DNA from: Spirochaetota bacterium
Lineage (GTDB): Bacteria; Spirochaetota; UBA4802; UB4802
DNA: 44,030 nucleotides
Direction of reading: 5' to 3'
NCBI GenBank assembly: GCA_040756435.1
Contig: JBFLZD010000031.1
Coordinates: forward strand, 1-44,030
Shown here: positions 1-44,030 of the stretch, in pieces
How positions within the stretch are numbered: the first letter of the stretch is position 1
How the letters are laid out: the number at the start of each line of letters is the position of its first letter
Translations under genes and position numbers: made by a program
Notes under the pieces: generated by a model
Database searches by the model: none
What the model was told of the DNA's origin: nothing
Seen by the model: only the letters and a program-made list of their open reading frames with translations

Positions 1-143
1 AAGTGGAGTCGGTTTTTGGGCATATCAAGTGGAACAGAAATTTTAAACGCTTTCTATTACGTGGGCTTGATAAAGTGAAAATTGAATGGGGATTATTGAG
101 TTTAGCCCATAATATGATGAAAATTCCGGCATTTTCGGCATGA
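1..143 (+). mobile_element. 3' end of an IS1182-type transposase (partial, cut by window edge)
   Basis: The reading frame from base 3 to the TGA at 141-143 gives 46 residues ending in LAHNMMKIPAFSA. The pattern VESVFGHIKWN, then RFLLRG, then EWGLLSLAHN is the C-terminal signature of IS1182-family DDE transposases (DDE_Tnp_1_6-type tail). Only the tail is visible because the window begins inside the gene, so I cannot say whether the full element is intact. A terminator-like hairpin lies about 60 bp downstream. A second copy of the sequence just 3' of the stop codon occurs near 29977 without any transposase. Confidence 0.75.
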
Positions 144-457
144 AAATGAGTAGTAAATGGGATTTTTTAATTTTTTTCAGTATCAAGTACTTAAAATAAA
201 AAAAAAGGCCGTCCCATAGTTTGTTTTGAGACGGCCCCTATTTTATATTTTATTCAAATTGCCACATTTAGGAATAATTAATGAAATGAACCTGGAATAA
301 ATATAAATCATTGTTAATAGTGGCTATAATTGTGATTATTTAATTTATTTATATTAATACAATTATTATCTAATTGATTAATTCTATAGCTGGCGTATGT
401 CGATTAATATAATACATTGGTACTGGGAGTTTAATATTTTGTAGGGTTAATGTTACA
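144..457. other. Non-coding stretch between transposase tail and peptidase gene
   Basis: This 314-bp stretch is very AT-rich. Its first 95 bp are IS-end sequence with the hairpin at 207-236. The rest (about 240-457) must carry the promoter for the downstream peptidase gene. There is a TATAAT at 323-328, but no matching -35 box at the usual spacing, so I do not call a promoter. No ORF of note is present. Confidence 0.5.
207..236. terminator. Terminator-like hairpin at IS end
   Basis: GGCCGTC (207-213) pairs perfectly with GACGGCC (230-236) across a 16-nt loop. It is preceded by an A-tract and followed by CCTATTTTATATTTT, so it could act in both directions. The right arm plus loop, GTTTGTTTTGAGACGGCC (219-236), recurs in reverse complement at 29517-29534. 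A related hairpin, GGCCGCC/GACGGCC, occurs at 30020-30048. Confidence 0.65.
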
Positions 458-1597
458 ATGTATGACTTTAAACGATATTCCTTCCCGGAAGAAAGGAAAA
501 AGAATTCTTTTATTTATGGTTTTTTTTCACTGTTATTTATACTTGTGATAGTGATATTTACATTAATTGCTGATAAACCACAGAATAATAATAAAAAAAT
601 TGTTTCATCAAATCTGTCATCAGTTGAAAACAAACTTATTATTGATGGCATAAAGATGGAAGATGATACTCCCCCAGCTGAAACTGAAGGTGAGGTTATA
701 TTTGATGATAATTTTGATGATGATATAGACCTTTCAAATACTGTTGTGGTAGATACCTCCAAAAGTAAAAAAAAAGAAAAAAATTATACTATTGAAGAAT
801 TGAAAAAAAAAGATAAGCGCTGGCACCATACTAAATATCAAATACAAAAAAATGACAATATATGGAAGATAGCTCAAAAATTTGATACAAATTATAAATT
901 GATACTTTTAGCAAATAATATAGACAATCTAGATATTCTAAAACCTGGGAAGATAATTATAGTTCCTAACAGGAAAGGAGTATTCCACAGAGTAAAAAAA
1001 GGTCAATCATTAATGGCAATAGCTTGCCTTTATAAAATTCCTTTACACAATATCATCATTAATAATTCATTAAAAGATTCAAATTGCATTTTTCATGGAC
1101 AAACCATTTTTATACCAGATACACGTGTAAATGTAAGTAATATTAATGATGGTACGTATATAGTAAAAAAAGAGAAATCAAAAGAAAATAATCAGATTAA
1201 ATCAAACATATCGTTACTATGGCCGGTAAATGGCAAAATTACATCCAGTTTTGGGAATAGAAGAAATCCATTGGGCAAAGGCCGTCAATTTCACTGTGGA
1301 TTAGATATCAGTTGTGATGTTGATACACCGGTAAGGGCTGCTATGGATGGGACTGTAATCTATTCAGGATGGAAGGATGGTTATGGAAATGTAGTTGTCA
1401 TAAAACACAATAAAGGGTATATTTCTGTATATGGGCATAACAGCAATAATTTGGTTAAAGAAGGCGATAGTGTGCAGAAAGGGCAGGTTATTGCAAAAAG
1501 TGGCATGACGGGTTCAGTAACCGGAGCACATGTACATTTTGAATTCAGGAAATATATAACGCCACTTAATCCTTTACGATATTTAAAGGAAAAATAA
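458..1597 (+). CDS. LysM-domain M23 family metallopeptidase (murein hydrolase)
   Basis: Probable envelope-anchored peptidoglycan endopeptidase of 379 residues. A cytosolic N-terminus is followed by one membrane segment (about residues 19-38) and a charged linker rich in D, E and K. Two LysM peptidoglycan-binding repeats follow, at about 127-171 and 177-221. The C-terminal M23 (LytM) domain spans about 255-379. Zinc ligands are visible as H279 and D283 in HCGLD and H358 and H360 in HVHF, so the enzyme looks catalytically complete, unlike EnvC/NlpD-type activators. The start has only a weak ribosome site (GTAGGG). Its stop overlaps the next gene's start (TAATG), so the two are probably co-transcribed. 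The exact cell-wall substrate cannot be told from sequence. Confidence 0.88.
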   Translation: MYDFKRYSFPEERKKNSFIYGFFSLLFILVIVIFTLIADKPQNNNKKIVSSNLSSVENKLIIDGIKMEDDTPPAETEGEVIFDDNFDDDIDLSNTVVVDTSKSKKKEKNYTIEELKKKDKRWHHTKYQIQKNDNIWKIAQKFDTNYKLILLANNIDNLDILKPGKIIIVPNRKGVFHRVKKGQSLMAIACLYKIPLHNIIINNSLKDSNCIFHGQTIFIPDTRVNVSNINDGTYIVKKEKSKENNQIKSNISLLWPVNGKITSSFGNRRNPLGKGRQFHCGLDISCDVDTPVRAAMDGTVIYSGWKDGYGNVVVIKHNKGYISVYGHNSNNLVKEGDSVQKGQVIAKSGMTGSVTGAHVHFEFRKYITPLNPLRYLKEK

Positions 1598-2673
1598 TGG
1601 GATTCATGTATAATCATATTCTTCGAATTCTTAATCGTTCTATATGTATTGTATTTTTATTGGTAAGTACTATATTTGCTACCGGCCAGATGAAATATGA
1701 TAATCCTAACCAGATTATCCCTGTATTTTATACCCAAAATGATTATGTTGCATGGAAAGCGATAGTTAAGGGGAGAATTATAAGCATTGGGGAAAGGGAA
1801 GATACGGCAAAACAGGAATTAACCCGCACAGTACAACCTAAAACAAAAGTAACTGTCAGGCTTTATAATACTGACGGCATTCATAAAGGAACAACGTTAT
1901 ATGTCATAAATACTAATAATTTAATTGTTTCCCGTTTTACAGTTGAGACTATTTTCCGTTCACAATCATTTGGAGATATGCTGGTTGGGTATGGATATTT
2001 CAGGTTGTCAACAATAGGTGATAGGGTTGTTCAACGATTTGAAGGTGCATATCCTGAATTTGCAAAAATTCATAAAGCACGCGGTGATTATTATAAAAAC
2101 ACTGGCGAATTTGGCAATGCCATAAAAGAATATAATCAGGCTATTATTCTTGATGCTAACTATCCTGAAGCTCATATTGAACTGGGTAAAATATATTTCA
2201 ATGATAATGTTTTACAATTTGCTTTTAATGAATTTGAACAAGCATACAAAAATAAAGATAGGATAGTTGATAAGCAAGATACATATGAGTTATTATATTA
2301 CATGGCAAAAACACGATTTATAGAAGCATATGAAACAAATATACCTGGTTCACTAAAAGAAAAATATATTAAAGATGGTATTAACTATGCAAAAGAAGCA
2401 TTAACCATTATGCCTGATTCAGTTGAAGATTTGTACATGCTTGGTATCATGTATTATAAAAACACAGATCCTGATGATGTTCAAGCCAAGAAGACCTTTG
2501 AAAAAGTTATTGAGTTAGATCCAACCCATACAGGTGCATATATAGCATTGTCTGAATTATATTTAAAACATAAGAATAATAAGAAGGCAAACTATTATTC
2601 TAAAAAAGCACTTGAAGTGGATCCAGCAAATGAACGTGCGCGATTTATATATAGAATAACACAAGAAAAGTGA
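1597..2673 (+). CDS. Exported tetratricopeptide-repeat protein
   Basis: A 358-residue protein with an N-terminal hydrophobic signal (about residues 10-30, ending near FATGQ). A stretch of unrecognised sequence (about 35-145) comes next. TPR repeats then appear, for example YYKNTGEFGNAIKEYNQAI near 165 and LYMLGIMYYKNTDPDD near 280, with a further set near 310-350. TPR arrays normally mediate protein-protein contact; here the exported location and overlap with the upstream peptidase suggest an envelope scaffold role. That is inference from context. An alternative start at codon 4 (1606) is possible, but AAGGA lies at a suitable distance from 1597. I do not recognise a specific orthologue. Confidence 0.8.
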   Translation: MGFMYNHILRILNRSICIVFLLVSTIFATGQMKYDNPNQIIPVFYTQNDYVAWKAIVKGRIISIGEREDTAKQELTRTVQPKTKVTVRLYNTDGIHKGTTLYVINTNNLIVSRFTVETIFRSQSFGDMLVGYGYFRLSTIGDRVVQRFEGAYPEFAKIHKARGDYYKNTGEFGNAIKEYNQAIILDANYPEAHIELGKIYFNDNVLQFAFNEFEQAYKNKDRIVDKQDTYELLYYMAKTRFIEAYETNIPGSLKEKYIKDGINYAKEALTIMPDSVEDLYMLGIMYYKNTDPDDVQAKKTFEKVIELDPTHTGAYIALSELYLKHKNNKKANYYSKKALEVDPANERARFIYRITQEK

Positions 2674-2805
2674 CGTGGATGAATATATTTGAATTATGAT
2701 TATAATAAAACCATAATAAATACAGTAAATATACTTGACTATTATCAATAATGCTGCATAAGCTGTTTACCCCACATTAATATATTCTGTTATAGGATAG
2801 TTTCT

Positions 2806-3591
2806 ATGAATGAATTCTTGCAAAATGAAATTGTGCGTTCCCTATTGCCATTAATTATTATAAATGCACTGGCTGTACTAAGCTTTATTGTTTTCTTATT
2901 TATCTATCCTAAAAGGCCCAGGGATCCTGAAATAATAGCAAGGATGCATGAAACATTTATTGGGCTTATTTTCAGGGAATTTTGGTATTGGGTTAATCAG
3001 CCATTTATTAATTTTTTTATTTATTTCAAAATAAAACCTAATACTATTACTGCTATTTCTCTTCTTCTGGCTTTTGTAAGTGCTTATTTTTATTATATTG
3101 GGAATTTTGGTCTGGCAGGGTGGATACTCATAGTGAGTGCAACACTGGATATAATAGATGGCCGTGTTGCAAGGACTACAAATACCGTAACAAAATCAGG
3201 TGCTTACTGGGATTCATGTGTTGACAGATATAGTGAAGGAGTTGTGTTTTTAGGTATAGCAATGTATTATCAGCATAATTTTATTGCATTACTTGCCACA
3301 ATAGTAGCTTTAATAGGATCAGAGCTGGTAAGCTACACTAAAGCACGGGGTGAAGCAATAGGTGTTACTACAAAACGGGGAGTAATGCAAAGAGCTGAAC
3401 GATTAGCAATAGTATGTGTCATTTCAGTTTTACACCCATTCTTCCAGGTAATATTTACAAATTCATCGGTTAATCCTGAAATAGTTATGATTGGTGCTAT
3501 GATTGTTATGGCAGTTACAACAAATCTTACAGCAGCAACCAGGATGCGAATTATTTTCAGGGAGATTAAACAAACCGAGAGCAATGTATGA
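2806..3591 (+). CDS. CDP-alcohol phosphatidyltransferase family membrane protein
   Basis: This 261-residue integral membrane enzyme transfers a phosphatidyl or phospho-alcohol group from a CDP-linked donor. The family signature DGxxARx8Gx3Dx3D is complete: D118-G119, A122-R123, G132, D136 and D140. Hydrophobic helices flank the motif, including one at about residues 10-32 and several after 150. The acceptor (glycerol-3-phosphate, serine, inositol phosphate or other) cannot be assigned from the motif alone. Its stop codon overlaps the start of mtaB (AATGTATGA), which implies translational coupling. The start has AGGATAG upstream. Confidence 0.87.
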   Translation: MNEFLQNEIVRSLLPLIIINALAVLSFIVFLFIYPKRPRDPEIIARMHETFIGLIFREFWYWVNQPFINFFIYFKIKPNTITAISLLLAFVSAYFYYIGNFGLAGWILIVSATLDIIDGRVARTTNTVTKSGAYWDSCVDRYSEGVVFLGIAMYYQHNFIALLATIVALIGSELVSYTKARGEAIGVTTKRGVMQRAERLAIVCVISVLHPFFQVIFTNSSVNPEIVMIGAMIVMAVTTNLTAATRMRIIFREIKQTESNV

Positions 3592-4852
3592 AAAAACGTT
3601 TTCAATAAAAACATTAGGGTGTAAATGCAATCAGTATGAATCTGCTCAGATAGCTTCACAGTTTTTATCATCAGGATATAAAGCAGTCCCATTTGGCTCA
3701 CCTGCAGATATTGTTATTATCAACACCTGCACTGTTACCGATAAAAGCAATAAAAAATGTCGTAACTATATCCGCCAGGGTGCAAAATTTTCAAAAACTG
3801 GCAAGGTTATTGTTACCGGTTGCATGGTGGAAACACATAAAGATGAACTTGATGCTATGCCTGAAGTACAGGCGTCATTTACAAACGTGCAAAAGGATCA
3901 AATACCAGTATTATCAGGAGCCATTGATTCAAGTACTGCAAATTCAATAAATGAAATAAATAATAATTACGCATTGCCGTTTATGCGTACACGCGGCTAT
4001 ATCAAAATTCAGGATGGATGTGATGGAGGATGCTCATATTGCATTGTACCAAAAGTGCGCGGCAATCCAACATCACGGCCGGTGGATGATATTTTAAAGC
4101 ATGCACAATTCTTGATTGAACATAATTGTCCTGAAATTGTATTAACTGGCATCACTATTGGTAAATATCAGTATCATGATGATACATTAGCATCCATAAT
4201 AAAAAAAATAATTGCTCTGGATGGCAATTTTAGGGTACGGGTAACTTCGGTTGAACCTACACACGTTAGTAATGAACTCATAGATATTTTGAAACATGAT
4301 AAAGTTTGTAAACACATTCATCTGCCATTACAATCAGGATCAGATTCTGTTCTTAAGCATATGAACAGACCTTATACAGTCGATTTCTATGCAAAGCTCA
4401 TTGACACAATAAGGACATCAATACCTGAGATTGCTATTGGCACCGACATTATCATTGGGTATCCATCTGAAAAAGAAGAAGACTTTACGGCAACGATAGA
4501 TTTGGTGCGTATGCTGCAATTTGCCTATGTTCACCAGTTCAGCTATTCACCCAGGGAAGGAACAATGTCCAGTAACTATCGCCCATTACCATATGATAGT
4601 ATTCATACACGAGCACAACGTTTGCGAGATGTTGCACAAGAGTGTTCATACCAATATCGTTTGCAGTTTTTACACACTACACGTCCTGCAGTTGTAGAAA
4701 AAGATGGCAATTGTTTAACAGCACTTACCGATAACTATCTAAAAGTTTCCCTTGAAGATAATCATTTTAACAGAAGTAGGTTAGGTACAATAGTACCCGT
4801 GAAGATCACGTTAGTATCTAGAGAAAAAATTGAAGGCTCAATAGAAATTTAA
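3584..4852 (+). CDS. mtaB: tRNA (N6-threonylcarbamoyladenosine(37)-C2)-methylthiotransferase MtaB
   Basis: Radical-SAM methylthiotransferase that converts t6A37 to ms2t6A37 in ANN-decoding tRNAs. The N-terminal UPF0004 domain begins SIKTLGCKCNQYES with cluster cysteines C13, C49 and C80. The radical-SAM triad C146-x3-C150-x2-C153 follows in DGCDGGCSYC. The TLGCKxNQYES form is typical of MtaB rather than MiaB or RimO. The frame is open upstream to 3503, but the ATG at 3584 gives the canonical N-terminus and overlaps the preceding stop, so I chose it (422 residues). It converges with cysK, leaving only 22 bp between the two stops. Confidence 0.9.
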   Translation: MYEKTFSIKTLGCKCNQYESAQIASQFLSSGYKAVPFGSPADIVIINTCTVTDKSNKKCRNYIRQGAKFSKTGKVIVTGCMVETHKDELDAMPEVQASFTNVQKDQIPVLSGAIDSSTANSINEINNNYALPFMRTRGYIKIQDGCDGGCSYCIVPKVRGNPTSRPVDDILKHAQFLIEHNCPEIVLTGITIGKYQYHDDTLASIIKKIIALDGNFRVRVTSVEPTHVSNELIDILKHDKVCKHIHLPLQSGSDSVLKHMNRPYTVDFYAKLIDTIRTSIPEIAIGTDIIIGYPSEKEEDFTATIDLVRMLQFAYVHQFSYSPREGTMSSNYRPLPYDSIHTRAQRLRDVAQECSYQYRLQFLHTTRPAVVEKDGNCLTALTDNYLKVSLEDNHFNRSRLGTIVPVKITLVSREKIEGSIEI

Positions 4853-4874
4853 ACATGAATTGTTGCTTTAAAAC

Positions 4875-5819
4875 TCACGGTGGGCACTTGGCGCAAATTG
4901 ATTGGAACAATGCAGTGGAGAGGTATCGGTCACCTCTGTCGGGTAGAATTGTAACCACTGTCCCCTGTTTTAAAGTGTTTGCAACCTGAATGCTACCGGC
5001 AACTGCAGCACCGCTTGACATCCCACAAAAGAGCCCTTCCTGTAAGGCTAATTTGCGTGCATATTCAAATGCAGTTTCATCATCAATGGTAATGATGTCA
5101 TCAAGCATACCGGGATTATATATGTCAGGAACTATCGCTTCCTGCATATTCTTTAAACCCTGAATGGAATGGCCAACTACAGGTTCAACACCAATAATTC
5201 TGATTTTGGGATTATATTCTTTTAACCTTTTAGCTACACCCATAATGGTTCCAGTGGTTCCCAGTCCTGCTACAAAAGCACTTATCTGTCCACCTGTTTG
5301 CTTCAGAATTTCAGCGCCGGTAGTTTCATAATGCGCAAGTACATTTGCAGGATTGGAAAACTGATTGGGCATGAAATAGATGTCCGGATTTTCTTCATAC
5401 ATTTTATGTGCCTGGATTATCGCACCATCAGTACCCATACACCCTTCGGTTAATACTAACTGTGCGCCAAACGCAATGAGTGTTTGTTGGCGTTCAACAC
5501 TAACACATTTTGGCATGCAAAGAACAACTTTGTATCCTAATGCAGAACCAACCATTGCAAGCCCAATGCCAGTATTACCACTTGTTGGTTCAAGAATAGT
5601 TTTGTCAGGTGTTAAAGCGCCCGATTCAATGGCTTTTTTAATCATATACCAGGCGGTGCGATCTTTTATGGAACCGCCAGGATTTGCACCTTCAAATTTT
5701 GCTAATATTCTGCTTCCTTTAGGTGAAAGTTTAGCTAACTCAATGAGAGGAGTATTCCCTATAGCAGTAATAAGGGAGTATGAAGTAATATTGATAGAAT
5801 GAGAATTAGTCTTTTGCAT
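4875..5819 (-). CDS. cysK: Cysteine synthase (O-acetylserine sulfhydrylase family)
   Basis: PLP-dependent beta-replacement enzyme making cysteine from O-acetylserine and sulfide. The Schiff-base lysine is K52 in NPGGSIKDRTAW. The substrate loop PTSGNTGIG and the phosphate-binding GTTGTIMG loop are present, and SSGAAV occurs near the C-terminus. At 314 residues it is the usual length except for a short tail, QSICAKCPP, after the normal YLSTALF ending. That tail adds a CxxC. CysK versus CysM cannot be separated with confidence by eye. The ATG at 5819 has no clear ribosome site, so the start is the least certain part of this call. It is a single-gene unit facing mtaB. Confidence 0.88.
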   Translation of the reverse strand: MQKTNSHSINITSYSLITAIGNTPLIELAKLSPKGSRILAKFEGANPGGSIKDRTAWYMIKKAIESGALTPDKTILEPTSGNTGIGLAMVGSALGYKVVLCMPKCVSVERQQTLIAFGAQLVLTEGCMGTDGAIIQAHKMYEENPDIYFMPNQFSNPANVLAHYETTGAEILKQTGGQISAFVAGLGTTGTIMGVAKRLKEYNPKIRIIGVEPVVGHSIQGLKNMQEAIVPDIYNPGMLDDIITIDDETAFEYARKLALQEGLFCGMSSGAAVAGSIQVANTLKQGTVVTILPDRGDRYLSTALFQSICAKCPP

Positions 5820-5963
5820 ATCAATAACTGTGATAAAAATCTAATGGCACTTAATATTATATGAATGAATATGTCAATTGTTATTATATCGCCATAAAAA
5901 AGGAAATACATATTTTTTATTGTGGGCGATAGTTACCGATGAAGGGATGTATGAAAAAAAATG

Positions 5964-6035
5964 AGCGGGTGATGGGACTCGAACCCACGGCGTTCAGCTT
6001 GGGAAGCTGACATTCTACCACTGAATTACACCCGC
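5964..6035 (-). tRNA. tRNA-Gly (anticodon CCC)
   Basis: On the minus strand the gene starts GCGGGTG (6035-6029) and its acceptor stem closes with CACCCGC (5971-5965), followed by discriminator T. The T-arm carries GTTCGAGTC. The anticodon stem TCAGC/GCTGA encloses the loop TTCCCAA, which places CCC at positions 34-36. CCA is not encoded. The gene is followed 5' on the same strand by two extra copies of its first 17 bases plus leader (see the tandem repeat at 6019-6093), so the promoter lies beyond those copies. Confidence 0.93.
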
Positions 6036-6093
6036 GTTTTAAACACTGAATTACACCCGCGTTTTAAACACTGAATTACACCCGCGTTTTAAA
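6019..6093. repeat. Three tandem 25-bp copies of the tRNA-Gly 5' end
   Basis: The unit CACTGAATTACACCCGCGTTTTAAA is present at 6019-6043, 6044-6068 and 6069-6093 with no mismatch. The first copy overlaps the real tRNA gene (acceptor 5' strand and the first part of the D-arm) and about 8 bp of leader. The other two lie in the 5' leader of the tRNA transcript. The arrangement is that of a slippage or unequal-exchange duplication. It would place two additional 5'-acceptor sequences in the precursor RNA. Confidence 0.95.
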
Positions 6094-6191
6094 TGCCGAT
6101 CATTTTACTACCTTTTCTAGAGCAATCATAACATTTTTCAAGAAATTTTTTAAAATTTTCAATAATATTTTTGTTAGTAGTAAAACAATAA

Positions 6192-6238
6192 AAAAATAAA
6201 CAGCCCCACAGCATAAAGTGATAGGGCTGTTTATTTTT
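6192..6238. terminator. Bidirectional rho-independent terminator
   Basis: A 15-bp perfect stem, AAAAATAAACAGCCC (6192-6206) with GGGCTGTTTATTTTT (6224-6238), encloses a 17-nt loop. A-tract and T-tract lie on opposite sides, so it can terminate either strand. On the minus strand it closes the periplasmic hydrogenase operon just after its small-subunit gene and isolates it from the tRNA-Gly gene. Confidence 0.9.
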
Positions 6239-6250
6239 AATATGGTTTCT

Positions 6251-6562
6251 TCATTGTAAAATCCCTTTTTCTTTTAACGCCTTATATTTTGCTGATCTAT
6301 CAATATACTGAGTATGGAGTAGCTTATGAGCTAAATGAGAATTGGGATGCTCTAAGTATTCCTTATATATTGCTTTTATTTGGGGATTATCTTGTGATTT
6401 TCTCAGTGGCATTGATTTATCATAGGTATATACGCCTTTTGTCCTTTTATTTTTTATGGTAGTGTAGGTGGAAGCAAAGATGTTTGAAATATATTTAAAA
6501 CTTGATATCAAAACTATACTCGTCGTTGATAAAAATAAAAATGATCTTCTGGTACGCTTCAT
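6251..6562 (-). CDS. Periplasmic [FeFe] hydrogenase small subunit with Tat signal
   Basis: A 103-residue protein with two recognisable parts. The N-terminus MKRTRRSFLF contains a twin-arginine export motif followed by a hydrophobic stretch. The C-terminal half (from MPLRKSQDNPQIKAIYKEY to LLHTQY) matches the iron-hydrogenase small-subunit domain. In the known two-subunit periplasmic enzymes (Desulfovibrio HydAB) the small subunit carries the Tat signal and wraps around the large subunit. The start is placed at the ATG at 6562, eight bases after GAGAGGTG; an in-frame GTG at 6571 falls inside that ribosome site and is less likely. It lies 31 bp downstream of the large subunit in the same operon. 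Confidence 0.88.
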   Translation of the reverse strand: MKRTRRSFLFLSTTSIVLISSFKYISNIFASTYTTIKNKRTKGVYTYDKSMPLRKSQDNPQIKAIYKEYLEHPNSHLAHKLLHTQYIDRSAKYKALKEKGILQ

Positions 6563-6593
6563 ATTTATCACCTCTCAATTAAAATAAAAATTT

Positions 6594-7859
6594 TTATAGA
6601 ATAAACACATTGTCAGGATCCAATGGTTGACCACCGCCGTTGACACATCCGCCAGGGCAGGTCATCACTTCGATGAAATGATATTTTGATGTACCATTTT
6701 TAACCATTTCAATAACAGGTTTTGCATTTTTTAACCCAGATATGACACATACATTGATTGTTAACCCGCCCACAGGTATTGATGCTTCTCGTATTCCTTG
6801 TTCACCTCGTACAGATTCAAATTCAATGTTTGTAAGTTGCTTCCCCGTTACCGCTTCATAGGCAAACCTCAATGCAGCTTCCATAACGCCACCCGTAACG
6901 CCAAATATGGTAGCAGCACCGGTAGAAATACCCAACACTGGATCAGGATTTTCATGGGATATGTTTTTTAAATCAATGTTATTCTTTTTAAACATATAAG
7001 CAAGCTCACGAGTATTAATTGTAGCGTCTATATCTCTATAACCGCTTGCATTGAGTTCAGGACGCAACCCTTCAAATTTTTTTGCAATACAGGGCATGAT
7101 AGAAACTGTATAAATATCTTTTGAATCCTTTTTGATCTTTTTCGCTCCATATGTTTTTGCTAATGCACTTAACATACCAATTGGTGATTTGCAGGTAGAT
7201 AAATGCGGAATTAATTCTGGATAAAATGTTTCTACATATTTAATCCATCCAGGACAGCATGAAGTAAACTGTGGTAATGGTTTATCCACTTTTTTGGTAA
7301 TGCGCTGAATAAGCTCAGTACCTTCTTCAATTATAGTAAGATCTGCTGCAAATTCATTATCCCATACAATATCAAAACCTAATTGCTTTAAAGCTGCCGT
7401 CATTTGTGGCATTGCATTGTATCCCGGTTCAAAACCAAAAGGCTCGCCAATTGCATATCGTACCGCTGGAGCAACCATTGCCACAACGGTTTTTCTTTTG
7501 TCATTAATTGCATCTTCTATATCAGTAATAAATGATACCTGTTCTTGTATAGCACCATATGGGCAATTGACAAGACATTGACCGCAATTAACGCACCCAT
7601 CATAGTGATGAACAGTATGTTTGCTTGTGCTCTTCTTATCTTTGCCATCAATAATACCCGTGGGGCATACTTCTGTACACGTATGGCAGGCATGACACCT
7701 GCTTTGATCAACCTGTACGTAAAACGTTTTATCATATTCTTCAACCGATGGCACATAGTTCTTTATGGTAATTCCTTCGGTTTTAGAATATCTGTTACAG
7801 GATGCTAACAGCGGTAAAAGAAATGTACTTTTTAGAAGATCTTTTCTGGTGACATTCAT
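6594..7859 (-). CDS. [FeFe] hydrogenase large (catalytic) subunit, periplasmic type, with lipobox-like signal
   Basis: H-cluster hydrogenase of 421 residues in the two-subunit class. Two [4Fe-4S] ferredoxin motifs are C55/C58/C61/C65 and C89/C92/C95/C99. H-cluster motifs are TSCCPGW (C201), MPCIAKK (C257) and MTCPGGCVNGGGQP (C401, C405). TSCCPGW is the Desulfovibrio-like form. The enzyme lacks the small-subunit domain, which the adjacent gene supplies. Unusually, it begins TRKDLLKSTFLLPLLASC: a Tat-like (T-R-K) n-region, a hydrophobic core and an L-A-S-C21 lipobox. This implies export and lipid anchoring of the large subunit itself. AAGGAGG precedes the ATG. Its physiological role is likely H2 oxidation or evolution at the outer face of the cytoplasmic membrane. 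Confidence 0.93.
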   Translation of the reverse strand: MNVTRKDLLKSTFLLPLLASCNRYSKTEGITIKNYVPSVEEYDKTFYVQVDQSRCHACHTCTEVCPTGIIDGKDKKSTSKHTVHHYDGCVNCGQCLVNCPYGAIQEQVSFITDIEDAINDKRKTVVAMVAPAVRYAIGEPFGFEPGYNAMPQMTAALKQLGFDIVWDNEFAADLTIIEEGTELIQRITKKVDKPLPQFTSCCPGWIKYVETFYPELIPHLSTCKSPIGMLSALAKTYGAKKIKKDSKDIYTVSIMPCIAKKFEGLRPELNASGYRDIDATINTRELAYMFKKNNIDLKNISHENPDPVLGISTGAATIFGVTGGVMEAALRFAYEAVTGKQLTNIEFESVRGEQGIREASIPVGGLTINVCVISGLKNAKPVIEMVKNGTSKYHFIEVMTCPGGCVNGGGQPLDPDNVFIL

Positions 7860-8067
7860 TTGATTTCCTCCTTAACAAGTTGTAAAAAAATATACTATTA
7901 AAATATCTATAAATTGTTTATGAACATCAGTATAAAATGGTATTACAATTGTCAAATAAATAATACTATAAATATAAAATTATTATAAATATAGCATTAA
8001 TTATATTGACAAAATGTATATGAAATATAAAAGGTGTATAAATATTTAAAGGAGGTGAGATTGTAGT
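7860..8067. promoter_or_regulatory. Divergent control region between the two [FeFe] hydrogenase operons
   Basis: This 208-bp, very AT-rich gap separates divergent operons and so must hold both promoters. TTGACA occurs on the plus strand at 8006-8011 and on the minus strand at 7955-7950. TATAAA-like boxes lie nearby (8026-8031 and 8037-8042), but their spacing to the TTGACA boxes is not standard. A plus-strand pair TTGTCA (7949-7954), N18, TATAAA (7973-7978) is possible. Strong ribosome sites are present: AAGGAGG for the minus gene and AAAGGAGGTGAG for the plus gene. No clear operator palindrome was seen. Confidence 0.4.
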
Positions 8068-8517
8068 ATGGTTGATTCTATATTACAGGAATTAAATCCT
8101 CAAAATAAGGATTTATTGCTTGTTGCATTACAGAAGTTATCTGTACACGGCAGGCTTGATGAACATTTGTTAAGCAAGGTAGCACAACATTTCAATGTTT
8201 CACCTGCAAAGGTATATGGTGTGGCATCGTTTTATTCATTTATACCATTAGTATCAACTGGTAGATATGTTATTCGTATATGTAAAAGTATATCATGTGA
8301 TATGGCAAATAAAGATGAGATAGTAACTGCAATAAAAGAATATTTAGGTATTGATAGTGGGCAAACTACCAGCGATAAGATGTTTACATTGCTTGAAACA
8401 AATTGTCTTGGATGGTGTGATGAAGCACCTGCAATGATTATCAATGATGTTCCTTATACCCATCTTACAAATGAAAAAGTAATAGCAATTCTCACGAAAC
8501 TTAAAGAGGAACAATAA
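8068..8517 (+). CDS. hydC: NAD-linked [FeFe] hydrogenase subunit HydC (NuoE-like [2Fe-2S] protein)
   Basis: A 149-residue thioredoxin-like ferredoxin of the NuoE/HndA/HydC family, which passes electrons between the flavin subunit and the other clusters. All four [2Fe-2S] ligands are present: C72-x4-C77 in CKSISC and C113-x3-C117 in CLGWC. An N-terminal helical part (1-60) ends with GVASFYSF, as in NuoE. It is the first gene of an operon continuing through a receiver protein, hydB and hydA, with short gaps. Contrast the NuoE-like domain of HoxF in this window, which lacks most of these cysteines. Confidence 0.9.
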   Translation: MVDSILQELNPQNKDLLLVALQKLSVHGRLDEHLLSKVAQHFNVSPAKVYGVASFYSFIPLVSTGRYVIRICKSISCDMANKDEIVTAIKEYLGIDSGQTTSDKMFTLLETNCLGWCDEAPAMIINDVPYTHLTNEKVIAILTKLKEEQ

Positions 8518-8546
8518 ACTATAAAACTTCAATCAGGAGAATATAT

Positions 8547-8897
8547 ATGAAAAAAGTTTTAATTGTAGATGACGATCAGGATGTTGTTGTTTCGTTAAAA
8601 GCAATACTTGCATCAAAAGGATATACCGTATACGAAGCATATAGCGGAAAAGAGGGCATTGAAGTATTTAAAAATGTTAAGCCAGATGTTGTACTTTTAG
8701 ACTTAATGATGGAACAGGTGGATACAGGGATTACTGTGTGTAAACAGATGCGTGCTGAAAATGCCAATGTAAAAATCTATATGTTGAGTGCAGTTGGTGA
8801 TGAGGCTGCATCCACTATTGATGTGGCAAAAGCTGGCTTTAATGGAGCTATCTCCAAGCCTATTTCACCTGATGAATTATTGCGCCTGGTGGAGTAA
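8547..8897 (+). CDS. Stand-alone CheY-like receiver protein inside the hydrogenase operon
   Basis: A 116-residue single receiver domain with no output domain. Acidic pocket D8/D9, phospho-acceptor D52, S81 and K104 are all present, so it should be phosphorylatable. The loop after the acceptor reads DLMMEQVDTG, with glutamate where most receivers have proline. It lies between hydC and hydB, 29 bp after hydC and 12 bp before hydB, whose ribosome site follows its stop directly. It must therefore be co-expressed with the hydrogenase. A paralogue with the same MMExxDxG loop closes the hox operon (21083-21457). No kinase is adjacent. A direct regulatory or assembly role for the hydrogenase is inference. 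Confidence 0.9.
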   Translation: MKKVLIVDDDQDVVVSLKAILASKGYTVYEAYSGKEGIEVFKNVKPDVVLLDLMMEQVDTGITVCKQMRAENANVKIYMLSAVGDEAASTIDVAKAGFNGAISKPISPDELLRLVE

Positions 8898-8909
8898 AGG
8901 AGGATAACA

Positions 8910-10079
8910 ATGGAGAATACTCTTGAAAAATTGCAGGAAAAATTTTCGTTAATTTTTTCGGTTTGCGATCATAGCAAAATAGTCAACGCAATTGTAAAAA
9001 AAAGTCCTGAAGAAATTATAGATGAAATTACAAAATCGGGATTGCGAGGAAGAGGTGGGGCAGGATTCCCAACCGGTATAAAATGGAAAGCAGCAAAAGA
9101 GGCTGAATCACATCAAAAATATGTGATATGTAATGCTGATGAGGGAGAACCCGGAACTTTTAAAGATAGAAAAATATTACGGGATCACAGCGAACTTGTG
9201 CTTTTGGGTATGTGTGCAGCTGCAAAGGCTATTGGTGCTACAACAGGATATATATATCTACGTGGCGAGTATGCATTTCTAAAACCACAAATAGAAGAAA
9301 AAATCAAAGAATATAATGAATTATTTAAAAAGCATTCTATTGATTTTACAGTCCGTCTGAGGATGGGCAGTGGCGCATATGTATGTGGTGAGGAAAGTGC
9401 ACTTATTGAATCAATAGAAGGTAATCGTGGGGAACCTCGTAATAAACCACCATTTCCGGTTACCAGAGGTTTATTTAATTTTCCAACAGTTGTGAACAAT
9501 GTAGAAACATTAGCCTATGCAGCAATCATTGTAGATGAAGGCGCTTCAAAATTTGCATCAATAGGAACTAAAGATTCAAAAGGATCAAAGATGTTCTCCA
9601 TTTCGGGTGATGCAAAAATAAAAGGTGTCTTTGAACTCCCATTGGGTATGAAGGTACAAGAACTTGTGGATTTATTTTCTGATGGCGATACAAAGGCTGT
9701 TCAGATAGGAGGAGCATCGGGATTTTGTGTTCCGCGCAAACTATTCAAAGAAAGGATTATTGGCTTTGAAGGCATACCAACCGGGGGTTCTATAATTTTG
9801 TTTAATAGCTCACGATCAATGTATAGGGTTTTGATGAATTATCTTGATTTCTTTAAAGAGGAGTCATGCGGACAGTGTACACCGTGCAGGGTAGGTTGTC
9901 AGCAACTGTATTTAGGGATAAAGGCAATTCACAGTGGCCAGAAACCATTACAGTATTTACATGAATTACAACGGCTGGCCAGTACTATGGCAATAACGGC
10001 AAAATGTGGTTTGGGGCAATCGGTTGCCAATCCTTTTATTTCGATTAGTGAACATTTCAAAGAAGAAATTTGTTACTGA
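8910..10079 (+). CDS. hydB: NAD-linked [FeFe] hydrogenase subunit HydB (NuoF-like flavoprotein, short form)
   Basis: FMN- and NAD(H)-binding subunit of 389 residues. The FMN/NAD loop GLRGRGGAGFPTG is at about residues 44-56 and ICNADEGEPGTF follows near 80. The N3-type [4Fe-4S] cluster is C320/C323/C326 with C366. The protein consists of the NuoF core only. It lacks both the N-terminal thioredoxin-like [2Fe-2S] domain and the C-terminal two-[4Fe-4S] ferredoxin domain found in Thermotoga-type electron-bifurcating HydB/HndC (about 600 residues). The reading frame is intact and ends normally, so this is a natural short form, not a truncation. It is preceded by AAAGGAGG and followed after 15 bp by hydA. 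Confidence 0.92.
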   Translation: MENTLEKLQEKFSLIFSVCDHSKIVNAIVKKSPEEIIDEITKSGLRGRGGAGFPTGIKWKAAKEAESHQKYVICNADEGEPGTFKDRKILRDHSELVLLGMCAAAKAIGATTGYIYLRGEYAFLKPQIEEKIKEYNELFKKHSIDFTVRLRMGSGAYVCGEESALIESIEGNRGEPRNKPPFPVTRGLFNFPTVVNNVETLAYAAIIVDEGASKFASIGTKDSKGSKMFSISGDAKIKGVFELPLGMKVQELVDLFSDGDTKAVQIGGASGFCVPRKLFKERIIGFEGIPTGGSIILFNSSRSMYRVLMNYLDFFKEESCGQCTPCRVGCQQLYLGIKAIHSGQKPLQYLHELQRLASTMAITAKCGLGQSVANPFISISEHFKEEICY

Positions 10080-10094
10080 TAGGGAGGTACTGTA

Positions 10095-11867
10095 ATGAAA
10101 ACAGTTATGCTGACAATAAACGATAAAAAATTTGAAGTACCAGACAATTATACTGTGCTACAGGCTGCAAAAGAAATGGGTATACAAATACCTACTCTTT
10201 GCTATCATGACGATCTTTGTGTGGCAGGTAATTGCAGAGTATGCCTGGTGGAACAAAAAGGTATGCGAGCACTACAGACTTCATGCACGCTTCAGGTAGC
10301 GCCGGGTATGACTATTTATACCAATACCAGACGTGTACGGGAGGTCCGCAAAACAATTATTGAGCTACTTTTGTCAGAACATGCTGATAACTGTACTTCG
10401 TGCTATAAAAATGGAAATTGTGAGCTACAGCAGCTTGCAAAAGAATATATGGTAGATGGCAATAAATTTATTAAAACAATACGGTATTGGAATATTGATG
10501 ATTCTTCGCCATCAATAATTAAAGACGATAGTAAATGTATAAAATGTACTCGCTGTGTGCGTACCTGTGAGCAGTTACAGAGTGTATCAGCGTTATATAG
10601 TGCTCATAAAGGTGATCACACAAAAATAGCAACTTTTTTTGATAAGCCGCTGGATGAAGTAATATGCACTAATTGTGGCCAGTGTATAAACAGATGTCCT
10701 ACGGGGGCTTTGATTGAAAAAAATTATATTCAAGAAGTATGGGATGCTCTGGATAATGAGGAAAAATTTGTAGTGGTACAAACAGCTCCTGCTGTGCGAG
10801 TAAGTATTGCAGAGGCTCTGGGCATAGGGGTTGGTAAAATCAGCACAGGAAAACTGGTAGCAGCACTGCGAAGACTTGGATTTGATGCAGTGCTCGATAC
10901 TGATTTTACCGCTGATCTAACTATAATTGAAGAAGGAAATGAATTTTTGCACCGTGTTACCAAGGCTATTCGTGATAAGCAGAATGTTGCGTTGCCAATG
11001 ACAACATCGTGCTCACCTGGCTGGATAAAATTTATAGAGCACAAATATCCTGATTTGTTAGCAAATGTATCAACGTGTAAGTCCCCACAGCAGATGTTTG
11101 GTGCTCTTGCCAAAACATTTTATGCACAAAAACGAAATATCGACCCTGCAAGGATGGTTACAGTTTCAATAATGCCCTGTACTGCAAAAAAATATGAGGC
11201 AAACAGACCCGAGATGTATTCAAGTGGCTATAAGGATGTTGATTATGTATTAACTACCCGTGAATTGGCTCTAATGATACAGCAAGCAGGTATTGACTTT
11301 GAGAAACTTCCTGAAGAAGATTATGATTCTATAATGGGTAAGTCCACTGGTGCGGCAGTAATTTTTGGAGCTACCGGTGGTGTTATGGAAGCGGCGTTGC
11401 GTACGGTTTATGAGATAGTTACTGGTAAAGAGGTTCCGTTTCAAAAATTAAATATCACACCGGTAAGAGGGATGGAAGGTGTTCGTGCTGCGTCAATTAC
11501 TATTAATGGAACAAAACCTGAATATAGCTTTCTTGATGGGGTAACTGTAAAAGTGGCAGTTGCTCATGGTCTTGCTAATGCTGCACGCCTTATGGATGAG
11601 GTACGAGCAGGGAAAAGTTCATACCACTTTATTGAAATAATGGCCTGTCCCGGTGGCTGCATAGGCGGAGGAGGACAGCCAATACCAACTAACCTTGATA
11701 TACGTAAAAAGCGCGCTGAGGCAATTTATGAAGCTGATATGCAATTGCCAATACGGAAATCACATGAAAATCCTGAAATTAAGCAAATTTATCAAGAGTT
11801 CCTTAAAGAGCCTTTGGGTCATTTATCACATACGCTATTACATACTCACTATAGCAAGCGGCTGTAA
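10095..11867 (+). CDS. hydA: NAD-linked [FeFe] hydrogenase catalytic subunit HydA
   Basis: A 590-residue H-cluster subunit. In order it carries a plant-type [2Fe-2S] domain (C36, C47, C50, C64), a His-Cys3 [4Fe-4S] site (H96, C100, C103, C109) and two ferredoxin clusters (C148/C151/C154/C158 and C191/C194/C197/C201). The H-cluster domain has TSCSPGW (C306), MPCTAKK and MACPGGCIGGGGQP. A fused small-subunit domain, LPIRKSHENPEIKQIY through LLHTHY, ends the protein. There is no C-terminal extra [2Fe-2S] domain as in Thermotoga HydA. It has no export signal, so it acts in the cytoplasm with HydB and HydC, coupling NAD(H) to H2. GGGAGG precedes the start and a terminator follows at 11896. Confidence 0.95.
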   Translation: MKTVMLTINDKKFEVPDNYTVLQAAKEMGIQIPTLCYHDDLCVAGNCRVCLVEQKGMRALQTSCTLQVAPGMTIYTNTRRVREVRKTIIELLLSEHADNCTSCYKNGNCELQQLAKEYMVDGNKFIKTIRYWNIDDSSPSIIKDDSKCIKCTRCVRTCEQLQSVSALYSAHKGDHTKIATFFDKPLDEVICTNCGQCINRCPTGALIEKNYIQEVWDALDNEEKFVVVQTAPAVRVSIAEALGIGVGKISTGKLVAALRRLGFDAVLDTDFTADLTIIEEGNEFLHRVTKAIRDKQNVALPMTTSCSPGWIKFIEHKYPDLLANVSTCKSPQQMFGALAKTFYAQKRNIDPARMVTVSIMPCTAKKYEANRPEMYSSGYKDVDYVLTTRELALMIQQAGIDFEKLPEEDYDSIMGKSTGAAVIFGATGGVMEAALRTVYEIVTGKEVPFQKLNITPVRGMEGVRAASITINGTKPEYSFLDGVTVKVAVAHGLANAARLMDEVRAGKSSYHFIEIMACPGGCIGGGGQPIPTNLDIRKKRAEAIYEADMQLPIRKSHENPEIKQIYQEFLKEPLGHLSHTLLHTHYSKRL

Positions 11868-11895
11868 CAACCGCATCTAAGTTTATCAGGTTAAT

Positions 11896-11929
11896 GGGGT
11901 GTGAACAATCATGCCCCTTCTTTTTTTAT
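11896..11929 (+). terminator. Rho-independent terminator after hydA
   Basis: GGGGTGTG (11896-11903) pairs with CATGCCCC (11910-11917), using two G-U pairs, over a six-base loop. TTCTTTTTTTAT follows. It separates the hydC-receiver-hydB-hydA unit from hydGEF, which therefore probably has its own promoter in the next 45 bp (TATAAT at about 11944). Confidence 0.8.
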
Positions 11930-11972
11930 AGTCTATTAGTGATATAATGAAATATGAGGAGATTTTATCAGG

Positions 11973-13361
11973 ATGGAAACCTATATCGATGAACAATGTA
12001 TAGTGAATACTTTACAAAATGTTACAGTAGATAGTTATGCCATAAAAGAAATACTGGCAAAAGCGAAGGAATTAAAGGGCCTGGATAGTAAAGATGTTGC
12101 TATATTAAGTGCAATCTCCACTGAAATGGCAAATGAGTTGTATGAAACAGCCGATTATATCAAAAAGCAGATATATGGGAATAGAATAGTTCTTTTTGCA
12201 CCACTATATATTTCAAATTACTGTGCAAATGATTGTGTGTACTGCGCTTTTAGAGCAAGCAACAGAACAATAAAGCGAAATTATTTAACAATGGAACAAA
12301 TAAAATGCGAAGTGGAAACTCTTGTAGAGCAGGGTCATAAACGGCTTCTTCTGGTAGCAGGTGAAGCATATCCGCCGTATAGCAGTAATAAAAGGGGTTT
12401 ACAGTATATACTTGATGCAATAGAAAATGTATATAGCGTTAAAAAACGTAATGGAGAGATTCGCCGTTTAAATGTGAATATTGCTCCGTTAACAGTTGAA
12501 GAGTTTAAAGAACTTAAAGCAGCAAAAATTGGTACCTACCAGTTATTTCAAGAAACCTACCATAAAGACACATATAGTAAAGTACATCCAAAAGGGAAAA
12601 AAGCTGATTACCTATGGCGTCTTTTTGCTATGGACAGAGCAATGGAAGCAGGTATTGATGATGTGGGTATTGGTGTGCTTTTTGGTTTATTTGACTGGAA
12701 GTTTGAGCTTTTAGCAATGATGCAGCACATACAGCATTTAGAAAAAAATTTTGGGGTTGGTCCCCATACCATAAGTGTGCCCCGTATTGAGCCAGCCATC
12801 GATACCCCATTTTCACAGAATCCACCATATAGAGTAAGTGATGATGATTTCTTAAAAATAATAGCAATTCTACGGTGTGCGGTACCATATACCGGTATTA
12901 TATTATCAACTCGTGAAGATCCACTTATGCGAAAAAAAGCATTGATGTTAGGTGTATCGCAAATTTCAGCAGGAAGTAAAACTAATCCTGGTGGATATTC
13001 GCTCAATGATGATGTTGATGCACAGTTTAGCATTGGTGATCATAGGAGCCTGGATGAAGTGATCTATGATTTAATTTCAATGGGTTTTATACCTTCATTT
13101 TGTACTGCCTGTTACAGATTAGGCAGGACAGGGGAAGACTTTATGGATAAAGCAAAACCGGGACTTATCAAGCAGTTTTGTACTCCCAATGGAATGGCAA
13201 CGTTTATGGAATATCTATTGGATTATGCCAGTGAAAAGACACAATCAAAAGGAATGGCGTTAATACAATCAATGATGCAGCAAATGGAACCACCTATTGC
13301 TGCACGAACACAAAAGCTATTACAGCAAATAAAGAAAGGCAAACGGGATGTCTATTGTTAG
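11973..13361 (+). CDS. hydG: [FeFe] hydrogenase H-cluster maturase HydG (radical SAM tyrosine lyase)
   Basis: HydG cleaves tyrosine to supply CO and CN- as an Fe(CO)(CN) unit for the H-cluster. The radical-SAM triad is C84-x3-C88-x2-C91 in CANDCVYC. The C-terminal auxiliary cluster motif CTAC-x22-C (C377, C380, C403) has exactly the spacing diagnostic of HydG and separates it from ThiH, which lacks it. At 462 residues it is of normal length. GAGGAG lies upstream. It overlaps hydE by 14 bp, forming a tight hydG-hydE-hydF operon directly after one [FeFe] hydrogenase and close to the second; it presumably serves both. Confidence 0.96.
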   Translation: METYIDEQCIVNTLQNVTVDSYAIKEILAKAKELKGLDSKDVAILSAISTEMANELYETADYIKKQIYGNRIVLFAPLYISNYCANDCVYCAFRASNRTIKRNYLTMEQIKCEVETLVEQGHKRLLLVAGEAYPPYSSNKRGLQYILDAIENVYSVKKRNGEIRRLNVNIAPLTVEEFKELKAAKIGTYQLFQETYHKDTYSKVHPKGKKADYLWRLFAMDRAMEAGIDDVGIGVLFGLFDWKFELLAMMQHIQHLEKNFGVGPHTISVPRIEPAIDTPFSQNPPYRVSDDDFLKIIAILRCAVPYTGIILSTREDPLMRKKALMLGVSQISAGSKTNPGGYSLNDDVDAQFSIGDHRSLDEVIYDLISMGFIPSFCTACYRLGRTGEDFMDKAKPGLIKQFCTPNGMATFMEYLLDYASEKTQSKGMALIQSMMQQMEPPIAARTQKLLQQIKKGKRDVYC

Positions 13362-14436
13362 TAGTGTGAATGCAATTTGTACAAAAGACAATGTTGATAT
13401 AAATGATTGTGAATTTATATTGTCTATTACTGACAGCGATGCGGTTAATGAAATCTTTACGATTGCACGCAGTATAACAGATACAATTTCAGGAAGGAAA
13501 ATATATTTACGTGGATTGATTGAAGTTTCTAATATATGCAGAAAAAACTGCTATTACTGTGGCATACGAAGAGATAATGCAAAGATACAACGGTATACCT
13601 TATCGTTTGATGAAATAGCATTGGCTATTCAGTATTGTTATGAAGCGGGTTTTGGTTCAATTGTGTTACAGGCAGGAGAACAATCGGGAGAAAATTTTAT
13701 ATCACTTATTACTAGATCTATTCAATATGCAAAAAGAATTAGCAATGGAAAGTTAGGCATTACTTTGTCATTGGGTGAACAAACGGAAGACACCTACAGA
13801 AAGTGGTTTGAAGCCGGTGCTGATAGGTATTTACTGAGAATTGAAACATCAGATCCTTTTTTATATGCAATGCTGCATCCCAAAGACCATTCGTTTAATA
13901 AACGTCTTGATTGTCTTTATACATTACAAAAGATTGGATATCAGGTGGGGACGGGAGTGATGATAGGTGTTCCCGGGCAAACAATCACTCATCTGGCACA
14001 AGATGTTCTTTTTTTCAAAAGGATGGATGTGGATATGATTGGTATGGGACCTTATGTAGTGCATCCAGATACTCCAACAGGAACTATCGCACAAAATCAT
14101 TATAATAAAACAAAAATAGTGCAACGTACGTTACTTATGATTGCATTGACCCGCATAGTATGCAGGGATGTGAATATTGCTTCCACGACTGCACTTGAAG
14201 TGCTTGATGGTACTGCAGTGCTTAATAGTTTTTATGCAGGAGCCAATGTCAAGATGATAAATGTTACTCCTGAGCATTATAAACGCTACTACGATTTGTA
14301 CCAGGGTAAAACTGAAGCAGGGGTAGCTGCTCATCAACAATTTGAACAACTTATAACAAAACACGGATTTGCAATTGCATATTACTCAAAAGGTGATCCC
14401 GTACATTTTTATACCAGGAGAGAACAATGTCGGTAG
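13348..14436 (+). CDS. hydE: [FeFe] hydrogenase H-cluster maturase HydE (radical SAM)
   Basis: Radical-SAM enzyme of the BioB-like group required to build the diiron subcluster on the HydF scaffold. The cluster triad is C64-x3-C68-x2-C71 in CRKNCYYC, followed by GIRRDN, which is characteristic of HydE. The 362-residue length is typical. The start lies within the end of hydG, and the stop overlaps the start of hydF by 10 bp, so the three maturases are translationally coupled. Confidence 0.95.
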   Translation: MSIVSSVNAICTKDNVDINDCEFILSITDSDAVNEIFTIARSITDTISGRKIYLRGLIEVSNICRKNCYYCGIRRDNAKIQRYTLSFDEIALAIQYCYEAGFGSIVLQAGEQSGENFISLITRSIQYAKRISNGKLGITLSLGEQTEDTYRKWFEAGADRYLLRIETSDPFLYAMLHPKDHSFNKRLDCLYTLQKIGYQVGTGVMIGVPGQTITHLAQDVLFFKRMDVDMIGMGPYVVHPDTPTGTIAQNHYNKTKIVQRTLLMIALTRIVCRDVNIASTTALEVLDGTAVLNSFYAGANVKMINVTPEHYKRYYDLYQGKTEAGVAAHQQFEQLITKHGFAIAYYSKGDPVHFYTRREQCR

Positions 14437-15695
14437 TTGTGGAGCGAGATATTATTGGCATTTTTGGATGTATGAACGCCGGTAAAAGCTCGGTGTTAAA
14501 TTGTATTGTGCAATATGAAGCATCTATAGTTGATTCTACACCTGGGACAACAGCTGACACAAAAGAAGTATTATGTGAGATTCACGAGATTGGGCCAGTA
14601 AAACTTCTTGATACAGCAGGTATTGATGAGGGTGGTTTACTTGGTGAAAAAAAGCGAAAAAAGGTTTATGACAATTTAAAGGAGTGTGACTGTGTAATAC
14701 TGGTTATTGATCCTTCGCGTAATCATTATGAGTACGAAAAAAAATTGATTGATGATGCACGCAACCTGCATAAGCAGATTCTTATTGTGTTCAATATTTT
14801 TACTGGTGAGAGTAGAGAAAAAATAAATGATATACGTAACACAATTCCAGCGCTAAAATTTTATGATTGGATTGCAATAAAAGCAAATGATACATCATAC
14901 AGAAATGCCCTGATCCAGTTTATTGTTACTCACTATAGACCTAAATCAAAAGAAGCTCCTTTAATTCCTTTTTTAAAAAAGGATAATTTTTATGTACTCA
15001 TAATACCTATGGATGAAGAAACACCAAAGGGCAGGTATTTACGACCACAGGCGATGGTGGAAGAATATATTACGCGGAATTGGTCATATCCTGTTTCATT
15101 TCGTTTGAATTTAAAAAAAGCCCGTGGAACACAAAAAGAAAAAGATGAAGAATATTCACGATTTGTAAAATTTTTATCATCAATAAAACACAAACCTCAT
15201 TGTATATTTACTGATTCTCAGGCTATAGATGTTATGGGCAAATGGTGTCCTGATGATATATTGCTCACTACGTTCTCTATAATAATGATTAATTATCAAA
15301 GTGATGGTCGTCTTAAAAAATTTATTGAAGGTGTACTGGTTTTAGAATCGTTGCCTGAGAATGCATCAGTTTTGATTGCTGAAGCCTGTAATCATAATAG
15401 AATTGCTGAGGATATTGGTACAGTACAGATACCTAAAATGTTGTATAACAAATATCCCAATATAAAAGTTGACCATGCATTGGGTAAGGTATATGTGGAC
15501 GTGGAAGATATTAAAAAATATTCACTTATTATTCACTGTGGTGGCTGTATGATATCAAGGCAGGCAATGATTGCCCGATTACATGATTATGAAATTGCAG
15601 GAGTACCGTATACTAATTATGGAATTTTTTTATCGTACATGCAAGGTAAAAAAATATTTGAGAAAGTTTTAACTCCCTGGTTATTGAATAGTTAA
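14427..15695 (+). CDS. hydF: [FeFe] hydrogenase maturation GTPase HydF (H-cluster scaffold)
   Basis: Scaffold GTPase on which the 2Fe subcluster is assembled before transfer to apo-hydrogenase. The Walker A loop GCMNAGKS is at residues 14-21 and the switch sequence DSTPGTTAD follows. The C-terminal cluster-binding motif is C321-x-H323-x46-H370-C371-x2-C374 (CNH then HCGGC), within the HydF consensus spacing. At 422 residues it has the usual GTPase, dimerisation and cluster domains. It is the last gene of the maturation operon; 328 bp of AT-rich sequence follow before hoxF. Confidence 0.96.
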   Translation: MSVVVERDIIGIFGCMNAGKSSVLNCIVQYEASIVDSTPGTTADTKEVLCEIHEIGPVKLLDTAGIDEGGLLGEKKRKKVYDNLKECDCVILVIDPSRNHYEYEKKLIDDARNLHKQILIVFNIFTGESREKINDIRNTIPALKFYDWIAIKANDTSYRNALIQFIVTHYRPKSKEAPLIPFLKKDNFYVLIIPMDEETPKGRYLRPQAMVEEYITRNWSYPVSFRLNLKKARGTQKEKDEEYSRFVKFLSSIKHKPHCIFTDSQAIDVMGKWCPDDILLTTFSIIMINYQSDGRLKKFIEGVLVLESLPENASVLIAEACNHNRIAEDIGTVQIPKMLYNKYPNIKVDHALGKVYVDVEDIKKYSLIIHCGGCMISRQAMIARLHDYEIAGVPYTNYGIFLSYMQGKKIFEKVLTPWLLNS

Positions 15696-16023
15696 ACAAA
15701 AATTTTAAAATTTTGAATCTTCCATAAAAATAGAAAAGATTTTCCTTTAAGGTATAATTTTTTTGATTATACTAATTAAAATAATATAACTATTTTTTAG
15801 TATTATTTTCAATATAATATTTTTATTTAGTTATTATAAAATGAATAATAATGATATATTAGTAACACATATTGGTAAAAATGTTTATATTTAAGATTTT
15901 TTTATTGAAAATAATATTCTGTATAAAAGGATTGTACTAATTACACTTCATCATTGTTTTCTTAGTAACTATTATTAAAATTTTTATAATCACATTATCA
16001 ATTAAATATTAAAAAGAGGTAAT
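15696..16023. other. AT-rich gap upstream of the hox operon
   Basis: This 328-bp interval is about four-fifths A+T. It should contain the end of the hydGEF transcript and the hox promoter. I see no strong rho-independent hairpin, no -24/-12 sigma-54 pair and no FNR-like palindrome. A weak TATAAT-like box is present near 15812 without a good -35 partner. The ribosome site AAAGAGGT precedes the hoxF ATG. No ORF or repeat is visible. Confidence 0.5.
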
Positions 16024-17832
16024 ATGGCAAGCTTAGATGCGGTTGTTAAACAGGTTGTTTCAAAGTACAAAAACGACAAGACCCGTTTAATGGACATCAT
16101 CACAGATGTGCAGTCCGAATTAGGGTGTGTGTCGGATGAGGCTGTTAGTCAGATTGCTAAGCTACTTGATTGTTCAAAGGTTGATGTTGAAGGAGTGATA
16201 ACATTTTACCACTTCTTTACAAAAACCCCAAGAGGCAAGTACACAGTATATCTGAATAACAGTGCGGTTGCTAATATGAAAGGCCGAGCTGCAATTGCAA
16301 AAGCATTTGAAGATGCTGTTGGCTGCAGCTTTGGAAGAACAACTTCTGATGGCATTATTGGATTGTACGATACTTCTTGTATCGGAATGAACGATCAGGA
16401 GCCTGCTGCTATCATTAATGGTATTGTTTTTACAAACCTTACTCAGGATAAGGTAAAAGAGATAGTAGCCGGGATGAAAGCCGGAAAAGATGTGAAGGAT
16501 CTTGTAAAAGAGTACGGTGATGGTGCAAATCAGTCCGATTTGATCCGTGCAATGGTAAAGAATAATATTATGCGTAAAGGCCCGGTACTCTTTGCACCGT
16601 ATGATCAAGGTTCTGCAATTAAGGCTGCACTTTCTAAGAAACCGGAAGATGTCATTGAAGAAGTAAAAATTGCTAATCTGCGAGGAAGAGGCGGTGCGGG
16701 TTTCCCAACTGGTATGAAATGGGAATTTTGTAGAAAGGCTGAAGGTGCAAAGCATTATGTTATTTGCAACGCAGACGAAGGTGAACCGGGAACTTTCAAG
16801 GACCGCGTAATTTTAACCGAGTTGCCTCATATGTTATTTGAAGGCATGGCTATTGCAGGTTATGCCGTAGGGGCCAATGAAGGTATTATATACCTTAGAG
16901 CTGAATACCTGTATTTGAAGAAATACCTTGAAAAGGTACTGGAAGATTTACGTGCCAAAAATATTCTTGGCAAAAACATTGCAGGCAAAGGATTTGATTT
17001 TGATATCAGAATACAGATGGGTGCGGGAGCGTATGTATGCGGTGAGGAATCAGCACTCATTGAATCAGCAGAAGGCAAGCGTGGTGAACCACGTAATCGT
17101 CCACCATTTCCGGTACAAAAAGGTTACCTGGGTTATCCTACAACGGTAAATAATGTTGAAACATTGTGTTGTGCAGTTCGCATCATGTTAGAAGGCGGTG
17201 AATGGTTTGCCAAGATGGGTACTGCACAGTCTAAAGGAACAAAATTATTGAGTGTTTCTGGGGATTGTCAGAATCCAGGCATATACGAGGTTGAATTTGG
17301 CACAACTGTCAATACATTATTAGAAATGGTTGGTGGAAGAAATGCAAAGGCTGTTCAGGTTGGTGGTCCATCAGGTACATGCATTGGCAAGAAAGATTTT
17401 GGACGAAGAATCTGCTTTGATGATCTTGCTACTGGTGGTTCAATTATTATCATTGGCCCGGATCGCGATCTTTTTGAAATAGTCCATAATTTCATGGATT
17501 TCTTTGTGGAAGAATCCTGCGGCTGGTGTGTGCCCTGTAGAGCAGGTAATGTTATATTAAAGCAAAAATTAGAAAAGATAATGTCAGGGAAGGCATCCAC
17601 AAAAGATATTCAGGAACTTGAAGATTGGTGTAAGATAGTGAAAGCTACCAGCCGTTGCGGTTTGGGACAAACATCACCAAATCCAATATATACAACTATC
17701 CAGAATTTCAGAGAAATGTATGAAGCAAAAGTAAAGAAGGATACTGATTATGTATCTACATTCGATCTTTTAGCTGCTGTTGAAGAATCATGTAAAGCAG
17801 CAGGAAGAATTCCAAAGGTAGAGGAACACTAA
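16024..17832 (+). CDS. hoxF: NAD-reducing [NiFe] hydrogenase diaphorase subunit HoxF
   Basis: A 602-residue fusion of a NuoE-like N-terminal domain (about 1-165) and a NuoF-like domain. The NuoF part has NLRGRGGAGFPTG (FMN), ICNADEGEPGTF and MGAGAYVCGEES, and the [4Fe-4S] ligands ESCGWCVPC plus RCGLGQ. The NuoE-like domain keeps its fold signatures (FYHFF, GLYDTSCIGMNDQEPA) but has lost the first two cluster cysteines and one of the last pair, so it probably binds no [2Fe-2S]. This matches the soluble NAD-hydrogenase HoxF of Cupriavidus in both length and motif. It binds FMN and NAD(H) and forms the diaphorase with HoxU. First gene of hoxFUYHW. Confidence 0.94.
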   Translation: MASLDAVVKQVVSKYKNDKTRLMDIITDVQSELGCVSDEAVSQIAKLLDCSKVDVEGVITFYHFFTKTPRGKYTVYLNNSAVANMKGRAAIAKAFEDAVGCSFGRTTSDGIIGLYDTSCIGMNDQEPAAIINGIVFTNLTQDKVKEIVAGMKAGKDVKDLVKEYGDGANQSDLIRAMVKNNIMRKGPVLFAPYDQGSAIKAALSKKPEDVIEEVKIANLRGRGGAGFPTGMKWEFCRKAEGAKHYVICNADEGEPGTFKDRVILTELPHMLFEGMAIAGYAVGANEGIIYLRAEYLYLKKYLEKVLEDLRAKNILGKNIAGKGFDFDIRIQMGAGAYVCGEESALIESAEGKRGEPRNRPPFPVQKGYLGYPTTVNNVETLCCAVRIMLEGGEWFAKMGTAQSKGTKLLSVSGDCQNPGIYEVEFGTTVNTLLEMVGGRNAKAVQVGGPSGTCIGKKDFGRRICFDDLATGGSIIIIGPDRDLFEIVHNFMDFFVEESCGWCVPCRAGNVILKQKLEKIMSGKASTKDIQELEDWCKIVKATSRCGLGQTSPNPIYTTIQNFREMYEAKVKKDTDYVSTFDLLAAVEESCKAAGRIPKVEEH

Positions 17833-17833
17833 T

Positions 17834-18529
17834 ATGAGTACTATAAATTTTACAATAGACGGAAAATCATGTAAGGCTAAACCCGGCCAAACAATTGTTG
17901 AAGCAGCAAAGGATAATGGCATCTATATCCCAACATTATGCCATTTTGAAGGGTTGAAACCAGCTGGTACCTGCCGCATCTGTACGGTTAAAGTTGGTGG
18001 CAGGAATATGGCTGCATGTACAACACCGGTAACTGAAGGAATGGTAGTAGAAAACAAAACTGCTGATCTGGAAGATTATCGCAAAGCTATAATTGAAATG
18101 CTTTTTGTAGAAGGCAACCATATGTGCCCAACATGCGAAAAAAGCGGTAATTGCGAGTTACAGGCGTTAGGATACCGGTATTTGATGATGGCACCACGGT
18201 TTCCATTCCTTTTCCCCAAGCGAACACTTGATGCATCATTACCTAAGATTGTGATAGAACGAAATAGGTGTGTTCAGTGTTTACGTTGTGTGCGGGGTGT
18301 AACAACAGCTGATGGCAAGCGCATCTTTGGTGTTGTTAACAGGGGCGGCCATGTTGAAATTACGGTAGATAAGGATTTAACAGCAACCATGACCGATGAA
18401 ATGGCCCAGAAAGCAATGGATTTGTGCCCGGTTGGTGCTATATTGAAGAAAGAAGTTGGTTTTGCTATCCCAATTGGAAAGCGTAAATTTGATAGCAAGC
18501 CAATTGGCAGTGAAATTGAAAAAGCCTGA
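17834..18529 (+). CDS. hoxU: NAD-reducing [NiFe] hydrogenase diaphorase subunit HoxU
   Basis: A 231-residue electron-transfer subunit. Plant-type [2Fe-2S] ligands are C36, C47, C50 and C62. The H-x-C-x2-C-x5-C site is H96, C98, C101 and C107. A final [4Fe-4S] cluster uses C146, C149, C152 and C198 (LCPVGAIL). It is the short HoxU form, matching Cupriavidus-type soluble hydrogenase rather than the longer cyanobacterial HoxU. It begins one base after the hoxF stop, so translation is coupled. It bridges HoxF to the HoxYH hydrogenase module. Confidence 0.94.
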   Translation: MSTINFTIDGKSCKAKPGQTIVEAAKDNGIYIPTLCHFEGLKPAGTCRICTVKVGGRNMAACTTPVTEGMVVENKTADLEDYRKAIIEMLFVEGNHMCPTCEKSGNCELQALGYRYLMMAPRFPFLFPKRTLDASLPKIVIERNRCVQCLRCVRGVTTADGKRIFGVVNRGGHVEITVDKDLTATMTDEMAQKAMDLCPVGAILKKEVGFAIPIGKRKFDSKPIGSEIEKA

Positions 18530-18557
18530 TTTTAATGAAGATCTATGGAGGAATACA

Positions 18558-19097
18558 ATGAGTAAACCAGTTGTCGCAACTGCTTCACTGGCAGGATGTT
18601 TTGGATGCCATATGTCCATTCTGGACATTGATGATAGAATTTTAAAGTTAATTGAATTGGTTGAATTTAACAAGTCACCAATTGATGATATTAAAACGTT
18701 CACCAAACAGTGTGATATTGGATTAATAGAAGGCGGATGCTGTAATAGTGAAAATGTTGAAAACTTGAAGTTGTTCCGCAAAAACTGTAAAATACTTATA
18801 TCTGTTGGTGAATGCGCAATTATGGGTGGATTACCAGCAATGCGTAATGGTATCCCCGTAAAAGAATGCTTAGAAGAAGCATACTTGAAATGCCCAACAG
18901 TAGATGATAATATTATTCCCAATGATGATGAATTACCAATGATTTTGGACAGGGTATATCCATGTCATGAGATAGTTAAAATAGATTATTTTCTTCCCGG
19001 ATGTCCACCACGAGCAGATTTAATCTGGGAGGCATTGGTAGCACTTCTTACCGGTAAAGAGTTAGAATTACCGTACGAAGTTGTTAAGTTTGACTAA
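18558..19097 (+). CDS. hoxY: NAD-reducing [NiFe] hydrogenase small subunit HoxY
   Basis: Small subunit (179 residues) carrying the proximal [4Fe-4S] cluster next to the NiFe site. Ligand motifs are CFGCHMS (C14, C17), GECAIMGG (C86) and PGCPPRAD (C149). There is no Tat signal, as expected for a cytoplasmic group 3 enzyme. The frame is open back to 18456, overlapping hoxU, but the ATG at 18558 follows GGAGG and gives the canonical N-terminus, so I chose it. It is encoded between hoxU and hoxH, as in known hox operons. Confidence 0.93.
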   Translation: MSKPVVATASLAGCFGCHMSILDIDDRILKLIELVEFNKSPIDDIKTFTKQCDIGLIEGGCCNSENVENLKLFRKNCKILISVGECAIMGGLPAMRNGIPVKECLEEAYLKCPTVDDNIIPNDDELPMILDRVYPCHEIVKIDYFLPGCPPRADLIWEALVALLTGKELELPYEVVKFD

Positions 19098-19121
19098 TTT
19101 TGTTTTAGGAGATTGAAGCAT

Positions 19122-20570
19122 ATGGCTAGAAAAATAACGATAGAACCTGTAACAAGGGTTGAAGGTCATGGTAAAGTGACCATTCAGCTTGATCCTCAGA
19201 ACAATGTACTTGATTCACGTTTTCACATTGTTGAGTTTAGAGGATTTGAACGATTTGTTCAGGGCAGACCATACTGGGAAGCACCGGTTCTGGTGCAGCG
19301 CCTTTGTGGAATTTGCCCTGTTAGCCATCATTTAGCAGCAGCTAAAGCGATGGATGTTATTGTAGGTGTTGGCCCTGATGGATTAACACCCACTGCAGAA
19401 AAAATGCGTAGGCTCATGCATTATGGACAGATGTTCCAGTCCCATGCATTGCATTTCTTCCATTTAGTATCACCTGATTTATTGTTTGGAGTTGATGCAG
19501 ATCCGGCAATACGCAATGTCATTGGTGTTGCTATGAAGTTCCCTGATTTAGCAGTACAGGGTGTTATGATGCGTAAATTTGGCCAGGAGATAATCAGAGC
19601 AACAGCAGGTAAAAAGATACATGGTACCGGAGCAATACCTGGTGGCATTAACAAGAACTTAAGTGTTCAGGAAAGGGATGAGTTCCTCAAAGGTGCTGAT
19701 CCAATGAACATTAAAAAGATGATAGAATGGGCACAGGCAGCGCTAAATCTTTTTAAAGAATATCATAAGAAGAATAAAGATTTTATCGATGGCTTTGCAG
19801 CATTCCCATCAAATCATTTGAGCCTTGTTCGCAAAGACGGTGCACTGGATCTTTACCATGGAGTCCTGAGAGCAGTTGACGCTAATGGCAAGAAGATATT
19901 AAATGATGTTGATTATCAGGATTATCTCAGGTATGTAGGTGAGGAAGTCAGATCCTGGAGTTATATGAAGTTCCCATATCTCAAGTCATTGGGCAAAAAG
20001 GATGGATGGTACCGGGTAGGGCCGTTGGCACGACTCAATACTGCTGATTTTATCCCAACACCGCTGGCACAGAAAGAATTTGAAGAATTCAAAGCATATA
20101 CAAATGGCAAACCCAATAATATGTCAATGCATATGCACTGGGCACGTTTAATTGAATTATTGCACTCAGCAGAAATGATTGAGCAGCTTTTAAATGACCC
20201 TGATCTGCAGGGTGACAAGCTTGTTGCTAAGGGTACAAAGGTTAAAGAAGGTGTTGGATTAATTGAAGCACCACGAGGTACATTGTTCCATCACTATCGC
20301 ATAAATGATAATGACCAGATTGAAATGGCTAATCTTATTGTTTCCACTACCAATAATAATGAGCCAATGAACAGAGCAGTTAACTGGGTAGCGGTTAATC
20401 AGATCAGTGGCAAAAAGGAAATTACTGAAGGCATGCTCAATGCAGTTGAAGTTGCAATACGTGCCTATGACCCATGTTTAAGCTGTGCAACACATGCTAT
20501 TGGGAAGATGCCTCTGGAAGTTACATTGGTTGATGCTGAAGGCAATGTTGTAGATCAGAAAAGGAAGTAA
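19122..20570 (+). CDS. hoxH: NAD-reducing [NiFe] hydrogenase large subunit HoxH
   Basis: Catalytic subunit of 482 residues. The L1 motif is RLCGICPVSHH (C62, C65) and the L2 motif is DPCLSCATH (C452, C455, H458); these four cysteines bind the NiFe(CN)2CO centre. Twenty-four residues follow H458, so a C-terminal peptide should be removed by the endopeptidase encoded next. An AGGAGA ribosome site lies nine bases before the ATG at 19122; the frame's TTG at 19113 is too close to that site. Together with HoxF, HoxU and HoxY this indicates a group 3d bidirectional NAD(H)-linked hydrogenase. Nickel-site assembly would also need hyp genes, which are not in this window. Confidence 0.96.
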   Translation: MARKITIEPVTRVEGHGKVTIQLDPQNNVLDSRFHIVEFRGFERFVQGRPYWEAPVLVQRLCGICPVSHHLAAAKAMDVIVGVGPDGLTPTAEKMRRLMHYGQMFQSHALHFFHLVSPDLLFGVDADPAIRNVIGVAMKFPDLAVQGVMMRKFGQEIIRATAGKKIHGTGAIPGGINKNLSVQERDEFLKGADPMNIKKMIEWAQAALNLFKEYHKKNKDFIDGFAAFPSNHLSLVRKDGALDLYHGVLRAVDANGKKILNDVDYQDYLRYVGEEVRSWSYMKFPYLKSLGKKDGWYRVGPLARLNTADFIPTPLAQKEFEEFKAYTNGKPNNMSMHMHWARLIELLHSAEMIEQLLNDPDLQGDKLVAKGTKVKEGVGLIEAPRGTLFHHYRINDNDQIEMANLIVSTTNNNEPMNRAVNWVAVNQISGKKEITEGMLNAVEVAIRAYDPCLSCATHAIGKMPLEVTLVDAEGNVVDQKRK

Positions 20571-20572
20571 GC

Positions 20573-21055
20573 ATGCTGAATAATGTTAAGTGCCTGGTAT
20601 ATGGATATGGTAATCCTGGAAGACAGGATGATGGCCTGGGTGTGGAGCTGGCATTAAGGATTGAAAATGATGAACATTTGAGCAAGTATGTTGATGTGGA
20701 TTATAATTATCAACTCAACATTGAAGATGCATTAACCATTTCAGAATATGATCTGGTTATCTTTGCAGATGCGGCACTTAACATTGATAAATCGTATGAA
20801 TTAAATAAGATTCAGCCGGCACATACAATTACATTTACAACTCACGAATTGTCGGCTGAATCTATACTTGCACTTTGCCAGGATCTATATAATAAAAAAC
20901 CTGAATGCTATATGCTGGCAATCAGGGGCTATGAGTGGGAAATGGGGTTGCCTATGACCAGTAGGGCAAAGTGTAATTTAGATGATGCATATACATTTTT
21001 AACAGAATTCATTGAAAACCAATTTTCTCGCTGTATAGCGGGCAAAGGGATTTAA
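20573..21055 (+). CDS. hoxW: Hydrogenase maturation endopeptidase (HoxW-like, peptidase M52)
   Basis: A 160-residue nickel-dependent-specificity protease that clips the C-terminal tail of HoxH after nickel insertion. The family signature YGYGNPGRQDDGLG is near the N-terminus. By analogy with HybD-type proteases, metal-contact residues are D20, D66 (in FADAAL) and H91 (in THELSAES). It starts two bases after the hoxH stop. The 24-residue HoxH extension upstream is its expected substrate. Confidence 0.9.
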   Translation: MLNNVKCLVYGYGNPGRQDDGLGVELALRIENDEHLSKYVDVDYNYQLNIEDALTISEYDLVIFADAALNIDKSYELNKIQPAHTITFTTHELSAESILALCQDLYNKKPECYMLAIRGYEWEMGLPMTSRAKCNLDDAYTFLTEFIENQFSRCIAGKGI

Positions 21056-21082
21056 TTTTACTACTAACCAGGAGTGATAAGT

Positions 21083-21457
21083 ATGGCAAATAAGAAAATT
21101 ATCTTAGTAATTGATGATGACCCGGATATTTTAGATTCTATCAAAGCTATTCTTTCAGCAAATGGATTTGATGTAGTTACTGCAATGAGTGGAAAAGAAG
21201 GTATTGACGCTGTTGCAAGCAGCAAGCCAGATCTCATTTTATGTGATATGATGATGGAAAGAATAGATGCAGGTACAAAAGTTGCCCAGGAAATTAAGAA
21301 AAGCAACCCTTCAATACCAATTTATCTTTTAAGCAGCATTGGTACGGCAACTGCAACTAATATTGAAATCGATAAGTTAGGTTTTAATGGTGTTTTCCAG
21401 AAACCGGTTAATCCGGATAATCTGGTGTCAACAATAAAGAAAGCACTTAATATGTAG
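21083..21457 (+). CDS. Stand-alone CheY-like receiver protein closing the hox operon
   Basis: A 124-residue single receiver domain: D11/D12 pocket, phospho-acceptor D55, S84 and K107. The post-acceptor loop is DMMMERIDAG, the same MMExxDxG form as the receiver in the hydCBA operon. The two share about two-fifths of their residues, including SGKEGI and GFNG-x3-KP-x2-PD. The start is the ATG at 21083 after AGGAG; an in-frame GTG at 21074 overlaps that site. It lies 27 bp after hoxW and before a strong terminator, so it belongs to the hox transcript. No DNA-binding domain is present, so it probably acts by protein contact. Confidence 0.88.
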   Translation: MANKKIILVIDDDPDILDSIKAILSANGFDVVTAMSGKEGIDAVASSKPDLILCDMMMERIDAGTKVAQEIKKSNPSIPIYLLSSIGTATATNIEIDKLGFNGVFQKPVNPDNLVSTIKKALNM

Positions 21458-21560
21458 TAACTATCGCATAACATAGTGTTTAAAAATTATTTTTATTATG
21501 GTATTAAAAAAGCGGGTTATCATAAAACCCGCTTTTTTATTTTTATGTGCGATAGTTACT
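21456..21560. repeat. 12-bp inverted repeat flanking the hox terminator
   Basis: AGTAACTATCGC (21456-21467) and GCGATAGTTACT (21549-21560) are perfect reverse complements 81 bp apart. They straddle the terminator at 21505-21538. Both arms contain the octamer GCGATAGT that recurs throughout the window. The left arm overlaps the stop codon of the receiver gene. Confidence 0.85.
21505..21538. terminator. Rho-independent terminator at the end of the hox operon
   Basis: AAAAAAGCGGGTT (21505-21517) pairs perfectly with AACCCGCTTTTTT (21526-21538) around an eight-base loop. The A- and T-tracts make it able to work on both strands, serving hox on the plus strand and possibly pgk read-through on the minus strand. 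Confidence 0.93.
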
Positions 21561-21567
21561 GGTAATA

Positions 21568-21685
21568 GGCACCTCTAAAAACTACTTTCTTCTTAAAATT
21601 ATTCATGTAATAGAAAGTAGTTTTATCCTCTCTATTGTGCTTACAAGGGAACATCCTTAAAAAACAGTTTTTAAAAGTTCCCTTA
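21568..21685. repeat. 118-bp two-hairpin dispersed element, copy 1
   Basis: This element closely matches 38364-38480. Hairpin 1 has a basal stem TAGGCAC/GTGCTTA and an inner 13-bp stem AAAACTACTTTCT (21578-21590) with AGAAAGTAGTTTT (21612-21624). Hairpin 2 pairs AAGGGAAC (21645-21652) with GTTCCCTT (21677-21684). Between the two copies, paired positions change together (A-T to G-C in both stems of hairpin 1), which supports a conserved fold. The right edge overlaps the pgk stop codon on the minus strand. No protein is encoded. Confidence 0.85.
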
Positions 21686-22867
21686 TTTATCCAGAGCTTT
21701 AACGGCCGGTAAAAATTTGCCTTCCATAAGTTCTAAAAATGCACCACCTGCAGTGGAGATATATGTCATCTTGTCAGCATAACCTGAAGAATTAATTGCT
21801 GCACCAGTATCACCGCCCCCAATGACACTGGTACAACCTGACTCAGCAACTACTTTAGCAATTTCGCCAGTGCCTTCAGCAAATTCTTTTGTTTCAAAAG
21901 CACCTAACGGGCCGTTCCATATAACTGTTTTTGATTGTTTTATAATTTCTGAAAACTTTTTACGGGTAGCAGGGCCAATGTCAACACCTTCTTTGTTATC
22001 TGGAATACTGGTAATTGGAACGACTTCCTTGCCTTCCGGGCTGTCAAACTTGTTAGCTACAACAATGTCTTCTGGCAATAGTAAGTTGACATTATGCTTT
22101 TTTGCCAGTTCAATAATTTCTTTTGCTGTAGTAAGCTGGTCATCTTCAACAACAGATTTACCAATATTATATCCCAATGCCTTTAAAAAAGTATATGACA
22201 TCCCACCACCTATAAGAAGGTTGTCAACTTTAGGAATTATATTTTTTAGCACATCAATTTTTGTGGAAATTTTTACACCACCAATAATAGCTGTTACTGG
22301 TTTTTGTGGCTGTACTAACGCCTTTTTAAAATACTCAAGTTCATCTTTCATTAAAAAACCTGCAACACATTCTTTAACATAACGTGTAATAGCTTCGTTA
22401 GAAGCATGTCCACGGTGAGCTGTTGCAAATGCATCATTAACGTAAACATCTGCCAATGAACCTAATAATTTACCAAAATTTTCATCATTTTTTTCTTCTT
22501 CAGGGTAAAACCTTATATTTTCCAATAGTGCCACATCACCTGGTTTTAATTTGTTAATTTCATCCTGAATCCCCTGTGTAATAGGTTTATCTATAAATAC
22601 CACATCTTTTTTTAATAACTCTGAAAGTCGTTTTGCAACAGGCTTTAGTGACATTTCAGGTACTGGTTTTCCTTTTGGCCTTCCTAAGTGAGATACTAAG
22701 ATTACTGTTGCATTTTGCTTTAAACAGTATTCAATAGTTGGCAATGTTGAAGTAATTCTGGTATCGTCAGTAATATTCATATTTTTATCATACGGTACAT
22801 TGAAATCTACACGTATTAAAACCTTTTTATTGCTGACGTTGCTCTGATCCAGATATTTTATTGCCAT
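21683..22867 (-). CDS. pgk: Phosphoglycerate kinase
   Basis: Glycolytic enzyme transferring phosphate from 1,3-bisphosphoglycerate to ADP. The 394-residue length is typical. Signatures include IRVDFNVP near the N-terminus, VSHLGRPKG, the hinge region GGGMSYTFLKALG, and the nucleotide-binding GPLGAFE and GGGDTGAA near the C-terminus. The ATG follows GAGAGGTG. It is a single-gene unit convergent with the hox operon; its stop codon lies inside the structured repeat at 21568-21685. Confidence 0.96.
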   Translation of the reverse strand: MAIKYLDQSNVSNKKVLIRVDFNVPYDKNMNITDDTRITSTLPTIEYCLKQNATVILVSHLGRPKGKPVPEMSLKPVAKRLSELLKKDVVFIDKPITQGIQDEINKLKPGDVALLENIRFYPEEEKNDENFGKLLGSLADVYVNDAFATAHRGHASNEAITRYVKECVAGFLMKDELEYFKKALVQPQKPVTAIIGGVKISTKIDVLKNIIPKVDNLLIGGGMSYTFLKALGYNIGKSVVEDDQLTTAKEIIELAKKHNVNLLLPEDIVVANKFDSPEGKEVVPITSIPDNKEGVDIGPATRKKFSEIIKQSKTVIWNGPLGAFETKEFAEGTGEIAKVVAESGCTSVIGGGDTGAAINSSGYADKMTYISTAGGAFLELMEGKFLPAVKALDK

Positions 22868-22974
22868 AATTCACCTCTCAATTATGTTTTATTAAAAACT
22901 ATTACCATGAAACAAACATCAAGATATATATCAACGAAAACATAGCGTCATACATAAGCAAAATTGTCAAATAG

Positions 22975-23973
22975 TTATTGTGTAAGTTCTTTTCGCTTTT
23001 TTCGTATAACAATGAATTTTGAAATTATTATCGATAGTTCATATAAAAGCATCAAAGGTACCGCTACAAGAGTTAATGTCAATGGATCAGTTGTTGGTGT
23101 TATAACAGCAGCAAAAATCCATATCAGGACTATCGCATATTTTCTTTTGCTGATTAAAAATGATGGTGAAACTATACCAATGCGGGTTAGTATCATGATT
23201 ATAATGGGCATTTCAAATGTGATGCCGATAGCCACTGCAAATAAAATTGCAAAATTAAAGTATTTTGAAGCATTTATCATATTTTCCATGTCAGGAGGAG
23301 TGAAGCTAAGGAGCACTTTAATTGATAACGGCAATAAATAAAAATATGTAGCTCCTAGACCAGTGTAAAACAATATAACAGCTGCAATAATAGAATATAC
23401 TGCAAATTTTCGGTTATCAATATCTATGGCTGGTTTTATATATTGCCATAAATGATACACAAGTAAAGGCAAGCCTATAAGCAGTCCCATCACAAAAGAA
23501 GCCTTTATTCGCAACACAAACCCTTCTACCAGATTAAATATATTTAATTTAAAACCTGACTCTATGAATGGCTTGTTAATTGCATCCAGCAAAAAGTCAG
23601 AGAAATAAAATCCTAATACAGTTAATGCTATTACAGTAACCAACACAATGAGCAATCTTGAACGGAATTCATCCAGATGATCCACTATATTCATTGGTTT
23701 ATCCCCACGACGCAATGCATCGGGGTCTACTTCCACTTCCTCTGGTGAATCGTTATTTACATTTTCATCTGCTTCCTTTATTAAAGCTTCTATCAAATTT
23801 TTTTCTGGTTTCTTCTGGTCTTTATTTGTATGAGCAGCCTGTGCTTGTGTTTCCTGTCCAGAAGGTTTCTTTGCTCGTGATTTACTTTTGCTGGCTTTCA
23901 TTTCTTTTTTGGTTTTAGACTTTACTGTACTTTTTTTCTTCTTAGAATTTTTAGAATTTTGTTCTTTTGCCAA
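22975..23973 (-). CDS. tatC: Sec-independent protein translocase TatC with long charged N-terminal extension
   Basis: Core receptor of the twin-arginine export system, recognising RR signal peptides. The TatC core begins at about residue 93 with MNIVDHLDEFRSRLL and has six predicted membrane helices, including the LVYHLWQYIKP loop and the C-terminal TDPLTLTLVAVPLMLLYE helix. The first 90 residues are an extra region: a Lys/Ser-rich stretch (about 1-45) then an acidic one. Usual TatC proteins are about 240-260 residues; this one is 332. The start is a TTG preceded by TGGAG; no better ATG exists upstream. TatA/B are not in the window. Its presence fits the Tat signal on the periplasmic hydrogenase. 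Confidence 0.92.
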   Translation of the reverse strand: MAKEQNSKNSKKKKSTVKSKTKKEMKASKSKSRAKKPSGQETQAQAAHTNKDQKKPEKNLIEALIKEADENVNNDSPEEVEVDPDALRRGDKPMNIVDHLDEFRSRLLIVLVTVIALTVLGFYFSDFLLDAINKPFIESGFKLNIFNLVEGFVLRIKASFVMGLLIGLPLLVYHLWQYIKPAIDIDNRKFAVYSIIAAVILFYTGLGATYFYLLPLSIKVLLSFTPPDMENMINASKYFNFAILFAVAIGITFEMPIIIMILTRIGIVSPSFLISKRKYAIVLIWIFAAVITPTTDPLTLTLVAVPLMLLYELSIIISKFIVIRKKRKELTQ

Positions 23974-24289
23974 TGTTAGAGCTCCATATAATAAGTATTA
24001 TGTTAAAATTAAATTAGATTATTACAATTTCAAACGAAGTCAGAATCAATCAATTAAAAAAAATATTTCTGAAAGTATTATAAATTTGTCAAGTGTTAAT
24101 CTAATACGTAATTGAATCATACAATGTGTTTATATGGTTATATCTTGACAATTAGGTACTAATATTGTATTATTAAGCCATAGTAGTAACTATAGAAATA
24201 TTTGTTTATTATTCTATTATTGGTAGTATGTATAAAATCTTCATGGAATAAAATATAGTTTAATCCAAATTATACAAATTGTTACTAAA
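23974..24289. promoter_or_regulatory. Divergent control region of tatC and the histidine kinase, with sigma-70-type promoter
   Basis: This 316-bp AT-rich gap separates divergent genes. On the plus strand TTGACA (24145-24150), 17 bases, then TATTAT (24168-24173) forms a near-consensus promoter about 110 bp upstream of the kinase ATG. On the minus strand a TTGACA lies at about 24092-24087, upstream of tatC, without a clear -10. No terminator or repeat was seen. Confidence 0.6.
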
Positions 24290-27200
24290 ATGTTCAATCA
24301 GTATAAATATCTTGATATGATTGAGACTCCAATAATTGTCAGCGATAATTCTGGCAGAATAAAATATGCCAATCTATCTATTTTGCACAATAGTAAATTA
24401 TTATTACACACTGAGAATTTAAAAAAAAATAGAAATATTTTTGATATTTTTCTATTAAACAAATTTCAACAAGAAGAAGTTTATAAGGTTTTAAACAATA
24501 AAGTACAGGAAAACAAAATAGTAACAGATACGTTTGAATTACATATCAGCCGTATAAATAAGAATCGAATATTATTACAAATAAAAAATAAACAAATACA
24601 ACAGTTAAAATATTCAGATCTTACTCAAAAAAACGAAGACAATGTAAAGTTTTCATCAGCCCCCTTTTTTTCTGCTTTTGACCTTCTTGATGATCTAATC
24701 CACATTACTGATAAAAAAGGTTTAATAGTTTTTGCTAACAAAGCAATTAAAAAGTTATTTGGCGATATCAGAGGGCAATATTGCTATGAAGTGTTTGCTG
24801 GTGAAAATGATTATTGTCCTGATTGTAAATTAAGTTTAGTACTGGATGGTAATACCATTCGATATGAAGTTAAATTGAACAAAAATAATCAATATTACGA
24901 TGTTATAAACTCCCCATTTGTAGATTTTGATGGCAATGTTTATAAAATTTCTATAATGAGAAATCTTGAAGAAATAGTTGAGAAGCAGAATACATTGGTA
25001 TTGTTTCAAAATGCAATAAACAGGTCAAGAAATTTGGTATGCTTTGCAAATGAAAATGGAGAAATATTATATGCCAATGATACGTTTATAAAATATTTTG
25101 GTGAGAATTATAAAGAAGAAAATAATATATTACGATTAATGAACTATTCAAAAGATGATGTATATCAATCTTCAGACAATAAAGAAATAAAGATTACGAT
25201 AGGTAATAATGAAATTTATTTTAAAGTATTTATTTATCCCATTCAATCATTAAGTAATGAAACGATATTTGTTTTTATTGCAAGTGATATTACTGATCTA
25301 AAAAAATTAGAAAACAAGATAGCTATTGAAAAAAATTATTTTCAAAGTATAATTGATAATACAATTGATGGTTTTTTTGTTATTGATAAAAATCAAAAAA
25401 TAATAGATTGTAATCCTTCCTTCCAAAAAATGTTTCATATAACTCCGGATAGCTTTGCTACAGTAACATTAGCCGAGCTTTTTGACCCTACATATAAAAG
25501 AGAATTTGAAAAAAAGATAAATTATCTTAAAAAGTCGCACATATCACAAATAACGGAGGTGAGCAGTACAAACAACGGATTTAAAAATTATATAATAAGT
25601 TTGAATTACTTATCTACATCTGAAAGTGAGAATGAACACTATTATGGCTTTGTGAAAGATATCACCGATATTACCCGCCTCCATAAAATTATTGAGAATG
25701 AACGAAATTATAACAGAAGAATAATTGAAACGGTTACATTGGGTTTTGTGGTTATAAATGAATTTGGGGAGATTATTGATTATAATAATGCTTTTTTACA
25801 TTTAATTGAGCGTACTGGTCAAAATGTCAAAGGCGAAATGTTTAGCTCATATATAAAGCCTGTGAACAAACAAAATATGGAAGATCTTACAAATTCTTCT
25901 CCGGATATGTTACGGGATTTTGAAGCTATTATAATAACTGCAGATAATCAGGAAAAGAATGTAATAGTATCAATGTCAAAACTATATGACATTTTAGGTA
26001 ATTATTTAGGTAATTTTGCATTTATTCGTGATATTACTCATCAGAAAAAAATTGAAAATGAGATTGTACAGCAATCCCATCAGATTATTGAATTAGTAAA
26101 TTCATTAACTAAGTTTACTGCAAGTGTTGTTCGTATTGAGGACATAGATAATTTATTATTACAAATTCATTCATTTATAAATAGCATATTAAATCCAGAT
26201 TATTTAGAAATTCTAGTATTTTCCATCGATAGGTATATAAGTCATAAGTATATCAATAATGAACATATAATTACTAATACAGAAATAAGTTATAAAACTT
26301 CTTTTATCATTCAGAAATTAACAAAAAGCAAAACCATGATGTTTATAACCAACCCCACAATAGAATTAAACGATGAAGATCAATTATTGTTTAGTAATGT
26401 TATGAGATTTAAAAATATAATTTTTACACCAATTTTTATTGGGAAAGATCTTAAAATGATTATTCTTGTAGCTTTCAATAAAGAAGTTAAATTTATAAAT
26501 AATATCATTATTACTATTTTAACCAGTGTATCAAATTTAATTGCAATTGCATTTGAAAAAATAACTTCCATAGCTGAACAGGTAAAAATGAAGGAGGCTC
26601 TTGATAGATATGAGAAATTGGTTGCTATAGGTAGAATAATAGCAGGGGTTGCTCATGAAATTAATAATCCTTTATCAATTATGCAATTGGATATCTCTGA
26701 ATTGGACCAAAAACTTGATCAAGGGGATTATGATCAGGAAATTAAAGATATTATCAGGTCTTTACTTGAAGAAATACAGCGTATAAGTAATATTGTTAAA
26801 CAACTTAAAGATTATGCTAAACCTGCAGCATTGAATGATGATATAATAAATCTCAATGAGATATTCCGGACATATCCATTAAAAATACTTACCAAAAATA
26901 TTCAAAAAAAAGGTATACCTATTACTATCAATGTACCAAAACAAAAAATATATGTAAAAATGCCTTTAACACGGTTAATTCAGGTAATTATGAATATTCT
27001 TACAAATGCAGAGGATGCAGTTGTTGAAAAAGGTGAGGGTAGTATACATATTGATATATCCCCTGAGCAGAGAGGAGAAAACATATTTGCTCGATTATCG
27101 GTAAAGGATACTGGAATAGGGATTCATGAAGAAAATAAACATTTATTATTTGAACCTTTTTTTACTACAAAACCTAAAGAAGGTACAGGGTTGGGGCTAT

Positions 27201-27316
27201 CAATTTCGTATTCAATTATAAAGAGTTACGATGGAGAAATAGAAATAGAAAGCACAAGAGGTGTGGGAACAGAAGTTATTATATTATTGCCATTTTATAA
27301 AAAAAACGTAATATAA
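24290..27316 (+). CDS. Multi-PAS sensor histidine kinase (orphan)
   Basis: A 1008-residue sensor kinase. About five PAS-like segments run from the N-terminus (near 5-105, 130-230, 240-345, 350-470 and 475-595). The second has a cysteine-rich ending, CPDC, typical of some PAS families. A GAF-like region (about 600-765) and then the kinase core follow. The phospho-acceptor is H789 in VAHEINNP. The ATPase has the N box NILTNAEDAV, the G1 box DTGIGI, the F box LFEPFF and the G2 box GTGLGLSIS. No membrane helix is obvious, so it is likely cytosolic. There is no adjacent regulator gene. Base composition is noticeably more AT-rich than its neighbours. There is no clear ribosome site at the ATG. The two CheY-like proteins of the hydrogenase operons are possible but unproven partners. 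Confidence 0.9.
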   Translation: MFNQYKYLDMIETPIIVSDNSGRIKYANLSILHNSKLLLHTENLKKNRNIFDIFLLNKFQQEEVYKVLNNKVQENKIVTDTFELHISRINKNRILLQIKNKQIQQLKYSDLTQKNEDNVKFSSAPFFSAFDLLDDLIHITDKKGLIVFANKAIKKLFGDIRGQYCYEVFAGENDYCPDCKLSLVLDGNTIRYEVKLNKNNQYYDVINSPFVDFDGNVYKISIMRNLEEIVEKQNTLVLFQNAINRSRNLVCFANENGEILYANDTFIKYFGENYKEENNILRLMNYSKDDVYQSSDNKEIKITIGNNEIYFKVFIYPIQSLSNETIFVFIASDITDLKKLENKIAIEKNYFQSIIDNTIDGFFVIDKNQKIIDCNPSFQKMFHITPDSFATVTLAELFDPTYKREFEKKINYLKKSHISQITEVSSTNNGFKNYIISLNYLSTSESENEHYYGFVKDITDITRLHKIIENERNYNRRIIETVTLGFVVINEFGEIIDYNNAFLHLIERTGQNVKGEMFSSYIKPVNKQNMEDLTNSSPDMLRDFEAIIITADNQEKNVIVSMSKLYDILGNYLGNFAFIRDITHQKKIENEIVQQSHQIIELVNSLTKFTASVVRIEDIDNLLLQIHSFINSILNPDYLEILVFSIDRYISHKYINNEHIITNTEISYKTSFIIQKLTKSKTMMFITNPTIELNDEDQLLFSNVMRFKNIIFTPIFIGKDLKMIILVAFNKEVKFINNIIITILTSVSNLIAIAFEKITSIAEQVKMKEALDRYEKLVAIGRIIAGVAHEINNPLSIMQLDISELDQKLDQGDYDQEIKDIIRSLLEEIQRISNIVKQLKDYAKPAALNDDIINLNEIFRTYPLKILTKNIQKKGIPITINVPKQKIYVKMPLTRLIQVIMNILTNAEDAVVEKGEGSIHIDISPEQRGENIFARLSVKDTGIGIHEENKHLLFEPFFTTKPKEGTGLGLSISYSIIKSYDGEIEIESTRGVGTEVIILLPFYKKNVI

Positions 27317-27480
27317 CAAACAAGAAAGATAGATAGAAATTTTCTATCATAATATATACTAAGTAAAAAAATTTCTTCAATGGTTACTATTATTCAGCAA
27401 TTATAGTACTTGAAATTCCTCATAGTTAAAAAATAATTTAGATCCACTAATTATTCCTAAATGTGGAAATTTGAATAAAA

Positions 27481-27523
27481 TAGTGTACACCCCCGGCGCC
27501 TTCGGCGGTGGGGGTGTACACTA
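27481..27523. repeat. Perfect 14-bp GC-rich hairpin in AT-rich DNA
   Basis: TAGTGTACACCCCC (27481-27494) pairs without mismatch with GGGGGTGTACACTA (27510-27523). The 15-nt interior can form another short stem, CGCC/GGCG, over a TTC loop. There is no T-tract on either side, so it does not look like an ordinary terminator. Its base composition contrasts sharply with the surrounding sequence. Confidence 0.9.
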
Positions 27524-27590
27524 TATTCATTATGAAATTTATTAAGGAATTATTGCTGATTTAGATCCATAAAAAAATATTGAATATATG

Positions 27591-27622
27591 TTGACATAAT
27601 AAATATTGTATTCACATATAAT
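27591..27622 (+). promoter_or_regulatory. Possible promoter of the acyl-CoA ligase gene
   Basis: TTGACA (27591-27596) and TATAAT (27617-27622) are both perfect boxes, but the spacer is 20 bases, longer than the usual 17. The pair lies about 60 bp upstream of the ligase ATG, which has a good GGAGG site. Low-to-moderate confidence because of the spacing. Confidence 0.4.
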
Positions 27623-27679
27623 AAAATTGATAAAAATACATATTATTGTATATTAAATATTATCTATACGGAGGATCTT

Positions 27680-29494
27680 ATGATTCAGTATTCAGAATCG
27701 TCTATGCCTGCAATATTTCAAAAGCAGGTCAAAAATTTAGGTGATCAAGGATGTGTTTCTTACAAGAAGGATGGAGTATATGTTGATCTATCCTGGAATC
27801 AAATGGATCAACTTATACGAAATTTTGCATATTATCTTCTTTCATTAGGTATAAAGAAGGGTGCTAAAATTGCACTTTTTTCTCCCAACCGGTATGAATG
27901 GTTTGTTGCAGATATGGCAATTTTGTCAATTGGTGCTGTTAATGTTCCCATTTATGCAACCAACTCATCCGAAGAAGCATATTATATCATTGATAATTCA
28001 GATAGTGTGCTGTGTATTGTTGGGACTGAGGATCATTTAGAGAGGATTTTAAAAGTAAAAAAAAGATTACCTAAAGTAAAACAGATTATTGTATTTGATG
28101 AGATAAAAGGTAAAAAACCAGGAGTAATAACACTTGCTCAGGCTATTGAAAAAGGAAAAACATATAAGAATAAACAGGAATTTGAAAAAAGGATAAAATC
28201 TATAAGGAAAGATGATCTGGCTACAATTATTTATACATCAGGAACTACCGGGAATCCTAAAGGAGTAATGCTAACCCATGGAAATTTTGTAGCTAATGTT
28301 AATCAAATACTGTATGATTTTAGTGATTATGTAACGTATAAAGATGTTTGTTTATCTTTCTTACCATTATCACATTCACTTGAGAGAACTGCTGGGTACT
28401 ATCTGGCTATTGCCGGTGGTGCAAAAATAGCTTATGCTGAAGATTTTTCAACAGTACCTCAAAATTTGGCTGAAATTAGACCAAATTTCATAGTGAGTGT
28501 CCCCCGATTATATGAAAAAATCCATGCAGGAATTCTTGCCCGTGCTGCTGATGTTAAGGGAATAAAAAAAGCATTATTTAACTGGTCATTATATGTTGCA
28601 AAGAAGAACACACCTTATGTTTGCCAGGATAAAAAGCCAAAAGGGCTATTGGGTTTTCAGGTACGGTTGGCTGATAAACTTATCTGGTCTAAATTGAAAG
28701 CTGCATTAGGATTTGACAGGATACGAATAGCTGTATCAGGTGGTGGCCCGTTAGCAGTTTCGGATGCAGAATTTTTCCTTGGGATGGGAATAGTTATTCT
28801 TGAGGGATTTGGCCTTACTGAAACAACTCCAGTAACTAACGTAAACAGGCCAGGTATGATTCAGCCAGGATCAGTTGGACCAGCTTTAAAGGATACAATT
28901 ATTAAAATTGCAGATGATGGGGAAATTTTAATAAAAGGCCCACAGGTAATGAAGGGGTATTATAAAAATCCAAAAGCTACAAAAGAAGTCTTCACTAAGG
29001 ATGGTTTTTTTAAAACAGGTGATATTGGTGTCATTGATGAAAAAGGAAGATTATATATAACCGGCAGGATTAAAGATATCATTGTGACAGCAGGTGGTAA
29101 GAACATTTCCCCACAAAATATTGAAAATAGCCTGAAAGAATCAAAGTATATTGAGCAGGTAGCAGTAATTGGGGATAGACGAAAATATCTATCGGCTCTT
29201 GTTATCCCATCTTTTGAGGAGCTTGGCAAATGGGCTAAAAAACAAGGCATTGAATTTTCAAATAATAAAGAACTCATTGAAAATGATAGGGTGAATGAAT
29301 TAATTGCTCAGGAAATCCAGAAATATACAAAGCAATTTTCACGTGTTGAGCAAATAAGAAAATTTAAACTGTTAGAAGCTGAATGGAGCCAGGCAAGCGG
29401 TGAACTTACTCCAACATTAAAAGTAAAACGCCGGGTTATTGAACAAAAGTATGCAAAAGAAATTGAGTCAATGTATCCAAAAGATATTGACTGA
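27680..29494 (+). CDS. AMP-forming long-chain acyl-CoA synthetase (FadD/FAA1-like)
   Basis: Adenylate-forming ligase of 604 residues that activates a fatty acid to acyl-AMP and then acyl-CoA. The P-loop-like motif is TIIYTSGTTGNPKGVMLTHG. The acyl-binding or adenylate motif GFGLTETTP, the hinge TGRIKDIIVTAGGKNISP and a long C-terminal domain are all present. The hinge insertion and length fit long-chain acyl-CoA synthetases better than acetyl-CoA synthetase. It is preceded by GGAGG and stands alone. A composite repeat begins only about 20 bp after its stop. The exact chain length cannot be inferred. Confidence 0.88.
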   Translation: MIQYSESSMPAIFQKQVKNLGDQGCVSYKKDGVYVDLSWNQMDQLIRNFAYYLLSLGIKKGAKIALFSPNRYEWFVADMAILSIGAVNVPIYATNSSEEAYYIIDNSDSVLCIVGTEDHLERILKVKKRLPKVKQIIVFDEIKGKKPGVITLAQAIEKGKTYKNKQEFEKRIKSIRKDDLATIIYTSGTTGNPKGVMLTHGNFVANVNQILYDFSDYVTYKDVCLSFLPLSHSLERTAGYYLAIAGGAKIAYAEDFSTVPQNLAEIRPNFIVSVPRLYEKIHAGILARAADVKGIKKALFNWSLYVAKKNTPYVCQDKKPKGLLGFQVRLADKLIWSKLKAALGFDRIRIAVSGGGPLAVSDAEFFLGMGIVILEGFGLTETTPVTNVNRPGMIQPGSVGPALKDTIIKIADDGEILIKGPQVMKGYYKNPKATKEVFTKDGFFKTGDIGVIDEKGRLYITGRIKDIIVTAGGKNISPQNIENSLKESKYIEQVAVIGDRRKYLSALVIPSFEELGKWAKKQGIEFSNNKELIENDRVNELIAQEIQKYTKQFSRVEQIRKFKLLEAEWSQASGELTPTLKVKRRVIEQKYAKEIESMYPKDID

Positions 29495-29514
29495 AAAATG
29501 AGCAATATACTGAA

Positions 29515-29753
29515 GAGGCCGTCTCAAAACAAACCGTGGGGCTCGCAATGACGCGGGTGCAATGTCATTGCGAGCTGTAGCGCTTGTTCTGAGCTTGTCG
29601 AAAGGAAACAATCTCAATGCCGCAGAAGATGAGATTGCCAGGCGCCTGCGGCGCTCGCAACTATGGGATTGCTTTGTCACTTCGTTCCTTGTAATGATGC
29701 GTGTGCAAAGCTATTGCAAAGAGGGGGTGTCCCAAAAGACACCTCTTTTTTTT
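29515..29753. repeat. Composite palindromic dispersed repeat, copy 1
   Basis: This 239-bp mosaic shares long blocks with 34421-34702. Common parts include a 12-bp perfect hairpin GCTCGCAATGAC/GTCATTGCGAGC (29541-29552 and 29564-29575), a block around CAATCTCAATGCCGCAGAAG that folds back on TGAGATTG, a CTGAGCTTGTCGAA word, and GCAACTATGGGATTGCTT followed by CACTTCGTTCC. The left end contains an 18-mer shared with the IS end at 219-236. It is much richer in G+C than its surroundings and is non-coding; the short ORFs across it are accidental. Such elements look like non-autonomous, MITE- or REP-like sequences. Confidence 0.85.
29721..29753 (+). terminator. Rho-independent terminator at the end of repeat copy 1
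   Basis: GGGGTGTC pairs with GACACCTC (29738-29745) over CCAAAA, followed by eight T residues (29746-29753). It is the right end of the composite repeat and probably ends the acyl-CoA ligase transcript. Confidence 0.8.
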
Positions 29754-30148
29754 AAAAAAATTAATTTTTAAACAAATAATATGACGTTTAATTGCCTCAA
29801 GATAAAACAACAAAAACCATCAAATTCGGTATTTAAGGAATTCAATCATAACCATGGATGACTGTTCACACCAAATATCAATGATATGGTCTCTTAGAAT
29901 TATCTGATGCAAACAGTGTGCGTTATAGTGGACTGGATGTACGTAAGAATACTTTATGCAAAATATTGGGGCGGCGATTTTTAATTTTTTTCAATATCAT
30001 GTACTTAAAAAATAAACAAGGCCGCCATGCGGTAAAATTATGACGGCCCTGTGGTAACTTCTCTTACATAATGAGATTGATTTGCTTAGCTTGATATGAT
30101 GTATGAGCAAATCCTTCATTACGAAACATAAAGCAACAATGCAATCTA
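29754..30148. other. Gap with solo IS-end remnant
   Basis: There are 395 bp between the composite repeat and the ahcY stop. From about 29977 to 30048 the sequence follows that of 165-236, just past the IS1182 transposase stop: ATTTTTAATTTTTTTCA, then TATCA, GTACTTAAAA and AAGGCCG. It ends in a similar hairpin GGCCGCC (30020-30026) with GACGGCC (30042-30048), one mismatch. No transposase sequence accompanies it, so it looks like a leftover end of a lost element. I recognise nothing in 29760-29970. Confidence 0.6.
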
Positions 30149-31600
30149 TTAATACCTGTAATGGTCAGGTTTATATGGGCCATCAACTTCTATGCCCAGA
30201 TAGGCAGCCTGTTTTGGTGTTAGCCGTGTTAATTTTACTCCCAATCTTCCTAAGTGCAATCGTGCAACTTCTTCATCTAATTTTTTTGGCAGTGTATATA
30301 CTTTCTTTTCAAGCTTCTTTGTTGCCAGTTCAATTTGTGCAAGGGTTTGATTTGTAAAACTTGTGCTCATAACAAAGCTTGGATGTCCGTTAGCATTACC
30401 CAGGTTGACAAGCCTTCCTTCTGAAAGTACAATAATTGACCTTCCCGATTCCAGTATCCATTTATCAACCTGAGGCTTAATATTTATTCTTTTGCATTTT
30501 TTATTATTTTCCAGATAGCTCATTTCAATTTCACTGTCAAAATGACCAATGTTACACACTATCGCCTCATCTTTCATCCGTTCCATATGCTCACCGCGAA
30601 TGACATCACAGCAGCCTGTCGCAGTTACAAAGATATCACCAATTTCAACAACATCTTCCAGTGTTTTTACTTCATACCCTTCCATTACAGCCTGCAGCGC
30701 ACAGATTGGATCAATCTCAGTAACTATCACCCGTGCTCCAAACCCCCGCATAGATTGTGCACAGCCTTTGCCAACATCACCATAACCGCATACTACAACA
30801 ACTTTACCTGCAACCATAACACCGGTTGCTCGTTTAATCCCGTCTGCTAAAGATTCCCTGCATCCATAGAGATTATCAAATTTAGATTTTGTAACCGAAT
30901 CGTTAACATTAATAGCTGGAAACAAAAGTTCGCCAGTTTTCTCAAGCTGATACAACCTATGAACGCCGGTGGTTGTTTCTTCCGAAACACCTCTGATCTT
31001 TGATGCAATAGTAGTCCATCGTTTTGGATTGGTTGCCACCGACAATCGTAATCTATCTATAAGACATTGCATATCTTTACTGTCATATACTTGATCCAGT
31101 ATTGATGGGTCCTTTTCAGCTTTAACGCCCATATGAACAAATAATGTTGCATCACCACCATCATCAACAATAAGGTCAGGTCCGCTTCCGTCAGGCCATA
31201 TAAGGGCCTGTTCAGTGCACCACCAGTATTCTTCAAGTGTTTCGCCTTTCCATGCAAAGACAGCAGCAGTTCCCGCTTTAGCTATGGCAGCAGCCGCATG
31301 GTCCTGGGTAGAAAAAATATTACACGATGCCCAGCGAATATCTGCTCCAAGGTGATGAAGTGTTTCAATGAGCATTGCTGTCTGAATGGTCATGTGAAGG
31401 CTGCCACTGATTCGCATGCCTTGTAATGGTTTCTGGCTTCCATATTTCTTGCGTAATGCCATGAGTCCCGGCATTTCATTTTCAGCTAACTGTAACTCCT
31501 TCCTTCCTAAATCTGCCAGTGAAATATCCTTTACCTTATAGGGAATATTTGCATCATATTCAAGAATACTGGTACTATCTTTACGTAATGGCTGAATCAT
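30149..31600 (-). CDS. ahcY: S-adenosylhomocysteine hydrolase
   Basis: NAD-dependent enzyme splitting S-adenosylhomocysteine into adenosine and homocysteine, clearing the by-product of SAM-dependent methylation. It has 483 residues. Signatures include [16 protein letters not shown] and [13 protein letters not shown] in the substrate domain, the NAD-binding loop [20 protein letters not shown], and the C-terminal [11 protein letters not shown] tail that closes the neighbouring active site. Its loop lengths suit the longer bacterial/eukaryotic form. GAGGTG lies upstream of the ATG. It is a single-gene unit divergent from the NlpC/P60 gene. I see no SAH riboswitch in the short leader. Confidence 0.96.
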
Positions 31601-31710
31601 ATTACACCTCGTTTGTATTAATTTTCTTATATATGTATTACACTATCCAAAGTAGTGGTGTGTATATTGTCAATATAAATATTATAGTAAGCTTTGTCGA
31701 TGCTAATACT

Positions 31711-32238
31711 ATGAGTAAAAAAAATTATTGTATTATACTGTCTATAGTGATCATGACATTAATATCATGTGTGCCTTCACAGTGGCAATACAGGAACATC
31801 CCTTTAAAAAGAAAACAAATCATCAATACAGCAACACAATATATTGGCACACCCTACAGGCATGGTGGCACAACACCGTTGGGTTTTGATTGTTCGGGTT
31901 ACGTGTTTTATGTGTATAATAAAAATGGTATTCACATACCACGGAGTACAGCACAACAATATACAAAAGGGCAAAAAATACCGTATAAAATGGCCCAGCC
32001 TGGCGATCTTCTCTTTTTCAGGATTAACATGAATACAATATCACATGTTGGCATTTATGTTGGGAATGATACATTTGTCCATGCTCCCAGCAGCGGGAAA
32101 TATGTACGCTATGATTCCATCAATAATCCATACTGGAAAAAGCGTTTTTTTGGAGCTGTCTCCTATTTTAAAGCTTTGCCAGTACAACCTATTATTAATG
32201 GGGGTGATAGTTACCGGGAGGAGTGTTTTGTTTGGTAG
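31711..32238 (+). CDS. NlpC/P60 family lipoprotein (cell-wall endopeptidase)
   Basis: A 175-residue lipoprotein with N-terminal signal and lipobox LISC, then an NlpC/P60 cysteine-peptidase domain. The catalytic cysteine lies in FDCSGYV, preceded by YRHGGTTPLG. The catalytic histidine is in SHVGIYVG. The motif AQPGDLLFF sits between them. The family hydrolyses D-Glu-diaminopimelate bonds in peptidoglycan stem peptides. The frame is open upstream to 31519, running into ahcY, but the ATG at 31711 gives a proper signal peptide. The last part of the gene contains GGGTGATAGTTACCGGG, a near match to the recurrent octamer. Confidence 0.88.
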   Translation: MSKKNYCIILSIVIMTLISCVPSQWQYRNIPLKRKQIINTATQYIGTPYRHGGTTPLGFDCSGYVFYVYNKNGIHIPRSTAQQYTKGQKIPYKMAQPGDLLFFRINMNTISHVGIYVGNDTFVHAPSSGKYVRYDSINNPYWKKRFFGAVSYFKALPVQPIINGGDSYREECFVW

Positions 32239-32265
32239 AAAAAAATATTGAAATGTGAATAAATG

Positions 32266-32294
32266 TTGACAAAATGTAAATATAAGATTATTTT
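32266..32294 (+). promoter_or_regulatory. Sigma-70-type promoter of coaD
   Basis: TTGACA (32266-32271), 17 bases, then TATTTT (32289-32294). The start of transcription would be near 32301, giving a leader of about 25 bases before the coaD ATG, whose ribosome site is AGGATAGG. Confidence 0.5.
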
Positions 32295-32325
32295 TGTAGA
32301 ACCGATCAGGATAGGTTAGCATTAT

Positions 32326-32808
32326 ATGCAAATTGGAATTTATCCGGGATCTTTTGATCCTTTAACGTGTGGACACCTGGATATAATTAAAAGAGCAACA
32401 CAGTTGTTTGATAAACTTATAGTTGCCATTGCTCGCAATAGCGAAAAATTTCCTCTTTTTGCAGTTGAAGAACGACTTGCAATGCTGCAGGAATGTTGCA
32501 AGGATATATCTAAAGTTGAAATAACAAGCTTTGATGGCCTACTTGCTGAGTATTGCAAGAAGAACAATATTAATTTTATTGTTAGAGGATTGCGGGCGAT
32601 AGTTGATTTTGAATATGAATATGCCATAGCATTAATGAATAAGGAATTGGCACCTTCAGTAGAGACTATCTTTTTAATGTCTAAGAGTGAATTTTCATTT
32701 GTTTCATCCAAGATGGTCAAAGAAGTTGCCAGCTATGGTGGTGATATTTCCAGACTGGTCCCACAGTTTGTTAGCTCAAAGCTTAAGGAAAAATTCCATT
32801 CTAAATAA
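32326..32808 (+). CDS. coaD: Phosphopantetheine adenylyltransferase
   Basis: Penultimate step of coenzyme A synthesis: 4'-phosphopantetheine plus ATP to dephospho-CoA. The 160-residue protein has the nucleotidyltransferase motif YPGSFDPLTCGHLDII at its start, RGLRAIVDFEYE in the middle and SSKMVKEV near the end, the last corresponding to the second ATP-binding motif. The length is typical. It stands alone upstream of rny, 65 bp away. Confidence 0.96.
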   Translation: MQIGIYPGSFDPLTCGHLDIIKRATQLFDKLIVAIARNSEKFPLFAVEERLAMLQECCKDISKVEITSFDGLLAEYCKKNNINFIVRGLRAIVDFEYEYAIALMNKELAPSVETIFLMSKSEFSFVSSKMVKEVASYGGDISRLVPQFVSSKLKEKFHSK

Positions 32809-32873
32809 CCTGTCCTGAGGCTACATCCGTAGCATACGTAATTGCAGTTAAACATCAGGTAAGGAGGATTACT

Positions 32874-34409
32874 ATGAACATAATTACTATCCTCCTGATT
32901 GTTGCTCTGCCTATAGCGGCACTGTTAGGCTATTTGTTCAGAGCATACATAGGGAAGATTAAGCTTAACACTGCTGAAGCGCAGTCAAGAAAAATTATTC
33001 AGGATGCTGTCAGAGAAGCAGAAGCTAAACGAAAGGAACTTCTGCTGGAAGCAAAAGACCAGCTTCTAAAAGAAAGAAATCAGTTTGAAAAAGAAATGCG
33101 TGAAAGGAGGATTGAGTTACAAAATATTGAAAGAAAAATTCTTCAAAAAGAAGAAATGATCGACAATAAAATCCAGCAACTGGAAAAACAGGAAAAATTA
33201 ATTCAAATTAAGGAAAAAGAAAATTTAGAAAAAGAGCAGGAATTGAATAAACACCTGGAAAAACACAAGCAGGAGTTAGAGCGTATTTCTGGATTAAGCC
33301 GTGAAGAAGCAAAACAGCTGCTACTTAAAAATCTTGAAAATGAAGTTAGATTTGAGGCAATAAAATTAATCAACAAAGTTGAAGAAGAAGCGCGTAGAAC
33401 AGCTGATAAAAAAGCAAAAGAAATAGTGTTAGCTGCACTACAACGAAGTGCATCAGATTATACCCAGGAAAGTACTATCACCACTGTGTCACTCCCATCT
33501 GATGATATGAAGGGAAGGATTATTGGGCGTGAAGGCAGAAATATCCGTACACTTGAGAATCTTACAGGTGTTGATATGATTATTGATGATACGCCTGAAG
33601 TTGTGGTGATTTCTGGTTTTGACCCAATTCGACGTGAGATTGCACGGCTTTCGCTTGAGCGATTAATTGAAAATGGGCGTATCCATCCAGCACGTATTGA
33701 AGAAGTGGTAGAAAAGGTCAAAAATGAATTGGAAGAAAACATGCTGGAAGAAGGTGAGCGTGCTGCCTTTGAATTAGGTATTCCAGGATTATCAAAAGAT
33801 GCATTGTATCACGTAGGGAAACTGAAATACCGATCAAGTTATGGGCAGAATGTGCTTTCACACAGCAAAGAAGTTGCCAATTTAGCAGCAATTATGGCAG
33901 GCGAGTTAAAGCTTGATGTTGCAACGGCAAAACGGGCAGGGTTATTGCACGATATAGGTAAGGGAAGCATTGTAGAAGGTGAAGGTGCTCATGCCATTGT
34001 TGGTGCGGAGCTTGCTAAAAAATTTGGTGAAAATGATGTGGTTGTCAATATAATTGCTTCTCATCACAATGATAAGGAGCCTGAATCATTTGAAGCCATA
34101 TTGGTACAGGTAGCTGATGCCATTTCTGCTTCTCGTCCTGGAGCACGCCGTGAATCACTGGATACATATCTCAAGAGGCTTGAAAACCTTGAGAACATTG
34201 CATATGGATTCAAGGGTGTTGAAAAATGCTATGCAATACAAGCAGGTAGGGAAATCAGGGTAATGGTTTCCAATGAACAGGTTACCGATGAAGAAGCTAC
34301 TGTTCTGGCTCGGGATATTGCTTCAAAAATTGAATCTGAATTAAAATATCCCGGAATTGTACGAGTTACCGTTATACGGGAAACACGAATAGTAGATTAT
34401 GCTCGATAA
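32874..34409 (+). CDS. rny: Ribonuclease Y
   Basis: Membrane-anchored endoribonuclease that starts mRNA decay. An N-terminal membrane helix (about 5-25) is followed by a long coiled coil rich in E, K and Q (about 30-160). A KH RNA-binding domain begins GRIIGREGRNIRTLE (about residue 212), and an HD phosphohydrolase domain carries HSKEVANLA and GLLHDIGKG. The 511-residue length is standard. AAGGAGG precedes the ATG. rny is normally followed directly by ymdB; here a 282-bp composite repeat lies between them. Confidence 0.96.
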   Translation: MNIITILLIVALPIAALLGYLFRAYIGKIKLNTAEAQSRKIIQDAVREAEAKRKELLLEAKDQLLKERNQFEKEMRERRIELQNIERKILQKEEMIDNKIQQLEKQEKLIQIKEKENLEKEQELNKHLEKHKQELERISGLSREEAKQLLLKNLENEVRFEAIKLINKVEEEARRTADKKAKEIVLAALQRSASDYTQESTITTVSLPSDDMKGRIIGREGRNIRTLENLTGVDMIIDDTPEVVVISGFDPIRREIARLSLERLIENGRIHPARIEEVVEKVKNELEENMLEEGERAAFELGIPGLSKDALYHVGKLKYRSSYGQNVLSHSKEVANLAAIMAGELKLDVATAKRAGLLHDIGKGSIVEGEGAHAIVGAELAKKFGENDVVVNIIASHHNDKEPESFEAILVQVADAISASRPGARRESLDTYLKRLENLENIAYGFKGVEKCYAIQAGREIRVMVSNEQVTDEEATVLARDIASKIESELKYPGIVRVTVIRETRIVDYAR

Positions 34410-34420
34410 GTATAAAATCA

Positions 34421-34702
34421 ATCGAGGGTGTCCCAAAAACAAACAGTGGGGCTCGCAATGACGTGAGTGCAATGTCATTGCGAGCGTAGCGCCTTTGCTG
34501 AGTGCTTCGACAAGCTCAGTAACCTCTTGTCGAAGCGCTTGCACTGAGCATGTCGAAGTTAAGCAATCTCAATGCCGCAGAAGATGAGATTGCCATGCAT
34601 ATGCGGCGCTTGCAACTATGGGATTGCTTCGTCACTTCGTTCCTCGCAATGACAGAAGGGCAAAAGTCATTGCAAAGAGATGCCTTTTGGGACACCATCG
34701 AT
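34421..34702. repeat. Composite palindromic dispersed repeat, copy 2, with 18-bp terminal inverted repeats
   Basis: The ends are ATCGAGGGTGTCCCAAAA (34421-34438) and TTTTGGGACACCATCGAT (34685-34702), complementary at 17 of 18 positions. Inside are the hairpin GCTCGCAATGAC/GTCATTGCGAGC (34451-34462 and 34474-34485), TTCGACAAGCTCAG-type words in both orientations, and the CAATCTCAATGCCGCAGAAG and GCAACTATGGGATTGCTTCG blocks shared with copy 1 at 29515-29753. It is richer in G+C than its surroundings and non-coding. It occupies nearly the whole rny-ymdB interval, and the right inverted repeat ends 17 bp before the ymdB ATG. Confidence 0.88.
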
Positions 34703-34718
34703 TACCATAAAGAATAGT

Positions 34719-35522
34719 ATGGATACAATAAATATACTACTTATAGGTGACATTGTTGGGAGGCCTGGACGCACAATAATTAGGGATCACCTCAGTGAAA
34801 TTTGCAAAGAATACTCAGTACATTGTGTAATTGCAAATTGTGAGAATGCTGCCGGAGGCATGTCTATAACGCCTGAGATTGCACAGGAACTTTTTTTATA
34901 TGGCATCAATGTGCTGACAACAGGAAATCATATTTTTAATAACCGAACCATAATAAAACTTCTTGAATCAAACAACTCTATTTTACGTCCTGCAAATTAT
35001 CCACCTGGTGTACCGGGAAAAGGATTTACCATACTAAAAATAAATGATTTCAATATAGCTATAGTAAGTTTAATTGGCAGAATCAATATGGAACCTGTAG
35101 ATTGTCCGTTTATTGCGTTTAATACTCTCTATGACGAAATCAGTTCCCAATCACATATAATCATTGTAGATTTCCATGCCGAAGCAACCTCTGAAAAAAA
35201 GGCTTTTGGATGGTTTGCTGATGGCAGGGCATCTGCTGTGTGTGGCACACACACGCATGTCCAGACTGCTGATGAAACAATACTTCCAAAAGGGACTGCA
35301 TATATAACAGATGTTGGCATGACAGGTCCCTTTGATTCTGTTATTGGCATGGATAAAGAATCCTCAATACATAATTTCATATATCACACCAGGATAAAGT
35401 TCAAAGTTGCGCAGAATGATCCCAAATTAAATGCAGTGCTTGTAACCTGCAATAAACAGGGAAGAGCTGTATCAGTTACACGTATAGTTAAATCATATGA
35501 ACTATCGCCAGGTAATTCTTGA
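34719..35522 (+). CDS. ymdB: YmdB family metallophosphoesterase (2',3'-cyclic-nucleotide phosphodiesterase type)
   Basis: A 267-residue dinuclear-metal phosphodiesterase of the TIGR00282 family. Metal-site motifs are LIGDIVGRPGRT at the start, NCENAAGG, TTGNHIFN, DFHAEATSEK and GTHTHVQTAD. In Bacillus the homologue hydrolyses 2',3'-cAMP and affects biofilm or motility decisions. The frame is open from 34680, but that part lies in the repeat; the ATG at 34719 gives the canonical N-terminus. It is functionally linked to the upstream rny by conserved gene order. There is no strong ribosome site. Confidence 0.92.
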   Translation: MDTINILLIGDIVGRPGRTIIRDHLSEICKEYSVHCVIANCENAAGGMSITPEIAQELFLYGINVLTTGNHIFNNRTIIKLLESNNSILRPANYPPGVPGKGFTILKINDFNIAIVSLIGRINMEPVDCPFIAFNTLYDEISSQSHIIIVDFHAEATSEKKAFGWFADGRASAVCGTHTHVQTADETILPKGTAYITDVGMTGPFDSVIGMDKESSIHNFIYHTRIKFKVAQNDPKLNAVLVTCNKQGRAVSVTRIVKSYELSPGNS

Positions 35523-35602
35523 CATTTACAAATTAAATTTTACTTATATTATTCAGAATGGTGTGGTATATTTTATATAACTATCATTCATAAAAGATTA
35601 TT

Positions 35603-37525
35603 ATGCTAAGCGATATATACGGACCACAGGACATAAAAAATTTGTCAGTAAAAGAACTTTCAGCTCTGGCGGATGAAGTACGACAACGTATTCTTGAGGT
35701 TGTTTCAAAAAATGGCGGTCATTTAGCTTCATCGTTAGGTGTTGTTGAACTGACAATTGCATTGCACTATGTTTTTGATTCACCACAGGATAGAATAATA
35801 TGGGATGTGGGTCATCAGTGTTATGCACATAAAATTTTAACAGGCAGAAATCAACAATTTCATACATTACGAACCTTCAATGGAATAAGCGGTTTTCCCA
35901 AAGTTTCGGAGTCGCCACACGATCACTACAATACAGGACATAGCAGTACAAGTCTTTCACTGGCATTGGGTGAAGCAATTGCACGTGATGTAAATAATTC
36001 AAAATATAATATAGTAGCAGTTATTGGTGACGGTTCAATGACGGGTGGGATGTCATTTGAGGCATTGAACCATATTGGCCATCTTAAAAAAGATATTATA
36101 ATTATATTAAATGATAATGAACATTCAATTTCAAAAAATGTTGGTGCTCTTTCGGAATATCTGATGCGCCTCATTACTGGTGGCACATACAATAAATTAC
36201 GAAGAAAATCATACGAATTTATAAGCAGAATTCCAAAGATTGGCCCAAAACTTTTTACCTTATTTGATCGTATTGAAGCACGTATAAAAGGGATTTTTAT
36301 TCCCAGTAGTTTTTTTGAAGACTTAGGTATACGGTATTTTGGACCAATTGATGGTCATAACATACCCATGATGATAGAGATGTTTAACAGGATTTCTAAG
36401 CTCAACAAAGGCCCAAAAATTATTCATGTATATACAAAGAAGGGCAAAGGATATGTGCATGCAGAAAATAATCCCGCTAAATTTCATGGGATAGGCCCAT
36501 TTGATATAAAAACTGGAAAACCAGTCAAGAAATCATCTATAAGTTATTCGGAGATAGCTGGCAGATCCCTGGTTGATATAGCTAAACATGATAAAAAAGT
36601 CTTTGCCATTACCGCTGCAATGAAGCTAGGAACTGGTTTAGCCGAATTTGAAGAAAAATTCCCCAACCGATTTATAGACGTTGGTATATGTGAACAGCAT
36701 GCTGTAACACTGGCATCAGCACTGGCTAAAAATGGATTGAAACCTTTTGTATCAATATATTCAACGTTCATGCAGAGAGCTGTTGATCAGATTATTCATG
36801 ATGTTGCGCTTATGAATTTGCCTGTTAAACTATTGATAGACAGGGCAGGTATAGTTGGGGATGATGGTGAGACACATCATGGGCTGTTTGATATTGGCAT
36901 TATCAGGTCAATACCAAATTTTGTTTTGTTATCGCCTACCAATGGTAATGAGCTTAAGGATATGATATACTATGCTGCCAGTTATAACAAGGGACCCATT
37001 GCTATACGGTATCCAAGAGGTGGTGATGACAAATATGAACATTCGGTGCAAAAAGGGTTATTGAAAATTCCGCAATTAAAAGCATACTATAAAAGCCAGC
37101 GCCCCATGATTGCATTATTTGCTGCTGGAGATATGGTATCTACAGCGATTGAAATTCATAAAAAATTGCATGCCTATAATATTAAATCATCAGTTTACAG
37201 CATTTTATCAATAAAACCATTACCGTTAAAGCAAATTGAATTTATAATGAATAGTATACCTTACTATATTGTTCTGGAAAATAGCTATGCAAATGGTGGC
37301 ATTGCTGAATACATAAATTCACAGATTGACCGGTCTATACGGCATAAAAATCTTTTTAATATTGCATTTCCTGATAGTTTTATAACACATGGCAAAGTTT
37401 CTGAACTATTACGATATTACCAGATGGATTCAGAAACAATAACACAAAAAATTATCAGCATGATCAATACAGAGAAAAATACTCATGCCAAAAAACCGCT
37501 TAGATCAATATCTTCTTCAAAATAA
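35603..37525 (+). CDS. dxs: 1-deoxy-D-xylulose-5-phosphate synthase
   Basis: First step of the non-mevalonate isoprenoid pathway (pyruvate plus glyceraldehyde-3-phosphate, TPP-dependent). It has 640 residues. Signatures are ASSLGVVELTIALHYVFD, WDVGHQCYAHKILTGR, the TPP motif GDGSMTGGMSFEALN with NDNEHSIS, the catalytic glutamate region GICEQHAVTLA, and DRAGIVGDDGETHHG. TTGACA at 35519-35524 is a possible -35 box, with TATATT 20 bases further on. The last 41 bp overlap tlyA, so translation is coupled. Confidence 0.96.
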   Translation: MLSDIYGPQDIKNLSVKELSALADEVRQRILEVVSKNGGHLASSLGVVELTIALHYVFDSPQDRIIWDVGHQCYAHKILTGRNQQFHTLRTFNGISGFPKVSESPHDHYNTGHSSTSLSLALGEAIARDVNNSKYNIVAVIGDGSMTGGMSFEALNHIGHLKKDIIIILNDNEHSISKNVGALSEYLMRLITGGTYNKLRRKSYEFISRIPKIGPKLFTLFDRIEARIKGIFIPSSFFEDLGIRYFGPIDGHNIPMMIEMFNRISKLNKGPKIIHVYTKKGKGYVHAENNPAKFHGIGPFDIKTGKPVKKSSISYSEIAGRSLVDIAKHDKKVFAITAAMKLGTGLAEFEEKFPNRFIDVGICEQHAVTLASALAKNGLKPFVSIYSTFMQRAVDQIIHDVALMNLPVKLLIDRAGIVGDDGETHHGLFDIGIIRSIPNFVLLSPTNGNELKDMIYYAASYNKGPIAIRYPRGGDDKYEHSVQKGLLKIPQLKAYYKSQRPMIALFAAGDMVSTAIEIHKKLHAYNIKSSVYSILSIKPLPLKQIEFIMNSIPYYIVLENSYANGGIAEYINSQIDRSIRHKNLFNIAFPDSFITHGKVSELLRYYQMDSETITQKIISMINTEKNTHAKKPLRSISSSK

Positions 37526-38294
37526 TATTTGCACTTCACGAGAAAAAGCCAAAAACTTAATTGTTGCTGGTTATGTTACAGTGAATAACCAGGTAATTTA
37601 TAAACCGTCATTTATAGTAAAAGAACATGATGTTATCACTGTTCGTGAATTGTCTCAGAAATTTGTAAGCCGCGGTGGTGAAAAATTAAAGAAAGCTTTA
37701 GATTGTTTTAACATCGATGTAACAGGAAAAATTGTACTGGATTTGGGCTCGTCTACCGGGGGATTTGTTGATTGCCTTTTACAATATGGAGCAGAAAAAG
37801 TTTATGCGGTGGACGTGGGATATGGGCAACTGGATTATAGCCTGCGAATCAATCCAAAGGTTATTGTTATGGAACGCAGAAATGCACGCTATTTAACAAA
37901 AGAAGATTTTGATGAGCATATAAATTTGATAACAGCTGATCTTTCATTTATTTCAATAATTAAAGTTATGCAAACAATGATAACTATATTTGATTATGAA
38001 ATTGATGCTATTCTTCTGATAAAACCACAATTTGAAGCTGAAAGCTTTCAACATAAAAAAGGGGTGGTAAAAATGCTCCAATATCATAAGGATATACTTT
38101 TCAGGGTTCTTCAAGAACTTCAAACAATGAATATAAAAATACTTGGATTAACATATTCCCCCATCAAAGGACCTAAAGGCAATATTGAATTTTTATTATA
38201 TAGTGCAATCCATTGTAATACTAAAAAATCAATTGATGATTATAAAACTCTCATTGATTTATGTGTAGATGAAGCACATAAAGTGCTGGAATAA
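37485..38294 (+). CDS. tlyA: TlyA family rRNA methyltransferase (S4 domain)
   Basis: A 269-residue protein. An N-terminal S4 RNA-binding domain (about 1-62, starting NRLDQYLLQNNICTSREKA) is followed by an FtsJ-like methyltransferase domain. The SAM-binding motif is VLDLGSSTGGFVDCLL, with SRGGEKLKKAL before it and LLIKPQFEA later. The family 2'-O-methylates rRNA, and some members are annotated hemolysin A. The gene begins inside the end of dxs in another frame. dxs-tlyA (yqxC) adjacency is seen in several bacterial groups. Confidence 0.92.
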   Translation: MPKNRLDQYLLQNNICTSREKAKNLIVAGYVTVNNQVIYKPSFIVKEHDVITVRELSQKFVSRGGEKLKKALDCFNIDVTGKIVLDLGSSTGGFVDCLLQYGAEKVYAVDVGYGQLDYSLRINPKVIVMERRNARYLTKEDFDEHINLITADLSFISIIKVMQTMITIFDYEIDAILLIKPQFEAESFQHKKGVVKMLQYHKDILFRVLQELQTMNIKILGLTYSPIKGPKGNIEFLLYSAIHCNTKKSIDDYKTLIDLCVDEAHKVLE

Positions 38295-38363
38295 TTTAAT
38301 TTTTTAATACTATATAAATATATTAATTGACGAATACTGCCCGGTAGTTCATGATAAATTATG

Positions 38364-38480
38364 GGCACCTTAAAAAAACTGCTTTCTTCCAAATTTATTT
38401 ATATAATAGAAAGCAGTTTTATCCTATGTATTGTGCCCATAAGGGAACAACCTGAAAAACAGTTTTTAGAAGTTCCCTTA
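38364..38480. repeat. 118-bp two-hairpin dispersed element, copy 2
   Basis: Second copy of the element at 21568-21685, in the same orientation. The basal stem is ATGGGCAC/GTGCCCAT, and the inner stem is AAAACTGCTTTCT (38375-38387) with AGAAAGCAGTTTT (38408-38420). Hairpin 2 pairs AAGGGAAC (38441-38448) with GTTCCCTT (38472-38479). Relative to copy 1, paired changes keep the stems intact. It lies between tlyA and a small secreted-protein gene and ends about 28 bp before that gene's ATG, so it could form the gene's leader. Confidence 0.85.
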
Positions 38481-38507
38481 TGTTTTTAATATAAAAAGGA
38501 TATGTGT

Positions 38508-38861
38508 ATGCGTATATCAAAATGTTTTTCAATATTGATAGTCCTGTTATCACTATGTGCGATAGCTTATAAAAGTTATGCTATTGACCTTAACCAGGTG
38601 TATGCATATCCCGTGCCTTTTATACCAAAAACACATGGGACTTTAACTATAAAAGTTTCAGATGCACAGAGTGTTAAGTGCACTATTTATGATATTAATG
38701 GTGATATGGTTAAAGTATTGTCAGGAACAACGGATTTAAAATGGAATGGGCGAAATGATGTGGGTAAAGTTGTTGCACCCGGTATGTACATAATAAAGAT
38801 AGAATTAGAAAGATCTGATGGCGAATATAAGAAAAAAATAATACGAATATTGATCCAATAA
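38508..38861 (+). CDS. Small secreted protein with FlgD-type Ig-like domain
   Basis: A 117-residue protein with a signal peptide (about 1-24, ending KSYA). The rest resembles the FlgD immunoglobulin-like domain: VYAYPVPFIP, then CTIYDINGDMVKVL, then LKWNGRNDVGKVVAPGMYIIKI. Such domains also occur as C-terminal sorting or structural modules of exported proteins; here one stands alone. The ATG at 38508 is preferred over the one at 38502 because AAGGA ends at 38500. It is followed after 9 bp by an outer-membrane barrel gene, so the two may act together in the envelope. The exact role is unknown. Confidence 0.78.
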   Translation: MRISKCFSILIVLLSLCAIAYKSYAIDLNQVYAYPVPFIPKTHGTLTIKVSDAQSVKCTIYDINGDMVKVLSGTTDLKWNGRNDVGKVVAPGMYIIKIELERSDGEYKKKIIRILIQ

Positions 38862-38870
38862 GGTTTTTTC

Positions 38871-39887
38871 ATGATGATACGATTGAAACTTTGTGTGTTA
38901 CTATTCCTGTTATTTCCTGCATATATTTATGCAATCAATGATGCCGGCTCTCGTGCAAGCTTTACCAGAACGGGATGGGTAGGTACTCGTTATATAGCGA
39001 TGGGTAAGGCTGCAGAAGTGGTTGTTAATGATGTTTTTGCAATATACTGGAATCCAGCCGGGCTTCTTGATATTAAAGGGAAGCAGCCTTTAACACCTGA
39101 AGAAATTAAACAGAAAGCAAAACAGGGTAAAATAGATAGTATATCAGAAAAAGACCTTTTGACCTTTTCACAGGATGAGTCAAGTTTTAATGTGTTGCAG
39201 ATTGGTGCATCAGGAGGAATGGTTGCTGCGGATAGATACGCAGGTTTTGGTGGTTTTGCATACAAATTTAGCGGGAATGCTTTAGGTATGGGATTATATT
39301 CCATAAAATCACCGGATATTGATACCTATGATATGAGTGGGAATAAAACTGGAGTTACATCATATTCTGCTAATGTTGGCATGTTTTCATATGCAACATA
39401 TATTGGTGATGCTGCTGTTGGATTTACAATCAAGGGGTTATATGAAACAATAGCAAATGTTTCCTACGCAGGGACAGGGTTGGATATTGGGGTTATTACT
39501 GAAGTCATACCATTTTTGAAGGTTGGTTTTGTTATTCAGGATATTGGTACAGGCCTTTATCCAACAAAAGAATATGAATATATTATGAATAAATATGATT
39601 TTGGTTCACCTTCAATTAAAATTAGTTCAGCCATTGTCAGTAGAGCCAATAATTTTACTATCGCTTTCTCAGGGATTAAAAAAATTGAACAGGATGAATA
39701 CGAATATAATATAGGGTTTGAATTACTTGTTTATAAAAGCATGTCAGTTTATTTGGGCTTAAATGATTCATTATTTACAACTGGATGCACAATAGGATTA
39801 GGTGATTGTACTATAGGTTATGCTTTTTCGTACGATTCTGTTGATCTGGGTTATAACAATTTTATTTCAGTGATGCTCATACTATGA
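38871..39887 (+). CDS. PorV/PorQ- or UPF0164-like outer-membrane beta-barrel protein
   Basis: A 338-residue exported protein with a signal peptide (about 1-21, ending YIYA). The mature N-terminus has GTRYIAMGKAAEVVVNDVF followed by YWNPAGL, which is the hallmark of the PorV/PorQ and spirochaete UPF0164 families (FadL-like barrels). The remainder alternates Gly- and aromatic-rich beta strands, with a charged insert at about 65-100. The start may be the ATG at 38871 or at 38874. The stop overlaps the folP start (ATGA). The transported substrate or partner is unknown. Confidence 0.8.
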   Translation: MMIRLKLCVLLFLLFPAYIYAINDAGSRASFTRTGWVGTRYIAMGKAAEVVVNDVFAIYWNPAGLLDIKGKQPLTPEEIKQKAKQGKIDSISEKDLLTFSQDESSFNVLQIGASGGMVAADRYAGFGGFAYKFSGNALGMGLYSIKSPDIDTYDMSGNKTGVTSYSANVGMFSYATYIGDAAVGFTIKGLYETIANVSYAGTGLDIGVITEVIPFLKVGFVIQDIGTGLYPTKEYEYIMNKYDFGSPSIKISSAIVSRANNFTIAFSGIKKIEQDEYEYNIGFELLVYKSMSVYLGLNDSLFTTGCTIGLGDCTIGYAFSYDSVDLGYNNFISVMLIL

Positions 39888-40711
39888 ACAGGATAGATAT
39901 TAATATTAAAAATGGACCGCTTGTTATGGGCATACTTAATGTTACTCCTGATTCATTTTACGATGGAGGTAAATATAATTCAATTGATGCAGCATTATAT
40001 CATGTCAGGGAAATGATAAATGATGGTGTAGATATTGTTGATATTGGTGGGGAATCAACACGACCCGGTGCTGAAGAAGTTACACTGGAAGAGGAAATTG
40101 ACAGGGTGTGTCCTGTAATTGAAAAAATTGTACATGAATTTAATATACCGGTTTCTATAGACACCCGAAAATCTAAGGTTGCTGATCAAGCATTGAGACT
40201 TGGTGCAATTATGGTAAATGATATAACTGGATTACAGGGTGATCCTGATATGCCAGTTACTATCGCCCGGTACAACGCCTATTGTGTTATTATGCATATA
40301 AAGGGTACTCCCCAGACTATGCAATTAAACACAGAATATGATGATTTATTATCCGAAATTACACGATATCTATATAACTCAATTGAGATTGCTAAAAAAG
40401 CACATATTGCCGATGATAAAATTATAATAGATCCCGGTATAGGGTTTGGTAAATCATTAGAACAAAATTATGTTATACTTAATAATATTAAAAATTTTAA
40501 AAGGTTAGGGTATCCTGTTTTAATTGGATTGTCACGAAAGTCATTGATTGGCAGGTTGTATGATACCAATGAAGACAGATTGCCTGCAACTATAGCATTA
40601 AATGCTATAGCCCTGTATAATGGTGCGGATATTATTCGTGTCCATGATGTTAAGGAGCATAAACTTATTATTAAACCTTTAAAAATGTTATATCAGGTTG
40701 CAAACTCATGA
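39884..40711 (+). CDS. folP: Dihydropteroate synthase
   Basis: Joins p-aminobenzoate to 6-hydroxymethyl-7,8-dihydropterin pyrophosphate in folate synthesis. The 275-residue TIM barrel has MGILNVTPDSFYDGG (first DHPS signature), DIGGESTRPGAEEV (second), SIDTRKSKVAD, DPGIGFGKSLEQN and LSRKSLIG. Overlaps of four bases at both ends tie it to the barrel gene and cdaA. The folP-cdaA-ybbR order is a common cluster. Confidence 0.96.
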   Translation: MNRIDINIKNGPLVMGILNVTPDSFYDGGKYNSIDAALYHVREMINDGVDIVDIGGESTRPGAEEVTLEEEIDRVCPVIEKIVHEFNIPVSIDTRKSKVADQALRLGAIMVNDITGLQGDPDMPVTIARYNAYCVIMHIKGTPQTMQLNTEYDDLLSEITRYLYNSIEIAKKAHIADDKIIIDPGIGFGKSLEQNYVILNNIKNFKRLGYPVLIGLSRKSLIGRLYDTNEDRLPATIALNAIALYNGADIIRVHDVKEHKLIIKPLKMLYQVANS

Positions 40712-41514
40712 ATCCCTTTTTAGCTACAGCCTGGGACTATATTAAAATAAGCTGGGAATATCTTAGAATCATTATAGATATATTGATCGTAGCTTATATC
40801 TTTTACTGGATTTATACATTTTTATCCAGATCACGGGCAATTCAGATTTTAAAAGGCCTGATTATCATTTTTATAGCCGCGGTATTATCAAAAGTATTGC
40901 GCCTGGAAACGTTAAACTGGCTGATTACAAATTTGACGTCATACATTGTGATTATGATAATCATACTTTTTCAGCCTGAATTGCGCAGAATTATCACACA
41001 GTTTGGCCAACGGACCTGGTTGCCAACATCAATGAACACCGATGCATTCCCTTTAGATGAACTTGTTAATGCAATTATTGCCATGTCAGAAGAGAAGGTT
41101 GGCTCGCTTATTGTTATAGAACGAGGGACGGATCTTCGTGGTTACATTGAGTCAGGAGTAGTGGTTAATGCAGGCATTACCGAGGAATTAATCCGTACAA
41201 TATTTTTCCCAAACACCCCACTCCATGATGGAGCAATTATTATTAAAGAAGCAAAGATTGCAGCAGCAGCTTGTTATTTGCCATTGAGTGATTCACGCCA
41301 ATTGAAAAAACAACATGGTGCACGGCATAGGGCAGCATTGGGAATGGCTGAAGAAACAGATGCGCTTGTTATAGTTACTTCTGAGGAAACAGGAAATATT
41401 TCTATTATGGTTAATGGTAAATTTCAATCAAAGATAAAATATACTGATTTAAAGAATATGATATTATTTTATATGAATCCCAAAAGCAAAGAGGAGATTT
41501 ATAACGTAAAATGA
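40708..41514 (+). CDS. cdaA: Membrane-bound diadenylate cyclase CdaA
   Basis: Makes the second messenger c-di-AMP from two ATP. Three N-terminal membrane helices (about 20-40, 46-63 and 72-90) precede the DAC domain. The catalytic motifs DGA (174-176, in LHDGAIII) and RHR (206-208, in GARHRAALG) are intact, so the enzyme should be active. At 268 residues it is of normal length. The four-base overlap with the next gene (YbbR/CdaR) matches the usual cdaA-cdaR pairing. c-di-AMP commonly governs osmolyte and wall homeostasis. Confidence 0.95.
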   Translation: MNPFLATAWDYIKISWEYLRIIIDILIVAYIFYWIYTFLSRSRAIQILKGLIIIFIAAVLSKVLRLETLNWLITNLTSYIVIMIIILFQPELRRIITQFGQRTWLPTSMNTDAFPLDELVNAIIAMSEEKVGSLIVIERGTDLRGYIESGVVVNAGITEELIRTIFFPNTPLHDGAIIIKEAKIAAAACYLPLSDSRQLKKQHGARHRAALGMAEETDALVIVTSEETGNISIMVNGKFQSKIKYTDLKNMILFYMNPKSKEEIYNVK

Positions 41515-42458
41515 TATCCTTTTTGCAACACATGAAAATATTAATCCAACAGCACAATCTATTGCCAAAAATATTGTCAATTCTTCTTGCTGTAATATTA
41601 TGGGCTAATTTGCAGAATAGTCAGATTGAAGAAATTACATATCATATTTATCCTGAAATTAAACATCTTCCGCAAAATCTAGTAATATTGGAAGATATTC
41701 AAAAAATACGAATCACCTTTCGAGGGAAAAAGGAATATATAAAATCAATTAATGTATCAAATATAAAATTGTATGTTGATTTATCCAGACCAATTGTAGG
41801 CAAAAAACATGAATATTTGATTATGATGCAATCGAATGAATTACTGAATAATATAGAGTATTTTTTAGAAAAAGAAAAATTAGAGCTTACAATTTGTAAA
41901 ATTAAAAATAAAGTAGTACCAGTAGAACCTGTAATAATTGGTGAGCCTTCTCCACAATATAAAAAAGGCATAGTAATTATTGAACCCCCGTTAATTCAAA
42001 TAACTGGTGCGGATGTTATTGTAGATACCATAAATAGTTTAAAGACATATCCGTTAAATATTGATAGAGAAATTCAAACATTACATGTTCCAGTACACCT
42101 TAATATAAAAGAATATTCAAAGATAATTGTTTCTCCTGATACGGTAAGGCTTACAATACCAATTATTCCAGTAACTAATCTTGTAAGTTTAACAATACCT
42201 GTTGAAATACGTAACCAGCGCAATGATATTAATTATGTTTTAAAAAATAAAAAAGTAATGGTGTATATAAAAAAATCTTTTACAAATATTGAATTAAATG
42301 AAAATGTACTTGTTGCTTATGTGAATGGTGCAATTGATGCTAATGACCAGGAAGTTATAAAATTGCCAATTATTGTTGAAAAAAAGGTGAAATCACCTTT
42401 TGAAATATTCACCTATGAACCTTTAGAAACAGAAGTATATTTATCTCATGAAGAATAG
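41511..42458 (+). CDS. YbbR-domain protein (CdaR-like partner of CdaA)
   Basis: A 315-residue protein with one N-terminal membrane helix (about 20-35, ILSILLAVILWANLQ) and an extracytoplasmic region of YbbR-type repeats (about 40-310). These show typical short motifs such as LPQNLVI, and ITGADVIVD followed by a paired-strand segment. YbbR/CdaR proteins bind and modulate the membrane cyclase CdaA. The gene overlaps cdaA by four bases, supporting that partnership. The repeat number is hard to fix by eye. Confidence 0.85.
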   Translation: MISFLQHMKILIQQHNLLPKILSILLAVILWANLQNSQIEEITYHIYPEIKHLPQNLVILEDIQKIRITFRGKKEYIKSINVSNIKLYVDLSRPIVGKKHEYLIMMQSNELLNNIEYFLEKEKLELTICKIKNKVVPVEPVIIGEPSPQYKKGIVIIEPPLIQITGADVIVDTINSLKTYPLNIDREIQTLHVPVHLNIKEYSKIIVSPDTVRLTIPIIPVTNLVSLTIPVEIRNQRNDINYVLKNKKVMVYIKKSFTNIELNENVLVAYVNGAIDANDQEVIKLPIIVEKKVKSPFEIFTYEPLETEVYLSHEE

Positions 42459-42479
42459 TAATATTGGAGGTTTTTTATA

Positions 42480-43208
42480 ATGTCACACGTACAACTATGT
42501 GTTAATGTTGATCATATAGCAACATTACGTCAGGCAAGAGGTGGTAATGAACCTGATCCAGTACAGGGGGCAATTATCTGTGAAGAACATGGTGCAGCAG
42601 GCATAACAGTACATTTACGGGAAGATAGAAGACATATACAGGATCATGATGTTTTTGCATTGCGTAAAGTAGTTAAAGGTAAATTTAACCTTGAAATGGC
42701 ATTATCTGATGAAATAATTGAAATTGCTCTCAAAGTAAAACCTGACCAGATAACACTGGTTCCTGAAAAAAGGCAGGAGATTACTACTGAAGGTGGCCTT
42801 GATGTAAAAACAAATTTTAAAAGAATTTGTGAGATAGTACCCTTATTTCACAGAGAAAATATTTTAGTTTCACTGTTTATAGAACCTGAAGAAGAATCTG
42901 TTAACCTTTCAAAAGAATCTGGTGCGGATTTCATTGAGTTGCACACAGGTACATATTGTAATGCAAAAGTGAAAGATGCTATTGATAAAGAAAAAAGCAG
43001 ACTTTTTCATGCAGCTACCATTGCAACAAATATTGGTATTAGAGTAAATGCAGGACATGGATTAAATTATATCAATACTGCACCAATTCTTACAATGCCT
43101 GGACTTGAAGAATTGAATATAGGACATTCTATTATTTCACGTTCTATTTTCACAGGATTGGCTAATGCGGTTAGTGAAATGGTGCGAATTATCAACGAGA
43201 ATAAGTAA
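42480..43208 (+). CDS. pdxJ: Pyridoxine 5'-phosphate synthase
   Basis: Condenses 1-deoxyxylulose-5-phosphate with 3-amino-2-oxopropyl phosphate to make pyridoxine 5'-phosphate (DXP-dependent vitamin B6 route). The 242-residue TIM barrel shows VNVDHIATLRQARGG at the start, TVHLREDRRHIQDHD, QITLVPEKRQEITTEGG, FIELHTGTY and NAGHGLNY. GGAGG precedes the ATG. Its substrate is the product of dxs, also in this window. It follows the folP-cdaA-cdaR genes after 21 bp. Confidence 0.96.
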   Translation: MSHVQLCVNVDHIATLRQARGGNEPDPVQGAIICEEHGAAGITVHLREDRRHIQDHDVFALRKVVKGKFNLEMALSDEIIEIALKVKPDQITLVPEKRQEITTEGGLDVKTNFKRICEIVPLFHRENILVSLFIEPEEESVNLSKESGADFIELHTGTYCNAKVKDAIDKEKSRLFHAATIATNIGIRVNAGHGLNYINTAPILTMPGLEELNIGHSIISRSIFTGLANAVSEMVRIINENK

Positions 43209-43304
43209 TCATTATTGAAATTTATAAGTTGACAAATAACATTATGAAATTGCAGTAGAATATATGATTTTTTTCTGAATAATAAACTTCTCAATAAGGT
43301 CAAT

Positions 43305-43493
43305 ATGATAGGTAATCTCATAAAAATTATATTTTTCTTTTTTATACTATATTTTGTCATACATGTTATCAAATATATTATAAAAGCAAGTATAAATCAA
43401 TCAGATGATATAAATAAAAAGAAAGAGTATAATTATCATGATACAAAAAATAAAGTGATAGAACTTGACAAAGATGATTACAAAATTGAGTAA
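43305..43493 (+). CDS. Small single-span membrane protein, unknown function
   Basis: A 62-residue ORF with a hydrophobic helix (about 5-28) and a charged tail rich in K, D and N. AATAAGG lies at a workable distance from the ATG. Its end overlaps the following lipoprotein gene by 20 bp in another frame, which favours a real, coupled gene. I recognise no family. The gap after pdxJ includes a TTGACA at 43229-43234 that could be part of its promoter. Confidence 0.55.
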   Translation: MIGNLIKIIFFFFILYFVIHVIKYIIKASINQSDDINKKKEYNYHDTKNKVIELDKDDYKIE

Positions 43494-43878
43494 ATATATA
43501 CTAATATTATTTTGTTTTGCAATTGTAGTTTCATGTTCAAAAGAAACAGGTACATTTGCATTTAAGAATAACAATGATGACAGGTACATAATTAAAGATG
43601 GCTTATGTGAATTTAATCAGGATGAAAAAGTAAATTGGGCTTTTTGCTTTACAAAAGTATCAAAGCAAAAAAAAATTGGAGTGGTTATACTAAAGAAAGA
43701 GAATGTTTGGATTGATATCTATTCTTTTTATGATACCGTTTATAAAAATAAACCTTGTATATATGGTAACATTGAAGATTACCAAGTAGGTACATATAAA
43801 ATAATAATTGTAGATAAAGGGAATACAATTGCAGAAAAGGAATTTGTAATATATAATGAAAATGAAATCAATGATTAG
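43474..43878 (+). CDS. Small lipoprotein, unknown function
   Basis: A 134-residue protein that begins with a short basic stretch and a hydrophobic core, then the lipobox IVVSC followed by SKE. This predicts export and lipid anchoring. The mature part is about 115 residues of mixed strand-like sequence, with no motif I know. The start is taken as the ATG at 43474 rather than the in-frame TTG at 43465. It lies directly downstream of, and overlaps, the small membrane protein gene. The last 150 bp of the window after its stop contain no ORF I can support. Confidence 0.7.
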   Translation: MITKLSKYILILFCFAIVVSCSKETGTFAFKNNNDDRYIIKDGLCEFNQDEKVNWAFCFTKVSKQKKIGVVILKKENVWIDIYSFYDTVYKNKPCIYGNIEDYQVGTYKIIIVDKGNTIAEKEFVIYNENEIND

Positions 43879-44030
43879 ATCAGTGTACATCCAATATTTT
43901 TAAGATAGTAATGCATTATATATTTATCTGAAATGAATATGGTTAAAAAATAATAATAAGGGACAATAGAATAAAAATAATAAGGTTCATGTCTGTTAGC
44001 ATTTCATATTTTAATGAAATAAAATATTTG

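Follow-up and report, generated by a model that had tools for sequence, protein, structure and literature searches.

To our knowledge, the control of NAD-linked and bifurcating hydrogenases after their synthesis is largely an open question, as are the targets of the sensory [FeFe] hydrogenase kinases. Direct action of a receiver on an enzyme has been proposed in Myxococcus xanthus, where the single-domain regulator EpsW, once phosphorylated, is reported to turn on an enzyme through direct contact (PMC12802240). FixT acts as an inhibitor of its own kinase and has four cysteines that bind an Fe-S cluster (PMC7078487). Sensory [FeFe] hydrogenases of group C3 carry a histidine kinase domain, as in BfuT, which is encoded beside BfuABC in Hydrogenedentota (PMC11406978); this is the closest case that the literature offered, and the text of that paper makes no mention of response regulators. 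A full-text search of open papers, with subscription literature outside its scope, did not turn up any account of receivers encoded in hox or hyd operons, and the receiver family reported here is apparently undescribed so far.

Receivers in two hydrogenase operons

The window, that is, the whole stretch of 44,030 nucleotides analysed, is one contig (C31) of a 3.6-Mb genome and has a GC content of 35%; genes are on its forward strand unless stated otherwise. The first operon begins with hydC (8068-8517; PF01257, 136 bits), which encodes a NuoE-like 2Fe-2S thioredoxin-like subunit. It is followed after 29 nt by an intact 116-aa open reading frame, R1 (8547-8897), preceded by an AGGAG ribosome-binding site. 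Twelve nucleotides downstream of R1 lies hydB (8910-10079), encoding a NuoF-like diaphorase subunit of 389 aa (PF01512 and PF10589), and then hydA (10095-11867), an [FeFe] hydrogenase matched by the group A6 NADH-dependent model (NF040763, 887 bits against a cut-off of 765). A terminator-like hairpin (11896-11917) closes hydC-R1-hydB-hydA. The H-cluster maturase genes hydG, hydE and hydF follow at 11973-15695 (starts at 11973, 13348 and 14427), hydG being identified by TIGR03955 (545 bits) and the other two by reading of the translations and homologues elsewhere. Divergent from hydC, at 6251-7859 on the reverse strand, lies a split, exported-looking [FeFe] hydrogenase made up of a catalytic protein of 421 aa and a small subunit of 106 aa that has an RR signal, an arrangement also kept beside hydABC at three other loci (L050, L051 and L247).

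The second operon comprises a hoxEF fusion with NuoE and NuoF diaphorase parts (16024-17832; PF01257, PF01512 and PF10589), hoxU (17834-18529; Pfam), hoxY (18546-19097; PF01058, 98 bits), hoxH (19119-20570), encoding a [NiFe] large subunit whose group 3d type was read from the hoxEFUYH gene order and not from a classifier, and the maturation protease gene hoxW (20573-21055; TIGR00072, 66 bits against a cut-off of 47). Its last gene encodes a second receiver, R2. The mechanically called frame of R2 opens at GTG 21074, and the true start is likely ATG 21083 (MANKK...), as judged from an upstream AGGAG and the starts of orthologues, which places the gene at 21083-21457. A strong terminator-like hairpin follows (21505-21539). 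The reading frames, ribosome-binding sites and hairpins thus bear out the sequence-only reading, which had placed one receiver between hydC and hydB and the other at the end of the hox operon.

In both proteins, the Pfam Response_reg domain spans the full length (PF00072, 94 bits in R1 and 83 bits in R2). It is the only match in R1, whereas in R2 a second receiver-like family also matches an overlapping region below threshold; the Pfam scan revealed no output domain in either, as previously noted. The two share 43% of their residues, in agreement with the earlier estimate of about two-fifths, and both contain exactly the loop D-x-M-M-E-x-x-D-x-G that had drawn attention to them (DLMMEQVDTG in R1, DMMMERIDAG in R2). 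The acidic triad D8, D9 and D10 of R1, the acceptor D52, S81 and K104 are invariant across an alignment of 23 sequences, and R1 and R2 therefore look phosphorylatable, going by these conserved residues. With a receiver along the whole length, no output domain and conserved phosphorylation residues, both correspond to single-domain response regulators. The AlphaFold2 model of R1 is a canonical (beta-alpha)5 receiver fold (mean pLDDT 88), and this ordinary fold gives no clue to a partner. A search of solved structures with a profile of the R1/R2 family returned general receivers only, Spo0F among them, and R1 and R2 score 62 and 63 bits against NCBIfam NF045717 (DVU0259/DivK), below its curated cut-off of 160.

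A receiver family linked to hydrogen and formate enzymes

Among 36 receiver matches in the genome, the best paralogue of R1 is R2 (111 bits), followed by one at 62 bits, and R1 is in turn the best paralogue of R2. In 39 relatives, homologues fall into a strong class of 88-200 bits and a weak class mostly below 70 bits, with one at 74. In a phylogenetic tree, the family stands apart from the seven other includable receivers of the window's genome (support 99/92), with R1 and R2 in sister branches.

The order hoxEF-hoxU-hoxY-hoxH-hoxW-receiver recurs in family after family of the Spirochaetota order to which the window belongs. An R2 orthologue ends 25 of the 26 testable hox operons of this order, the window included (testable meaning not cut by a contig end), and typically lies 11-38 bp after hoxW. 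Hox operons ending in a receiver are also found in Planctomycetota, Myxococcota, Acidobacteriota and Latescibacterota; named public genomes with the arrangement belong to Phycisphaeraceae, Polyangiaceae, Acidobacteria, Latescibacterota and other Spirochaetales. Hox operons without a receiver in cis occur in G162 and G104 outside the order and in G207, the single exception within it, so the enzyme can do without the receiver. The idea that the receiver is an obligate structural subunit is weakened by these operons and by hydABC operons that likewise have none.

In three genomes of one family, hoxW and the receiver form a single in-frame open reading frame (L255:7575-8963, L258:6163-7080 and L259:8089-8934). 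This is the only natural in-frame fusion that we saw; it involves no diaphorase subunit, and no direct fusion of a diaphorase with a receiver was present among the fetched loci. Other members adjoin hypF/hypB (L058), hydE (L253) or fdhE-fdhD together with a kinase gene (L250). Such neighbours would be expected if the receiver helped in assembly or maturation, together with HoxW or the Hyp/HydEF machinery, and did not act on the finished enzyme. We consider this highly improbable, given that the [FeFe] operon of R1 has no such protease and that G207, G162 and G104 retain hoxW and hox with no receiver in cis.

The arrangement hydC-receiver-hydB-hydA also occurs in G004, G028, G036 and G193, and members from other branches are neighbours of hydABC in Ignavibacteria (Ignavibacteriota), Acidobacteria (Acidobacteriota) and Vicinamibacterales. 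Further branches lie with NAD-linked formate dehydrogenases with NuoEF, with FNR-hoxY-hoxH operons resembling group 3b and with operons of group 4. On the tree, whose alignment has few columns and leaves many forks open, at least four changes of the hydABC label are required, which indicates repeated entry of receivers into hydABC operons; on this tree, the hydABC linkage outside the Spirochaetota order is a separate recruitment. A third family receiver in the window's genome, with the variant loop DVMMETDTAG, comes directly after the NuoB-like gene in a group-4 hydrogenase operon on contig C2 (L089:9823-19689, reverse strand), in which an FNR-type subunit and a protease gene precede the receiver, a kinase gene with a membrane Cache sensor and a single receiver.

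The sequence-only reading had also raised the possibility that the loop is widespread in receivers with no tie to hydrogenase or diaphorase genes, which is not what we found. A degenerate DNA motif for the loop had 64 sites in 41 of 393 Spirochaetota genomes, against one site for a reversed control, and is thus not a product of chance. Eighty loci of named public genomes were then fetched by similarity alone and split by the strict motif: genes for H2 or formate enzymes lie within 6 kb at 14 of the 16 strict-motif loci and at 14 of the 64 others, several of which belong to the family as variants (Fisher p 2e-6). The gap to the next paralogue, the tree and these context statistics led us to reject the view that R1 and R2 are generic receivers. 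Much of the linkage within the order is vertical, and single-domain receivers are common, both of which would suit an ordinary CheY-like protein with no specific partner, linked to these operons by descent or hitch-hiking only. That explanation is scarcely credible in view of the linkage repeated in several phyla, the separate recruitments to hydABC, the enrichment of the motif near these genes and the matched kinase clade described below. Judged from gene context, the link of the R1/R2 family to predicted H2 and formate enzymes in several phyla is well supported.

Diaphorases with NuoE/NuoF-type subunits adjoin family members in hox operons, in hydABC operons and in formate dehydrogenase operons with NuoEF (L066 and L082), and NuoEF is the commonest neighbour that family members have in common. 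At L076 (9626-11747), a solitary NuoEF diaphorase gene is followed by a family receiver, with a Cache kinase and a receiver-kinase hybrid adjacent; HoxH had no match in that genome at the threshold used. The proposal that a NuoE/NuoF-type diaphorase is the partner is supported in part, in that the strict motif is tied to hydrogenase and diaphorase genes, but it does not cover the whole family, which occurs in maturation contexts and in group 4 and group 3b operons as well, where the diaphorase is of the FNR type and not NuoE/NuoF. Some members adjoin maturation, transport or kinase genes, and some have no diaphorase nearby (e.g., L248 and L253). The NAD-linked formate dehydrogenase operon at L066:2736-9636 contains, besides the family receiver, genes for a formate-type transporter and a ferritin-like protein, and a possible selenocysteine codon apparently divides its catalytic gene in two.

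Candidate kinases of the receivers

Three proteins with an Fe_hyd_lg_C domain are encoded in the window's genome, namely hydA, the small, divergent hydA and, on contig C50, a protein of 659 aa. The last has the domain plan of a sensory [FeFe] hydrogenase kinase, with Fer4, Fe_hyd_lg_C (163 bits), FeS, HisKA (57 bits) and HATPase (101 bits) domains, and inspection of its translation by eye revealed the cysteines of the three H-cluster motifs (TSCP, GPC and CCNGC). It is an orphan (L233:7135-9114, reverse strand), in trans to R1 and R2. In G035 and G188, hydEFG genes lie near a kinase of this hydrogenase-like type, and HydABC matches are absent there. The nearest match to the core of the C50 kinase is the membrane Cache kinase encoded inside the group-4 operon on C2, with 64% identity over the core and 80% over the phospho-acceptor (His-acceptor) domain, against at most 42% over that domain for the other kinases of the genome that were compared.

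The same type of kinase recurs next to family receivers elsewhere. Eighteen kinases are encoded within 3.5 kb of family receivers, and 15 of them belong to this linked type (51-80%); they come from several phyla, with examples in Planctomycetota and Ignavibacteriota, and include both types of sensor. The remaining three represent one generic PAS kinase of the window's genus. In the window, this PAS kinase (24290-27316) is the nearest kinase in cis, kept in the genus and encoded 2.8 kb downstream of R2 as a separate unit; it was set aside as a partner on account of its generic phospho-acceptor domain, which is 39% identical to the linked type. The earlier statement that neither receiver has a neighbouring kinase falls short, since the likely kinases exist in trans and the presence of the receiver follows them. 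At L236:9591-11999, a family receiver adjoins a gene that unites a histidine kinase domain with a pyridine-nucleotide disulphide oxidoreductase and a rhodanese.

Co-occurrence was counted in 46 genomes of the Spirochaetota order. Two-by-two counts were 30/3/3/10 for the receiver with the Cache kinase (p 1.6e-5), 29/4/1/12 for the receiver with hox (p 5e-7) and 6/1/2/37 for the R1 type with the hydrogenase-like kinase (p 2e-5), all p-values ignoring relatedness. The Cache kinase is present in all 21 receiver-positive genomes that are at least 90% complete. A receiver accompanies hydABC in five of five genomes where a kinase is present and in none of four where it is absent; the latter (G010, G007, G016 and G020) have neither kinase. 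G207, only 73% complete, has hox and neither receiver nor kinase, and the receiver is kept in four hox-less genomes, all of which have the kinase. The presence of the receiver thus goes with both kinase and hydrogenase. Part of this co-occurrence may be due to lineage, since the HydABC enzymes that have a receiver in this order are all close to one another, with HydA at least 70% identical. That the receiver follows the kinase and persists without hox suggests that these are signalling proteins and not obligate subunits. On sequence grounds, the predicted pairing of the receiver family with this kinase type is well supported.

Two other outputs of such a pairing were weighed. The receivers could be phosphorelay intermediates, loaded by the linked kinases, with phosphate moving on through a phosphotransfer protein or REC-HisKA-HATPase hybrids until it reaches a distant regulator that binds DNA; the output would be hydrogenase expression. 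Hybrids of this kind accompany the kinases at L069, L076, L093, L101 and L138, and the family profile retrieved Spo0F, a stand-alone phosphorelay intermediate, among its general receiver matches. The scanned partner proteins of the linked kinases are receivers or REC-HisKA-HATPase hybrids, and none has a DNA-binding domain in the modules examined; moreover, each enzyme has its own receiver copy within or at the end of its structural operon, whereas a shared relay could do without separate copies. We therefore regard a relay as rather unlikely. The view that the receivers are not transcription regulators agrees with the kinase modules examined and is qualified by the share of probability that a relay to transcription retains.

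Alternatively, the receivers might act as phosphate sinks or feedback inhibitors of the kinases that report the amount of enzyme. Their expression is coupled to the enzyme operon, and inhibition of a kinase by a single-domain receiver has a precedent in FixT (PMC7078487). The four-cysteine Fe-S motif of FixT is nevertheless absent from the translations of R1 and R2, and in the hox operons of the order the receivers are well conserved in the alpha4 segment and in beta5, beyond what would be expected of a pure sink. This explanation appears improbable.

Proposed mechanism

We propose, with roughly even confidence, that R1, R2 and their relatives are kinase-controlled local receivers of NAD-linked H2 and formate enzymes, acting post-translationally on their own enzyme. 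Each receiver would serve the H2 or formate enzyme whose operon contains its gene and would be phosphorylated by a dedicated histidine-kinase clade. This clade would combine one phospho-acceptor domain with different sensors, either a hydrogenase-like Fe-S/H-cluster domain, as in the C50 kinase, or a membrane Cache domain, as in the C2 kinase. The phosphorylated receiver would then act locally at the protein level, most probably by docking on the electron-transfer module linked to NAD(P) or on its assembly, and the H2 or redox state, as the presumed signal, would set the activity or direction of each enzyme. A local protein-level output is favoured because the scanned kinase partners lack DNA-binding domains and each enzyme operon has one receiver. 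A putative direct contact of the receiver with the diaphorase is plausible. More tentatively, and with less than even confidence, the receivers may be viewed as subunits that regulate NAD-linked hydrogenases and formate dehydrogenases in several phyla and can themselves be switched, served by one kinase clade with interchangeable sensors that include a putatively H2-sensing hydrogenase-like domain.

The hydrogenase-like kinase and the receivers in the operons of working enzymes form a concrete, testable pair. The arrangement suggests that enzymes are switched through phosphorylation, not only through gene expression, in several bacterial phyla. If phosphorylated receivers tune diaphorase activity, hydrogen metabolism would be under phosphorylation control, with possible uses in fermentation and H2 production.

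Comparison with known systems

The C50 kinase resembles BfuT and group C3 in domain plan, and genes of its type also adjoin HydABC in other genomes; unlike BfuT, it is an orphan in trans in the window's genome. FixT is likewise a single-domain receiver, in its case within a redox/oxygen circuit, and R1 and R2 differ from it in having one cysteine each. With Spo0F, DivK and CheY, R1 and R2 share a receiver-only composition, the acidic triad, the acceptor Asp, the Ser/Thr and Lys residues and, in the model, the (beta-alpha)5 fold, but they have Glu where Pro is usually found, four positions past the acceptor Asp, and are embedded in operons of H2 and formate enzymes. EpsW, which acts on a phosphoglycosyl transferase and belongs to a chemosensory system (PMC12802240), is similar as a stand-alone receiver with proposed direct action on an enzyme, an action that in R1 and R2 is putative; in contrast to EpsW, their candidate targets are NAD-linked hydrogenases and formate dehydrogenase, and their candidate kinases are soluble Fe-S or membrane Cache proteins.
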